From assembly GCA_946631295.1 (NCBI GenBank), contig CAMOZY010000009.1, positions 1-53,563 of the forward strand: a DNA stretch of 53,563 nt, given 5' to 3'. Made by a program: the position numbers and the translations under genes. The notes below the pieces were generated by a model. The model was not told the DNA's origin and did not search any database. It was given only the letters and a program-made list of their open reading frames with translations. This DNA is from an uncultured Lachnospiraceae bacterium. GTDB taxonomy: Bacteria > Bacillota > Clostridia > Lachnospirales > Lachnospiraceae. Shown piece by piece: positions 1-53,563 of this stretch. Every line of letters begins with the position of its first letter. Within the stretch, counting starts at the first letter, position 1.

Positions 1-855
1 GCTGCAGAGCTCATCAAGGCTATGAAGGAGCAGACCAAACTTCCCATCCAGCTTCACACACACTACACCTCAGGTGTTGCAAGCATGACTTACCTCAAGG
101 CTGTTGAGGCAGGCGTTGATGTTATAGACTGTGCAATTTCTCCTTTCGCACTCGGTACTTCACAGCCCGCTACTGAGGTTATGGTTGAGACCTTCAAGGG
201 AACTCCTTATGATACCGGATATGATCAGACTCTCCTTGCAGAGATTGCTGATTACTTCGCTCCCTACAGAGATGAGTGCATTAAGAGCGGCCTCATGAAC
301 ACCAAGGTTCTCGGTGTTAACATCAAGACCCTTCTTTATCAGGTTCCCGGCGGAATGCTTTCCAACATGGTCAGCCAGCTCAAGGAGCAGCATGCAGAGA
401 ACAGATATCGTGACGTACTTGAAGAGATTCCCAGAGTTCGTAAGGACTGCGGTGAGCCTCCTCTTGTTACTCCTTCTTCACAGATCGTCGGAACCCAGGC
501 TATCTTCAACGTCCTTATGGGTGAGCGTTACAAGATGGCTACCGGTGAGTTCAAGGATCTCCTTCGCGGTAATTATGGACAGACCGTAAAGCCTATGAAC
601 CAGGAAGTCATCGACAAGGTCATCCCCGGCGAGAAGCGTTCTACCGCAAGAAGTGCGGAAGCTACCGGACATACCGAGCCCGAACTTGCTTCTATCGAGG
701 CAGAGATGAAGGAATGGAAGAAGCAGGATGAGGATGTTCTCTCATATGCATTGTTCCCTCAGGTTGCTACAGACTTCTTCAAATATCGTCAGGCTCAGGA
801 AACAGGTGTTGATGTAAAACTTGCCGATAAGGAAAATAAGGCATATCCTGTTTAA
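1..855 (+). CDS. oadA: Oxaloacetate decarboxylase alpha / pyruvate carboxylase B-type carboxyltransferase, 3' part
   Basis: The reading frame is open from base 1, so the 5' end lies outside the window; 284 residues are visible. The protein moves a carboxyl group between biotin and oxaloacetate/pyruvate. The visible part holds the end of the TIM-barrel carboxyltransferase domain, with the metal-binding LHTHYTSG motif near the start. The conserved PycB/OadA domain follows, including PPLVTPSSQIVGTQA and GERYK. The protein stops at AYPV without the alanine/proline linker or MKM biotinyl domain of full-length OadA, so the biotin carrier must be a separate polypeptide. The codon use is that of a highly expressed gene. 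Whether the partner is a sodium-pump decarboxylase or a soluble carboxylase cannot be told here. Confidence 0.9.
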   Translation, partial: AAELIKAMKEQTKLPIQLHTHYTSGVASMTYLKAVEAGVDVIDCAISPFALGTSQPATEVMVETFKGTPYDTGYDQTLLAEIADYFAPYRDECIKSGLMNTKVLGVNIKTLLYQVPGGMLSNMVSQLKEQHAENRYRDVLEEIPRVRKDCGEPPLVTPSSQIVGTQAIFNVLMGERYKMATGEFKDLLRGNYGQTVKPMNQEVIDKVIPGEKRSTARSAEATGHTEPELASIEAEMKEWKKQDEDVLSYALFPQVATDFFKYRQAQETGVDVKLADKENKAYPV

Positions 856-870
856 ATGATTGTTCTTTTT

Positions 871-908
871 ATCCCCGGGCTTTAAATAAGTCCGGGGATT
901 TTTTTGTT
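871..908 (+). terminator. Intrinsic terminator after oadA
   Basis: The arms ATCCCCGG and CCGGGGAT enclose an AT-rich loop and run into a T-rich tract. It closes the decarboxylase transcript before the TetR gene. Confidence 0.85.
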
Positions 909-975
909 TTTTCCGATCTTGTGAATGCTTACGGAAAAGTGTAGAAAAAAAGTTTTGTTAAACATCCGTGAAACC

Positions 976-1004
976 TTGACTTGACAGATTTCTATGGGTA
1001 AAAT
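976..1004 (+). promoter_or_regulatory. Sigma-A-type promoter for the TetR gene
   Basis: TTGACT at 976-981 and TAAAAT at 999-1004 are separated by exactly 17 bases. The predicted start near 1011 leaves an untranslated leader of about 80 bases before the ATG at 1091. An overlapping TTGACA at 981-986 is too close to the -10 to serve. Confidence 0.7.
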
Positions 1005-1090
1005 AACATTCGTCACTTTTCTGAAAACATTCAATAGAAGTTATTCAAATTAGTACAAATCTATCATCAAAAAGTTAGGAAAGAATCTAC

Positions 1091-1639
1091 ATGGCACGCA
1101 AAGAAAGCATAACCATCGACAGAATACTCGGAACCGCATTCGAAATGACAAGAGAATCCGGAGCCGATTCTATTACCGCACGTCACGTTGCGGAGAAGGC
1201 AGGATGCTCAACACAGCCTATTTTCAGGGTTTACAAGAATATGTCCGAACTGCAGACTGCAGTTTATGAGAAGGCAGTTGAGTATTTCAGAAATTATTAT
1301 GACGGATTCGAACGCCATGGTAATGTGCCTTTTACAAATCTCGGAATGGCTTATATTGCTTTTGCCAGAAAGGAAAAGAATCTTTTCAGACTTTTATTTG
1401 TAGATGCTGCACCCGGCAGAGTATCAATGTATGAGCTTCTTAACGGAACCGAAGGTAATGTTGTTGCTGAGATCAATCTTGCCAAGGAACTCGGATGTAC
1501 CGATCCCGGCGGACTTTTCATGAAGATGTGGATCTTCATTCACGGCGCTGCATGTATGACTCTTTCGGGAGATTATGATCTTACCGATGAGGAAACGCTT
1601 AATCTTCTCGAGAAAGCATATACCTCATTCTTGGCATAA
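1091..1639 (+). CDS. TetR/AcrR-family transcriptional regulator
   Basis: This 182-residue protein has the classic TetR layout. An N-terminal helix-turn-helix of about 50 residues contains ITARHVAEKAGCSTQPIFRVYKN, shown here only as the segment around AEKAGCSTQPIF. A helical ligand and dimerisation domain follows. It should bind an operator as a dimer and release it on binding a small ligand. The start is set by AGGAAAG about 10 bases upstream. It is the first gene after a terminator and a good promoter, and is followed at 24 bases by an RpiR regulator. No target is identifiable; autoregulation or control of the following genes would be usual for the family. Confidence 0.85.
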   Translation: MARKESITIDRILGTAFEMTRESGADSITARHVAEKAGCSTQPIFRVYKNMSELQTAVYEKAVEYFRNYYDGFERHGNVPFTNLGMAYIAFARKEKNLFRLLFVDAAPGRVSMYELLNGTEGNVVAEINLAKELGCTDPGGLFMKMWIFIHGAACMTLSGDYDLTDEETLNLLEKAYTSFLA

Positions 1640-1663
1640 AAAAATATAGGAATTTATATAAAT

Positions 1664-2605
1664 ATGGACTTAAAAGGTGATGTGCTCTTAAGGATCAGGG
1701 ATATGATCCCCCGAATGAGCAAAAGCCAGAAAAAGATCGCTTTTTACATACAGAACGAATATGAAACTGCAGTGTTTATGACTGCAGCGGAACTTGGTAA
1801 AGAGATTGGTGTAAGCGAATCTACCATTGTAAGATTTGCAGCAGCTCTCGGATACGAAGGTTATCCGGACTTTCAGAAAAGCCTGGTCGATTGCGTCAAG
1901 ACCAAGCTTTCTTCTGTTCAGAAGATAGATGAAAAATACGGAAGATCAACACAGTCCGAGATACTGACCTCTGTCATGAACGCGGATATGGATAAGATCC
2001 GTGATACGATAAAGAATATCAATCCCGGTGCATTCGATATGACCGTGGATGTGCTTTTAAAGGCTAAGCATGTTTATATCATGGGACTCCGCTCAAATGA
2101 ACCTCTTGCGGCATTCCTGCATTTTTATCTGAACATGGTTCGTCCGGATTGCGTGCTGATCAATTCCACATCGGTTACCGAGACTTTTGAACAGATGATC
2201 AGGATAAACGAAGAGGATGCTTTTGTAGGAATAAGCTTTCCCAGATATTCCATGAGAACCCTTAAGGCAATGGAGTTTGCCAATGACAGGAGAGCATCGG
2301 TCATAGCTATTACAGATTCGGCTCATTCTCCCATGACTCTGTATTCTACCTGCAATCTCTATGCACGTTCCGATATGGTATCCATAGTTGATTCGCTCGT
2401 TGCTCCTTTGTCTGTGATCAATGCGATAGTTGTTGCACTTTGCATCAAGGCACCTGAGCAGATAAGGTCTAATCTTAAGATGCTCGAATCGGTATGGAAT
2501 GATTATCAGGTTTATCTTAATGATGAGATCGATTTTATTGATGATGACCCGATATTAAACTATTCTCTCAGAAGGCAGTCTGAGGAAGAGAAGGATGATG
2601 AATAA
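1664..2605 (+). CDS. MurR/RpiR-family transcriptional regulator
   Basis: This 313-residue protein has an N-terminal RpiR helix-turn-helix (about residues 1-77), with the family signature around ELGKEIGVSESTIVRFAAAL. A SIS phosphosugar-binding domain occupies about residues 125-260. Members sense phosphorylated sugars and control sugar or amino-sugar catabolic genes. The C-terminal stretch is acidic. No sugar operon lies next to it, so its target is unknown. Its last 11 bases overlap the following flavoprotein gene, which suggests co-transcription and translational coupling. The ribosome site is weak (TAGGA), consistent with modest expression. Confidence 0.88.
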   Translation: MDLKGDVLLRIRDMIPRMSKSQKKIAFYIQNEYETAVFMTAAELGKEIGVSESTIVRFAAALGYEGYPDFQKSLVDCVKTKLSSVQKIDEKYGRSTQSEILTSVMNADMDKIRDTIKNINPGAFDMTVDVLLKAKHVYIMGLRSNEPLAAFLHFYLNMVRPDCVLINSTSVTETFEQMIRINEEDAFVGISFPRYSMRTLKAMEFANDRRASVIAITDSAHSPMTLYSTCNLYARSDMVSIVDSLVAPLSVINAIVVALCIKAPEQIRSNLKMLESVWNDYQVYLNDEIDFIDDDPILNYSLRRQSEEEKDDE

Positions 2606-3845
2606 GATAATTGTGATCGGCGGCGGCCCTGCAGGAATGCTGGCCGCCGTTTCGGCATCGGAAAATATAAAGCAGGTTATCCTCGTTGAAAAGAATGAGA
2701 AGCTCGGAAAGAAGCTTTTTATCACGGGAAAGGGCAGATGTAATATAACCAATTCCGCTGACAAAAGCGTGATCATGAATAATATTGTGAGCAATCCGAA
2801 ATTCATGTTCAGTGCTTTGGACAGATTCGATAATAACGATATCTGCAGTGAACTTGAGGAAAACGGATGCAGGATAAAGGAAGAAAGAGGCGGAAGGATC
2901 TTTCCTGTTTCCGATCATTCTTCAGATGTTATCAGAGCACTTTCCGATGATCTGAAAAAGCATGGTGTTACAGTAAGGCTGAATACCTGTGTAAAGCAGA
3001 TTTCGAAAACAGAAGACGGCTTTGAGGTTTCTTTTGATGACGGAAAAAAGGAAAAGTGCGGAGCTGTGATAATAGCAACGGGTGGAGTCTCGTATCCTGC
3101 AACAGGTTCTACGGGTGATGGCTTAAAGTTTGCGGAAGCTTTTGAACATACTATAGTAAAAACAGTCCCTTCGCTTGTTCCGCTGTGCGTTTCGGAAAGT
3201 TTTTGTAAGGACCTTCAGGGATTGTCCTTGAAAAATACGGGTCTTAAGATGATATGCGATGGCAAGACCGTGTATGAGGATATGGGTGAGATGCTTTTTA
3301 CCCATTTCGGGATAAGCGGTCCGATGATATTATCCGCAAGCAGTTATTATCAGAAAAAGGATTATGCAGCGTGCAAGGTAATCCTTGATCTTAAGCCGGC
3401 TTTATCCGAGGAAGAGCTTGATGCAAGGCTCCTTAGGGAGATTTCGGAAAACCATGAAAAACATGTTATAAATATGCTTCCTGAACTGCTTCCCCAGAAA
3501 ATGGTTCCGGTGATCGCAGAACTTTCAGGAATTGATCCTCATAAAAAATGCGGAGATCTTACCAGAGAGGAAAGACAGACATTTGTTAAGCTGCTCAAGA
3601 ATTTTGAGTTGAATGTTACCGGAACCAGAGGCTTTGAAGAAGCTATCATCACAAAGGGCGGAGTCAGTGTTAAGGAGATATCGCCGGGGACTATGATGAG
3701 CAAGAAATGCGAAGGTCTCTTTTTTGCAGGAGAGGTTATGGACCTGGATGCACTTACCGGTGGATTTAACCTTCAGATCGCATGGTCTACGGGCTATGCC
3801 GCAGGAGTGAGCGCGGCAGAATATGTAATGAGTAATGAAGAGTAA
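2595..3845 (+). CDS. HI0933/YhiN/BaiN-family FAD-dependent oxidoreductase
   Basis: This 416-residue flavoprotein begins with the dinucleotide-binding motif IIVIGGGPAGMLAA. The conserved GKGRCNITN segment and a C-terminal FAD loop (FFAGEVMDLDALTGGFNLQ) mark the HI0933 family. Proteins of this family are soluble NAD(P)H- or FAD-linked reductases. One member, BaiN, reduces bile-acid intermediates, but most have no proven substrate. The start could be 2595 or the adjacent ATG at 2598; both fit the GAGG site at 2582. The gene sits between rpiR and cmk, an arrangement I associate with Clostridia, and reads on to cmk with 21 bases between. Confidence 0.88.
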   Translation: MMNKIIVIGGGPAGMLAAVSASENIKQVILVEKNEKLGKKLFITGKGRCNITNSADKSVIMNNIVSNPKFMFSALDRFDNNDICSELEENGCRIKEERGGRIFPVSDHSSDVIRALSDDLKKHGVTVRLNTCVKQISKTEDGFEVSFDDGKKEKCGAVIIATGGVSYPATGSTGDGLKFAEAFEHTIVKTVPSLVPLCVSESFCKDLQGLSLKNTGLKMICDGKTVYEDMGEMLFTHFGISGPMILSASSYYQKKDYAACKVILDLKPALSEEELDARLLREISENHEKHVINMLPELLPQKMVPVIAELSGIDPHKKCGDLTREERQTFVKLLKNFELNVTGTRGFEEAIITKGGVSVKEISPGTMMSKKCEGLFFAGEVMDLDALTGGFNLQIAWSTGYAAGVSAAEYVMSNEE

Positions 3846-3866
3846 TACTTTTATAAGGAGCGGAAT

Positions 3867-4538
3867 ATGAACGTAGCGATAGACGGACCTGCAGGCGCAG
3901 GAAAAAGTACCATAGCAAAGAAATGCGCGAAGGAACTTGGACTTATCTATGTTGATACAGGAGCCATGTACAGAGCAGTGGCACTTTATCTTCTCGGAAG
4001 CGGGATAGATGTAAATGATGCAGAGAAGGTTTCTGAAACCTGCACCGGCGCCGATGTTGATATCAGATATGAGGACGGCGTTCAGAACGTATATTTAAAC
4101 GGTGAAAATGTAACCGGAAGACTTCGTGAGGAAGCAGTAGGCAATACTGCATCCGTTACAAGCGTTGTCCCGAAGGTGCGTGAGCATCTCTTTTCTCTTC
4201 AGAGAGGACTGGCAGACCGCGGCGGAGTCATCATGGACGGACGCGACATCGGAACAGTTGTAATGCCTGATGCGGAAGTGAAGATATATCTTACGGCAAG
4301 CTCTGAAGTGAGAGCGAAAAGACGTGTGCTCGAGCTTGAAGCAAAAGGAGAGCATCCGGACTTCGAGGAAGTAAAAAAGGATATAGAGGACAGGGATTAC
4401 CGCGATATGCATCGTGAGATATCACCTCTTAAGCAGGCGGATGATGCTGTGCTTGTTGATACCTCTGATATGACCATCGAGCAAGTTGTAGAAAAGATAT
4501 GCAGTCTGTGTGACAAATTCCTGAAGCAGAAAAAATAA
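3867..4538 (+). CDS. cmk: Cytidylate kinase
   Basis: The 223-residue protein phosphorylates CMP and dCMP with ATP in pyrimidine nucleotide salvage and CTP supply. The N-terminal P-loop GPAGAGKST, the YVDTGAMYRA motif and MDGRDIGTVV are diagnostic for bacterial Cmk. Length is normal. AAGGAG lies 7 bases before the ATG. It leads the cmk-ispH-S1 gene order well known from Clostridia. Confidence 0.95.
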   Translation: MNVAIDGPAGAGKSTIAKKCAKELGLIYVDTGAMYRAVALYLLGSGIDVNDAEKVSETCTGADVDIRYEDGVQNVYLNGENVTGRLREEAVGNTASVTSVVPKVREHLFSLQRGLADRGGVIMDGRDIGTVVMPDAEVKIYLTASSEVRAKRRVLELEAKGEHPDFEEVKKDIEDRDYRDMHREISPLKQADDAVLVDTSDMTIEQVVEKICSLCDKFLKQKK

Positions 4539-4553
4539 TTTCGAAATAAGTAA

Positions 4554-5411
4554 ATGGAAGTAAAACTTGCTGATCCGTCTGGATTCTGCTTCGGTGTGAA
4601 GCGGGCTGTCGACGGAGTTTATGAAAAACTGAAAAGCGGACGTCCCATATATACCTATGGACCTGTCGTACATAATGAAACCGTTGTTTCTGACCTTGAG
4701 CAAAAAGGCGTCAGAGTTATTGATGACAAGGAAACTCTGGAGAAAACGGAATTCGAATCGGATGCCTGCATTATAATAAGAGCTCACGGTATAGGCAGGG
4801 ATATATATGATCTGATCGAAGCAAAGGGGTGTGAGATAGTTGATCTTACATGTCCTTTTGTTGCGAGGATCCATAATATTGTTCTTGAGAACAGCCGTGA
4901 GGGAAGACATATTGTTATAGTCGGAAAATCCACTCATCCCGAGATAGTCGGAATATGCGGATGGATCGATGGTCCTTTCACTGTAGTGGGAGGTGAAAAG
5001 GATGCGGAAAATCTTGATCTGACAGGCGGGATCACTGTTGTTGCCCAGACAACCTTCCAATACAGAAAATTTTTGCAAATTGTTGAAATAATTAATAAAA
5101 AAGGTTATAATGCTAACGTTGTGAACACTATATGTTCGGCAACAAAGGACAGGCAGGATGCAGCCGAAGTCCTTTCAAAAGAGGCAGATGCCATGATTGT
5201 CATAGGTGGGAGCGCTAGTTCAAACACGCGAAAGCTTTATGAGATTGCATCGGAGAACTGCCCGAATACGGTCTGTATACAGAAACCGGATGACCTTAAA
5301 GATTATAAACTACCTGAATCTGTTAAGCTGATCGGCATCACCGCGGGGGCTTCCACTCCGCAGAATATTATTGAGGAGGTTCAAAGATATGTCAGAGGAA
5401 CTAACTTTTGA
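4554..5411 (+). CDS. ispH: 4-hydroxy-3-methylbut-2-enyl diphosphate reductase
   Basis: IspH (LytB) makes IPP and DMAPP in the last step of the non-mevalonate isoprenoid pathway, using a [4Fe-4S] cluster. The three cluster cysteines are recognisable in SGFCFGVKRAV, DLTCPFVARIH and NTICSATKDRQ. Conserved HGIGR and THPEI segments lie between them. At 285 residues it is a full-length, stand-alone enzyme. Its last 23 bases overlap the start of the S1-domain gene in another frame. In some Clostridia the two activities are one fused polypeptide; here they are separate. Confidence 0.95.
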   Translation: MEVKLADPSGFCFGVKRAVDGVYEKLKSGRPIYTYGPVVHNETVVSDLEQKGVRVIDDKETLEKTEFESDACIIIRAHGIGRDIYDLIEAKGCEIVDLTCPFVARIHNIVLENSREGRHIVIVGKSTHPEIVGICGWIDGPFTVVGGEKDAENLDLTGGITVVAQTTFQYRKFLQIVEIINKKGYNANVVNTICSATKDRQDAAEVLSKEADAMIVIGGSASSNTRKLYEIASENCPNTVCIQKPDDLKDYKLPESVKLIGITAGASTPQNIIEEVQRYVRGTNF

Positions 5412-6519
5412 ACAATTACTGGAAGAGCAGGAATCAAAGAAGATCATATTACATACAGGAGAGGTAGTCGAAGGCACGGTTTTTGACGTTAAGCCCGAAG
5501 AGATCATTCTTGATCTCGGATGCAAGTCAGACGGTATTCTTAGCAAGTATGAATACACCAACGATAACAGCGTCGACCTTACACAGGCTGTAAAGCCCGG
5601 CGACAAGCTTGAGGTTAAGGTTCTCAAGGTTGATGACCGTGAGGGACAGGTTATCGTATCATACAAGAGAGTACAGCAGGAGAAGGCTAATCAGCGCATT
5701 GAGGAAGCTTTCAATAATCAGGAAGTACTTAAGGCTAAGGTTTCAGCAATCCTCAAGGGTGGTATCACCGTAGAGGTAGATGGAACCAGGATATTCATTC
5801 CTGCAAGCCTTGTTTCAGACAGCTATGAGAAGGATCTCAGCAAGTATCTTGGTCAGGAGATCGAGTTCGTTGTTGTTGAGTACAATCCTCATAAGAGAAG
5901 ATGCATCGGTGACCGTAAGCAGCTTCTTTCCGCTAAGAAGGAAGAGATGCAGAAGGCACTCCTTGAGAAGATCAAGGTTGGCGATATCGTAGACGGTGTT
6001 GTTAAGAACGTTACCGACTTTGGTGCATTTGTTGATCTCGGCGGAGCTGACGGACTTCTTCACATCTCAGAGATGAGTTGGGGAAGAGTTGAGAATCCCA
6101 AGAAGAATTTCCGTATCGGTGATAAGCTTAAGGTTCTCGTTAAGGACATCAACGGAACTAAGATTGCACTTTCACTTAAGTTCGATGATGAGAATCCCTG
6201 GAAGGATGCTAATGACAAGTTCGCTATCGGAAAGATAGTAACCGGTAAGGTTGCACGTATGACCGATTTTGGTGCATTTGTTGAGATTGAGAATGGCGTA
6301 GACGCTCTTCTCCATGTATCACAGATTTCCAAGGATCGTGTTGAGAAGCCTTCAGACGTTCTTAAGGTTGGTGATGAAGTTACCGCTAAGATCGTTGATT
6401 TCAATGAAGCAGATCACAAGATCTCACTTTCTGTAAAGGCACTTACCGCTCCCGATTCTGAAGAGAATGAGGACGAGGTTCCTGTAGATATTGAAGCTGT
6501 AGCAAACGAAGAGCAGTAA
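5389..6519 (+). CDS. rpsA: S1 RNA-binding domain protein (RpsA-like)
   Basis: The 376-residue protein contains four S1-type OB folds, at roughly residues 16-90, 103-170, 190-260 and 275-345. The last two are the most canonical (VTDFGAFVDLGG, MTDFGAFVEIENG). The tail is acidic. It likely binds mRNA at the ribosome like the short S1 proteins of Firmicutes, though these are not stable ribosomal subunits as in E. coli. I start it at ATG 5389 because GAGGAGGT at 5373-5380 is ideally placed; a TTG at 5371 would put the Shine-Dalgarno inside the gene. The start lies inside ispH, giving translational coupling. Codon use indicates high expression. Confidence 0.9.
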   Translation: MSEELTFEQLLEEQESKKIILHTGEVVEGTVFDVKPEEIILDLGCKSDGILSKYEYTNDNSVDLTQAVKPGDKLEVKVLKVDDREGQVIVSYKRVQQEKANQRIEEAFNNQEVLKAKVSAILKGGITVEVDGTRIFIPASLVSDSYEKDLSKYLGQEIEFVVVEYNPHKRRCIGDRKQLLSAKKEEMQKALLEKIKVGDIVDGVVKNVTDFGAFVDLGGADGLLHISEMSWGRVENPKKNFRIGDKLKVLVKDINGTKIALSLKFDDENPWKDANDKFAIGKIVTGKVARMTDFGAFVEIENGVDALLHVSQISKDRVEKPSDVLKVGDEVTAKIVDFNEADHKISLSVKALTAPDSEENEDEVPVDIEAVANEEQ

Positions 6520-6569
6520 TGTTCATCCGTATCAGGCTGTAATATCTGAATAACTGTTTAACAAAAATG

Positions 6570-6618
6570 CCTGCCCGGCGGATAACGAAATGTTTTTCCA
6601 AGGGCAGGTTTTTGTTTT
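6570..6618 (+). terminator. Intrinsic terminator after the S1 gene
   Basis: The 7-base arms CCTGCCC (6570-6576) and GGGCAGG (6602-6608) are followed by TTTTTGTTTT. The loop is unusually long at 25 bases. It ends the rpiR-to-S1 transcript. Confidence 0.75.
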
Positions 6619-6688
6619 ACCGGATAAGATTTTTATATGATTATGATGATGAAGGATTGTAATTCTGATCATCAAGTGGGGAGGTTAT

Positions 6689-7468
6689 ATGGCAGTAGAT
6701 TATGAATATTTCAAAAAAGAGATACTTAAGATGACTTCCATCGATCTTAACGCTTACAAGGAAAAGCAGATGAAGCGCAGGATCGATAACCTTATCATGA
6801 AGAACCGTATTAACGGATATGACAATTATGTCAGTGTTCTCAAGACGGATAAAGAAAGATTTGATGAGTTCATCAATTATATAACCATTAACGTTTCCGA
6901 GTTCTACAGAAATCCTGATCAGTGGCAGTATATGGATAAGACTGTTATACCTGCTCTGGTTGAGAGATTCGGAACAAGACTTAAGATCTGGAGTGCCGCA
7001 TGTTCGACCGGAGACGAGCCTTATTCGCTCGTTATGGCTCTTTCCAAGCACATGCCTCTCAGCAACATAAAGATCACGGCAACAGACCTTGATAAGACCG
7101 TCATAGCCAAAGCTAAAGTAGGCCTTTATGATGCAAAATCCATCGCAAATGTACCCGATGAGTTCAAGAAGAAATACTTCACGCAGGTTGGCCCTTCCTT
7201 CAAGATCTCTGACGAGATAAAGAGCCGCGTTTCATTCAGTGAGCACAATCTTCTGAAGGACAGATATGACACCAATTATGACATGATCGTATGCAGAAAC
7301 GTGCTTATCTATTTCACGGATGAAGCCAAGGACGAGGTTTTCAAGAAGTTCTACAAATCGATCAAGCCCGGAGGATTCCTTTTCATCGGATCGACTGAGC
7401 AGATCGTAAACTACAAAGAGATAGGATATACGAGAGTTAATTCATTCTACTACGGAAAAGATGCTTAA
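6689..7468 (+). CDS. cheR: CheR-type protein-glutamate methyltransferase
   Basis: The 259-residue protein has the helical CheR N-domain (about 1-75) followed by a SAM-dependent methyltransferase domain. The SAM site reads WSAACSTGDEPYSLVMAL, and CRNVLIYFTDEAKDEV and GGFLFIGSTEQI are typical CheR elements. It should methylate glutamates on chemoreceptors. GGGGAGG lies just upstream of the ATG. A possible promoter (TTGTTT, 18 bases, TATGAT) overlaps the T-tract of the preceding terminator. No other chemotaxis gene is present, so this is an orphan locus; a role outside chemotaxis is possible. Confidence 0.9.
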   Translation: MAVDYEYFKKEILKMTSIDLNAYKEKQMKRRIDNLIMKNRINGYDNYVSVLKTDKERFDEFINYITINVSEFYRNPDQWQYMDKTVIPALVERFGTRLKIWSAACSTGDEPYSLVMALSKHMPLSNIKITATDLDKTVIAKAKVGLYDAKSIANVPDEFKKKYFTQVGPSFKISDEIKSRVSFSEHNLLKDRYDTNYDMIVCRNVLIYFTDEAKDEVFKKFYKSIKPGGFLFIGSTEQIVNYKEIGYTRVNSFYYGKDA

Positions 7469-7475
7469 ACATTCA

Positions 7476-7505
7476 AAAAGAAGCCTCATCTGAGGCTTCT
7501 TTTTA
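7476..7505. terminator. Bidirectional terminator between convergent genes
   Basis: The near-perfect hairpin AAGAAGCCTCA / TGAGGCTTCTT has a two-base loop, with A-rich and T-rich flanks on both sides. It can stop cheR on the plus strand and the exonuclease gene arriving from the other side. Confidence 0.85.
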
Positions 7506-7515
7506 GATTTATAGA

Positions 7516-8625
7516 TTAGTATGTAGAAGCGAGCATGGATATGATGTGACCTGCGTATTTATTGAATGCGTTGCGGTCGCGCTTCAGATCATCCGTCAGC
7601 TCAAAGAACATGTCAGTACTGCGGTATTCCCTTCTGAAGAGGGGCTCAAAGAGAGCATCCCACTGTGGAAGATATGATGACTGCTTTCTGGTATAACATG
7701 TGGCAGCCGTAGCCTGGGTTCTGTGATCCTTATCGACAAAGGTGGCAACCGATTTGTGAAGTGCGGTATCTTCCTCGGGAAGATAATAGTAATCCTGATA
7801 AGATGCGTAGAAATACTTCATCTCTTCGTTATAGAGAGGCACCTTTATCTGAGCCTCAGTACCGTCTGCCTTTATGTAGCATCCGTGGGCGAATGAGGCG
7901 ATGGCTTTGGGGAGAGGAGATTCGAGCTTTACACTCATTATTATCTCACTCTGGGTCTGGCCGTTGTAGTCTTTATAGGTGTCTGCATGGACCTTGGCAA
8001 CTCTGAGCTTACCTGCCACCATATCGGGATATGCAAGCATCGGAAGGATCTTTATCATACCCTTAAGATCATCCTCGTTGTGGAGAAGAAGGGAGTTGCA
8101 GGCGAATTCGGAAGGATTGGTGACATAGTCATGATAGATGCCTATGAGATCGCCTCCGGAAAAAACATCGGCTCTTTCAATACCGAGGAATTTTTCGATG
8201 GACTTTTGCTTGAGGGATGTGAGCCCCAAGAGATGCTTTAATGGGGAGATACGTTTATACAGATCGATCCCCTTGAATGAATCGATGGAAAGATCAAGTT
8301 CCAGAGATGTGATCTTCTGGGTAAGATAGGGCAGGTCGAACTGATTGCCGTTGAAATGCACCAGTGTATCATAGCCGCCCTCTGTGGCAAAATCAAAGAA
8401 GCTCTGAATGATATCCTTTTCTTCTTCGTACTTTTCGGCAAACCACTGCTTGGTACACCATTTATTATCAGACATATATGCACAGCCTATCAGATAGAGA
8501 TAGGATGTTCTTGCAGTAAAGCCTGTCGTCTCTATATCGATGAAAAGAAGTGAATTCGGATCCGTGATACGGCTGATATCATATCCGGACTTAAAGCTCT
8601 CCAGAGTTTCGGTTGTTTCTTTCAT
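7516..8625 (-). CDS. YprB-type ribonuclease H-like (DEDD) exonuclease
   Basis: The 369-residue protein has an RNase H-like 3'-5' exonuclease fold of the YprB family. The acidic DEDD motifs are visible: DIETTG near residue 30, NGNQFDLPYL near 115 and HNEDDL near 182. About 170 residues of unassigned sequence follow. The substrate (DNA or RNA) is not established for this family. The start is supported by GAGG 7 bases upstream of the ATG on the minus strand and by a good promoter. It stands alone, convergent with cheR and divergent from the rnf operon. Confidence 0.8.
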   Translation of the reverse strand: MKETTETLESFKSGYDISRITDPNSLLFIDIETTGFTARTSYLYLIGCAYMSDNKWCTKQWFAEKYEEEKDIIQSFFDFATEGGYDTLVHFNGNQFDLPYLTQKITSLELDLSIDSFKGIDLYKRISPLKHLLGLTSLKQKSIEKFLGIERADVFSGGDLIGIYHDYVTNPSEFACNSLLLHNEDDLKGMIKILPMLAYPDMVAGKLRVAKVHADTYKDYNGQTQSEIIMSVKLESPLPKAIASFAHGCYIKADGTEAQIKVPLYNEEMKYFYASYQDYYYLPEEDTALHKSVATFVDKDHRTQATAATCYTRKQSSYLPQWDALFEPLFRREYRSTDMFFELTDDLKRDRNAFNKYAGHIISMLASTY

Positions 8626-8661
8626 TTTCGCCTCGAAAAATTTGTTTTCGCCAACTCCATA

Positions 8662-8690
8662 ACTATATCAAAAAAAGGCCGTATTTTCAA
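8662..8690 (-). promoter_or_regulatory. Promoter for the exonuclease gene
   Basis: On the minus strand, TTGAAA (8690-8685) and TATAGT (8667-8662) are 17 bases apart. The leader to the ATG at 8625 is about 30 bases. Confidence 0.65.
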
Positions 8691-8700
8691 TTCGGACTAA

Positions 8701-8731
8701 GGCTTAAAATGGCTTAAAATATGGATAAAAT
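8701..8731 (+). repeat. Tandem 10-bp repeats upstream of the rnf promoter
   Basis: GGCTTAAAAT occurs twice in perfect tandem (8701-8720) and is followed by a diverged third copy (GGATAAAAT, 8723-8731). The 10-base period is one helical turn. The array ends three bases before the proposed rnf -35, the usual place for an activator or repressor site. Confidence 0.55.
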
Positions 8732-8733
8732 CA

Positions 8734-8762
8734 TGGAAAAAAAACGTATTTTGAGGTATAGT
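8734..8762 (+). promoter_or_regulatory. Probable promoter of the rnf operon
   Basis: TGGAAA (8734-8739) and TATAGT (8757-8762) are 17 bases apart; the -35 is poor and the -10 good. A start near 8769 gives a 32-base leader containing the AGGTGG ribosome site. The weak -35 would suit an activated promoter. Confidence 0.45.
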
Positions 8763-8800
8763 TACCATGTATGCAAAAAACATGTATTTAGGTGGAACCA

Positions 8801-10117
8801 ATGGCAAAATTTACATTTAAGGGCGGCATCCATCCATATGACGGAAAGGACCTTTCCAAGGATAAGCCAATAATTGATGCCATCCCCGGTGAGGAGATGG
8901 TTTTCCCGTTAAGTCAGCATATAGGTGCACCGGCAAAACCTCTTGTAAAGAAGGGAGATGCCGTTCTCAGAGGACAGATGATCGCTGAAGCAGGCGGATT
9001 TGTCTCGGCACCCGTATATTCATCCGTTTCAGGAACAGTCAAAAACATCGAAAAAAGAAGAGTTGCCACGGGCGATATGGTTGAAAGCATCATTATTGCA
9101 AATGATGGTTTCATGAATGAGTATGCCTATGAGACCGCAGAGGATTGGAGCAAACTTTCCAGAGAGCAGATAATCGCAAAGATCGCAAAGGCCGGAATCG
9201 TCGGAATGGGCGGAGCGGGCTTCCCTACAAGTGTGAAGCTTTCTCCCAAGGAGCCTGACAAGATCGATTACGTCATTGCAAACTGTGCTGAGTGCGAACC
9301 GTATCTTACCTCTGATTATCGCAGGATAATCGAAGAAGGTGAAAAGGTTGTTGAAGGCCTCAGGATCATATTAAGCCTTTTCCCCGATGCACATGGAATA
9401 ATCGGAGTCGAGGATAACAAACCTGCCTGTATCGCTCATCTGAAAAAACTGGTCAAGGAAGATACGATTATCAGCATTAAGGAATTACAGACCAAGTATC
9501 CTCAGGGCGCAGAAAGATCTCTTATTTTTGCGACAACCGGAAGAAAGGTCAATTCAAAGATGCTTCCTGCAGATGTCGGATGCATTGTTAATAATGTTGA
9601 TACCATATGCGCGGTATACAATGCCGTAGTGCTCGGAAAACCTCTCATGGAGAGGATTGTGACCGTGACAGGTGATGCTGTTAAGAATCCCCGAAATTAC
9701 AGGGTTCCGTGCGGTATGAGTTATACGGAACTTATCGAGCAGAATGGCGGATTTGTAACTGAGCCGGGCAAGATAATCTGCGGTGGTCCCATGATGGGAT
9801 TTGCGATGTTCACAACGGACGTGCCTGTAACGAAAACCTCGACAGCACTTCTTGCTTTCAAGGAGGATCCTGTATCAAAGGCGGAAGTTACTCCCTGCAT
9901 AAACTGTTCGAGATGTACGTTTGCATGCCCTGCACATCTTGTTCCCGGAAGGCTGTCCGATATGGTAGAGCATTTTGATGAAGAAGCATTCGTTGCAAAC
10001 GGCGGAATGGAATGCTGTGAATGCGGATGCTGCAGTTTTGTATGTCCTGCCAAGAAGCCTCTGACACAGAATATAAAATCAATGCGAAAGATGCAGCTTG
10101 CCAAGAGAAAGAAATGA
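8801..10117 (+). CDS. rnfC: Rnf complex subunit C (electron entry, NADH site, two 4Fe-4S clusters)
   Basis: RnfC is the peripheral subunit of the ferredoxin:NAD+ oxidoreductase that couples electron flow to ion pumping; it carries FMN/NADH binding and two [4Fe-4S] clusters. The 438-residue protein shows the barrel-sandwich start (FKGGIHPYDGKD), the glycine-rich GIVGMGGAGFPT nucleotide loop, and two cluster motifs near the C-terminus (CINCSRCTFACP and CCECGCCSFVCP). I use ATG 8801 because AGGTGG at 8790-8795 is correctly spaced; a GTG at 8792 lies inside that site. It leads an operon ordered C-D-G-E-A-B. Confidence 0.95.
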   Translation: MAKFTFKGGIHPYDGKDLSKDKPIIDAIPGEEMVFPLSQHIGAPAKPLVKKGDAVLRGQMIAEAGGFVSAPVYSSVSGTVKNIEKRRVATGDMVESIIIANDGFMNEYAYETAEDWSKLSREQIIAKIAKAGIVGMGGAGFPTSVKLSPKEPDKIDYVIANCAECEPYLTSDYRRIIEEGEKVVEGLRIILSLFPDAHGIIGVEDNKPACIAHLKKLVKEDTIISIKELQTKYPQGAERSLIFATTGRKVNSKMLPADVGCIVNNVDTICAVYNAVVLGKPLMERIVTVTGDAVKNPRNYRVPCGMSYTELIEQNGGFVTEPGKIICGGPMMGFAMFTTDVPVTKTSTALLAFKEDPVSKAEVTPCINCSRCTFACPAHLVPGRLSDMVEHFDEEAFVANGGMECCECGCCSFVCPAKKPLTQNIKSMRKMQLAKRKK

Positions 10118-10175
10118 TCACCTATCAATCAGATGTTACCGAAAAACTGATCTTATCGCATAGAAGGAATAAATA

Positions 10176-11120
10176 ATGAGTCTTCCAAATGTATCATCAA
10201 ATCCACATATAAGGAGCGGTGCAACGACCCAGCTTATCATGTTCACCGTTATCCTTGCGCTGATTCCCGCATTCGGGTACGGCGTATATAATTTTGGCCC
10301 GAGGGCCATTGCCGTGACTGCGGTGTGTATCGCATCCTGCGTATTATCGGAAATAGTCTTTGATCTTATCGCCAAAAAGAAGATAAGAGTAAGCGACCTT
10401 TCTGCATGTGTTACGGGAGTTCTTCTCGCACTCAACCTTCCCGTAACGATTCCCCTGTGGCAGGCTGCGCTTGGCTCGGTATTTGCAATAATCGTAGTAA
10501 AGGAGCTCTTTGGCGGTCTCGGAAAAAATTTCATGAATCCCGCACTTGCAGCCAGATGTTTTCTTCTGATCTCATTTCCGGTATCCATGACCTCGTTTGA
10601 GACCGATATCTACACAGGTGCAACGCCTCTTGCACTTCTTAAGAGCGGAGAACAGGTTGATATCACTTCGATGATCTACGGAAGTATTCCCGGAACAATA
10701 GGTGAGACCAGCATGGTGATGATACTGCTCGGTGCTCTTATCCTTCTTGTGACGGGAGTCATTGATCTGTGGGTGCCCGGAAGTTACATACTTTCATTTA
10801 TCGTATTCCTTGTATGCTTCGGCGGACATGGTTTTGATCCTGCATTTATCGCTGCTCATCTTGCAGGCGGCGGACTTATGCTCGGAGCATTTTTTATGGC
10901 TACCGATTATGTCACGAGACCTGTTTCGAAAAAAGGACAGGTTGTTTTCGGAATATTCCTCGGACTGATGACATGCATATTCAGAGTATTCGGTCCTTCC
11001 GCAGAAGGTGTTTCATATGCGATCATTCTTGGTAACTGTATAGTACCGCTGATTGATAAGTTCACCGTGCCGGTTCCTTTCGGTATTTCTGCTTCCGAGT
11101 TTAAGAAAGGAGGCAGATGA
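10176..11120 (+). CDS. rnfD: Rnf complex subunit D (membrane, covalent FMN)
   Basis: RnfD is an integral membrane subunit of the NqrB/RnfD family; 314 residues with about nine or ten hydrophobic helices. The motif around SGEQVDITSMIYGSIPGTIGETS lies in the region that carries covalent FMN in homologues (a threonine in the GSIPGTIGETS stretch). Conserved GGLGKNFMNPALAARCF follows the third helix. AAGGAA precedes the ATG. It overlaps the rnfG ATG candidate at 11117 through an ATGA junction. Confidence 0.95.
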   Translation: MSLPNVSSNPHIRSGATTQLIMFTVILALIPAFGYGVYNFGPRAIAVTAVCIASCVLSEIVFDLIAKKKIRVSDLSACVTGVLLALNLPVTIPLWQAALGSVFAIIVVKELFGGLGKNFMNPALAARCFLLISFPVSMTSFETDIYTGATPLALLKSGEQVDITSMIYGSIPGTIGETSMVMILLGALILLVTGVIDLWVPGSYILSFIVFLVCFGGHGFDPAFIAAHLAGGGLMLGAFFMATDYVTRPVSKKGQVVFGIFLGLMTCIFRVFGPSAEGVSYAIILGNCIVPLIDKFTVPVPFGISASEFKKGGR

Positions 11121-11122
11121 GA

Positions 11123-11755
11123 ATGAATAAGGATGTTAAAGCTGCTTTTAAAGACGGGCTTGTTCTTGTGATAATCACTCTTATCGCAGGACTTGCACTT
11201 GGTGCGGTATACCAGCTTACAAAGGAACCTATAGCTCAGCAGAAGGAACTTGCACTTGCGGAAAGCTGCAGAGCGGTATTCCCTGATGAGGAAGGATTTG
11301 TTCAGGCGACTTCTTTTACTCCGTGTGATCATGCCCTTTCCGAACAGTTAAAGACTCAGCTTGCAGGAGAAGGCATTACTGTTGGCAATATCTATAACGC
11401 TGTTTCTGCAGACGGAAATACAGCAGGGTATGCAATTGAAGTCACATCCTCGGAAGGATACGGCGGAGATATCAAGCTCATGTGCGGTATCTCTTCGGAA
11501 GGCGTTCTCAGAGGAGTGTCAATCCTTGAGATATCAGAAACTGCCGGTCTTGGAATGAGGGCTGAAAGTGTTCTTGCTCCTCAGATACATAATATGAACG
11601 TCACTGAGATCACATTTACCAAAACAGGAAAAACTGCGGAAAATGAGATCGATGCTATAAGCGGTGCAACTATTACTACTACAGCTTTCACTAATATCGT
11701 GAACGCTGCACTGGATGTTTATGGAGAAATCTCATCCGTGAAAGGAGGCGCTTAA
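11123..11755 (+). CDS. rnfG: Rnf complex subunit G (covalent FMN)
   Basis: RnfG is anchored by one N-terminal transmembrane helix (LVLVIITLIAGLALGAVY), with an FMN-binding domain outside. The covalent flavin motif is present as SGATITTTAF near the C-terminus. I prefer ATG 11123, 9 bases from AGGAGG (11108-11113), over ATG 11117, which is only 3 bases away; the second choice adds two residues. Length (210 residues) is normal. Confidence 0.93.
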   Translation: MNKDVKAAFKDGLVLVIITLIAGLALGAVYQLTKEPIAQQKELALAESCRAVFPDEEGFVQATSFTPCDHALSEQLKTQLAGEGITVGNIYNAVSADGNTAGYAIEVTSSEGYGGDIKLMCGISSEGVLRGVSILEISETAGLGMRAESVLAPQIHNMNVTEITFTKTGKTAENEIDAISGATITTTAFTNIVNAALDVYGEISSVKGGA

Positions 11756-12820
11756 ATGAACAAGATAGCAGAGCGTCTTTATAACGGTATCATCAAGGAA
11801 AATCCGACATTTGTACTAACACTCGGAATGTGCCCGACTCTTGCAGTTACAACTTCTGCAATAAATGGTCTCGGCATGGGACTTACTACTGCGGCAGTAC
11901 TGGCAATGAGTAACCTCTTCATATCACTTTTGAGGAAGGTTATTCCCAATAAAGTAAGGATTCCCGCGTTCATTGTCATTGTTGCTTCATTCGTTACGAT
12001 GGTACAGCTCCTTCTTGAAGCATACCTGCCATCTCTTAATGCTTCACTTGGAATTTACATTCCGCTGATAGTTGTTAACTGTATCATTCTCGGACGTGCG
12101 GAAAGTTATGCATATCACAATCCTCCAATAGCTTCGTTTTTTGACGGAGTCGGAATGGGACTCGGATTTACCGTGGCACTTACACTTCTCGGAATATTCA
12201 GGGAATTCATCGGAAGCGGTACATTCTTCGGAATGAGAGTATTTCCGGAAGAATACGGAATTACGATATTTGTTCTTGCACCCGGAGCATTCTTTGTGCT
12301 TGCGGCTCTTGTAGCTGTTCAAAACTATATCAAGGAGAAGTTGGTGGCAAAGGGTAAGGATGTTTCAAAAATAGGTTCAGGATGCGGAACAGTCGGATGT
12401 GCCGGATGCCCACAGCATGTAACATGTTCTAAGCCTGAAGCTAAGAAGGAACGCAAGGCTGAAGCTGAGGAAAAGCGTAAGGCATTAAAAGAAGCTGAGA
12501 CAGAAGAAAAGAAACAGGCTGAAAAAGAAGCCGAGGAAAGGCGCAGAACTAAAGAGTCTGAAGAGAAGGTAAAAGCTGAAAAGGAAGCTGATAAAACATT
12601 AAATAATCATAAGGCTTCTGATACAGAAGAAAAAGCTGAAGACATAGAAAAGTCAGAAGACAAAGAAAAAGCAGAACATTTCGAAAAAGCAAAAACAGAT
12701 AAATCCGACGAGTCAAACAGTTCAGACATAGAAGTATCTGCGAAAGATAATTCTGATAAAGATAATACAAACAAAGACAATTCAAACAGCAAGAAGAAAA
12801 AGAAGAAGAGGAGGAGATGA
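11756..12820 (+). CDS. rnfE: Rnf complex subunit E with Cys motif and long charged C-terminal tail
   Basis: Residues 1-200 are a normal RnfE: six hydrophobic helices and the two membrane [2Fe-2S] ligands in LGMCPTLAV (C26) and VVNCIILGRAE (C109). It differs from ordinary RnfE, which stops near residue 200-230. A four-cysteine motif follows (C210, C215, C218, C224; spacing x4, x2, x5). About 130 residues of Lys/Glu-rich, then Asp/Asn/Ser-rich sequence end in a run of Lys and Arg. The tail is probably part coiled coil (alternating EAE/KAE repeats) and part disordered, with no membrane segment. Its last codons also supply the ribosome site of rnfA. The cysteine spacing could hold a metal or Fe-S centre, but that is inference. 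Confidence 0.92.
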   Translation: MNKIAERLYNGIIKENPTFVLTLGMCPTLAVTTSAINGLGMGLTTAAVLAMSNLFISLLRKVIPNKVRIPAFIVIVASFVTMVQLLLEAYLPSLNASLGIYIPLIVVNCIILGRAESYAYHNPPIASFFDGVGMGLGFTVALTLLGIFREFIGSGTFFGMRVFPEEYGITIFVLAPGAFFVLAALVAVQNYIKEKLVAKGKDVSKIGSGCGTVGCAGCPQHVTCSKPEAKKERKAEAEEKRKALKEAETEEKKQAEKEAEERRRTKESEEKVKAEKEADKTLNNHKASDTEEKAEDIEKSEDKEKAEHFEKAKTDKSDESNSSDIEVSAKDNSDKDNTNKDNSNSKKKKKKRRR

Positions 12821-12822
12821 AT

Positions 12823-13407
12823 ATGGAAAATATAAAAGATATGCTCCTTCTGCTCGTAGGATCTTCACTTGTTTCGAATGTAGTCCTCAGCCAGTTCCTT
12901 GGTCTTTGTCCTTTCCTGGGAGTTTCAAGAAAGATCAAGACCGCTGCAGGAATGGGCACTGCCGTTATATTTGTCATAACTCTTGCAAGTGCTGTCGCGG
13001 GTCTGCTTTATAAGTTCATACTGATTCCGCTGAACATCACATATCTTCAGACAATAGTTTTTATTCTTGTCATTGCGGCACTGGTTCAGTTTGTTGAAAT
13101 GTTTCTTCGCAAGATGATACCGTCCCTTTACCAGGCACTCGGTGTCTATCTTCCTCTGATCACCACTAACTGTGCGGTTCTCGGAGTTGCGGTGAGTAAC
13201 GCGCAGAAGAATTACGGTGTAGGAAAAGGAATTATTAACGGTATCGGAACAGCAGTAGGCTTTACGGTAGCCATAGTCATACTTGCAGGCATCAGGGAAA
13301 AGATGGAATACACCAAGGTTCCCGGACCTTTCAAGGGAATGCCTATCGTACTTCTTACCGCAGGACTTATGGCCATTGCTTTCTGGGGATTTTCAGGACT
13401 TCTTTGA
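12823..13407 (+). CDS. rnfA: Rnf complex subunit A
   Basis: RnfA is the membrane partner of RnfE and shares with it the intramembrane [2Fe-2S] cluster; ligands are visible in FLGLCPFLGVS and ITTNCAVLGVA. Six hydrophobic helices, 194 residues. I choose ATG 12823, 8 bases after AGGAGG (12809-12814); ATG 12817, which overlaps the rnfE stop, is only 2 bases from it. Coupling to rnfE is tight. Confidence 0.95.
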   Translation: MENIKDMLLLLVGSSLVSNVVLSQFLGLCPFLGVSRKIKTAAGMGTAVIFVITLASAVAGLLYKFILIPLNITYLQTIVFILVIAALVQFVEMFLRKMIPSLYQALGVYLPLITTNCAVLGVAVSNAQKNYGVGKGIINGIGTAVGFTVAIVILAGIREKMEYTKVPGPFKGMPIVLLTAGLMAIAFWGFSGLL

Positions 13408-13422
13408 TAAAGGAAATAATAT

Positions 13423-14214
13423 ATGAGTACTGTTATAACAGCTGCCCTCTGCACTGTATGTGTGGGTATATTCGTAGGAATATTCCTTGGCGCCGCGGGT
13501 ATAATCTTTAAAGTCAAAACGGATGAAAGAGAAGAGGAAGTCCTTGCTGCTCTTCCCGGAAATAACTGCGGAGGATGCGGATATCCCGGATGCTCCGGAC
13601 TTGCTTCAGCGATAGTAAAGGGCAAGGCACCCGTTAACGGCTGTCCCGTCGGAGGAAAAGAAACCGGTGACAGGATTGCAAAGATCATGGGTACCGAAAG
13701 TGTCGAATCTGTCAGGCAGGTTGCTTATGTTGCATGCATGGGAGATTGTAGCAAGGCTTCAAGAAATTATGAGTACAGCGGTCCCGTTGACTGCCGTATG
13801 ATGGACTTTGCTCCTGCCGGAGGACCTAAGGCGTGCAGGGAAGGGTGTCTCGGCGGAGGAACCTGCGTAAAGGTATGTCCTTTTGATGCGATACATATAG
13901 TTAATGGTATTGCAGTAGTAGATAAGGAAATGTGCAAGGCATGCGGAAAGTGCGTTCAGGCTTGTCCCAGAAAACTTATCAGTCTGATACCTTATGATGC
14001 CGGATATGTGGTTGCATGTTCATCACATGAAAGAGGCCCTGCTGTCATGAAGGCATGTCAGGCCGGATGTATCGGATGCGGACTGTGCGCAAGGAACTGT
14101 CCTAATGGTGCGGTAACTGTTACTGATAATCTTGCACTGATAGATCAGGAAAAGTGTGTATCATGCGGCGCATGCGCAGAAAAGTGTCCCAAGAAGGTGA
14201 TTGAAAAAAGATGA
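13423..14214 (+). CDS. rnfB: Rnf complex subunit B (ferredoxin-type electron input)
   Basis: RnfB takes electrons from reduced ferredoxin. It has an N-terminal membrane helix (about 5-27). The CGGCGYPGC...C four-cysteine cluster domain is near residue 45. Ferredoxin-like clusters follow: CVKVCPFDAI with CKACGKCVQACP, then CIGCGLCARNCP and CVSCGACAEKCP. At 263 residues it is of normal size for Clostridia. It is the last Rnf subunit; the next gene overlaps its stop by 4 bases. Confidence 0.95.
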   Translation: MSTVITAALCTVCVGIFVGIFLGAAGIIFKVKTDEREEEVLAALPGNNCGGCGYPGCSGLASAIVKGKAPVNGCPVGGKETGDRIAKIMGTESVESVRQVAYVACMGDCSKASRNYEYSGPVDCRMMDFAPAGGPKACREGCLGGGTCVKVCPFDAIHIVNGIAVVDKEMCKACGKCVQACPRKLISLIPYDAGYVVACSSHERGPAVMKACQAGCIGCGLCARNCPNGAVTVTDNLALIDQEKCVSCGACAEKCPKKVIEKR

Positions 14215-15335
14215 GAAATCAGATGAATCTGCCGGATGACAATGACAGAAATTCCATATCACCGCAGCTTACAACTGCGATGATTATGACTTCCTGTGTC
14301 ACTCTGCTGATCATCGTTATTGTTCTTATCGCAAACAGAAAGCCTTCTCATACAACTCAACCTGTGGCTCAGACACAGGAACAGGGAAGCCCGCTTGTCA
14401 TACAGGAAGAGCCCGGGAATTCTTCAATTACGCCGGACGACCTTGATTTCTGGAGCATGTATCCCGAAAAAGACGGAGAAGGAACAGAGCAGGATCCGGA
14501 TACAAACAATTCCGAACCGGTTACCTCTGTAACTCCGGCAGAGCCCGAGGATGACAGTCTTCCTGCGGAGGCAACTGACGGCAGACATACACTTGTTGTG
14601 AACCGTGACGGAAAGGAAGAATGGGTGCTCATAACTCCTTACCTTCCGAAAAATGATTATGATTATACCAATCTCGTCTCCCAGTCCGGCAGAATGGCAT
14701 ATTACAGCGATGGCAAGGTTACATCCTATCTCGGTATATGTGTAGATAAATACGATGATTACATTGACTACAGTGCGCTCAGGGATGACGGCATAGATTT
14801 TGTCATGCTCAGAGTCGGAGTAAGAGGATACGGAACCGGTTCCATCACTCTTGATGATTATTATGCGGACAATCTTTCAAGAGCTACCCAGGCCGGACTT
14901 GATATAGGTCTTTATTTCACATCACAGGCTATTACGAAGGAAGAAGCAGCAGAAGAGGCGGTAGCACTTGTTGCGGCAATCGCCGATTATAACATCAAAT
15001 ATCCTCTTGCACTTGATATAGGATTTGTCCTGAATGACACATCGAGGATAGAAGCACTTACCAAAGCTGAAAGAACTGATATCATCAGGACATTTGCCGA
15101 TGCAATAAAGGCATCCGGATATACTCCTGCAATACATGCAGATAAGGAGTTTCTGATAAAAGAGATAGACCTGAGCAAGTTCACTGATGTGGACATCTGG
15201 CTTAAGAATTACGGAGACCTGCCTGATTACCCATATACTTTTACGATGTGGGAATATACGAACAGCGCCCAGATAGGCGGGGTTAACGGTAATTCAGATC
15301 TTACGATTTCATTTATAGATTATACTCAGAAATAG
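14211..15335 (+). CDS. Membrane-anchored GH25-like protein, probably catalytically inactive
   Basis: This 374-residue protein has a cytoplasmic start, one transmembrane helix (about 21-42) and a Ser/Thr/Pro/Glu-rich linker to about 125. A domain closely resembling glycoside hydrolase 25 (lysozyme-like, peptidoglycan muramidase) fills about 170-372. GH25 landmarks are clear: VMLRVGVRGYGTG, IGLYFTSQAITKEEA, DIWLKNYGD and MWEYTNSAQIGGV. However, the family GIDVS aspartate is cysteine here (C177), and the DxE pair reads D269-I-G271, so two catalytic acids are missing. It is probably a cell-wall-binding pseudoenzyme. It overlaps rnfB by 4 bases, so it is the seventh gene of the rnf transcript. Confidence 0.82.
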   Translation: MRNQMNLPDDNDRNSISPQLTTAMIMTSCVTLLIIVIVLIANRKPSHTTQPVAQTQEQGSPLVIQEEPGNSSITPDDLDFWSMYPEKDGEGTEQDPDTNNSEPVTSVTPAEPEDDSLPAEATDGRHTLVVNRDGKEEWVLITPYLPKNDYDYTNLVSQSGRMAYYSDGKVTSYLGICVDKYDDYIDYSALRDDGIDFVMLRVGVRGYGTGSITLDDYYADNLSRATQAGLDIGLYFTSQAITKEEAAEEAVALVAAIADYNIKYPLALDIGFVLNDTSRIEALTKAERTDIIRTFADAIKASGYTPAIHADKEFLIKEIDLSKFTDVDIWLKNYGDLPDYPYTFTMWEYTNSAQIGGVNGNSDLTISFIDYTQK

Positions 15336-15395
15336 CAGGGCTATGAGTAGAGCTCTGATTATTTGACACATATCTGCAACACATGCATCAGCAAT

Positions 15396-16190
15396 TCAGA
15401 TATTGGGATTGATGGATATGGAATTGTAGATTTCAGCGTAGACTTTACCTGAGACTTCGTCGATATAGTTTTCCGGGAAATTTTTAGATTCTGGTTTCTT
15501 TTTCAGGATGTCGACAGCCTTGTTGTAGGCAATGGCTGCTTCAAGAGCAGAGTCGTAGGTTCCGATCTTTGTATAGCCGGAGGTGTGGATACGCGCTATG
15601 TATCCTTTTCCGTCAGGGGAAGCAATGACTCCGTGATAGGTATTCGTGATCTCAAGGTTAGAACGCCTGTAATCATAGGTATCAGAGTTGATGAAACGAC
15701 AGTCTCTTCCGGGGACGGAATAGGGCTTGAGCCCGAAACGCGAACCGATGGAAATCTGTGAGCCGTAATCAGCCACGAAAAAGTGCCCGCCACGTGCAGT
15801 GATCTTGTGTGAGGAGAAATAGAAGAGGTCTTCAAGATCGAAGGTAAAGACTCTTTCGTGGTCCAGATAATAGTTAAAATAATCCTTGCGAAGATAGATG
15901 GGAGTGCCGAAATACAGGCCATTATCCCTGAAATTGATCAGTATGACCGCTTTTTCGTATTTCAGATGCCTGAAAACTTGAAAATCATCCAGTGAAATGC
16001 TATTGTTTTCAAGTATGTTCACTGCTTCCAGGTATGCCTGATGAGCCTTTTTTTCCGAAGGGTAGGATCCCAGGGAGATGTGACGTCCGCTTTTTGTTAC
16101 GGATGCCCTGAAAAGGATTTTCCCGGAGGCGGTTTTGGTGATATATACGCCCTTAAGAGGGCTTTGATCTTTTTCCGTGACTTTGCTCAT
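15396..16190 (-). CDS. AP2-domain protein with degenerate HNH-like core
   Basis: The 264-residue protein has two AP2/ERF-type DNA-binding modules. One is at about 12-60 (GVYITKT...LFRASVTKSGRHISLGSYPSEKKAHQAY in part). The second is at about 186-232 (YIARIHTSGYTKIGTYDSALEAAIAYNKAV). Between them, residues 155-184 resemble the end of an HNH homing endonuclease (DYRRSNLEITN), but the catalytic histidines are not in place (RDCRFINSD where HNH proteins have DHIN). AP2-HNH proteins are mostly selfish endonucleases. This one looks domesticated or decayed and may act as a DNA-binding regulator. It is divergent from thrC with only 31 bases between the starts. Confidence 0.75.
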   Translation of the reverse strand: MSKVTEKDQSPLKGVYITKTASGKILFRASVTKSGRHISLGSYPSEKKAHQAYLEAVNILENNSISLDDFQVFRHLKYEKAVILINFRDNGLYFGTPIYLRKDYFNYYLDHERVFTFDLEDLFYFSSHKITARGGHFFVADYGSQISIGSRFGLKPYSVPGRDCRFINSDTYDYRRSNLEITNTYHGVIASPDGKGYIARIHTSGYTKIGTYDSALEAAIAYNKAVDILKKKPESKNFPENYIDEVSGKVYAEIYNSISINPNI

Positions 16191-16221
16191 GGAATGATTG
16201 TAACACAGGAAGGAAGATAAT

Positions 16222-17709
16222 ATGAAAGAAGTTACTTATTCAAGCACAAGAGGAGATAAGGCGAAGTATACCGCATCAATGGCTATCCTCAAGGGACTTG
16301 CTCCTGACGGCGGACTTTTTGTTCCTGACAGCATCCCTGTATTTGATAAATCACTCAAGGAACTGGCCGAGATGGATTATCAGGGACTTGCATATGAGGT
16401 TATGAAGCTTTTCCTTACAGATTATACTGAGGATGAGCTTAAAAAATGCATAGCTGCAGCTTATGACTCTAAGTTCGATACCGAGGAGATCGCACCTCTT
16501 TCGGAAAGCTGCGGTTCATATTATCTCGAGCTCTTCCACGGTGCTACCATTGCTTTCAAGGATATGGCTCTTTCACTTCTTCCTCATCTTATGACAACAG
16601 CTGCGAAGAAGAACGGTCTCGACAAGGAGATAGTAATACTTACCGCTACGAGCGGAGATACCGGAAAGGCTGCACTTGCAGGATTTGCGGATGTTCCCGG
16701 AACAAGGATCGTTGTTTTCTATCCCAAGAGCGGTGTTTCACCCATTCAGGAAAAGCAGATGGTCACACAGCGCGGCGCAAACACTATGGTCGTAGGAATC
16801 CACGGCAATTTCGATGATGCCCAGACCGGTGTTAAGAAGATCTTCGGCGATGCTGAATTTGCAAAGGAACTCGACGAGAAGGGATTTGTATTTTCATCTG
16901 CCAACTCCATTAATATAGGACGTCTTGTACCTCAGATCTGCTACTACGTTTATGCATATACCAGACTCCTTAAGGAGGGCAGGATAGCTGACGGTGAGGA
17001 GATCAATGTTTGCGTTCCTACCGGTAACTTCGGAAATATCCTCGCTGCATTCTATGCAAAGAATATGGGGCTTCCTGTAAAGAAGCTCATCTGTGCTTCG
17101 AATACCAATAAGGTTCTGTTCGACTTCTTTGAGTCCGGAACCTATGATAGGAACAGGGAATTCCATGTGACCACTTCACCTTCCATGGATATCCTCATCT
17201 CAAGCAATCTCGAGAGACTTATTTATTACATCGCAGGCGGAAATGCCGGAAGATGTGCAGAACTTATGAGTGAGCTTTCTGCAGGCGGAAAGTACACCAT
17301 TACAGATTCCGAGAAGGAAGGTCTTAAGGACTTTTTCGGCGGATATGCTGATGAAAAACAGACCTCCGAGCAGATCAGCAAGATCTACAAAGCTTCAGGA
17401 TATGTTATCGATACCCATACCGCTGTAGCTTCATATGTATGCGACCAGTATAAGGAAAAGACCGGGGATAATGCTCCTGTTGTTATTGCATCTACCGCAA
17501 GCCCTTATAAATTCACAAGATCCGTAATGAATTCCATCGATCCCGAGTATGACAAGAAGACCGATTTCGAACTAATCGATGAACTTGCAAAGGTTTCAAA
17601 CACCTCTATTCCTCAGGCTATAGAGGATATAAGAACCGCACCCGTTCTTCACAAGACCGAGTGTGATATTGATGAAATGAAGAGTGTTATAGAAGGATTT
17701 TTAAAATGA
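16222..17709 (+). CDS. thrC: Threonine synthase
   Basis: ThrC converts O-phospho-L-homoserine to threonine with PLP. The 495-residue length and the N-terminal YSSTRG segment fit the long (fungal/E. coli-like) ThrC form. The PLP lysine lies in HGATIAFKDMALSLLPHL, with the phosphate-binding TATSGDTGKAAL and SINIGRLVPQ following. GGAAGGA precedes the ATG. Four-base overlap with the next gene (ATGA). Confidence 0.95.
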   Translation: MKEVTYSSTRGDKAKYTASMAILKGLAPDGGLFVPDSIPVFDKSLKELAEMDYQGLAYEVMKLFLTDYTEDELKKCIAAAYDSKFDTEEIAPLSESCGSYYLELFHGATIAFKDMALSLLPHLMTTAAKKNGLDKEIVILTATSGDTGKAALAGFADVPGTRIVVFYPKSGVSPIQEKQMVTQRGANTMVVGIHGNFDDAQTGVKKIFGDAEFAKELDEKGFVFSSANSINIGRLVPQICYYVYAYTRLLKEGRIADGEEINVCVPTGNFGNILAAFYAKNMGLPVKKLICASNTNKVLFDFFESGTYDRNREFHVTTSPSMDILISSNLERLIYYIAGGNAGRCAELMSELSAGGKYTITDSEKEGLKDFFGGYADEKQTSEQISKIYKASGYVIDTHTAVASYVCDQYKEKTGDNAPVVIASTASPYKFTRSVMNSIDPEYDKKTDFELIDELAKVSNTSIPQAIEDIRTAPVLHKTECDIDEMKSVIEGFLK

Positions 17710-19526
17710 AAAGAATGTCAGCAGAAATTTATGTTTCAAGACTGCAGGCATTAAGAAATGAAATGAACACCGCAGGGATTGATGCCTATTATATCCCCTG
17801 CGGTGATTTTCATATGTCGGAATACATATCCGATCATTTCAAATGCCGCGAATACATGTCAGGATTTGACGGTTCAAACGGTGAGATGATCATCACGGTG
17901 ACGGATGCTTATCTGTGGACCGACGGAAGATATTTTATCCAGGCCTCAGAGCAGCTGGAAGGAACCGGTATTGTCCTTATGAAGATGGGCGAGCCCAAAG
18001 TACCGGCCATATCGGAGTTCCTTGGAGAGAATCTTAAGGATGGCGATACACTCGGTTTTGACGGAAGATGTGTGCCCGGCGGATTCCGTGACAGACTTGA
18101 TAAGGCCTTCGGGGAAAAGAAGATCACCCTTAAGTCCGATATCGACCTTGTCGGTAAAATATGGACTGACAGACCTGCACTTCCCGAAGGAAAGGCATGG
18201 ATCCTTGATGATAAATATACGGGTATGTCAAGGAATGAAAAGCTTGCCAAAGTCAGAGAGAAGATGAATGAGGAAAAATGCGATGCTCTTGTTATCGCTT
18301 CCCTTGATGACATTGCATGGCTGTATCAGTTCAGAGGAGAGGATATAGATTATAATCCCGTAACTCTTTCATACTCCGTTATCACTGCAGGTGATGCCAT
18401 ACTTTATATGTTTCCCGAAAAGGCAGAGAACATAAAGAGCGCACTTGAAGCTGATGGGGTTAAGATCCGCGATTATGAGGATATATTCGATGATCTTAAG
18501 ACTCTTGCAGATAACAGGAAGGTCATGTTTGATCCTGAGAGCACCAATCTCAGGCTGATCGGTTCGATTCCTGAAAATGCTGAGATCATCAAAAAGGCAT
18601 CGCCCACTGTTTATTTCAAGGCCCTGAAAACTGAAACGGAAAGTGAGAACGAAAGATCCGCTCATGTCTCAGACGGTGTTGCAGTGACACGTATAATTCA
18701 TTATCTTAAGTCGCTTCAGGGAACGGAAGAACTTTTGGACGGTCATGTAACGGAACTTGATGTGGCTGAAAAGCTTCTTGGTTTCAGGAAGGAAGCAGAG
18801 GATTTTATCGAAGAAAGCTTTGCTCCCATAATAGCAACAGGAGCACATGGAGCCATAATACATTACGAGCCTACTCCTGAAACCGATATTCCTCTTGAAA
18901 ATAACAGCCTTGTCCTTATGGATACGGGCGGACAGTATATGAGAGGAACTACGGATATCACAAGGACCATATCTCTCGGAACACCCTCTGAGAAGATGAA
19001 GACTCTTTATACCGCTGTTCTTAAGGGAAATATTGCACTGTCTTCCGCAGTTTTTAAAAACGGAACCGGCGGAAAGAGCCTCGATATACTTGCAAGAAGA
19101 CCGCTTTGGGAACTTGGATACGATTACAGACACGGTACAGGTCACGGAGTCGGTTATCTTCTGAATGTTCACGAGGGACCGCAGAATATTTCCAACGGCT
19201 CTGCTGCAAGATGTCAGACTCCTATAGAACCCGGCATGATCACTTCAGATGAACCAGGTGTATATCTCGAAGGAGAATTTGGCATCAGAACAGAAAATAT
19301 GATCCTCTGCGTTCCAAAGAGCGAGAGTGAATACGGTAAGTTCTATGGTTTTGATGTCCTTACCATGGTTCCTTATGACAGGGATCTGATTGTTACGGAT
19401 ATGCTCACTGAAGAAGAGATAAGACTGATCGACGAGTATCATAAGACAGTTTATGACAATATCTCATCTTATCTTGATGAAAGCGAAAGAAAATGGCTTG
19501 CGGATGTAACGAAACCGCTTTCTTAG
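17706..19526 (+). CDS. M24-family aminopeptidase P (Xaa-Pro aminopeptidase)
   Basis: The 606-residue, three-domain enzyme has two creatinase-like N-domains (about 1-300) and a C-terminal pita-bread M24 domain (about 310-600), as in the long XPNPEP1-like form. It removes N-terminal residues before proline. Metal ligands are recognisable in MDTGGQYMRGTTDITRT (two Asp), HGTGHGVGYLLNVHEGP (His), DEPGVYLEG (Glu) and GIRTENM (Glu). No signal peptide, so cytosolic. It overlaps thrC by 4 bases and is followed by a PqqD-like gene 13 bases downstream; housekeeping peptide turnover is likelier than a role in that system. Confidence 0.92.
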   Translation: MKRMSAEIYVSRLQALRNEMNTAGIDAYYIPCGDFHMSEYISDHFKCREYMSGFDGSNGEMIITVTDAYLWTDGRYFIQASEQLEGTGIVLMKMGEPKVPAISEFLGENLKDGDTLGFDGRCVPGGFRDRLDKAFGEKKITLKSDIDLVGKIWTDRPALPEGKAWILDDKYTGMSRNEKLAKVREKMNEEKCDALVIASLDDIAWLYQFRGEDIDYNPVTLSYSVITAGDAILYMFPEKAENIKSALEADGVKIRDYEDIFDDLKTLADNRKVMFDPESTNLRLIGSIPENAEIIKKASPTVYFKALKTETESENERSAHVSDGVAVTRIIHYLKSLQGTEELLDGHVTELDVAEKLLGFRKEAEDFIEESFAPIIATGAHGAIIHYEPTPETDIPLENNSLVLMDTGGQYMRGTTDITRTISLGTPSEKMKTLYTAVLKGNIALSSAVFKNGTGGKSLDILARRPLWELGYDYRHGTGHGVGYLLNVHEGPQNISNGSAARCQTPIEPGMITSDEPGVYLEGEFGIRTENMILCVPKSESEYGKFYGFDVLTMVPYDRDLIVTDMLTEEEIRLIDEYHKTVYDNISSYLDESERKWLADVTKPLS

Positions 19527-19539
19527 GAGCACTTTGCTA

Positions 19540-19815
19540 ATGAAAAAGGGAAAAAATGCCGATATATATAAAAGGTATCTTATCGCTGAGGCAGCCGGAA
19601 TGTACTGGCTGTATGATCCGCTACAGCCTGAAGGTGAGTATCAAAAGCCGCTGATGATGAATGAATTTGGAAAAGAAGTGGTGAAAAGGTGGATCTCGGG
19701 GATGCCTGAGGAAGAAGTGATAAAAGAGATCATTTCCGAAACGGATGCGGATCCGGAAATGGTAAGAAATGATCTGAAGATGTTTTTTGAGAACCTGCAC
19801 ACGCAGGGTTATTGA
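19540..19815 (+). CDS. PqqD-like small protein
   Basis: The 91-residue protein shows the winged-helix PqqD fold pattern: MYWLYDP strand region, FGKEVVKRWISGMPEEEVIKEI helices and a C-terminal helix DPEMVRNDLKMFFENL. PqqD domains are RiPP precursor-recognition elements in peptide-modifying systems but also occur as stand-alone small proteins with other partners. I take ATG 19540, about 10 bases after AGGAG; a TTG at 19534 is too close. It sits between the M24 peptidase and the PelD fusion, ten bases from the latter's ATG. Its partner is not obvious; a second PqqD-like domain lies at 40.4-41.6 kb. Confidence 0.65.
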   Translation: MKKGKNADIYKRYLIAEAAGMYWLYDPLQPEGEYQKPLMMNEFGKEVVKRWISGMPEEEVIKEIISETDADPEMVRNDLKMFFENLHTQGY

Positions 19816-19825
19816 GGGGGATAAA

Positions 19826-22006
19826 ATGAATGTTCTGCTTATCGGCGGAGCCGGTACTTTCATAAATAATCTGATAATCAAACTGAAAAAAGAAGGACAC
19901 AGAGTTTACCTTCTTACCGGATCTTCTTATGACAACAGACCATATCAGAGAGTATTCGAGAAGTATAATTTTTCCTATGACAGTACCTGTCTGAATGAAA
20001 TATTCGAAAGTATCAGACCTGATCTTACGATCTTCATGGGGGCCTATGATACTAATTTCAACTGGGACAAGGAAGAGGATGAAGCCGTCAAGTATTCATC
20101 AAGGATGATGAACATCCTTATGGCTTATGTCATGGCAGGAACAGGCAGATTTATCTATCTGTCTTCAAGTGATGTATTTTCCGGAAACTATGATCAGGAT
20201 ATAACTGAAAACATGCCCACTACCCCTGCCGGTTTTAAAGGTATGGTCCTGTCTCAGGCTGAGGAAATGTGTGCAAGCTATAGGAGAAGCACGGATAAGG
20301 ATATCCTTATTCTGCGACTTGATAACGTCTTCGTGATACCTAATTACGTAGAGGATGCTACGGATATTGTCAGTAAGATGATAGTCGAAGGTCTGTATAA
20401 CTACAATATTTCAGTAAATAACAATCATAAATATGCAATGACTTATGTGACGGATGCGGTTGAGGCAATTTATAAGGCTTCAGTATCCGAGACACATGAG
20501 AAATCTTTATATAATATTTCTTCATCTAATCCAATATCGGAAAAAGAAATCGCAGACCAGATAATAAAACATATGGGCTTTAACGTAAGCCTTGTTTCAA
20601 GTGGAAATGATGTTTCCAGAAAGGTATTATCATCGGAGGCATTCACCTTTGAATTTGGCTTTGTTTCATTCTGCGATTTTGAGAGTATCAACAAAAAACA
20701 TGTTGAGCAGATGAAACGTTACAGAAGGACTTTTGTTTTTGGTGAAGCCAAGAAGAAGTCTTTTAGGGAAAGGATACTGGAAAAGGCCGGCACTGCTATC
20801 AAGGCCATGATCCCGTTCCTTGAAAATGTTGTTGCCTTTGCAATTTTCACCCTTTTATGCAGATGGGGTGAAAACAGCAGTCTTTTCCAGAAACTGGATT
20901 TTTATCTTCTTTATGTTCTTTTGTTTGCGGTGTTTTACGGCCAGCAGCAGGCAGCCGTTTCGGCAACGCTTGCTGTCGCCGGTTATATACTTTCAAAAAT
21001 CTCGACACAGTCAGGGCTTTCCGTGCTTATAGACAGCAGTACTTATCTCTGGATTGCTCAGCTGTTCATCATCGGACTTGTTGTCGGATATATGAGAGAT
21101 ACGATCAATAAGATCAGAAGAGAATATGCCGAGGATAATGATTATCTTACTCATCAGCTTAAAGACATAAGAGATATCAATGACAGTAATGTCCGTGTAA
21201 AGGATGCTCTCGAAAACCAGATTATCAATCAGAGTGATAGTGTAGGCAAGATTTATGCCATTACATCAAGGCTGGATCTATATAATCAGGAGGATGTTCT
21301 CTTCCAGGCTGCGGCTATAGTTGCGGACCTTATGAAAAGTAAGGATGTATCAGTATATACTGTCGGTAATTCCGCATATGCCAGACTCTTTTCCTATACA
21401 TCGGAAAAAGCAAAGCATATGGGCAATTCTGTGAAGTTCAAAGAACTTGGGGAAATGTATGATGCATTATCCCAGAGAAAAATATTCATAAACAGACAGC
21501 TTAGTGATGATCTCCCCGTAATGGCAAGTGCGATATACAGTGATGAGGGAGAGATAGAAACAATCATCATGATATGGACTCTCCCCTGGGAGAGCATGAC
21601 TCTGGGACAGGCTAATCAGCTTGTCATTATAGGAGCACTGATCAGGAGCGCTGTTGTCCGTTCCAACAAATATCTTAAAGCACTTGAGGATGAGACGTAC
21701 ATTGAGGGTAGCCGTCTTATGGAGCCTGAGGCATTCAAGAGTCTGTCCGAGGCATACAGGAGAGCTGATGATGCCAATCTTACTGAATGTGTTGTATTAA
21801 AACTGAAAGCAACCGGAAATGACAATATAGAAGACAGTAAGCTGCTTTATTCAAAACTCAGAGATCATGACTATGTAGGTCTGTTTGAAGATGGTTCACT
21901 AAGGGTACTTCTTGCAAATACCGACGAGAACGATGCACTTTTTGTTATCGGACGTCTGAAGGAACTTGGATTCGAATGTGAGATCGTGGAGGATATTAAG
22001 GAATGA
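19826..22006 (+). CDS. pelD: Pseudo-SDR / PelD fusion, c-di-GMP receptor of the Pel-type locus
   Basis: This 726-residue protein joins four parts. Residues 1-310 form an NAD-dependent epimerase/SDR-like domain (VLLIGGAGTFINNL; FIYLSSSDVFSG), but the segment that should carry the catalytic Tyr and Lys (GFKGMVLSQAEEMC) has neither, so it is probably inactive. Membrane helices follow at about 332-425. A GAF-like domain is at about 480-610. A degenerate GGDEF-like domain is at 620-726, with EDGSL (688-692) where GGDEF should be and an RxxD motif intact (R679-D-H-D682). PelD proteins bind c-di-GMP through RxxD to switch on Pel synthesis. ATG 19826 is supported by GAGGGGG. ATGA overlap with the next gene. 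The PelD call rests on domain order and on PelF and PelG nearby. Confidence 0.75.
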   Translation: MNVLLIGGAGTFINNLIIKLKKEGHRVYLLTGSSYDNRPYQRVFEKYNFSYDSTCLNEIFESIRPDLTIFMGAYDTNFNWDKEEDEAVKYSSRMMNILMAYVMAGTGRFIYLSSSDVFSGNYDQDITENMPTTPAGFKGMVLSQAEEMCASYRRSTDKDILILRLDNVFVIPNYVEDATDIVSKMIVEGLYNYNISVNNNHKYAMTYVTDAVEAIYKASVSETHEKSLYNISSSNPISEKEIADQIIKHMGFNVSLVSSGNDVSRKVLSSEAFTFEFGFVSFCDFESINKKHVEQMKRYRRTFVFGEAKKKSFRERILEKAGTAIKAMIPFLENVVAFAIFTLLCRWGENSSLFQKLDFYLLYVLLFAVFYGQQQAAVSATLAVAGYILSKISTQSGLSVLIDSSTYLWIAQLFIIGLVVGYMRDTINKIRREYAEDNDYLTHQLKDIRDINDSNVRVKDALENQIINQSDSVGKIYAITSRLDLYNQEDVLFQAAAIVADLMKSKDVSVYTVGNSAYARLFSYTSEKAKHMGNSVKFKELGEMYDALSQRKIFINRQLSDDLPVMASAIYSDEGEIETIIMIWTLPWESMTLGQANQLVIIGALIRSAVVRSNKYLKALEDETYIEGSRLMEPEAFKSLSEAYRRADDANLTECVVLKLKATGNDNIEDSKLLYSKLRDHDYVGLFEDGSLRVLLANTDENDALFVIGRLKELGFECEIVEDIKE

Positions 22007-22902
22007 CAGGACATCTGATGATCCTTGTGATCATCTTTATCATCAATTTAATAGTGTCCGGTATTATCCTTCTCATAAACCGAAGTGCTAATCAGAATTC
22101 TTCATATCTGATATTTGCGGTTATGGTGATGTGTCCTGTGCTTGGTCCGCTTTATTACCTTATATCCTATATCCTATATAAGTTCTTTTTCTCTGAGCCT
22201 GTAGATCTTGAAGATGTCATATTCAGCAAGGACAAGGTAAAGCAGACATTCCATGCGGAAGAAGACAGAGAGAGGAATCTTGTTTCGATAGAAGAGGCTA
22301 TCGCTGTTACAAATGAGAGTGACCTGAGAACACTTATGATGAATGTCGTAAGAGGTGATATTCAAAAGACTCTGACTTCAATTTCACTTGCACTTAATAG
22401 TGAAGATACAGAAACTGCACACTATGCAGCTTCTGTTTTGCAGGATGCATTAGGAGTATTCAGGGCTACCGTTGAAAAATACAGAAAGCAGATGCGAGAG
22501 GAACCCGAAAAGAGAATCATTGCCGCAGAAGCTGCTGTCAGTTATATGAATGAGATACTTTCACAAAAAGTATTTACTGATATCGAGCAAAGGAATTACG
22601 TTCATGTGATGGATGAGATATGTCAGGTGATATTTGATGAAGCTCCTGAGTCTATGACTGCTGCTTTTTATGAAGCGGTCAGCATGAGGCTTCTTGAGAT
22701 AGAAGAATATGATAAGTGTGAGAAATGGTGTCTGAGATCAGCTCAGATGTTTCCTGAGACACTTTCATCATTCAGCTGCAGACTTAAGCTCTATTTTAAT
22801 ACACATGACAGGGATAAATTTTTTGCTGTATTTGATGAACTGAAAAAGTCTCCGGTTGTTGTGGACAGGGAGACACTTGAACTTATAAGAGTATTCAGTT
22901 AG
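22003..22902 (+). CDS. pelE: PelE-like membrane-anchored helical repeat protein
   Basis: The 299-residue protein has two N-terminal transmembrane helices (about 4-23 and 35-58), then a soluble helical region with TPR-like character. That region has repeats of about 35 residues near 100-299 with periodic Ala, Leu and Tyr. PelE of Pseudomonas likewise has membrane helices and TPRs and forms a complex with PelD, PelF and PelG. No catalytic motif. The call depends on position between the PelD fusion and PelF, with a 4-base overlap with the former; sequence similarity alone would not be enough. Confidence 0.55.
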   Translation: MTGHLMILVIIFIINLIVSGIILLINRSANQNSSYLIFAVMVMCPVLGPLYYLISYILYKFFFSEPVDLEDVIFSKDKVKQTFHAEEDRERNLVSIEEAIAVTNESDLRTLMMNVVRGDIQKTLTSISLALNSEDTETAHYAASVLQDALGVFRATVEKYRKQMREEPEKRIIAAEAAVSYMNEILSQKVFTDIEQRNYVHVMDEICQVIFDEAPESMTAAFYEAVSMRLLEIEEYDKCEKWCLRSAQMFPETLSSFSCRLKLYFNTHDRDKFFAVFDELKKSPVVVDRETLELIRVFS

Positions 22903-22917
22903 TAATAAGGATCTGAA

Positions 22918-24819
22918 ATGGTTTCTAAGAGAAATTTTTTTGCAATATTTCTGATGATGTTTGTTGTTCTTTTCCTGTGCCAGTTTTCACAGGTTATGCG
23001 TGACAGCCTGAATCAGAGCAATAATGACGCATATGACGGTATGTATCTTCCTGCTTCCTCAGATGTATGGTCAGGAGTCAGATCTGCAGAACTCGTGATG
23101 CCTGAAGGATGCGATATGAGCATGGCTGCAGGAAGAAATGTTATCTTTATCGGCAGAACTGACGGCAAGGTAAAGGATACTGTTGAGACATGGTGCGGCT
23201 ATACCAAGACCCCCATGACTGTTATGGATGTTCTTCCTCTCTACAGTTCACTTGAAAACAAGGATAATATCATGATCCTTATCGATGGAGCATCTGTGGA
23301 TCCGCGCTGTTATATCGAGACTGTTACCAGCTATGTCAAGCATGGAGCAACTCTCGTTTTCTGTACCCTTCCTGAGCACTATATTATCGCATCCAATGAT
23401 AAGCTTAAAAATCTGCTCGGAATAACAGAAATAGTAAGCGATAACGTTACCGTCGATGGAATAAGGATCTTCGATGGTGCACTTATAGGCGGAGAAGCAG
23501 TTTACAAGGTTATTTATGAAGAAGATTCCAAATATCAGGATCTGGATCTGTCTATGCCCTGGTATATAACTGCTGAAGGATCCAAGACATATTTTATAGG
23601 AATGCTGGATGAGGATGAATATGAACGTGAAAAATTTCCCAGGATAATCTGGAGATATACAGGAGGGAATATCAAGGTTTTTGCCGTTAACGGCGATTAT
23701 ATGAAAACTCAGGCGGGACTTGGTATCCTTGATATGTGTCTTTATGAGAGTGCAGACTATGCCCTGTATCCGGTCGTCAACGCTCAGACTTCAGTATTTC
23801 TTGATGTACCTGATTTTGCGTCTGAAAATGAAGAAGTTATGCAATCTGTTTACAGCAGAAGCAGTCTGGCAGCACAGAGAGACATTTTCCTTCCCGGAAT
23901 AATATCAGTTTCGGAATCGAATGATATAGTTCCGACATTCATGATACAGACCGGTTATGATGAGTTCGCTGATCCGATTTATGGAATGGATGATATTGAT
24001 TTTTACCTTGAGCAGATAAACGGACTGTTCGGAGAAGCGGGAAGATCACTAAGACATTCGGATAATAAAACACTTTATGACAAGCTCGTAAGTGAGTATC
24101 AGATATACAGGTACGATGCAGCTGATTATCGCTTCAGAACGGCATATACGGATGATCCGGAAGAATTTATCGAAGAACTGTCCGCTGGTTCAGGTGAAAA
24201 CGGTGATCTTTATCTCGGAGGTATTGCAACGATATGCGCTTCAGGAAATGATGACAGATTATTCGGCTATGTCTCTGATGATGTGACTCTGCAGAATATG
24301 ACACAGGATGCTTCAGCGTATTCTTACAGCAGGGATCTGATTGCAAGAAGCCTTAATACTTCGGTGGGGTATTCTTCACTAATGATAGATCTTCAGAATA
24401 CCATTTGTCCTCAGAAAACAGAGGATCAGTGGGAGATATATTTTGACGGGATATTCAGCAATATCTCTACTTTCTGGAAGAGATATAACATATATGAACA
24501 GACAACTCTTTCCGAAAGTGATCTGAGAATCAGGAGAATGCTGAGCCTTGATTATGAATCGTATGAGCTGGCAGAAGAAAATGGCAAGAAGATAATCCTG
24601 TGTGTTGCAGACGGGGCGGATGACTGCTGGTTCCTTTTGAGGACACATGAACAGGAGATCAGTTCCATAAGCGGCGGCGATTATTCACGTATAGAAAAGA
24701 ATGCTTATCTTATACATGTTAAGAGTGGAGAGGTGACTATTCATCTTACCGATTCGGGAGATGTTATGGAATATACAAATCCGTTCCGAGATATAGATCT
24801 GCTTGGTGATCATGAATGA
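22918..24819 (+). CDS. DUF2194-like secreted or anchored Pel-locus protein
   Basis: The 633-residue protein has an N-terminal signal anchor (about 6-24), and the rest is predicted extracytoplasmic. It resembles DUF2194 proteins found beside PelF and PelG in Clostridia. A receiver- or amidotransferase-like fold may begin it (FIGRTDG, then MILIDGASVDPRC and ATLVFCTLPEH). I see no polysaccharide-deacetylase or hydrolase motif that would make it a PelA enzyme. By location it may occupy PelA's place at the outer membrane face. I could not find a catalytic signature, and its function is unknown. Confidence 0.6.
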   Translation: MVSKRNFFAIFLMMFVVLFLCQFSQVMRDSLNQSNNDAYDGMYLPASSDVWSGVRSAELVMPEGCDMSMAAGRNVIFIGRTDGKVKDTVETWCGYTKTPMTVMDVLPLYSSLENKDNIMILIDGASVDPRCYIETVTSYVKHGATLVFCTLPEHYIIASNDKLKNLLGITEIVSDNVTVDGIRIFDGALIGGEAVYKVIYEEDSKYQDLDLSMPWYITAEGSKTYFIGMLDEDEYEREKFPRIIWRYTGGNIKVFAVNGDYMKTQAGLGILDMCLYESADYALYPVVNAQTSVFLDVPDFASENEEVMQSVYSRSSLAAQRDIFLPGIISVSESNDIVPTFMIQTGYDEFADPIYGMDDIDFYLEQINGLFGEAGRSLRHSDNKTLYDKLVSEYQIYRYDAADYRFRTAYTDDPEEFIEELSAGSGENGDLYLGGIATICASGNDDRLFGYVSDDVTLQNMTQDASAYSYSRDLIARSLNTSVGYSSLMIDLQNTICPQKTEDQWEIYFDGIFSNISTFWKRYNIYEQTTLSESDLRIRRMLSLDYESYELAEENGKKIILCVADGADDCWFLLRTHEQEISSISGGDYSRIEKNAYLIHVKSGEVTIHLTDSGDVMEYTNPFRDIDLLGDHE

Positions 24820-24865
24820 TAGGTTAAGCACTGCTTAATGATGTAAATAACGACTAAGGATTGAT

Positions 24866-26290
24866 ATGAAGATATGTATTGTGGCTGAAGGATGTTACCC
24901 CTATGTTGTAGGCGGTGTATCCGGATGGATAAACAGCATGATAAACGCATTTCCGGATAATGAATTTGTTATCCTTTCCATTATCTCGGACCGTGAAGGA
25001 AGCGGAAAGTTTGCTTATGAACTGCCTGCAAACGTTTCTGCTGTCTATGAAGCGTATCTGGATGACCGTGACTGGATAGAAGACAGTAAGAAGGTAAAAA
25101 ACATCAGATTAAGTGCCAAAGAGTACAATGCACTCCGAAGCGTTGTCATGGGACAAAATACCGAATGGGGAGTTCTGTTCGATCTTTTTCAGAAATCGGA
25201 TATTTCGATAGATGCTCTTCTGATGGGAGAGGATTTTTTCAGGATAGTACAGGAATGCTATGACAAAGACTACTCGCAGATAGTCTTCTCCGATTTCCTG
25301 TGGACAATGAGATCAATCTACCTTCCTCTCTTCCTGATTCTTAATACTAAAATCCCGAAAGCTGATGTTTATCACTGCGTTGCAACGGGATATGCGGGAG
25401 TTCTCGGAGGAATGGCAAAGCATCTGTATAAATGTCCCCTTATGATCTCGGAACATGGTATATATACCCGTGAAAGAGAAGAAGAGATCCTCAAGGCTTC
25501 ATGGGTAGGGGGAATATATAAGAGCATCTGGATCGATCAGTTCAGGAAGATGTCAAGGCTGGCCTATGAGAGTGCTGATATAGTGACTGCTCTTTACGGT
25601 CATGCAAGACAGCTTCAGATTGAGATAGGCTGTCCCGAGTATAAGACAGAGATAACCCCTAATGGAATAATCGTTGAAAACTTTGAGAATCTAAGTGGCA
25701 AGACGGATGAAGATCAACAGTATATTCAGATTGGCGCGGTTCTCAGAGTTGCTCCGATCAAAGATGTTAAGACCATGATCCAGGCATTTTCATATGCGGT
25801 TGAAAAGATTCAGAATCTAAGGCTGTTTATCATGGGACCTGTTGATGAAGATGAGACCTATGCGCATGAATGCTATGACCTTGTGAGGACACTTGGACTT
25901 AAGAATGTGGTCTTTACCGGAAGGATTAATGTAAGGGATTATCTCGGCAGAATGGACTTTACTATTCTGACCAGTATTTCCGAAGGACAGCCCCTTACGA
26001 TACTTGAAAGCTTTGCAGCAGGTAAGCCCGTTATAGCAACCGATGTTGGAAACTGTGAAGCATTGATACATGGTGAAGAGGGGGATGATCTTGGTGATGC
26101 GGGAATTCTGACACATATCATGAACACACAGGAAATCTCTGAAGCAATCGTAAGACTTGCCAAGTCCGAGAATCTGAGAAGCAAAATGGGTGAGGTCGGA
26201 CTTGAGAGAGTAAAAAAGTATTACAGAGTCGAATACATGAGAGATAAATATGAAGAGTTGTATTCAAGACTCAGAAGCAGTCATAGATAG
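24866..26290 (+). CDS. pelF: PelF-type GT4 glycosyltransferase
   Basis: The 474-residue protein opens with the PelF hallmark ICIVAEGCYPYVVGGVSGW. It has the GT-B fold with C-terminal elements VLRVAPIKDVKTMIQAF, FTGRINVRDYLG and SISEGQPLTILESFAAGKPVIATDVGNCEAL, shown in part. PelF is the cytosolic polymerase using UDP-GalNAc/GlcNAc for the Pel polymer and docks on PelG. Length and domain order are normal. It is the most secure member of the Pel set. Confidence 0.9.
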   Translation: MKICIVAEGCYPYVVGGVSGWINSMINAFPDNEFVILSIISDREGSGKFAYELPANVSAVYEAYLDDRDWIEDSKKVKNIRLSAKEYNALRSVVMGQNTEWGVLFDLFQKSDISIDALLMGEDFFRIVQECYDKDYSQIVFSDFLWTMRSIYLPLFLILNTKIPKADVYHCVATGYAGVLGGMAKHLYKCPLMISEHGIYTREREEEILKASWVGGIYKSIWIDQFRKMSRLAYESADIVTALYGHARQLQIEIGCPEYKTEITPNGIIVENFENLSGKTDEDQQYIQIGAVLRVAPIKDVKTMIQAFSYAVEKIQNLRLFIMGPVDEDETYAHECYDLVRTLGLKNVVFTGRINVRDYLGRMDFTILTSISEGQPLTILESFAAGKPVIATDVGNCEALIHGEEGDDLGDAGILTHIMNTQEISEAIVRLAKSENLRSKMGEVGLERVKKYYRVEYMRDKYEELYSRLRSSHR

Positions 26291-26406
26291 TTATAGCTCA
26301 AAGCTTTTTTAAAAGAGATTATCGGGCAGAATTAATTATTAAGACGGAACTAATTCTTCAGATAGAATGATTTTTACAGATGATAAGTTATAAGAGGTAA
26401 AAGGAT

Positions 26407-27852
26407 TTGGCAGGAATAGGTGTCAGATTAAATAAAATATACAGCAGAAGGACAATTGTTTCCGGAGTATGGGGAGTCGGGTATAGTACGGTTATATCCA
26501 TAGCTCCGATGATCGTTGTTATCCTTGCCGTTGTTCTTATGCAGAGATGGCTTGGATATTCAAAGATCAGTTATGCGTCAAGAGAATTATATTCATGTAC
26601 CGTCCTTTATATCTTTATATTTGGCCTTCTTACAGCATCTCCATTCAATGCTGTTTTGTCTAAATATCTCTCGGATATAATCTATTATGATGAATACGAA
26701 AAGATACAGCCATGTTATTACGTAGGACTTTTGTTGAACACGATACTGAGTTTTATAGTGGGTGTTCCATTCTGCATACATGAATATATTGTCGGAGAGG
26801 TTGATCCGTATTTTGTTTTTCTCGGATTTTACGGATATATGTGCCTGATGATCGTCTTTTATTCGATGCTGTATCTGTCAATCTGTAAGGTGTATAAGAG
26901 GATTTCAATATTCTTTACGATTGGAATGACCATAACTGTTCTTTTGTCACTTGCTCTTGTCTACCTGTTCGGAGTAGATACCATATATGCAATGCTCCTG
27001 TCACTTGATGTTGGATTTACGTTTATAGCCGCATTCGAACATGCTCAGATAAGAAGCTATTTCAGGGAAAACAGCGGACACTATCGTGATGTTCTGGAAT
27101 ATTTTAAGAAATACTGGAAGCTTGTTATCACGAATTTTCTCTATATACTTGGTCTCTACATTCATAATTTTGTATTCTGGTCCACCGATATGAGGATAGT
27201 TGTCGTGAAGAGTTTTGTATGTATGCCGGCATATGATATGGCTACATGTCTTGCGATGTTTACTAATATTTCTGCCAGCGTTATCTTCATTTCGCAGGTT
27301 GAGATGTATTTCCATGAAAGATACAAGAAGTATTCCGAGGCGGTTACCGGCGGAAGAGGAATGGATATACAGAATGCCAAGGTCAGGATGTTTGAAACTC
27401 TTTCGGATGAACTTCTCGGACTTGTCCGCATTCAGTTTATAGTTACGGTAGTATTGTTTTTCCTTGCAATGATGGTGCTTCCCAGATTCGGATTCGGAGG
27501 ACTGGTACTTAAGATATATCCCTGCCTGACATCGGGATACTTCATACTTTTCCTTATGTATGCAGCAATTATTTTCCTTTATTATTTCAATGATTTTAAC
27601 GGCGCGGTCTTTACCGCTTTCTGTTTTGTAGTTACTACTTTTATCGGAGCATATGTATCCAAAGAGTTTACTCCACTCTGGTATGGTATTGGCCTTGTTG
27701 CCGGAAGCTTTGTGGGATGGATGGCCGCTTATTACAGACTCAGAAAAATAGAACAGACTCTTGATGTACATATCTTCTGTAACGGTAATCTCATGAAGAG
27801 AAGTGAGGGTAAAAAGCCTTCGAATATAGTTTTTTTGAGAGATACAAAATGA
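26407..27852 (+). CDS. pelG: PelG-type polysaccharide transporter (MATE/PST-like)
   Basis: The 481-residue membrane protein has about 12 hydrophobic helices and the typical PelG start AGIGVRLNKIYSRRTIVSG. It exports the polymer made by PelF. The start codon is TTG at 26407, supported by GAGGT 9 bases upstream and by the match of the N-terminus to PelG. The 116 bases before it hold no gene and no clear terminator; I see no convincing promoter either. Confidence 0.85.
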   Translation: MAGIGVRLNKIYSRRTIVSGVWGVGYSTVISIAPMIVVILAVVLMQRWLGYSKISYASRELYSCTVLYIFIFGLLTASPFNAVLSKYLSDIIYYDEYEKIQPCYYVGLLLNTILSFIVGVPFCIHEYIVGEVDPYFVFLGFYGYMCLMIVFYSMLYLSICKVYKRISIFFTIGMTITVLLSLALVYLFGVDTIYAMLLSLDVGFTFIAAFEHAQIRSYFRENSGHYRDVLEYFKKYWKLVITNFLYILGLYIHNFVFWSTDMRIVVVKSFVCMPAYDMATCLAMFTNISASVIFISQVEMYFHERYKKYSEAVTGGRGMDIQNAKVRMFETLSDELLGLVRIQFIVTVVLFFLAMMVLPRFGFGGLVLKIYPCLTSGYFILFLMYAAIIFLYYFNDFNGAVFTAFCFVVTTFIGAYVSKEFTPLWYGIGLVAGSFVGWMAAYYRLRKIEQTLDVHIFCNGNLMKRSEGKKPSNIVFLRDTK

Positions 27853-27877
27853 AAAAAGACAGACCGGAGATAAATTT

Positions 27878-28288
27878 ATGAATACGATGAGTATAGTACT
27901 TAAAATTGTTGTTATTGTTGCAGGTGGCTTCCTTCTTGCTGATGCCATATTTTCACTTGCAAGAAGAAAGATGACAGAATCCTTCTGCCTTATGTGGGGA
28001 CTTATTTCCGTATTCATGATAATAGGCGGAAGCATAATCAGGCCTTCGCAGTTATCGAAATTCATCAGTCCAATCAGTTTTGCACTGATATTGATGATCA
28101 TTTTCATACTGGTTTATATCGCATTGTTTTTCTCTCATGCCATTTCGGATCTGATGAGAAAAAATAACGAGCTGGCTATACAGGTATCGCTGCTTGTACA
28201 TGAAAAAGATGAGATTCAGAAAAAGTTAAATGAGCTTACTGGAACGGAACCCGGAAAAGATGACATCAGAACAGAATCCGAAAAGTGA
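27878..28288 (+). CDS. DUF2304 membrane protein
   Basis: The 136-residue protein has three hydrophobic helices (about 5-25, 35-55 and 64-88) and a C-terminal coiled-coil-like helix. DUF2304 proteins commonly sit beside GT2 glycosyltransferases in cell-surface polysaccharide loci, where they may be membrane partners. Its end overlaps the GT4 gene by 29 bases in another frame. Confidence 0.75.
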   Translation: MNTMSIVLKIVVIVAGGFLLADAIFSLARRKMTESFCLMWGLISVFMIIGGSIIRPSQLSKFISPISFALILMIIFILVYIALFFSHAISDLMRKNNELAIQVSLLVHEKDEIQKKLNELTGTEPGKDDIRTESEK

Positions 28289-29510
28289 AGATAAAAAGAA
28301 GATACTGTTTGTAATAAATACGCTTGGTCGTGCAGGGGCAGAGACTGCTCTTATGGCACTTTTACGAAAGCTTCTGAGCGGTGAAAATAAGGGCAGATAT
28401 GATATTTCTCTTTTTGTTCTGACCGGACAGGGGGAGATGATAGATGATCTTCCTGAAGGCGTGAGAGTTCTGAACAGGGATTATCAGAATGAATCCGTGC
28501 TTTCTGCGGAAGGAAGAAAGATACTGAAAAAGAAATGCTTAAGAGCGCTTATAAAAAGATGTAATCTCCTGAGGCTTTTTCCATATATTATTACCAATGC
28601 ATTTGCAATGCGTGGTGGGATAAAAGCAGATAAACTTCTCTGGCGCGTTTTGTCAGATGGTGCTGAACACTTCGACGAGCAATTTGATCTGGCAGTTGCG
28701 TATCTTGAGGGTGGATCGACATATTATGTATCAGACCATGTAAATGCATCAAAGAAGGCTGCATTTGTACATGTGGATTATGTCCAGGCCGGGTATACTC
28801 CAAAACTTGATCTTGGATGCTACGACAGAATTGACAGAATCTTTTCAGTTTCAGATGAGGTAAAGGATGCTTTTCTGAATATGCATCCTTCGTATTCAGA
28901 TAAAACTGAAATTTTTCATAACATAATTGATAAAGACAGGATCAGAAAACTTGCATTAACCGGTAAAGGCTTTGATGACGGTTTTGACGGAATCAGGATC
29001 GTAACCGTCGGGCGTCTTACAGCTCAGAAATCATTTGAAGTATCAATAGATGCCATGAAAATCATAGCTGAAAAAGGTATTGAGTCGGGCCAAAGAGTCA
29101 GATGGTATGTTTTCGGAGAAGGAGATCAAAGAGGCTTCCTTGAAGAACATATAAAGGAATGCGGACTTGAAGGTGACTTTATATTGTTTGGTGCCGTAAG
29201 CAATCCTTATCCTTATATTTCACAGGCTGACCTTTATGTTCATGCAACGAGATTTGAGGGAAAGAGTATCGCAATACAGGAAGCACAAGCTCTCGGAAAA
29301 GCAATAATTGCTTCTGACTGCAGCGGAAACAGAGAGCAGATTGATAACGGAACCGATGGTGTTTTGTGTGATTTTAATGCTGAAAGCATTGCAGAAGCGG
29401 TTATTAATCTTTTGAACAATCCGGAAATGATCAAAAAACTGGGAAAAGCTGCGCCTGATAAACTTGAAGATTCGACTAAGGAAATCATTAAACTGACATG
29501 CATGATCTGA
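28260..29510 (+). CDS. Glycosyltransferase family 4
   Basis: The 416-residue GT-B enzyme has the N-domain start KKILFVINTLGRAGAETALM. C-domain nucleotide-sugar motifs are VTVGRLTAQKSFE, YVFGEGDQR, and the E-x7-E region FEGKSIAIQEAQALGKAIIASD. It presumably adds one sugar to a membrane-bound glycan. I use ATG 28260 (GGAAAAG upstream); ATG 28230 adds ten residues but has no ribosome site. The acceptor and donor are unknown. Confidence 0.85.
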   Translation: MTSEQNPKSEDKKKILFVINTLGRAGAETALMALLRKLLSGENKGRYDISLFVLTGQGEMIDDLPEGVRVLNRDYQNESVLSAEGRKILKKKCLRALIKRCNLLRLFPYIITNAFAMRGGIKADKLLWRVLSDGAEHFDEQFDLAVAYLEGGSTYYVSDHVNASKKAAFVHVDYVQAGYTPKLDLGCYDRIDRIFSVSDEVKDAFLNMHPSYSDKTEIFHNIIDKDRIRKLALTGKGFDDGFDGIRIVTVGRLTAQKSFEVSIDAMKIIAEKGIESGQRVRWYVFGEGDQRGFLEEHIKECGLEGDFILFGAVSNPYPYISQADLYVHATRFEGKSIAIQEAQALGKAIIASDCSGNREQIDNGTDGVLCDFNAESIAEAVINLLNNPEMIKKLGKAAPDKLEDSTKEIIKLTCMI

Positions 29511-29544
29511 TGAATAAGGCTGAATTAATGGGAAGGGAATCCTG

Positions 29545-30291
29545 ATGAATAAAGCACTGATAATCATTCCTGCATATAACGAAGGGATAACGATCGGAAA
29601 TCTGCTGGATCGTCTTAAAGAGCCTGATATCTCCTCTATAGCGGACATTCTTGTGATGAACGATGCTTCAAAGGATAATACAGGTGAAGTGGTCCGCAGT
29701 AAAGGAATACAGGTGGTTGATAATATTTATAATCTTGGCTACGGGAGCGGTCTGCAGCTTGGATATAAATATGCCGTATCACATGGATATGAATATGTGA
29801 TACAGATGGATGCTGATGGACAGCATGATATCTGTAATATTCCTGAGATATACAAAGCTCTGACTACAGCAGATAAGGATGGTAATATTCCGGATATTGT
29901 TCTTGGTTCAAGGTTTATTAACGGATGGAAGGATTATCCTACATCACTGCTTAAGAAGATTGCATATAAGCTGTTCGGATTTCTGATAATGCTTGGCACA
30001 CGTAAGAAGATAACAGATCCTACAACCGGACTGCAGGGACTTAACAGAAAGGCATTTTCCCATTACAGCAGATACGGGAATTTTGATGATAAATATCCGG
30101 ATGCGAATATGCTTATGCAGATGCTGTTACTCAGGTTTAATGTAGTTGAGATCAGAGCTTTGATGCATACGAGAAAGAGCGGAGTGAGTATGCATTCCGG
30201 AATCATTAAGCCAATGATATATATGTTCCGTATGTCTGTATCAATCATAGCGGTTTGGATAAGGATAAAACTGTTTAAAGAACAGATATGA
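29545..30291 (+). CDS. Glycosyltransferase family 2 (DPM1-like)
   Basis: The 248-residue GT-A enzyme shows LIIIPAYNEG, the nucleotide-binding VMNDASKDNT and metal-binding QMDADGQHD. Its layout resembles polyprenyl-phosphate sugar transferases (DPM1-like), and DUF2304 two genes upstream is a usual companion. A weakly hydrophobic C-terminal segment could touch the membrane. It likely makes a polyprenyl-linked sugar donor used by a GT-C protein such as the one at 31.5 kb. Confidence 0.88.
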   Translation: MNKALIIIPAYNEGITIGNLLDRLKEPDISSIADILVMNDASKDNTGEVVRSKGIQVVDNIYNLGYGSGLQLGYKYAVSHGYEYVIQMDADGQHDICNIPEIYKALTTADKDGNIPDIVLGSRFINGWKDYPTSLLKKIAYKLFGFLIMLGTRKKITDPTTGLQGLNRKAFSHYSRYGNFDDKYPDANMLMQMLLLRFNVVEIRALMHTRKSGVSMHSGIIKPMIYMFRMSVSIIAVWIRIKLFKEQI

Positions 30292-30306
30292 TAATGAAAG
30301 GTCCGG

Positions 30307-31521
30307 ATGGGAATATTCGACAGGTTAAAAAACGGAATCGCGTTTAAAGCAGCAGACCTGAAGGAAATTTCAGGGGGTGTATGCAATCCTGACATGGGCT
30401 GGTTTCACCTGTATACCTATGATCTGGTTGATGAATCGGAACTTCCTGAAAAAGATCCTGATCCCCTCAATAGCCTTGTTCTTCTTCTGATAAAGATAAA
30501 GCCTTTACAGCTGAGTGAAGAAGGAGGCACGAATGATGCCCATGATATGATCCTCAGGATTATAGACAGATATTATTCACTGGGAAAAGATATTATCCTC
30601 AGGATCACTTATGACACAAACGGACATGCTCTTGAAAATGAACCGTACGATCTTGATGAAGTCCTTCGTGATGCTGAAGCTATAAATGGAATACTTGAAA
30701 CGGCTGGAGAAAAGATTTTCATTTATCAGGGACTTCTTGTCGGTAATTGGGGAGAAATGCATACCTCAAGATATGCTGACAGTTCGTCTTTTAGCTGCAT
30801 TAATGAAAAAATCAGCGGTGGCAAATGCTATTTTGCCGTTAGGCGTCCTGATATACACAGACAGCTCCATGACGGAAGCGGAAGGCTGGGACTCTTTGAT
30901 GATGCTATATTTGGATCAGAATCTGATATGGGAACTTATGCTGATCCTGATAATGATATCCTGTATGAAGAGAAAGTAGCAGTGCAGGCTCCTAATGGCG
31001 GTGAAGCCGTATACGGGGGAGGATATATTAAGAATCTCAGCGACGACAAGATAATCAGTTTCCTTCAAAGAAAGAGAGTCACATATCTAAACAATGATTA
31101 TGACCCGAAGGTTTTAAATTGTCTGAGAGAAAAAGGTGATCTGTATAATAAGATATCTTCAAGACTTGGATACAGGCTGTTTGTCAGAGATGTAAGATAC
31201 ATGAAATCAGGAAATGTGCTTAGGATAACTGTGACGAATAAGGGATTTGCGCCTGTTTACAGAGAGACGGAGAGCAGTGTGATACTTACTGATGCTGATG
31301 GCAATGATTATTCTGTCAGTATGAAACTTGAACTGAAAGGTAAAGTGTCTCCCGATGATACTGTCACTGCAGATGCAGACTTATCCGAAGTCTTGAACAT
31401 GGATATGAAATATCCCGTAAAGTTGAGCCTTATAACCAGGCGCTCCTTTGACGGAAAAGTAATACGTTATGCAAACATATCTTCTGATGACGGAAGTGTG
31501 TTTATTGGAGAATTGAGATAA
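30307..31521 (+). CDS. DUF4832/DUF4874-like protein, possible glycosidase fold
   Basis: The 404-residue protein starts with the family motif GGVCNPDMGWFHLYTY. A TIM-barrel-like part follows (about 1-275: LVLLLIKIKPLQL, DIILRITYDTNG, IFIYQGLLVGNWGEMH). A beta-sandwich end covers about 290-404, as in DUF4832 proteins. Catalytic activity is unproven for the family. There is no signal peptide, which is odd for a glycan-degrading enzyme. It overlaps the next ATG by one base. In a Pel-type locus it could stand in for the hydrolase part of PelA, but that is a guess. Confidence 0.6.
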   Translation: MGIFDRLKNGIAFKAADLKEISGGVCNPDMGWFHLYTYDLVDESELPEKDPDPLNSLVLLLIKIKPLQLSEEGGTNDAHDMILRIIDRYYSLGKDIILRITYDTNGHALENEPYDLDEVLRDAEAINGILETAGEKIFIYQGLLVGNWGEMHTSRYADSSSFSCINEKISGGKCYFAVRRPDIHRQLHDGSGRLGLFDDAIFGSESDMGTYADPDNDILYEEKVAVQAPNGGEAVYGGGYIKNLSDDKIISFLQRKRVTYLNNDYDPKVLNCLREKGDLYNKISSRLGYRLFVRDVRYMKSGNVLRITVTNKGFAPVYRETESSVILTDADGNDYSVSMKLELKGKVSPDDTVTADADLSEVLNMDMKYPVKLSLITRRSFDGKVIRYANISSDDGSVFIGELR

Positions 31522-33977
31522 TGGAACTGTTTTATTGGATATTGGAATATGCCAAAGTAAATATCGCATATATGATACTTATGTTTGTATGGCCATCCAT
31601 AATTTTTCATAAGTTTCTTAAGGGCAGGTCATTTACGTTCAGGTTCATGTTCTGTTCTGTAATAAGCATTGTTTTGCTTAATACATCTGTAATATTGCTT
31701 GGGCTGGTTCATCTTCTGAATGTACATGTTTTCAGGATACTGTTTTACGGAAGTATATTGCTGTGCATCTATTTCAGGATTCCGAATAAAAAAGCGAAAC
31801 TGATTGAAGCCGGGAGAGTGCTTGCCGGAAGCTACGGCGTTAAGCAGATGTTTTTCAATCTTTCAAGAAATACAATCGATGCATATCACCAGTCCGTAAA
31901 CGGGCTGAAAAAGAAAATTTTGGGGCGCAGGCTGGAATATGGTTTATTGTCCGTTGTTCTGATCTTCGGAATGATCTACTTCACTTATGGTTCGGTTCAG
32001 AATCATTCCTATGGCTTCGGTGATATGTATCCCCACAGTGCATGGGTATACGGACTTGTACAGGGTCAGATTTTTTCAGCGGGAATATATCCTGAAGGTA
32101 TGCACTGTTTTATTTATGCAATGCATGTGCTTTTTGGAGTTAGGCTGTTCAGCTGTGTTCTTTTTACTGCAGGTGTTCATATTCTTATTTTGCTGTTAAG
32201 CGTTTATGTTTTTTTCAAGGAATTGTTCAGATCGAGATATACCCCGATCTTTGCACTTGCTTTATTCCTCACTGTAGACGTTCTGTGTATTGACGAGATA
32301 TACGGCATGTCAAGATTTCAGTGGACTATTCCTCAGGAATTTGGAATGTTCAGTGTGTTTATCTGTGCAACTGCTCTTATAAGATACTGCAGATCCGATG
32401 GAGCAGAGAGCAGGATAAGAACGCTTCTGGATAAAAAAGGACGAAATGTCGAGAAACTTAAGAAACTTATCTATAATGATGAACTGATAATCTTTTCAGC
32501 AGCACTTGCTGTATCTGTTATTGTTCATTTCTATGATACCGGAATGGCTTTTTTCCTTTGTCTTGCAGTTGTCCCTGTTCTGATTCACAGGATATTTATA
32601 CCGAGACGTTTTGTTCCTCTTTTCGCATCTGCTATTACTGCACTGGTTATTTCAGTATCTCCGATGGCTCTTGCTTTTGCTTCGGGAATCCCTCTTCAGG
32701 GCTCAATCGGATGGGCAATGAGTGTTATAAATGGTGATGACTGGGCGGAAGAAGGACATTATGATCAGGATACTGAAAGGCCGGAAGATTTTTCAGATGA
32801 TACCGAAAGAAAGAATGCTGATGAAACAGGAGACGAACATAAAAACAGAAGTTATATTCCTGCATGTAATGAGCATCAGATCAAGGCTTCAGGCTATGTA
32901 AAACCAGCTGGTATAGTGATAACTGCAAATGGGTTTGTTCATAAGTTTGTAAACGGATTATATAAGGGCGGTTATGAAACTCTATACAAACAGGAAAGAG
33001 CCAAGCTAATCGTTTGTCTTACCTTTATCGCATTCATATTGTTTATCGTATGTAAGATGATCAATGTTATATATGCTGTTAAGAATAAAGACAGAGCAAT
33101 ATCAATGTGTCTTTTTGACGGATATTTTGTTCTTGTACTTGCTTCAATAATCTTTATGATGCTGTATTGCGCTGATTCCATTGGCCTTCCAAGCCTTTTT
33201 GCAAGAAGCAGACTATGTGGTATTGAAAGATTTTTAATCTGTGCAGTATGTGTTATTCCCATTGATCTTGTATTTATGTTCCTTGAGAAAAAAACACCTT
33301 CATGGGTGGCAGGCGTTTCTGGAATTGTTGTCACTTCGGTGATATACGTTGGAACGATAGTGACTGGTAATTTCCACGGATATCTTTATTGTGAATTTAC
33401 CAGATATAATTCAGTTGTAAATGTGACAGAATCCATTGTTTCAAATATCGATAAGCAGAAATTTACAATAGTTTCACCTGTTGATGAACTATATCAGATC
33501 ATTGAATACGGATATCATGAAGAACTTGTCCAATTCATTAATGACTGCGTAGAGAAGGACTATACACTTCCTACTGAATACGTTTTTATATTCTTTGAAA
33601 AGCGTCCTCTGAAGTATGCACAGTTTAATTTTTCATCAGGACCTGCATGGCTGGCTGAAGAAAAGTATATGGATTATTATGATTATCTGACCGGCAGCCA
33701 GTATCCGAAGTATATAAACTCAGTTGCTTCCCCGGAAATAGCAACAGGACCGTTTTATAAGTTTCCTGTTTCTTCTCAGTCATATAATGACTGGCTTACA
33801 AGAACCGTTCTGGAATCCAGAATGCTCAAATGGGTTAATGATTTTAATGATCTTTATCCGAATGAGCTTCATGTTTATTATGAAGATGATCTGTTTGCAT
33901 GTTATTATTTCAGACAGAATCCGGCATGCCTTTACCAGCTTGGATTTGAGGTTGATGACAGCAGAGAGACATCATAG
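31521..33977 (+). CDS. Large polytopic membrane protein, GT-C-like
   Basis: The 818-residue protein has more than ten hydrophobic helices, with a hydrophilic insertion at about 410-450 (Asp/Glu-rich) and an extracytoplasmic C-terminal domain of about 180 residues. An acidic site after the early helix (GFGDMYPHSAWVYGL) is in the place of the GT-C catalytic aspartate. It may transfer sugars from a polyprenyl donor made by the neighbouring GT2. I see no closer family match with certainty. It overlaps the preceding gene by one base and is followed at 22 bases by Stealth. Confidence 0.6.
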   Translation: MELFYWILEYAKVNIAYMILMFVWPSIIFHKFLKGRSFTFRFMFCSVISIVLLNTSVILLGLVHLLNVHVFRILFYGSILLCIYFRIPNKKAKLIEAGRVLAGSYGVKQMFFNLSRNTIDAYHQSVNGLKKKILGRRLEYGLLSVVLIFGMIYFTYGSVQNHSYGFGDMYPHSAWVYGLVQGQIFSAGIYPEGMHCFIYAMHVLFGVRLFSCVLFTAGVHILILLLSVYVFFKELFRSRYTPIFALALFLTVDVLCIDEIYGMSRFQWTIPQEFGMFSVFICATALIRYCRSDGAESRIRTLLDKKGRNVEKLKKLIYNDELIIFSAALAVSVIVHFYDTGMAFFLCLAVVPVLIHRIFIPRRFVPLFASAITALVISVSPMALAFASGIPLQGSIGWAMSVINGDDWAEEGHYDQDTERPEDFSDDTERKNADETGDEHKNRSYIPACNEHQIKASGYVKPAGIVITANGFVHKFVNGLYKGGYETLYKQERAKLIVCLTFIAFILFIVCKMINVIYAVKNKDRAISMCLFDGYFVLVLASIIFMMLYCADSIGLPSLFARSRLCGIERFLICAVCVIPIDLVFMFLEKKTPSWVAGVSGIVVTSVIYVGTIVTGNFHGYLYCEFTRYNSVVNVTESIVSNIDKQKFTIVSPVDELYQIIEYGYHEELVQFINDCVEKDYTLPTEYVFIFFEKRPLKYAQFNFSSGPAWLAEEKYMDYYDYLTGSQYPKYINSVASPEIATGPFYKFPVSSQSYNDWLTRTVLESRMLKWVNDFNDLYPNELHVYYEDDLFACYYFRQNPACLYQLGFEVDDSRETS

Positions 33978-33999
33978 TTAGTAATTGCAGGATATTGAT

Positions 34000-35016
34000 A
34001 TGGACATAGATATCGTAGTCACATGGGTAGATGGTGAAGACCCTGAGTGGCTGAAGGAAAAAAGTAAATATCTTCCTGACAACGCCTACGGAGACAGAAT
34101 AGAACGGTTCCGTGACTGGAGCCTGCTTAAATACTGGTTCAGATGTGTTGAAAAGAATGCTCCCTGGGTAAGAAAGATCCATTTTGTGACGTACGGACAC
34201 ATTCCTCAGTGGCTTAATGTATCGAATTCCAGATTAAATATTGTAAAGCATGAGGATTTTCTTCCGAAAGATTCCATTCCATGTTTTAACTGTTCGCTGA
34301 TTGAGAGATATCTTCATAGGATTCCGGACCTTGCGGAACATTTTATTTATTTTAACGATGATTGTTTTCTGTTAGGCTATACCGACAAGGATTATTTCTT
34401 TAAAAAGGATCTTCCAAGAGATATGCTTGCTTTTCAGCCTGTTGTTGCCAATCCTTCCAATCCCGGAATGACACATCTTGTACAGAATAATATTCTGGTT
34501 CTTTCAAAACATTTTGATAAAAGAAAAAATGTAAAGGACCATCCGGCTCATTATTTTCATATCGGATATCCGGCAATCTATTTTTTCTATAATCTTCTGG
34601 AACTTGCTTTCCCGAGATTTACAGGCCTGTATTCTGTTCACAGCGCAGCTCCGATGTTAAAAAGTACTTATGAAGAAGTATGGAAAAATGAAGGCGGGTA
34701 TCTTAAAAGCCTGAATGGAAACAGATTCCGTGATGACACAGATGTTAACCAGTATCTTTTCAGGGAATGGGGAAAATTAAGTGGTAAGTTTGCTCCGTCT
34801 AATATCACAAGGCATGTGATGTATACCGAATTGTCTGATGATAATGAAAGTATTCTAAAGGTGATAAGTCGGGGAAAGAAAGGAATACTTAAACCTGCGG
34901 TCAAATGTCTGTGTATAAATGATACAGGGCTTGTAAAAGATGTTGAAAAAGTCAGAAATGAAATGATCGATGCTTTTGACAAGGCTTTTGCCAATAAATG
35001 TTCTTTTGAAAAATAA
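34000..35016 (+). CDS. Stealth-family capsular polysaccharide phosphotransferase
   Basis: The 338-residue protein has Stealth conserved region 1 (DIDIVVTWVDGEDPEW). Region 2 follows (LKYWFRCVEKNAPWVRKIHF through FIYFNDDCFL) and region 3 after that (around DHPAHYFHIGYPAIYFFY). No clear region 4 is visible. Stealth enzymes transfer a hexose-1-phosphate, building phosphate-linked glycans such as capsule repeats. I start at ATG 34000, preceded by an AGGAT site; a TTG at 33985 is unneeded. It means that the polymer of this block probably contains phosphodiester links, distinct from Pel. Confidence 0.9.
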   Translation: MDIDIVVTWVDGEDPEWLKEKSKYLPDNAYGDRIERFRDWSLLKYWFRCVEKNAPWVRKIHFVTYGHIPQWLNVSNSRLNIVKHEDFLPKDSIPCFNCSLIERYLHRIPDLAEHFIYFNDDCFLLGYTDKDYFFKKDLPRDMLAFQPVVANPSNPGMTHLVQNNILVLSKHFDKRKNVKDHPAHYFHIGYPAIYFFYNLLELAFPRFTGLYSVHSAAPMLKSTYEEVWKNEGGYLKSLNGNRFRDDTDVNQYLFREWGKLSGKFAPSNITRHVMYTELSDDNESILKVISRGKKGILKPAVKCLCINDTGLVKDVEKVRNEMIDAFDKAFANKCSFEK

Positions 35017-35030
35017 CCGGGAGAGCGTAT

Positions 35031-36575
35031 TTGGAAAAGAAGAGTAGAACGGAATACTCTGCAAGAAATACAACTGTTGCAGTCATCTCAAGAGTACTTG
35101 CTATACTCATGGGATTTGCCGCAAGAGTTGTTTTTACTCATACGCTCAGCTCTGATTATGTTGGAATAAACGGACTGTTTTCAGATATTCTGAATGTTCT
35201 TGCTTTATCTGAACTAGGAGTCGGAACTGCGATAACATATGCTTTATACAAACCGATTGCCGATGGTAATATCGAAAAACAGAAGATCCTGATGCAGCTT
35301 TTCAAAAAGTTTTATTATGTGGTTGCCGGGATAGTTTTTGTATGTGGTCTTGCAGTTCTTCCTTTTATGGATTTTCTTATCAAGGATCAGCCTGATGTTC
35401 CTTATCTTACGCTAATCTATCTGATGTATCTGGCTAATTCTGTTCTTTCATATATCGGTATATACAGAAAAACTCTCATCGATGCACATCAGGTAGGATA
35501 TATCAGTACCATCATTCAGACATCATCATGGTTTGTTCAGAATGTTGTTCAGATCATAGTATTGCTTACAACTCGTAATTATGTTCTCTATCTTTCTATT
35601 TGGATACTGTGTACTGTGTTTGGAAATATCTGTATATATTTTAAGGCAGGCAAAATGTATCCATATCTGAACGATAAGGAATGCGGTATGTTAAAAACAG
35701 AAGAAAAGAAATCACTTTGGGCAAATGTACGCGCAATGATGGTTCATAAGATCGGTGGAGTTCTTGTCAATAACACTGATAATCTTCTATTGTCAGCACT
35801 TGTGGGAACGCTTTCTGTCGGAAGATATTCCAATTATTTTCTGATCATAGGTTCGGTAAAACAGGTTCTCGAGCAGATGTTTCAGGGAATGATGGCAAGT
35901 GTCGGAAATATGAATGTCAGCGAATCCAAAGAGCGTATAAGAAGGATATTTGATGCAATCTTTTTTATGGGACAGTGGGTATACGGACTGATAACGATAA
36001 TGATGTTCGAGGTTCTTGATATATTTGTCGGGGCGAGTTTTGGAGAACTTTATCGTTTTGAGGGGGATATAACTTTTGTTCTGTGCCTTTGCTTTTATTT
36101 TACGGGAATGCGCCAGCCTACGCTTATCTTCAGGGATTCGATGGGACTGTTTAAATATGATAAATGGAAAGCAGTTGCTGAGGCAGTTATAAATCTTGCT
36201 GTATCGTTGGTACTTGGATATTTTTACGGTGTTATAGGAATATTTCTCGGAACTTTGATCAGCACGATGCTCACATCATTCTGGGTGGAGCCGTATATGC
36301 TTTATAAGCACAGACTTAAGTACAGCTGCTTTACATATTTTGTAAGATACATTTTCTATACATCGGTGACTTTTGTTCTCTGGTATGCAGAACACAGGAT
36401 TCTTTTGAAAATAATAAACATCGAAAACTGCTGGGTGGAGATGATTGTTAAAGTTATTTTCACATTTGTGGTAACCAATATGATTTACCTGGTGGTTTAT
36501 TTCAGAAATAAAGATTTCAGATTTCTGTTTTATAAAGCAAGGGATATTTTGGAAAAAAGGTTCGGACATGAATAA
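35031..36575 (+). CDS. Polysaccharide flippase (Wzx/PST-like)
   Basis: The 514-residue protein has about 12-14 hydrophobic helices and the typical oligosaccharide flippase start (NTTVAVISRVLAILMGFAAR), with the family segment DYVGINGLFSDILNVLALSE shortly after. It should turn lipid-linked glycan units to the outer face. The start is TTG, set by GGGAGAG upstream. It overlaps the nucleotidyltransferase gene by 8 bases. That it comes in addition to PelG again points to two polymers in the region. Confidence 0.85.
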   Translation: MEKKSRTEYSARNTTVAVISRVLAILMGFAARVVFTHTLSSDYVGINGLFSDILNVLALSELGVGTAITYALYKPIADGNIEKQKILMQLFKKFYYVVAGIVFVCGLAVLPFMDFLIKDQPDVPYLTLIYLMYLANSVLSYIGIYRKTLIDAHQVGYISTIIQTSSWFVQNVVQIIVLLTTRNYVLYLSIWILCTVFGNICIYFKAGKMYPYLNDKECGMLKTEEKKSLWANVRAMMVHKIGGVLVNNTDNLLLSALVGTLSVGRYSNYFLIIGSVKQVLEQMFQGMMASVGNMNVSESKERIRRIFDAIFFMGQWVYGLITIMMFEVLDIFVGASFGELYRFEGDITFVLCLCFYFTGMRQPTLIFRDSMGLFKYDKWKAVAEAVINLAVSLVLGYFYGVIGIFLGTLISTMLTSFWVEPYMLYKHRLKYSCFTYFVRYIFYTSVTFVLWYAEHRILLKIINIENCWVEMIVKVIFTFVVTNMIYLVVYFRNKDFRFLFYKARDILEKRFGHE

Positions 36576-37803
36576 AGAGCAGATCGCACTGACGGAATTG
36601 CTTCGCAAAAGTCTTACCGGCGAAAACGATACGATATCCGTGAATGCACTGACAAATTCAGAATGGGATAATCTTCTGGGACTTACTGAATCACAAAAGG
36701 TTACAGGTATGCTTTATGATGCCGTATGCGATTCGGATTCAGTTCCTGAGCGGGCTGTGGTTTCCTTTCAGAGAGCGGCGGTAAAGACCGCAACACAGGA
36801 TTTCAGACTTCTTTTTCTGGCAAGAGATATCTTAAGCAGGCTTGAGACTTGCAGTATTCCGGCGGTTCTTTTAAAAGGTATGGGAACGGCTTCTTTTTAC
36901 AGGAATCCTCTTTGCAGAAAAAGCGGTGACGTGGATATATTGATACCTGATGAAACGAGGATTGACGAAGCAGTCAGTATACTTGAGGATTCAGGATTTC
37001 GCGTTAAGGAAAAGCAGTATGCACTTCATCATGTCGTGATGATCACAGAGGATGATATAGATATAGAGCTTCATACGATGCTTGCTGAACCGTTCGATAA
37101 CGAAAGGGCAAATAAGATACTGAAGGGTCAGCAGGATAGTCTGATCATTACGGATGAAGATGGAAACAGGCGGCTTAATGATTTATATGTCAGAAAAATC
37201 GATGTATTAGGAGCCCCACTTACAATTCTGAATGATTCCTATCATGCTTATGAGCTTCTTTTGCATATGCTTCAGCATTATCTGCGTAAAGGTTTTGGTA
37301 TAAGGCTTCTTTGCGACTGGGTAGTGTTCTGGAACAGAGACATATCTGATGCAGCTGTCGATAAATATCTCAAGCTTGTTACCGAGAGTGGGATCAAAGG
37401 TTTTTCAGACATGGTTACTTTGGTTTGTTACAGGCATCTTGGTCTCGGAAAAACAGGAGCGAAGCTTCTGAAAGCAGGGGAGAGCGACTATAGGAAAAGT
37501 GAGATTGATGAATTCCTTGAAGAGTTCGTATCACATGGAGAATTCGGTAAGACTGGAAAAGGACGAATGGTTGCTCTGAGGGGAAATGGTCCACTGGATT
37601 ATGTACGGGAATTTCATCATCAGATGAGACTCAATTATCCCAAACAGTCTGAGAATGTTTTCCTGTGGCCTGCACTCTGGGTTATGACACTTGTCAGGTT
37701 CCTGATAAACAATCAAAAAATACGTAAGGTTTCATTGGGACAGGTTCTTGGCTCAGCAGGTAAAAGAGGGAAGATGGTCAGGAAACTGCATTTGTTTGAG
37801 TAG
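36568..37803 (+). CDS. Uncharacterised nucleotidyltransferase (NTP_transf_5-like)
   Basis: The 411-residue protein has the nucleotidyltransferase core at about 105-180. There, LLKGMGTASFY, the metal-binding GDVDILI and the third acidic strand DIDIELHTM match the NTP_transf_5 family. The C-terminal half is helical. Such proteins occur beside PqqD-like and HPr-kinase-like genes in some peptide clusters, for example around Bacillota lasso peptides with tailoring kinases. Its substrate is unknown. It overlaps the flippase by 8 bases and so is transcribed with the polysaccharide block, but its partners are downstream. There is a 242-base gap before the next gene, which has its own promoter. Confidence 0.75.
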   Translation: MNKEQIALTELLRKSLTGENDTISVNALTNSEWDNLLGLTESQKVTGMLYDAVCDSDSVPERAVVSFQRAAVKTATQDFRLLFLARDILSRLETCSIPAVLLKGMGTASFYRNPLCRKSGDVDILIPDETRIDEAVSILEDSGFRVKEKQYALHHVVMITEDDIDIELHTMLAEPFDNERANKILKGQQDSLIITDEDGNRRLNDLYVRKIDVLGAPLTILNDSYHAYELLLHMLQHYLRKGFGIRLLCDWVVFWNRDISDAAVDKYLKLVTESGIKGFSDMVTLVCYRHLGLGKTGAKLLKAGESDYRKSEIDEFLEEFVSHGEFGKTGKGRMVALRGNGPLDYVREFHHQMRLNYPKQSENVFLWPALWVMTLVRFLINNQKIRKVSLGQVLGSAGKRGKMVRKLHLFE

Positions 37804-37884
37804 CTTTTATAAGAGCTGTTTCAGGTTTTGAGTTCAGGCGTACTTATAGCCATAAATGAGCATAAAAACGCAGGATATGGCAAA

Positions 37885-37905
37885 TTCTTAAGATTTTCTT
37901 AAGAA
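37885..37905 (+). promoter_or_regulatory. CTTAAG direct/inverted repeat upstream of the small-protein promoter
   Basis: CTTAAG at 37887-37892 and 37898-37903 are separated by five bases, an 11-base period typical of OmpR/PhoB-family response regulator boxes. The same bases form an inverted repeat (TTCTTAAG / CTTAAGAA). The second copy ends 18 bases before the -35. Confidence 0.5.
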
Positions 37906-37921
37906 AAATTGCCCGAAAACC

Positions 37922-37950
37922 TTGACACTAATTATTTATTCACTTATATT
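37922..37950 (+). promoter_or_regulatory. Strong promoter of the leader-bearing small protein
   Basis: TTGACA at 37922-37927 and TATATT at 37945-37950 are exactly 17 bases apart. A start near 37957 leaves a leader of about 90 bases ending in GAGGAGAG before the ATG at 38046. Confidence 0.8.
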
Positions 37951-37962
37951 TGTAGTGAATAA
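37936..37962. promoter_or_regulatory. Palindromic operator candidate centred on the -10 box
   Basis: Nine-base perfect arms, TTATTCACT (37936-37944) and AGTGAATAA (37954-37962), enclose nine bases that hold the whole -10 element. A dimer bound here would block RNA polymerase. Confidence 0.55.
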
Positions 37963-38045
37963 TAACGTGAAACCTATTTTATACATATATTTTGCGTGAA
38001 AGAGATTTTTGAGAGAGAGTTTTTAGGTTTTAGAGGAGAGAATAA

Positions 38046-38534
38046 ATGATTAAGTATGAAAAGCCCATGGTGCTTGAATTAGACGATATTGCTGAGGGTA
38101 TCTACGCAGCAAGCGGAGATGACAACGAAAAGCAGGACGGCACCGAAAATGAAGGCGAGAACAGATCTAATGGTGGCCAGGAAGAGGAAGGCAATTGCTG
38201 GGAGATTGTTAATATTGATTATTTCCAAAGAAGTAATGGTGAAGTGAGAATGCGTTTAACATGTAAGCATGAAGCGGTACATATTTCCACTGCATCAATA
38301 ATTACTCTTATGTTTAATCAGGTTATTACGAATGCTCAATATGAAGCATTCGAAGTTAGTGGTGTAGGAACTTCTACTCTTGTACTTACCCGGCCTAATG
38401 ATGCAGATGCACATAATTCAGTTGATATTATTGCACCTTCATTGATTGTTACTTGTGAAGATTCTGATACTCTTACGGTTATACAGTCTTCGATTTCTTG
38501 TGATTATCGTCCGAATGTTCAGGGTGGAATCTGA
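38046..38534 (+). CDS. Leader-bearing small protein, probable substrate of the adjacent export system
   Basis: This 162-residue protein matches no family I know. Residues 1-24 look like a recognition leader (KYEKPMVLELDD, then AEGIYAASG), with a small-residue ASG that could mark a cleavage site. Residues 25-50 are acidic and Asn/Gly-rich. Residues 51-162 look like one beta-rich domain bounded by cysteines, with C51, C73, C137 and C152, enough for two disulfides. There is no Sec signal peptide, so export would need the ABC transporter that follows. A strong ribosome site (GAGGAGAG), its own regulated promoter and a hairpin after it suggest that it is made in excess of its machinery. It could be a secreted bacteriocin-like, signalling or surface protein; function is unknown. 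Confidence 0.8.
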   Translation: MIKYEKPMVLELDDIAEGIYAASGDDNEKQDGTENEGENRSNGGQEEEGNCWEIVNIDYFQRSNGEVRMRLTCKHEAVHISTASIITLMFNQVITNAQYEAFEVSGVGTSTLVLTRPNDADAHNSVDIIAPSLIVTCEDSDTLTVIQSSISCDYRPNVQGGI

Positions 38535-38569
38535 TAGTTTCAAATGTCTTGCTTATGATTTGTTAATAT

Positions 38570-38600
38570 ATAACCGCCCTTTGATAGGGCGGTTATTTTA
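38570..38600 (+). terminator. Hairpin between substrate and exporter genes (attenuator)
   Basis: A perfect 11-base stem (ATAACCGCCCT / AGGGCGGTTAT) with a five-base loop is followed only by TTTTA-like bases. The short U-run suits partial termination, lowering exporter relative to substrate transcript. Confidence 0.7.
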
Positions 38601-38611
38601 CGTAGGAAAAT

Positions 38612-40369
38612 ATGTTTAAGAAGATAGTTAGGTTTTTTAAGAAAAAATCTAATATTGTTACTCTGAAGAAACGAGCACTATGGGTCTGCAGATATGCAGT
38701 AAGTTACTGGAAAGAAATGCTCTTTTATACCTTGCTTGGATTATCGGGAACAGTTCTTTCCCTTACAAGCAGTCTTGTTTCAAAGGATCTTGTGGATATT
38801 ATCACGGGTCATCAGACCGGACGTGTAATTACAACATTCATAATTATGATAAGTATGACTCTTGGGTCGACTTTTATTACTCAGGTGTCAGGATATTTTT
38901 CATCCAAAATTAACCTCAGGGTAGAAAATACCATAAGATCTGAAATCTTTGAGAAAATATTGTCTGCAGACTGGGAGCAGCTGAGCAGCTATCATACAGG
39001 TGATCTTCTAACAAGATGGGGAAATGACGTATCTTCTTTATCAAGCGCCATCTTAAGCTATATACCTAACGGAATTGTATATCTGTTCAGATTTGGTGCG
39101 GCATTTGCCATAATGGCTAAGTATGACTTTACCTTTGCACTTATTGCTATGGCTGGTATGCCATTTACTTACTTTATCTCGCGAAATCTTACCCGCAGAA
39201 TGCAAAGGAATAATATGCGAAGTTCTGTTATGAATGCAAAAATGTCGGGCTTTAACCAGGAAGCATTCTCTAATATACAGACTATTAAGGCTTTTGATAT
39301 GATCGGACATTATGTCAGAAAGCTTAAGGAACTGCAGTCTGATTATGTTAAGATGCGTCTAAATTATCAGAAGGTATATATAATTATTTCTATACTTCTT
39401 ACGATTGTTGGTCTTGGAGTTTCGTATTTATCCTATGGCTGGGGAATTTACAGAGTCTGGTCAGGTGTTATTACATACGGAACCATGACTATGTTCCTTT
39501 CTTTGTCCGGAACACTTACCAATACATTAAACAGCCTTTTATCGCTGATTCCTTCAGGAATATCCATTACCACTTCTGCTTCGAGACTTATGGAATTAAC
39601 CGAACTTGATCATGAAAACTATGAGTCAAAAGAAGCGGTGAAGGAATTTTATGATAATTACTGCAAAGACGGAGTTGAACTTAAGGTCGAAGATGTAAAG
39701 TATTCCTACAGAAACGGTAATGAGGTTTTTGACGGAGTATCTTTTGACGCAAAACCTCATGAGATAGTAGCTCTTATCGGACCTTCCGGCGAAGGTAAAA
39801 CTACTATGCTGAGAATGTTGCTTTCGCTTGTTAAGCCCAGTGAAGGAGAAACCTATATAGTAGGTGATGGCGGAAAGGAAATGTCGCTCAGTGCCTCTGT
39901 TCGTCAGCTTATTTCATATGTGCCTCAGGGAAATACGATGTTTTCCGGGACTATTGCAGAGAATATGAGAAATGTTAAGGAAGACGCTACGGATGAAGAT
40001 ATCATAAATGCTTTGAAAAAGGCATGTGCATGGGAATTTGTTGAAAAGCTTCCTGATGGTATCAATAGTGAGATCAAGGAGCGTGGAGGCGGATTTTCTG
40101 AAGGGCAGGCTCAGAGACTTTCAATTGCAAGAGCATTCCTCAGACATTCACCAATCCTTCTATTGGATGAGGCAACATCTGCGCTCGATCCTAAGACTGC
40201 TAAGGAAGTTCTAAAGAACATCACAGAAGATGAGTATCCCAGAACCTGCGTACTGACAACACACCGTCCGGGCATGCTTAAAGGATGCTCAAGGGTTTAC
40301 CGCATCAGTGACAAGCACTGTACAGAACTTACCCACGATGAAGTCCAGGAAATAATTAACGGGGGCTGA
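38612..40369 (+). CDS. Peptide/protein-type ABC exporter, permease fused to ATPase
   Basis: The 585-residue half transporter has six membrane helices in about 30-310, and an ATPase domain from about 355. Walker A is GPSGEGKTT, the signature is FSEGQAQR (a variant of LSGGQ), Walker B is ILLLDEATSALD and the H-loop TTHRP. There is no N-terminal C39 peptidase domain, so it cannot itself remove a double-glycine leader. It likely exports the small protein encoded just upstream. Its 3' end overlaps the convergent PqqD-kinase gene by 14 bases. Confidence 0.88.
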   Translation: MFKKIVRFFKKKSNIVTLKKRALWVCRYAVSYWKEMLFYTLLGLSGTVLSLTSSLVSKDLVDIITGHQTGRVITTFIIMISMTLGSTFITQVSGYFSSKINLRVENTIRSEIFEKILSADWEQLSSYHTGDLLTRWGNDVSSLSSAILSYIPNGIVYLFRFGAAFAIMAKYDFTFALIAMAGMPFTYFISRNLTRRMQRNNMRSSVMNAKMSGFNQEAFSNIQTIKAFDMIGHYVRKLKELQSDYVKMRLNYQKVYIIISILLTIVGLGVSYLSYGWGIYRVWSGVITYGTMTMFLSLSGTLTNTLNSLLSLIPSGISITTSASRLMELTELDHENYESKEAVKEFYDNYCKDGVELKVEDVKYSYRNGNEVFDGVSFDAKPHEIVALIGPSGEGKTTMLRMLLSLVKPSEGETYIVGDGGKEMSLSASVRQLISYVPQGNTMFSGTIAENMRNVKEDATDEDIINALKKACAWEFVEKLPDGINSEIKERGGGFSEGQAQRLSIARAFLRHSPILLLDEATSALDPKTAKEVLKNITEDEYPRTCVLTTHRPGMLKGCSRVYRISDKHCTELTHDEVQEIINGG

Positions 40370-41648
40370 CATCGTCAATGGATTGCTGAAGTACTCTTTG
40401 GGCGGAAGGTTCCTTAGTGCAATACAGTCTCTTGATGTAGATCTGTTCTTCGAGCGGTGTAAGGTCGCAGATCATCTTCTTGAGCATGGCTGAGTTCCAA
40501 AGAGGGGATATGGTTCGTCTTGTGAGCGTAAAGAGCCTGTCGGAACCGTTTATGTTCTCGACCATGTCATTTTCGGAACGCTTAAGAAATACGATTCCGC
40601 CAAGAGGATAGGAATGCGTATCATAGATTCCTGAGGTTCCGCACCAGGGGATTCCGAAAACAGTGGCCTTTCCATCGGAAAGTCCTATTAGATTGAGATC
40701 TCCGTTTATATTTACTGCATCCGTATATTTTGTCCAGAGTGCGGCATGTGTAGATTTGCCGATGCCTGATGATGCAGAGAACAGAAAAGCTTTATCTTTG
40801 TAAAGGATTGAAGCTGAGTGAATGGCATATAATCCTTTTTTTTCTGCGATGTAGAGAAAAGGAATACGGATGGCGTGGAATAATTGATATATGATTGAAT
40901 TAGTATCCGCCGGATTGGTTACAGTATAGTCATCCGTTATGAATATTCTGACAATCCTTGCATCCTTGGATATACGCGTTTCGATAACCTGTGAGTTTTC
41001 GGGATATGAGACAATATACTCGGATTCGGTTTCGGAAATATTCATTTCATCATTTTTTATGATGTATTTTGTCGGATGAGTCTTATGAACGTTCGGAACT
41101 GCAGAAATAAATATCTTCATGTCGGGAAACGCTGTATCATAAACTTTTATGTCCCGGCAGGAAAAATCATAAAATGAAGGGTCGAATAATTCTTTTTTTC
41201 CATACAAATCAATTCTGATGCCGGCAATATTAAGCTTTAGAGCAGACTGAATCTCAGGGGTATTAAAATCCGAATACTCGAAAGCTGATAATTCTTTTTT
41301 TGCCTGAGCATAATTAATTAACTCTGAATCCGTCATTTCATTTTCTGACTTCTCGGGATGCAGGACCTCTTTAACATCCGATATTATCCCAAGCCTGATA
41401 AGATGATCCAGAAAAGCGGCTGCATCCGTTGCAGCTTCAGCTTCTTTTTCAGGCTGAATCCCGGCCTTTGTGATAAAATCATTAATCAGAGCATCACGTC
41501 CAGTTCCATGCTCAAGGAGTTTCCATAAGAGCAGACCGGTTTTGTTTATTCTGATACCGCGCTTGTGGTCGCTGATACTCTGGGCGATTGGAAGAATATA
41601 ATCGTCCCCTGATATGCAGATGTGAGTAAAATACTTATTTCTACGCAT
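40356..41648 (-). CDS. PqqD-like / HPr-kinase-like fusion
   Basis: The 430-residue protein begins with a PqqD-like winged helix (about 12-92: GIRINKTGLLLWKLL, LIRLGIISD), the peptide-recognition fold of RiPP systems. After a linker (95-250), an HPr kinase/phosphorylase-like P-loop domain follows (about 255-430). It has the His segment AIHSASILYKDKAFLF and the Walker A SSGIGKST (293-300). Family relatives in lasso peptide clusters phosphorylate a serine of the precursor, so a phosphorylated substrate is a fair hypothesis. No Shine-Dalgarno precedes the ATG. A -10-like TATTAT 6 bases upstream would even allow a leaderless transcript. Opposite orientation to its neighbours. Confidence 0.78.
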   Translation of the reverse strand: MRRNKYFTHICISGDDYILPIAQSISDHKRGIRINKTGLLLWKLLEHGTGRDALINDFITKAGIQPEKEAEAATDAAAFLDHLIRLGIISDVKEVLHPEKSENEMTDSELINYAQAKKELSAFEYSDFNTPEIQSALKLNIAGIRIDLYGKKELFDPSFYDFSCRDIKVYDTAFPDMKIFISAVPNVHKTHPTKYIIKNDEMNISETESEYIVSYPENSQVIETRISKDARIVRIFITDDYTVTNPADTNSIIYQLFHAIRIPFLYIAEKKGLYAIHSASILYKDKAFLFSASSGIGKSTHAALWTKYTDAVNINGDLNLIGLSDGKATVFGIPWCGTSGIYDTHSYPLGGIVFLKRSENDMVENINGSDRLFTLTRRTISPLWNSAMLKKMICDLTPLEEQIYIKRLYCTKEPSAQRVLQQSIDDVSPR

Positions 41649-41660
41649 GGGTATATAATA

Positions 41661-41685
41661 TCATGAACTGTGTACAAGTTCATGA
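41661..41685. promoter_or_regulatory. Palindrome between divergent kinase-like and peptidase genes
   Basis: Perfect nine-base arms TCATGAACT (41661-41669) and AGTTCATGA (41677-41685) flank seven bases, in the 90-base divergent intergenic region. An operator serving both genes is likely. The sequence differs from the palindrome at the small-protein promoter. Confidence 0.5.
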
Positions 41686-41738
41686 ATAATATACAGTTAT
41701 AAATCTTTGATCATGTTTTGTTTTCCGAGGAATAACTC

Positions 41739-42212
41739 ATGAATTCAGATTCAAATACAGCTACTAAAGAAAAGAAAAATCCCGAAACTCTGCTCCGAAA
41801 CGGACAGGCCATTGAGATGTCGCCTCATGGATGGAGCATGTATCCGCTCATCGTGCCGGGCAGGGACCGGGTTGTTATTGAACCTTCAGCAGGAAAAAAA
41901 CTTAAAAGGCTTGATATCGTTCTTTTCCGGAGAGATGGCAGTATTTTAGTGCTTCACAGGATAGCCCGTATCCGGAAAAATAAATACGGACATCCTGTAT
42001 ATTTTATGGTAGGAGATAACCAGTCCGAACTTGAAGGCCCTATAAAGGAAGATTGCATTTGCGGAGTTGTTACCGGGCTGGTCCGGAAAGGAAAAAAGAT
42101 GTCTGTATCCGGTATTGCATACAGGAGTTCTGTACGGATATGGATGGCCTTAAGACCGCTCAGACCGCTTATTTCAAGGGGCGTTTCAAAGGTTAAAAAG
42201 TGCTTTAAATGA
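41739..42212 (+). CDS. Soluble S24/S26-type peptidase (SipW/ER-like Ser-His)
   Basis: The 157-residue protein has the S26 nucleophile motif HGWSMYP (Ser33), a VIEPSAGKKLKRLDIVLFR-like core seen in part, and His73 in LVLHRIA. In this position ER-type signal peptidases carry His instead of the bacterial Lys. GDNQSELEG matches the conserved box near the C-terminus. No N-terminal membrane anchor is visible, so it may act on the cytosolic side, perhaps on the leader of the small protein. GAGG sits 8 bases before the ATG. Confidence 0.8.
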   Translation: MNSDSNTATKEKKNPETLLRNGQAIEMSPHGWSMYPLIVPGRDRVVIEPSAGKKLKRLDIVLFRRDGSILVLHRIARIRKNKYGHPVYFMVGDNQSELEGPIKEDCICGVVTGLVRKGKKMSVSGIAYRSSVRIWMALRPLRPLISRGVSKVKKCFK

Positions 42213-42224
42213 CAGGTGCTTTGA

Positions 42225-42253
42225 TTGACTTTTACCCCCTGATTTGAGATAAT
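42225..42253 (+). promoter_or_regulatory. Promoter of pckA
   Basis: TTGACT (42225-42230) and GATAAT (42248-42253) are 17 bases apart. The leader is about 65 bases. Confidence 0.75.
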
Positions 42254-42324
42254 GATTCAGATTTCGGTTGTCAGTTTTTAACTCACAAGTTAACCGTAAA
42301 ATTATTAAGAAAAGAGGAATCAGT

Positions 42325-43938
42325 ATGGCAAACATCGATCTTTCCCAGTATGGGATCACCGGCGTATCTGAGATTGTTTACAATCCCGATTATGATACTC
42401 TGTACAACGAAGAACTGAAGGCAGAACTCACCGGCTATGATAAGGGCCAAGTTACCGAGCTCGGTGCAGTTAACGTTATGACAGGTGTTTACACCGGACG
42501 TTCTCCTAAAGATAAGTTCATCGTTATGGATGATAAGTCCAAGGATACCGTTTGGTGGAATACTCCCGAGTATCCCAACGACAACCATCCCGCAACCCAG
42601 GAAGCATGGGATGCCTGCAAGAAGCTTGCTCTTGAGGAGCTTTCCGGCAAGAGACTTTTCGTAGTCGACGCATTCTGCGGCGCTAACAAGGACACCAGAA
42701 TGGCAGTCCGTTTCATCATGGAAGTAGCTTGGCAGGCACATTTCGTAAGAAATATGTTCATCAAGCCTACCGCAGAGGAAGAGGCTAACTTCACTCCTGA
42801 TTTCATGGTTTACACCGCTTCTAAGGCTAAGGTTGAGAATTATAAGGAACTTGGACTTAACTCCGAGACCGCAGTTCTCTTCAACGTAACCAGCCGTGAG
42901 CAGGTTATCCTTAACACCTGGTACGGCGGAGAGATGAAGAAGGGTATGTTCTCAATGCAGAACTATTTCCTTCCTCTTCAGGGAATGGCTTCCATGCACT
43001 GCTCCGCAAACACCGATATGGAAGGTAAGCACACCGCTATCTTCTTCGGTCTTTCAGGAACAGGTAAGACCACACTTTCAACCGATCCCAAGAGACTTCT
43101 CATCGGTGATGACGAGCACGGCTGGGATGACAACGGCGTATTCAACCTTGAGGGCGGATGCTATGCTAAGGTTATCGGCCTTTCCAAGGAGAATGAGCCT
43201 GACATCTATGGCGCTATCAAGAAGGATGCTCTCCTTGAGAACGTTACCGTAGACGCAAACGGAAAGATCGATTTCGACGATAAGAGCGTTACCGAGAATA
43301 CCCGTGTATCTTATCCCATCGAGCACATCAAGAATATTGCAAAGAATGTTAACGGAGTATCTGCAGGCCCTGCAGCTGAGAATGTTATCTTCCTTTCAGC
43401 TGACGCTTTCGGAGTTCTTCCTCCCGTTTCAATCCTTACCCCTGAGCAGACTCAGTACTATTTCCTCAGCGGATTCACTGCAAAGCTTGCAGGAACCGAA
43501 CGTGGAATCACCGAGCCTACACCTACCTTCTCAGCTTGCTTCGGACAGGCATTCCTTGAGCTTCATCCTACCAAGTACGGTGAGGAGCTTGTTAAGAAGA
43601 TGGAGAAGAGCGGAGCTAAGGCTTACCTCGTAAATACCGGATGGAACGGAACCGGAAAGAGAATCTCCATTCCTGATACCAGAGGAATCATCGATGCTAT
43701 CCTTAACGGAGACATCAAGAATGCTCCTACCAAGAAGATCCCTTACTTTGATTTCGAGGTTCCTACCGAGCTTCCCGGAGTTTCCACCGAGATCCTCGAT
43801 CCTCGCGACACCTATGCTAATCCTTCCGAGTGGGAAGAGAAAGCTAAGGATCTTGCAGGACGTTTCATCAAGAACTTCAAGAAGTATGAGACCAATGAGG
43901 CAGGCAAGGCACTCGTTGCAGCAGGCCCTCAGCTTTGA
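42325..43938 (+). CDS. pckA: Phosphoenolpyruvate carboxykinase (ATP)
   Basis: The 537-residue enzyme interconverts oxaloacetate and PEP with ATP/ADP, in gluconeogenesis or, in rumen-type anaerobes, CO2 fixation toward succinate. The P-loop [16 protein letters not shown], the substrate motif [10 protein letters not shown] and metal-site GDDEHGWDD are all intact. ATG 42325 follows AGAGGA; an upstream TTG at 42268 adds a non-homologous extension. The strong codon bias indicates an abundant protein. Confidence 0.97.
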
Positions 43939-43961
43939 TCTGAAAACTGATTTAATGAATT

Positions 43962-43992
43962 CGGGGATGGCCCTTGCCATCCCCGTTTTTTT
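43962..43992 (+). terminator. Intrinsic terminator after pckA
   Basis: A perfect 10-base stem (CGGGGATGGC / GCCATCCCCG) with a four-base loop is followed by TTTTTTT. Confidence 0.92.
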
Positions 43993-44001
43993 ATAAAAAT
44001 A

Positions 44002-44031
44002 TTGATATATAAAGGGTTTCTATAATATAAT
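44002..44031 (+). promoter_or_regulatory. Promoter for the 6S-like RNA
   Basis: TTGATA (44002-44007) and a consensus TATAAT (44026-44031) are 18 bases apart, starting just after the pckA terminator. A start near 44038 coincides with the first paired base of the RNA. Confidence 0.7.
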
Positions 44032-44037
44032 CAAGGT

Positions 44038-44216
44038 AGCCCGAGGTTGATTCCCTTGTATTTTTTGAACCTACATTTACCTTTTACGGGATTCCTACAT
44101 CTCATGGTCGGCTGTCATGCCCCCACCGAAAGGCGCCAGGGGAAGGCAAATGTCATGATGCGGTTACCCACCTGGCTTTGGCTAGGCGTCAAAAGGCGAG
44201 GGGTCATCTAAGGGTT
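44038..44216 (+). ncRNA. ssrS: 6S-like structured RNA
   Basis: About 178 bases fold as a long rod. The terminal stem pairs 44040-44054 with 44200-44214, with one bulged U and a small internal loop. A central single-stranded bubble has a small 3'-strand hairpin (CCTGGC / GCTAGG, 44171-44186). The apical stem starts from CATCTCATG (44098) with CATGATG (44154) and ends in CCCC/GGGG and a GAAA loop. This is the architecture of 6S RNA, which mimics an open promoter and binds sigma-A RNA polymerase. The alternative is a cis-acting leader of the next gene, because the 3' strand overlaps its ribosome site. Confidence 0.6.
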
Positions 44217-44221
44217 TTACT

Positions 44222-45190
44222 ATGCATATGACTGATCTGATAGCCAAGATAAGAAGATTTGCCATCACTACGAGGCAGCTTAACATAAATGCTTATGCAG
44301 CCAGCGCGGCTTTTTTTCTTTTTGTCTCGCTGGTTCCTATTTTAGTGCTCATATGCAGTATTTTTCCGTATACGGGACTTACGGAAATAGAGCTTGTTAA
44401 CATTATTGAGGCTGCAACTCCGATAGTGTTCAATGACTTTCTGGAGGAGATGGTAGCTCAGATATATGATTCCACCGCGGGTGTTATAACCATATCGATC
44501 ATTGCGACAATATGGACGGCGGGAAAAGGAATCATGGCCCTTATACTGGGGCTTGACCGGGTTAATGAGGTCAAGGAGGAGAGGAACTACGTAAAACTCA
44601 GGATAGTGAGCTGTTTTTACATGGTCGTTATGATGATCACGCTACTTCTGAGTATTTCGATAATCGTTCTCGGGACCGATGTTTTCAGGCGTATGATCAT
44701 CCATCTGCATTTTGATGTTTCCATGCTGAAGGATGTACTGATGAGGCCGAGGCTCCTTTATACATTTATCATCCTGTCTTTTGTATTTGCGCTGTTTTAT
44801 ACCTGGATGCCTTATCGCGGACCGAGGAACAAGCTGACCCAGATACGTGTACTTTCAGACAGGAAGCTTGTTAAGATCTGGAATGAATCGGACCCGTCAC
44901 TTGATAAGGATGGCAGAAGTCTTCAGACCAAGGGACTTAAGCTTAAGTACAGAAGACAGCTCCCCGGGGCGTGTTTTGCATCTGCGGGATGGATCGGCTT
45001 TTCAGTCATCTTTACGATGATAGTGAACATGGGATACGGCATTACACTGTACGGAGCTATGTCTTTTCTTGTCATAGCCATGCTGTGGATTTACTGCTGT
45101 ATGTACCTGCTTCTGCTAGGAGCGTATTTCAATCACATCTGGCCGAATGTGATAATTGAGGTGAAGCAGTACAGGAATAAAGAAGAATGA
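44222..45190 (+). CDS. YihY/BrkB-family membrane protein
   Basis: The 322-residue protein shows six hydrophobic helices and the YihY signature start NINAYAASAAFFLFVSLVPI, followed by GKGIMALILGLDRVNEVKEERNY. A hydrophilic insertion of about 50 residues lies between the fourth and fifth helices. The family was once called ribonuclease BN by mistake; its function is unclear, with transport suggested. The AGGG ribosome site lies in the closing stem of the RNA directly upstream. Confidence 0.85.
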   Translation: MHMTDLIAKIRRFAITTRQLNINAYAASAAFFLFVSLVPILVLICSIFPYTGLTEIELVNIIEAATPIVFNDFLEEMVAQIYDSTAGVITISIIATIWTAGKGIMALILGLDRVNEVKEERNYVKLRIVSCFYMVVMMITLLLSISIIVLGTDVFRRMIIHLHFDVSMLKDVLMRPRLLYTFIILSFVFALFYTWMPYRGPRNKLTQIRVLSDRKLVKIWNESDPSLDKDGRSLQTKGLKLKYRRQLPGACFASAGWIGFSVIFTMIVNMGYGITLYGAMSFLVIAMLWIYCCMYLLLLGAYFNHIWPNVIIEVKQYRNKEE

Positions 45191-45273
45191 TCCCGTTTTT
45201 TGACGGATTATATAAATAAACTTAGGCAGTGGCATTAGGGCATAAAACCTGCCGCAAGCCGGGAAGGAATATT

Positions 45274-46293
45274 ATGAAGGAAAAACTTGAAGAGATAAGG
45301 CAGAAAGCACTTGCCCGCATCGCAGAGAGCGATACTCCGGACAAGCTTAATGAAGTTCGTGTTGCCATTCTCGGAAAAAAGGGAGAACTGACAGAGGTTC
45401 TCAAGTCAATGAAGGATGTGTCCCCGGAGGATCGTCCAAAGGTAGGACAGCTTGTTAACGAGACTAGAGCAGAGATTGAGAAGATTCTTGAAGAGACCAA
45501 GTCAAAGCTTGAAAGTGCAGCTCTTGATCTTAGGCTTGCAACTGAGACTATCGATGTAACTCTTCCCGGTGATGTTCCCACTCCCGGACACCGCCATCCC
45601 AATCAGATAGCTCTTGATGAGATAGAGAGAGTTTTTATCGGAATGGGCTATGAGGTTGTTGAAGGCCCTGAGATTGAGAAGGACTATTATAACTTCGAAG
45701 CTCTTAATATCCCTGCAGACCATCCCGCCAAGGATGAGCAGGATACCTTCTATATTAACGGTGAGATGCTTCTCAGAACACAGACCTCCGGATGCCAGAT
45801 TCATGAGATGGAGAAGGGAAGACTTCCCATCAGGATGATCGCTCCCGGAAGAGTTTTCCGTGCTGACGAAGTTGACGCAACTCATTCACCTTCCTTCCAT
45901 CAGGTTGAGGGACTTGTTGTAGATAAGCATGTCACCTTTGCTGATCTTAAGGGAACTCTTCAGGAGTTCGCACGTCAGATGTTCGGAGAAGATACCAAGG
46001 TTAAGTTCAGACCTCATCACTTCCCGTTCACAGAGCCTTCTGCTGAAATGGACGTAAGCTGCTTCAAGTGTGGCGGTAAGGGATGCAGATTCTGTAAGAA
46101 TGAAGGATGGATTGAGATCCTCGGCTGCGGAATGGTTCATCCTCATGTTCTGGAAATGTGTAATATCGATCCTAAGGAGTATACCGGATTTGCATTCGGC
46201 GTAGGACTTGAGAGAATAGCTCTTCTTAAGTATGAGATCGATGATATGAGACTTCTGTATGAGAATGATTACAGATTCCTCAAGCAGTTCTAA
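45274..46293 (+). CDS. pheS: Phenylalanyl-tRNA synthetase alpha subunit
   Basis: PheS carries the class II catalytic core that charges tRNA-Phe. It is 339 residues, the normal length, from ATG 45274 (GGAAGGAA upstream); the reading frame extends to a GTG at 45229 without homology. An N-terminal coiled coil (about 1-85) precedes catalytic motifs LRTQTSGCQIHEM, FHQVEGLVVDKHVTF and GVGLERIALLKY. The Cys-rich CFKCGGKGCRFCKNEGW insert is normal in Clostridia. No T-box leader fits in the 80 bases before it. Confidence 0.96.
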   Translation: MKEKLEEIRQKALARIAESDTPDKLNEVRVAILGKKGELTEVLKSMKDVSPEDRPKVGQLVNETRAEIEKILEETKSKLESAALDLRLATETIDVTLPGDVPTPGHRHPNQIALDEIERVFIGMGYEVVEGPEIEKDYYNFEALNIPADHPAKDEQDTFYINGEMLLRTQTSGCQIHEMEKGRLPIRMIAPGRVFRADEVDATHSPSFHQVEGLVVDKHVTFADLKGTLQEFARQMFGEDTKVKFRPHHFPFTEPSAEMDVSCFKCGGKGCRFCKNEGWIEILGCGMVHPHVLEMCNIDPKEYTGFAFGVGLERIALLKYEIDDMRLLYENDYRFLKQF

Positions 46294-46377
46294 AGATCAC
46301 TAACCTATGAACCGATATTTCTGCACTGTCAAGGATGGCTGCAGATAACCTTATTAAGAATGTGAAAGGATTATGAT

Positions 46378-48798
46378 ATGAATACTCCGCTTTCATGGAT
46401 CAGAGATTATGTGCCTGATCTTAATGTGACAGATCAGGAATACAGAGATGCCATGACACTGTCTGGCACAAAAGTAGAAAATTATGTAAGAAGAGACAAG
46501 AATCTTGAGAAGATAGTTGTTGGTGAGGTTCTTGAAATTGAAAAGCATCCCGATGCCGAACATCTGATCATCTGTCAGGTTAATACAGGATCAGAGACTA
46601 TACAGATCGTAACCGGCGCTCCCAATGTTCATAAGGGAGATAAGGTTCCTGTAGTTCTTGCAGGTGGTAAGGTTGCGGGTTCTGCACATGATGAGGGGCC
46701 TGCTCCCGAGGAAGGATATGCCATCAAGGAAGGCAAGCTCCGTGGCGTAGAGAGCTTCGGAATGATGTGTTCGATCGATGAGCTCGGAAGTGATGTAAAC
46801 TTTTATCCCGAAGCAGATCCCAACGGAATTTACATTTTCCCTGCTGATGCTCCGGTAGGTGCAGATGCTGTAGAACTTCTCGGACTTCATGACACTGTTG
46901 TTGAATATGAAGTTACCTCCAACAGAGTAGACTGTTTCAGCATCCTCGGTATTGCAAGAGAAGCAGCAGTAACCTTCGGAAAAGAGTTCAAGGCTCCCAT
47001 CGTAAAGGAAACCGGTAATGCTGAAGATGTAAATGATTTTATCTCTGTTGAAGTTCAGGATACCGACCTTTGCCCCAGATATACTGCAAGAGTTGTAAAG
47101 AATATCAAGATTGAGCCTTCACCTAAGTGGATGCAGTTAAGGCTCGGTGCTGCAGGCATCAGACCCATTAACAATATCGTTGATATCACCAATTTCGTTA
47201 TGCTTGAGTATGGTCAGCCCATGCATGCATACGATTATGACAAGATCTCCGGAAAGAAGATCATCGTAAGAAGAGCAAAGGACGGAGATAAGTTCGTTAC
47301 TCTTGACGGTCAGGAGAGAAATCTTGACAAGGATGTTCTCATGATCTGCGACGGAGAAAAGGAGATTGGTATTGCAGGCGTCATGGGCGGTGAAAACACC
47401 ATGATCACTGATGATGTTAAGACCATGCTTTTCGAAGCCGCAACCTTCAACGGAACCAACATCAGAAAGTCTTCCAGAAGAGTTGGATTAAGAACAGATG
47501 CTTCCGGTATCTTCGAGAAAGGCCTTGATCCCAGAAATGCATCCGAAGCTATGAACAGAGCATGTCAGCTTGTTGAAGAGCTCGGTGCAGGCGAGGTTGT
47601 AGGCGGAATCGTTGATATTAAGGTTCCTTTCAAGGATCTTGTAAGGATTCCTTTCGAGCCTGAGCGCATCAATGATCTCCTTGGAACTGCTTATACTCCC
47701 GAGGAAATGATCGAAGTCTTCGAAAAAGAAGAGCTTACTTTCGACAAAGCAGCTAACGAGATTGTTATCCCTTCATTCAGACAGGATCTCCTCGCAACAT
47801 GTGATCTTGCTGAAGAGGTTGCAAGGTTCAAGGGATATGATAACATTCCCACAACTCTTCCCGGCGGAAATGCCATGGGCGGTGTCGGCCTTAAGCTTCG
47901 TACAGAAGATACAGCACGTCAGGTTGCAGAGATGTGCGGTTTCTCACAGGCTTATGTTTATTCATTCGAAAGCCCCAAGGTTTTTGATAAGTTGAATCTG
48001 CCTGCTGATGCACCTGAAAGAAATGCGATCAGGATCAGCAATCCTCTTGGCGAGGACTTCTCTGTTATGAGAACCATCTCTCTTAACGGAATGCTAACAA
48101 GCCTTTCTACGAACTTCAATCGCAGAAATCCTGAAGTTAAGCTTTACGAACTCGGAAATATTTATGTTCCCGCTTCACTTCCTCTCACCGATTATCCTGA
48201 TGAGAGAATGCAGCTTACTCTCGGTTTTTACGGTAAGGGCGATTTCTTCACCATGAAGGGAGCTGTTGAAGAGCTCTTCAATGCTTTGGGAATGAAGAAT
48301 AAGAGAGAGTATGATCCTAAGGCAGGAAAGTCATTCCTTCATCCCGGAAGACAGGCTCTCGTTAAGTATGATGGTAAAACAGTAGGTTATCTCGGTGAGG
48401 TTCATCCTTCTGTATGTGCTGCATACGATATTAAGACAAGGGTATATGTTGCAGTTGTCGATATGCCTGCTGTTATGGAGTTTGTATCATATGATCACAA
48501 GTATGAGGGAATTGCTAAGTTCCCTGCAGTGACAAGAGATCTGTCAATGCTTGTTCCTTCAGATGTTCTCGTAGGACAGATTGAGACTATTTTTGCTCAG
48601 CGCGGAGGCAAGATTCTTGAAGATATCAAGCTCTTTGATGTTTACGAGGGCGAGCAGGTTGCAAAGGGATTCAAGTCTGTTGCTTATTCACTGACATTCA
48701 GAGCTAAGGACAGAACACTTGAAGATAATGATATAACTGCAGCAATGAAGAAGATCCTTAACGGACTTCAGAGCCTTGGCATAGAGCTTAGAAGCTGA
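46378..48798 (+). CDS. pheT: Phenylalanyl-tRNA synthetase beta subunit
   Basis: The 806-residue protein shows the expected domain order: an EMAP-type tRNA-binding domain at about 40-155 (VVGEVLEIEKHPDAEHLIIC), B3/B4 editing (210-380), B5 (about 405-475), a catalytic-like core, and a C-terminal anticodon-binding FDX-ACB domain (KFPAVTRDLSMLVP). It forms the heterotetramer with PheS, 84 bases upstream. Confidence 0.97.
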   Translation: MNTPLSWIRDYVPDLNVTDQEYRDAMTLSGTKVENYVRRDKNLEKIVVGEVLEIEKHPDAEHLIICQVNTGSETIQIVTGAPNVHKGDKVPVVLAGGKVAGSAHDEGPAPEEGYAIKEGKLRGVESFGMMCSIDELGSDVNFYPEADPNGIYIFPADAPVGADAVELLGLHDTVVEYEVTSNRVDCFSILGIAREAAVTFGKEFKAPIVKETGNAEDVNDFISVEVQDTDLCPRYTARVVKNIKIEPSPKWMQLRLGAAGIRPINNIVDITNFVMLEYGQPMHAYDYDKISGKKIIVRRAKDGDKFVTLDGQERNLDKDVLMICDGEKEIGIAGVMGGENTMITDDVKTMLFEAATFNGTNIRKSSRRVGLRTDASGIFEKGLDPRNASEAMNRACQLVEELGAGEVVGGIVDIKVPFKDLVRIPFEPERINDLLGTAYTPEEMIEVFEKEELTFDKAANEIVIPSFRQDLLATCDLAEEVARFKGYDNIPTTLPGGNAMGGVGLKLRTEDTARQVAEMCGFSQAYVYSFESPKVFDKLNLPADAPERNAIRISNPLGEDFSVMRTISLNGMLTSLSTNFNRRNPEVKLYELGNIYVPASLPLTDYPDERMQLTLGFYGKGDFFTMKGAVEELFNALGMKNKREYDPKAGKSFLHPGRQALVKYDGKTVGYLGEVHPSVCAAYDIKTRVYVAVVDMPAVMEFVSYDHKYEGIAKFPAVTRDLSMLVPSDVLVGQIETIFAQRGGKILEDIKLFDVYEGEQVAKGFKSVAYSLTFRAKDRTLEDNDITAAMKKILNGLQSLGIELRS

Positions 48799-48820
48799 TA
48801 TTTAGCAGAATGTTATTTAC

Positions 48821-48843
48821 ATGCTGGTTTTACCTGCATTTTT
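48821..48843 (+). terminator. Weak terminator after pheT
   Basis: ATGCTGG / CCTGCAT forms a seven-base stem with one T-T mismatch and a five-base loop, followed by TTTTT. Confidence 0.45.
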
Positions 48844-48878
48844 AGAAAATAAATCATATAACAGGAGGTAATAACTAT

Positions 48879-50300
48879 ATGGAATACGATAAGGTGTGGA
48901 AAAAGTATTCTCAGGCTGAACTTAAGAAGCTGGAGAAACTGAACAAGGATTATATTGAATTCCTCTCTAACGGCAAGACCGAAAGAGAGTGCGTTGATGA
49001 GATAGTCAATATGGCAGAGGCTGCAGGGTTTGTCGAACTTGACAAGCTCATCGGATCAAGAAGAAAGCTTAAGCCGGGAGATAAGGTTTATTCCGTATGG
49101 ATGAACAAGTCGGTTGTAATGTTCAGGATCGGTAACAAGCCTTTCTCAGACGGTATCAATATTCTCGGAGCTCATATCGACAGCCCCAGAATGGATGTTA
49201 AGTCCAATCCTCTTTATGAGAAGGATGATTTTGCTCTCCTTGATACTCACTATTACGGAGGTATCAAGAAGTATCAGTACACAGCACTTCCTCTTGCAAT
49301 CCACGGCGTAGTCGTAAAGAAGGATGGAAGCACCATTGAGATCAATGTTGGTGAGGATCCCGATGATCCCGTATTCTTTGTTTCGGATCTTCTCATTCAT
49401 CTTGCACAGGATCAGATGGACAAGAAGGCTTCCAAGGTTGTTGAAGGAGAAGACCTCGATATTATCGTGGGTAACAAGCCTATCATCATTGGCAAGACCG
49501 GAAGCTCCAAGACCAAGGCTGAAGAGAGCAAGGAGCCTGTAAAGACTGCAATACTTCAGATTCTCAGAGAGCAGTACGGATTTGAGGAGAAGGATTTCTT
49601 CTCAGCTGAACTTGAGGTTGTTCCTGCAGGAAGAGCAAGAGAGGCAGGATTTGACAGATCAATGATCCTTTCATACGGACAGGATGACAGAGTATGTGCA
49701 TTCACATCTCTTCAGGCAATGATCGATCTTCCTACCTGTGACAGAACTGTATGTACTATCCTTGTTGACAAAGAAGAGATCGGATCTGTAGGTGCTACCG
49801 GAATGAAGTCCAAGTTCTTTGAAAATGCTGTTGCAGAGGTTATGAATCTCTGCAGAGAGTATGATTCCGAACTTGATCTTAAGAGATGCCTTGCAAGAAG
49901 CTGTATGCTTTCAAGTGATGTATCTGCCGGTGTTGATCCTAACTATGAGTCCGTATTTGAAAAGAAGAATGCTGCATTCCTTGGCGGTGGCATCGTATTT
50001 AACAAGTTTACCGGAAGCAGAGGAAAGAGCGGTTCCAATGATGCAAATGCTGAGTACATCGCAGCTATCAGAAGAATTTTCGAGCTTGCCGATGTATCCT
50101 ATCAGTTTGCAGAGCTTGGCAAGGTGGATCAGGGCGGCGGAGGAACCATCGCTTATATCCTTGCTCTGTATGGAATGAATGTCATCGATTCCGGAGTTGC
50201 AGTTCTCAACATGCATTCACCCTGGGAAGCAACCTCCAAGGCTGATGTTTACGAAACTTACAGAGGCTATATCGCATTCTGTGAGGGCATGGATCTTTGA
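48879..50300 (+). CDS. M18-family aminopeptidase
   Basis: The 473-residue metallo-aminopeptidase of the DAP/ApeA type trims N-terminal acidic or neutral residues in the cytosol. The di-zinc ligands are recognisable in [34 protein letters not shown] and the C-terminal [14 protein letters not shown] precedes the ATG. Confidence 0.93.
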
Positions 50301-50302
50301 TC

Positions 50303-51352
50303 ATGAACGAATTACGAAGATCGGATTATTACTACGACCTGCCTGAGGAACTGATCGCACAGGATCCGCTTGAGGACAGATCTTCCTCCAGGCTTATGGT
50401 CGTGGATCGTAATACCGGAGCAAGAAGTCACAGAATCTTTAAGGATATCGTAGATTATCTTAATGAAGGTGACTGCCTTGTTCTTAACAATACCAAAGTA
50501 ATACCCGCGAGACTTCTTGGCGTAAGAGAAGGTACTGGAGGACATGTTGAGGTTCTTCTTCTCAAGCGTATTTCCGGAACAGACTGGGAAACTCTTGTAA
50601 GACCAGGAAAAAGCTGCAGGCCCGGACAAAGACTGGATTTCGGCGACGGTACGTTAAAGGCTGAAGTCCTTGACATTGTCGAAGGCGGCAACAGGATAGT
50701 AAGGTTTTATTTTGACGGGATTTTCGAGGAAGTGCTGGACAGGCTCGGTGAAATGCCGCTTCCTCCCTACATAACACATAAGCTTGCAGATCCCACAAGG
50801 TACAATACTGTTTATGCGAAGTTTGACGGATCTGCTGCAGCTCCGACAGCAGGACTTCATTTTACGCCTGAACTTCTTAAGCAGATAGAAGACAAGGGTG
50901 TCAGCCTCGCGTATGTTACACTTCATGTAGGACTTGGAACATTCAGGCCCGTCAAAGAGGATGTGATAACGGATCACAAGATGCATACGGAAAGCTATGA
51001 GGTTACGCAGGAGACTGCGGATATCATTAATAACACCAAAGCATCCGGAGGAAGAGTGATCTGTGTAGGCACCACATCCTGCAGAACGGTTGAAAGCTGT
51101 GCAAAGTCTGCTGCGGATGGTAAAGGATTTGTTGTAAATCCCGGTTCGGGTGATACGGATATTTTCATATATCCCGGATATGAGTTTAAGATAATGGACG
51201 GACTTATCACGAATTTCCATCTTCCGGAATCCACACTGATAATGCTCGTGTCTGCTTTTGCCGGAAGGGAAAATGTTCTGGATGCGTATAAAGAGGCTGT
51301 TTCCGAAAGGTACAGATTCTTCAGCTTCGGAGATGCCTGCTTTTTTCACTAA
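50303..51352 (+). CDS. queA: S-adenosylmethionine:tRNA ribosyltransferase-isomerase
   Basis: QueA builds epoxyqueuosine on tRNA from SAM. It is 349 residues with the N-terminal [13 protein letters not shown], the conserved [21 protein letters not shown] and [10 protein letters not shown], and the C-terminal [20 protein letters not shown] 50303 is two bases past the M18 stop, with little Shine-Dalgarno, so translation is probably coupled. Confidence 0.97.
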
Positions 51353-51375
51353 CATTTGATTTCAGGGAGGTACAC

Positions 51376-51717
51376 ATGCAGGAAAAAAGACATTCAAAGA
51401 GATCTGAACTTGTTTCAACTCTCATGATCAAAAGACTTGATTCCGATGAGGCCGGAGAAGAAGTGACTATTGATATCACTGATGTTTCAAAGGGCGGCGT
51501 CGGATTTACCTGCAATAAGGCTCTTCAGATCGGTGCGGTTTATGAGAGCTTTCTTGAGATCTGGACCAAGGAGGTGCTTCATGCTTTCCTTGAGATCGTA
51601 AGGATTGAGAAGAAAGGTGATGTGTTTATCTATGGGTCTTCTTTTGTGGGACTTCCCGAAATGGAGGCTCAGAGGATTGCAACATATCAGACCGTCTCTA
51701 ACATGAATCAGAAGTGA
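51376..51717 (+). CDS. PilZ-domain protein, likely c-di-GMP effector
   Basis: The 113-residue protein is a single PilZ barrel. The N-terminal arginine motif is present as KRHSKR and the second motif as DVSKGGVGF, both needed for c-di-GMP binding. GGGAGG precedes the ATG. It lies between queA and a VanZ-like gene (4-base overlap). Together with the PelD-like protein it makes c-di-GMP control plausible in this organism. Confidence 0.85.
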   Translation: MQEKRHSKRSELVSTLMIKRLDSDEAGEEVTIDITDVSKGGVGFTCNKALQIGAVYESFLEIWTKEVLHAFLEIVRIEKKGDVFIYGSSFVGLPEMEAQRIATYQTVSNMNQK

Positions 51718-52244
51718 AGACCTGGCTGAATGCATATAAAAGCGCATCACGCAAGGGTAAAGCAGCTGCAATCTTTTTTGCGGCAGCGGGCTTTTGTTTT
51801 TACTTTCTTGTGATTAACAGATTCTCTGCCCAGACTGCGGAAAAGTCCGGCTCCTTAAGCTTTGAGATAGCAGAGAAGATGGCTAGCCTGATTTATTCCT
51901 TCCGCGAACATACCGCTGCGGATGTACTTTCACTTGCCGGGTATTTCGAACATCCGCTGAGGAAATGCGCTCACTTTGCGGAATATGGAATTCTTGGCGG
52001 ACTTTTTTGCGGAAGCTTCCTTCCCTTTATCGGGAAAATAAGACAGGCGCTGAGCGGTAAATCAGGCGGAATGTATGTCAGGTGTATTCTGCTTGTTATG
52101 ATCCTTGCGGCATTTGATGAAGTGCATCAGTATTTTGTGCCCGGAAGATATGCTTCCGTATGGGATGTTCTGCTTGATACGTGCGGAAATGCCTTTGTCT
52201 GCTTTGTACTATATCTGAAATATGATCGGAAGAAGAAAAGATGA
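51714..52244 (+). CDS. VanZ-like membrane protein
   Basis: The 176-residue protein shows about four hydrophobic helices and VanZ-family motifs HPLRKCAHFAEYGILG and AAFDEVHQYFVPGR, then WDVLLDTCGN. Members relate to teicoplanin resistance protein VanZ, but most have unknown roles. It starts with GTG at 51714 overlapping the PilZ stop by 4 bases and itself overlaps tyrA by 4. Confidence 0.88.
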   Translation: MKTWLNAYKSASRKGKAAAIFFAAAGFCFYFLVINRFSAQTAEKSGSLSFEIAEKMASLIYSFREHTAADVLSLAGYFEHPLRKCAHFAEYGILGGLFCGSFLPFIGKIRQALSGKSGGMYVRCILLVMILAAFDEVHQYFVPGRYASVWDVLLDTCGNAFVCFVLYLKYDRKKKR

Positions 52245-53335
52245 GTAAATACGGTTTTATCGGACTCGGACTGATCGGAGGCTCTCTTGCAAGAGCACTT
52301 AAGAATCACGATGAGTCATGCGTTATTGCAGCATATAACAGAAGCGAGGCTTCACTTGAAGCAGCTGTAAATGATGGAGTGGTCGATATCCCTCTTCATG
52401 AGATAGGGGAAGGTTTCAGTGACTGCGATGTCATTTTTTTATGTCTGCCTGTTGTGACAAATGCTGAGGCACTGGGTAAGCTTGCTCCATTTGTAAGCGA
52501 AAGTACCATCGTCACAGATGTCAGTTCTGTTAAGGGTTCCATTATGAAGGCTGCAGAGGCTGCCGGATTAAAGGATCGCTTTGTCGGAGGACATCCGATG
52601 GCAGGTTCTGAGAGGACAGGCTATATCGCTTCATCAAAGGACCTGTACAGGAATGCATATTATATCATAACACCTTACGAAGAGGGAGATGAGAAAGCTG
52701 AAGTTATAAGAAAGCTTGCTTCTGATGTGGGGGCTATTCCAATCGTCATGGATGCCAAAAAGCATGACAGGATAGTTGCCGGTGTGAGCCATATTCCTCA
52801 CCTTGCAGCAGCAGCTTTGGTCGAACTTGTCAAGAATAATGATTATTCCGATGGACTGATGAAGGTTGTGGCAGCCGGTGGATTCAAGGATATAACAAGA
52901 GTTGCATCTTCTTCACCTGCAATGTGGAAGGAGATATGCGAATCCAATGATGTGAACATTTCTGAATTTCTCGGTGACCTGATAGACAGACTCTCAGAGA
53001 TCAGGGAGAAGGTATCTGGAGGTGACGGCGAATATATTGCTGAACTTTTCGATGATGCCGGAACCTACAGGAATTCCTTTAACACCCTGAGCGCAGGACC
53101 AATCAAGGATTCACACAAATTTTCCGTTGATATTTCAGATGAACCCGGTGCGATTGCATCGGTTGCAACGATCCTTGCTGTCAGCGGCATCAATATCAAG
53201 AATATCGGAATCCAGCATAACCGTGAATATATCGGCGGTGATATGACGGTAGGATTCTGGGACGGAGAATCAAGGACCAAGGCAGCAGAGATACTTAAGG
53301 GTAAGGGATATATCCTGCACGGGGATAATATCTGA
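52241..53335 (+). CDS. tyrA: Prephenate dehydrogenase with ACT domain
   Basis: TyrA oxidises prephenate to 4-hydroxyphenylpyruvate in tyrosine synthesis. The 364-residue protein has a Rossmann domain start (GLGLIGGSLARALK), the catalytic GGHPMAGSERTG with the key His, and a helical dimerisation domain with HDRIVAGVSHIPH. A C-terminal ACT domain (about 290-360, FSVDISDEPGAIASVATIL) probably mediates tyrosine feedback inhibition. Confidence 0.94.
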   Translation: MSKYGFIGLGLIGGSLARALKNHDESCVIAAYNRSEASLEAAVNDGVVDIPLHEIGEGFSDCDVIFLCLPVVTNAEALGKLAPFVSESTIVTDVSSVKGSIMKAAEAAGLKDRFVGGHPMAGSERTGYIASSKDLYRNAYYIITPYEEGDEKAEVIRKLASDVGAIPIVMDAKKHDRIVAGVSHIPHLAAAALVELVKNNDYSDGLMKVVAAGGFKDITRVASSSPAMWKEICESNDVNISEFLGDLIDRLSEIREKVSGGDGEYIAELFDDAGTYRNSFNTLSAGPIKDSHKFSVDISDEPGAIASVATILAVSGINIKNIGIQHNREYIGGDMTVGFWDGESRTKAAEILKGKGYILHGDNI

Positions 53336-53352
53336 CGTGACATATTGTTTAT

Positions 53353-53400
53353 AGAGGGCCCGGCTTTTAGACACAATTAAAAGCCGGGCTCTGTTTTTTT
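53353..53400 (+). terminator. Intrinsic terminator after tyrA
   Basis: A 13-14 base stem built on GCCCGGCTTTT / AAAAGCCGGGC with a ten-base loop is followed by TTTTTTT. Confidence 0.9.
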
Positions 53401-53465
53401 GACAGATCTGTACATTTTTTAACAGAAATATTGTAGTTTGAATATCAAATTTTTTTGCTTTTTTA

Positions 53466-53494
53466 TTGCGACATTTCAAGGTTTACTGTAAAAT
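53466..53494 (+). promoter_or_regulatory. Promoter of the gene beyond the window
   Basis: TTGCGA (53466-53471) and TAAAAT (53489-53494) are 17 bases apart. The downstream GAGGAGGT at 53555-53562 is the ribosome site of a gene whose start codon lies past the window. Confidence 0.65.
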
Positions 53495-53497
53495 ATG

Positions 53498-53545
53498 TTT
53501 GTGCGAATTTATAAATTTTCAGAATATTTGTAAAATTTGCACAAA
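53498..53545 (+). repeat. 5'-leader inverted repeat before the next gene
   Basis: The 13-base arms TTTGTGCGAATTT (53498-53510) and AAATTTGCACAAA (53533-53545) pair fully as RNA, with one G-U. They surround 22 AT-rich bases, right at the predicted transcription start. Confidence 0.6.
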
Positions 53546-53563
53546 TACAATTTCGAGGAGGTC

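Follow-up and report, generated by a model that had tools for sequence, protein, structure and literature searches.

Background

Closest to the locus analyzed here are the linear polyphosphorylated peptides (LPP), RiPPs of Bacillota that were defined in May 2026 by the same enzyme set, among them the lpp cluster of Paenibacillus alginolyticus, and that are said to be restricted to that phylum (PMC13381572). In these systems an HprK-like kinase phosphorylates a serine of the core (S3; the S3T variant is not phosphorylated), placing multiple phosphates on it, and a SipW-like peptidase, LppS, cuts the leader in an RRE-dependent manner, both in vitro and in E. coli; deletion of LppN produced no visible change in the heterologous host of that study (PMC13381572). 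The leader consensus is YxxPxVLxHQxIxFETxxS, and the precursors range from 35 to 200 aa, the tested core being 45 aa long (PMC13381572). A second point of comparison is offered by the lasso peptides paeninodin and pseudomycoidin, which share with the present system an HprK-like kinase, a nucleotidyltransferase, an RRE and a [Y/W]xxP leader. In pseudomycoidin, the nucleotidyltransferase gene is tied to a hexose on phosphoserine, and the residues His-Lys-Asp-Asp are reported for lasso kinases (PMC9266682).

The cassette in the window

The window, a stretch of 53,563 nucleotides from an uncultured Lachnospiraceae bacterium, carries a five-gene cassette. Its content and order had been proposed in a sequence-only reading and are confirmed by the list of open reading frames and by family profiles, with matches for the exporter, the PqqD domain and the nucleotidyltransferase. 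The first gene (36568-37803, plus strand) encodes a nucleotidyltransferase of the NTP_transf_5 family (PF14907, 120 bits), LppN/PsmN-like by role, and the second (38046-38534, plus strand) the cargo precursor of 162 aa. They are followed by an ABC exporter (38612-40369, plus strand; ABC_membrane and ABC_tran), LppD-like by role, which was correctly read as devoid of a C39 peptidase (no C39 family is found among its 20 Pfam matches), by a 430-aa protein in which an RRE (PqqD, 25.7 bits against a cut-off of 23.4) is fused to an HprK-like kinase (40356-41648, minus strand), and by a LppS/SipW-like S26-type Ser-His-Asp peptidase of 157 aa (41739-42212, plus strand; TIGR02228, E 3.7e-7, below cut-off). 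The gene of the RRE-kinase is thus opposite in orientation to the other cassette genes, a feature on which the sequence-only reading was silent.

The catalytic residues of the three enzymes are almost invariably retained among the relatives: D121 and D123 in 52/52 nucleotidyltransferases, S33, H73 and D93 in 55/55 peptidases, and H277, K298 and D317 in 61 of the 63 kinases, the active site being degenerate in two. The P-loop half of the 430-aa protein is weakly similar to HprK-related NCBIfam models, including those of the HPr-rel-A and SynChlorMet kinase cassettes (TIGR04249, E 0.0099; TIGR04355, E 0.056; TIGR04352, E 0.092), all of which score far below cut-off. Compared with the tetrad of the lasso kinases, the position of the first Asp is not obvious in the present kinase (NGD). 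Searches of the PDB by sequence yielded no relatives with the kinase or the cargo profile, and the S26 profile matched only SEC11, weakly. In Bacillus subtilis, a Ser-His S26 peptidase, SipW, serves the secreted matrix proteins TasA and TapA. The peptidase of the cassette resembles SipW in this respect, but it appears from its sequence to have a hydrophilic N-terminus without an evident membrane segment, and it is linked to an RRE and accompanied by an ABC exporter.

The absence of a lasso cyclase had also been claimed from the sequence, and it holds: matches to the asparagine-synthetase-like cyclase family (PF00733) are confined to contigs C1 and C55, and the window's contig C9 has none. The B2 peptidase family (PF13471) has no match in the genome, which is 91% complete. 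A lasso peptide was rejected, as neither a B2 family match in this genome nor a macrolactam cyclase in the cassette was found, and the cargo, a predicted folded protein rather than a short core, differs from lasso precursors as well.

One leader, many cores

The cargo starts with a 24-residue leader (MIKYEKPMVLELDDIAEGIYAASG; 38046-38117, plus strand), a type of leader that in this branch ends in EGVYAASG. It is highly conserved, although the cores that follow it differ widely and fall into fifteen BLAST clusters. A leader with no common motif among homologues had been named as evidence against a leader-guided system; instead, among 130 distinct N-termini Y4 is retained in 126, P7 in 129, E17 in 128, S23 in 125 and G24 in 124, although part of the conservation seen at positions 13-22 stems from the selection itself, as the collection scan demanded [ED][DE]x[AS]EG[IV][YF]A[AND] and N-termini were retained when our own leader profile reached position 20. 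The scan pattern did not cover Y4, P7, S23 and G24, but the profile did. Position 23 is occupied by Ser in 125 sequences, Gly in four and Asn in one, and never by Thr. The leader profile also finds FET-type precursors (L171, E 1e-5; L172, E 6e-5).

Precursors are 77-188 aa long, mostly 104-188 aa, with the exception of one of 40 residues (L104), which is included in the counts and is short enough for a broken copy; two or three precursors are present at 23 of the 80 loci. The cargo of the window contains four cysteines, as had been noticed (positions 51, 73, 137 and 152), and has no match in Pfam or NCBIfam up to E 0.1. Its folded appearance, likewise noticed from the sequence, agrees with the AlphaFold2 model, which predicts an all-beta core at about residues 52-153 (38199-38504, plus strand) with 77 residues at pLDDT 90 or more, and in which the blocks of leader and linker score 51-65. 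CBM_2 matches at E up to 0.1 were obtained for 8 of 28 hand-picked cores, a set that included all eight members of core cluster 2 (best E 1.1e-6; 26.5 bits against a 24-bit cut-off for the first member scanned). The other 20 picked cores, like the core of the window, which has no family match, lack a CBM_2 match, and 6 of the 28 match CARDB as well.

The cargo gene seems to be equipped with its own transcription signals. It is preceded by a sigma-70-like promoter, TTGACA-17-TATATT (37922-37950, plus strand; an 11/12 match and the best of 20 in a scan that overall showed no excess over shuffles, 20 vs 16.0), and a terminator-like hairpin (38570-38596, plus strand; fold -18.5 kcal/mol, z -5.4), detected by our own script and by folding and not listed by a stock terminator scan, separates it from the exporter gene. 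With shuffles that preserve single-base composition only, such hairpins were found 3' of 80/134 cargo genes vs 6.6% of shuffles, and promoter-like sites 5' of 37/135 vs 0.7%. After the other genes the hairpins number 4/65 (kinase), 3/52 (nucleotidyltransferase), 1/53 (S26) and 21/73 (ABC).

Recurrence of the partners

The scan retained 80 of 84 relatives. At these 80 loci, found via the cargo alone, the exporter is present in 72, the kinase in 66, the S26 peptidase in 55, the nucleotidyltransferase in 53 and all four in 39. When only the 39 loci with full 9-kb flanks are considered, the corresponding numbers are 37, 35 (PqqD-kinase), 32, 29 and 26, so the recurrence of the same four partners, proposed as a check of the sequence-only reading, is borne out. 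Homologues lacking these neighbors would, by that reading, have counted against it; the two fully flanked orphan cargos lie in genomes that carry a fused kinase elsewhere. Among 397 genomes of the family, 24 possess the cargo, 24 the fused kinase (hand-picked matches that start at model positions 1-4, the PqqD end) and 22 both (Fisher p about 1e-31, related species not being independent). Two genomes with a fused kinase and no cargo match (G103 and G077) have no other cassette gene around it, and the kinase of G103 lacks the P-loop. Two further genomes have a cargo but are not in the fused-kinase set: in G266 the cargo adjoins a divergent fused kinase (L222), and G199 is 68% complete.

In a tree of 49 of the 78 kinase rows, which left out L117, L177 and 27 fused rows, the 36 fused rows fall on one side of a branch. 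A single origin of the RRE-kinase fusion appears likely from these sequences, but it is not proven, since the support is only moderate (87/90) and the program warned of long branches meeting.

Two loci carry titles from outside the family. The Bacteroides-titled L129 was rejected as a true outlier and treated as mis-binned, by inference, because the core of its cargo is almost the same as the one encoded in a family genome (L059). On the other hand, the locus from the named strain of Olsenella porci (L107) has a GC content of 0.58-0.66 throughout and was accepted as a real carrier; its fused PqqD domain scores 18.4 bits, under the cut-off, and its nucleotidyltransferase is cut by the locus edge.

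A probable clostridial branch of the LPP-type systems

The best reading of the cassette is that it represents a distinct branch, clostridial in its host range, among the LPP-type RiPPs. As in LPP, an HprK-like kinase, a nucleotidyltransferase and an MsbA-like exporter lie in one cluster, a SpI-like Ser-His-Asp (S26/SipW-like) peptidase accompanies an RRE (at 32/39 fully flanked loci), the leader contains YxxPx[VI], some clusters have more than one precursor, the cassette has no cyclase, and the clusters occur in polysaccharide loci. It differs from LPP in that the leader-presenting RRE, discrete in LPP, is fused to the kinase, that FETxxS is replaced by EGVYAASG, that the precursors, of 77-188 aa apart from the one of 40, have predicted folded and in some cases CBM_2-like cores, and that the branch extends to Olsenella porci (Actinomycetota). 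The system is thus not wholly undescribed, and the expectation that its modification would be new or absent finds no support, since the LPP enzyme set is known to phosphorylate a core serine and to cut the leader (PMC13381572). The leader-guided scheme itself is well supported by the single leader on many cores, the recurrent partners and the catalytic residues. As to whether the kinase or the nucleotidyltransferase modifies the cargo, analogy alone would assign the first step to the kinase and, as in pseudomycoidin, tie the nucleotidyltransferase to a hexose.

We propose, with a probability of about 0.68, that this branch acts on small folded domains by phosphorylation, leader removal and export. 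The RRE fused to the kinase would bind YxxPxV of the leader, and the kinase would phosphorylate Ser23 at its end. The S26-type peptidase would then cut within VYAASG, probably inside the cell, by analogy to LppS, and both VYA|ASG and YAA|SG fit the sequence. Ser23 and the cut site are only inferred, because the last third of the leader differs from that of LPP. The product, exported by the ABC transporter, would be a small domain, in some cases carbohydrate-binding-like, with a phosphorylated and perhaps glycosylated N-terminus. The cargo would be produced abundantly from a separate transcript and used in or on the polysaccharide layer of the cell.

The polysaccharide neighborhood

The cassette adjoins a Pel-like polysaccharide operon (19787-36575, plus strand), recognized by Pfam matches and relatives and comprising RmlD/epimerase, DUF2194, DUF3492+GT1 (PelF-type), PelG, DUF2304, a GT1-family transferase, GT2, DUF4832/DUF4874, an 818-aa protein, Stealth and a MATE-like flippase (35031-36575, plus strand; MatE E 0.0076, below cut-off), whose frame overlaps that of the nucleotidyltransferase by 8 bases. 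The operon opens with a second, discrete PqqD/RRE protein of 93 aa (19534-19815, plus strand; our own RRE profile; Pfam PqqD 26.7 bits, cut-off 23.4), which overlaps the next listed gene and was absent from the sequence-only reading. This RRE and the nucleotidyltransferase, together with the polysaccharide enzymes, may add a sugar to the phosphate of Ser23.

It is conceivable that these neighbors are incidental and that two variable surface loci merely share one hot spot, a reading that can accommodate RRE binding, Ser23 phosphorylation, S26 cleavage and ABC export as proposed above. Window-type polysaccharide genes are present at 30 of 42 loci and missing from the other 12, and some cargos are orphans. 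However, single frames join the flippase to the nucleotidyltransferase at 10 loci (some of them partial) and GT2 to the nucleotidyltransferase in L132 (one locus has a nucleotidyltransferase-S26 frame), and LPP clusters of Bacilli also sit in capsule loci (PMC13381572). Moreover, among 15 discrete RREs, listed with a profile built from 12 of them and including a weak one (L108, 6e-4), six adjoin the nucleotidyltransferase and six an RmlD-like gene. We regard a purely incidental association as unlikely, though it is the alternative that survives best. A more specific version of the clostridial LPP-type reading is more doubtful still: Ser23, phosphorylated by the RRE-kinase and placed at the new N-terminus, would covalently link the secreted, carbohydrate-binding-like small proteins to glycan, as the nucleotidyltransferase, flippase, glycosyltransferase and second RRE attach a sugar of the Pel-like pathway, to give protein-polysaccharide conjugates of the matrix.

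Alternatively, the cassette could be a dedicated export route only, in which the RRE, the ABC transporter and the S26 peptidase select, move and trim the cargo, and the kinase and nucleotidyltransferase act elsewhere or have a regulatory role. The kinase-like proteins of L097 and L109, which have lost H, K and D while their cargos retain the leader, and the silent deletion of LppN (PMC13381572) would agree with this view, but the intact catalytic residues of nearly all kinases, the fusion of the RRE to the kinase itself, the retention of Ser23 in 125/130 N-termini with no Thr, and the presence in L053 of an intact kinase next to a degenerate one render it improbable. Least probable is a bacteriocin-like RiPP with diverse cores as secreted weapons or signals, suggested by the patchy distribution, the diversity of cores, the occurrence of short Cys-rich ones and the gain-and-loss pattern that the LPP authors consider typical of conflict genes (PMC13381572), but opposed by the length of most precursors, the CBM_2-like or, in the window, predicted folded cores, the lack of a recognizable immunity gene among the five cassette genes and the frequent location within polysaccharide loci.

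Implications

The clostridial branch gives the LPP-type RiPPs a readable cargo, namely predicted folded and partly CBM_2-like domains that have a leader in common and a serine that hardly varies. The purpose of these RiPPs thereby becomes a testable question, one that concerns the polysaccharide layer of Lachnospiraceae in gut and rumen. As a single protein, the RRE-kinase could serve as a natural tool for the tagging of whole domains.

Cassette genes and their recurrence with the cargo

All five genes of the sequence-only reading (36568-42212) are present, and the ORF listing and family profile matches agree with their annotations: an NTP_transf_5 nucleotidyltransferase, the leader-bearing precursor of 162 residues (the cargo; 38046-38534, plus strand), an ABC exporter lacking C39, a protein in which an N-terminal PqqD domain (RRE) is followed by a kinase-like half, and an S26-type peptidase. 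According to profile scans, the cargo belongs to no known family. The PqqD-kinase and ABC genes are convergent, the former being encoded on the minus strand, and the nucleotidyltransferase ORF overlaps a MATE-like flippase ORF by 8 bases.

Matches to the cargo were found in 8 of 59 near relatives and in 24 of 397 family genomes, the window's own genome being included in both counts; 24 family genomes carry the fused kinase, and 22 carry both. When the species-genome collection was scanned with the cargo alignment, 555 pattern matches were obtained; these were reduced to 84 relatives and finally to 80 loci, at which partner genes were called with their own profiles. The ABC exporter was found at 72 of these loci, the kinase at 66, the S26 peptidase at 55 and the nucleotidyltransferase at 53, with all four in 39 cases and none in 3. 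For the 39 fully flanked cargo loci the respective numbers are 37, 35, 32 and 29; 26 of these loci have the complete set of four and 2 have no partner. Both fully flanked orphan cargos (L131, L143) come from genomes that encode a fused kinase elsewhere, as does another orphan (genome G442); genome G199 (68% complete) exhibits only a weak match to the PqqD end.

Leader, cores and expression signals

The 136 precursors (130 distinct 30-residue N-termini) share the leader consensus MK[N/K]YEKPVVLANE[E/D]LAEGVYAASG, in which Y4 (126/130), P7 (129), E17 (128), G18 (125), S23 (125) and G24 (124) are retained, and from residue 25 onward conservation is low. Together with the recurrence of the partners at cargo loci, this conserved leader indicates that the leader-guided scheme proposed from the sequence was mostly right. 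The cores form 15 BLAST clusters (E 1e-4) of 93, 19, 8, 3, 2 and 2 members plus nine singletons, which may be distant kin of the larger clusters; 23 of the 80 loci contain two or three cargos. Among 28 picked cores, Pfam matches to CBM_2 (8) and CARDB (6) were detected. AlphaFold2 confidently predicts an all-beta core for the window cargo (77 residues with pLDDT of at least 90, strands from 52 to 153), with the leader and linker modeled at low confidence. The cluster of 19 (L046, L048, L054, L055, L059, L060, L064 and others) is a Cys-rich cargo class with the motif CDSxYMxG...FGCLGCPA...DNGKRKPSWE, whose leader is identical in type to that of the window cargo and whose cores are not connected by BLAST with the window core.

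In the window, a near-consensus promoter (11 of 12 positions) precedes the cargo gene, and between the cargo and ABC genes lies a strong hairpin followed by a T-rich tail. Across loci, terminator-like hairpins follow 80 of 134 cargo genes, compared to 6.6% of shuffles (partners: kinase 4/65, S26 1/53, nucleotidyltransferase 3/52, ABC 21/73), and promoter-like sites precede 37 of 135, compared to 0.7% of shuffles. This pattern fits a cargo product that would be more abundant than its enzymes.

Enzymes and the second RRE

Ser33, His73 and Asp93 of the S26 peptidase are conserved in 55 of 55 sequences, Asp121 and Asp123 of the nucleotidyltransferase in 52 of 52, and His277, Lys298 and Asp317 of the kinase in 61 of 63, the two exceptions (L097, L109) both lacking the P-loop. 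P-loop-less fused RRE-kinases (pseudokinases) are encoded at L097:2891-4087, L109:6518-7768, L053:9323-10615, where the degenerate copy adjoins an intact kinase, and L220:8246-9442, a stretch without other cassette genes. At ten loci (L111, L116, L083, L105, L106, L117, L121, L114, L075, L078) the nucleotidyltransferase and flippase share one frame, partial in some cases (the nucleotidyltransferase part is short in L075; L078 and L117 start at the edge). These frames hint, as a Rosetta-stone pointer, that the nucleotidyltransferase might act with lipid-linked sugar export. The S26-type peptidase and nucleotidyltransferase form a single 577-aa frame in L084:13778-15511; in L132 a GT2 glycosyltransferase is joined to the nucleotidyltransferase, a layout that L123 putatively shares, judging by length.

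A discrete PqqD protein is encoded some 17 kb upstream of the cassette (19534-19815), overlapping an RmlD-like gene at the head of a Pel-like polysaccharide operon, which includes PelG and a DUF3492 glycosyltransferase of PelF type. Polysaccharide genes like those of the window were present at 30 of 42 loci. Among 15 discrete RREs listed, six adjoin a nucleotidyltransferase (one beside the L105 flippase fusion) and six an RmlD-like gene, the latter pairing being seen at five loci besides the window.

Relationship to LPP clusters

According to Popov et al. (PMC13381572), clusters for linear polyphosphorylated peptides (LPP) in Bacilli comprise the SpI-like peptidase LppS, the RRE LppB, the HprK-like kinase LppK, the NTP transferase LppN and the exporter LppD, are sited in capsular loci and encode precursors of 35-200 aa. 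There, LppK places phosphates onto core Ser3, replacement of this serine by Thr abolishes phosphorylation, LppS cleaves the leader with assistance from LppB, and deletion of LppN has no visible effect. The main text of that paper contains none of the terms Clostridi, Lachno and carbohydrate-binding (Lachnospiraceae members may be in its supplementary data), and the uses of "fused" shown there concern laboratory constructs. A literature search covering sources other than most subscription journals and all preprints returned no description of the fused branch. Hence, the claim of an undescribed system stands for the fused branch alone, within the literature searched, and fails for the system at large, as LPP clusters have been described.

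In the kinase tree the fused kinases cluster together (support 87/90). Kinase profile matches were found in 12 of 398 phylum genomes, the window's own included; in the other 11, each listed match spans either the PqqD or the kinase portion, and none spans both. Elsewhere in the phylum, the leader profile of the cargos picks up FET-type precursors that lie beside discrete RREs and kinases (L171, L172). Lachnospiraceae also possess the discrete form, with ABC and S26 genes in L227, L228 and L231 and a FELDT-type precursor in L230. The LPP family has been called restricted to Bacillota (PMC13381572), whereas the named actinobacterial strain Olsenella porci (L107) carries the cassette; its GC content is 0.58-0.66 throughout, and its nucleotidyltransferase is cut by the locus edge. 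On a contig titled Bacteroides (L129), the cargo core is almost the same as one encoded in a family genome (L059); judging from this sequence, the contig is probably mis-binned.

In pseudomycoidin, kinase and nucleotidyltransferase genes are linked to phosphate and hexose on serine (PMC9266682). For the fused branch, we infer that Ser23 would be the phosphate acceptor, that a step from phosphate to glycan would follow, and that the product may have a matrix role.
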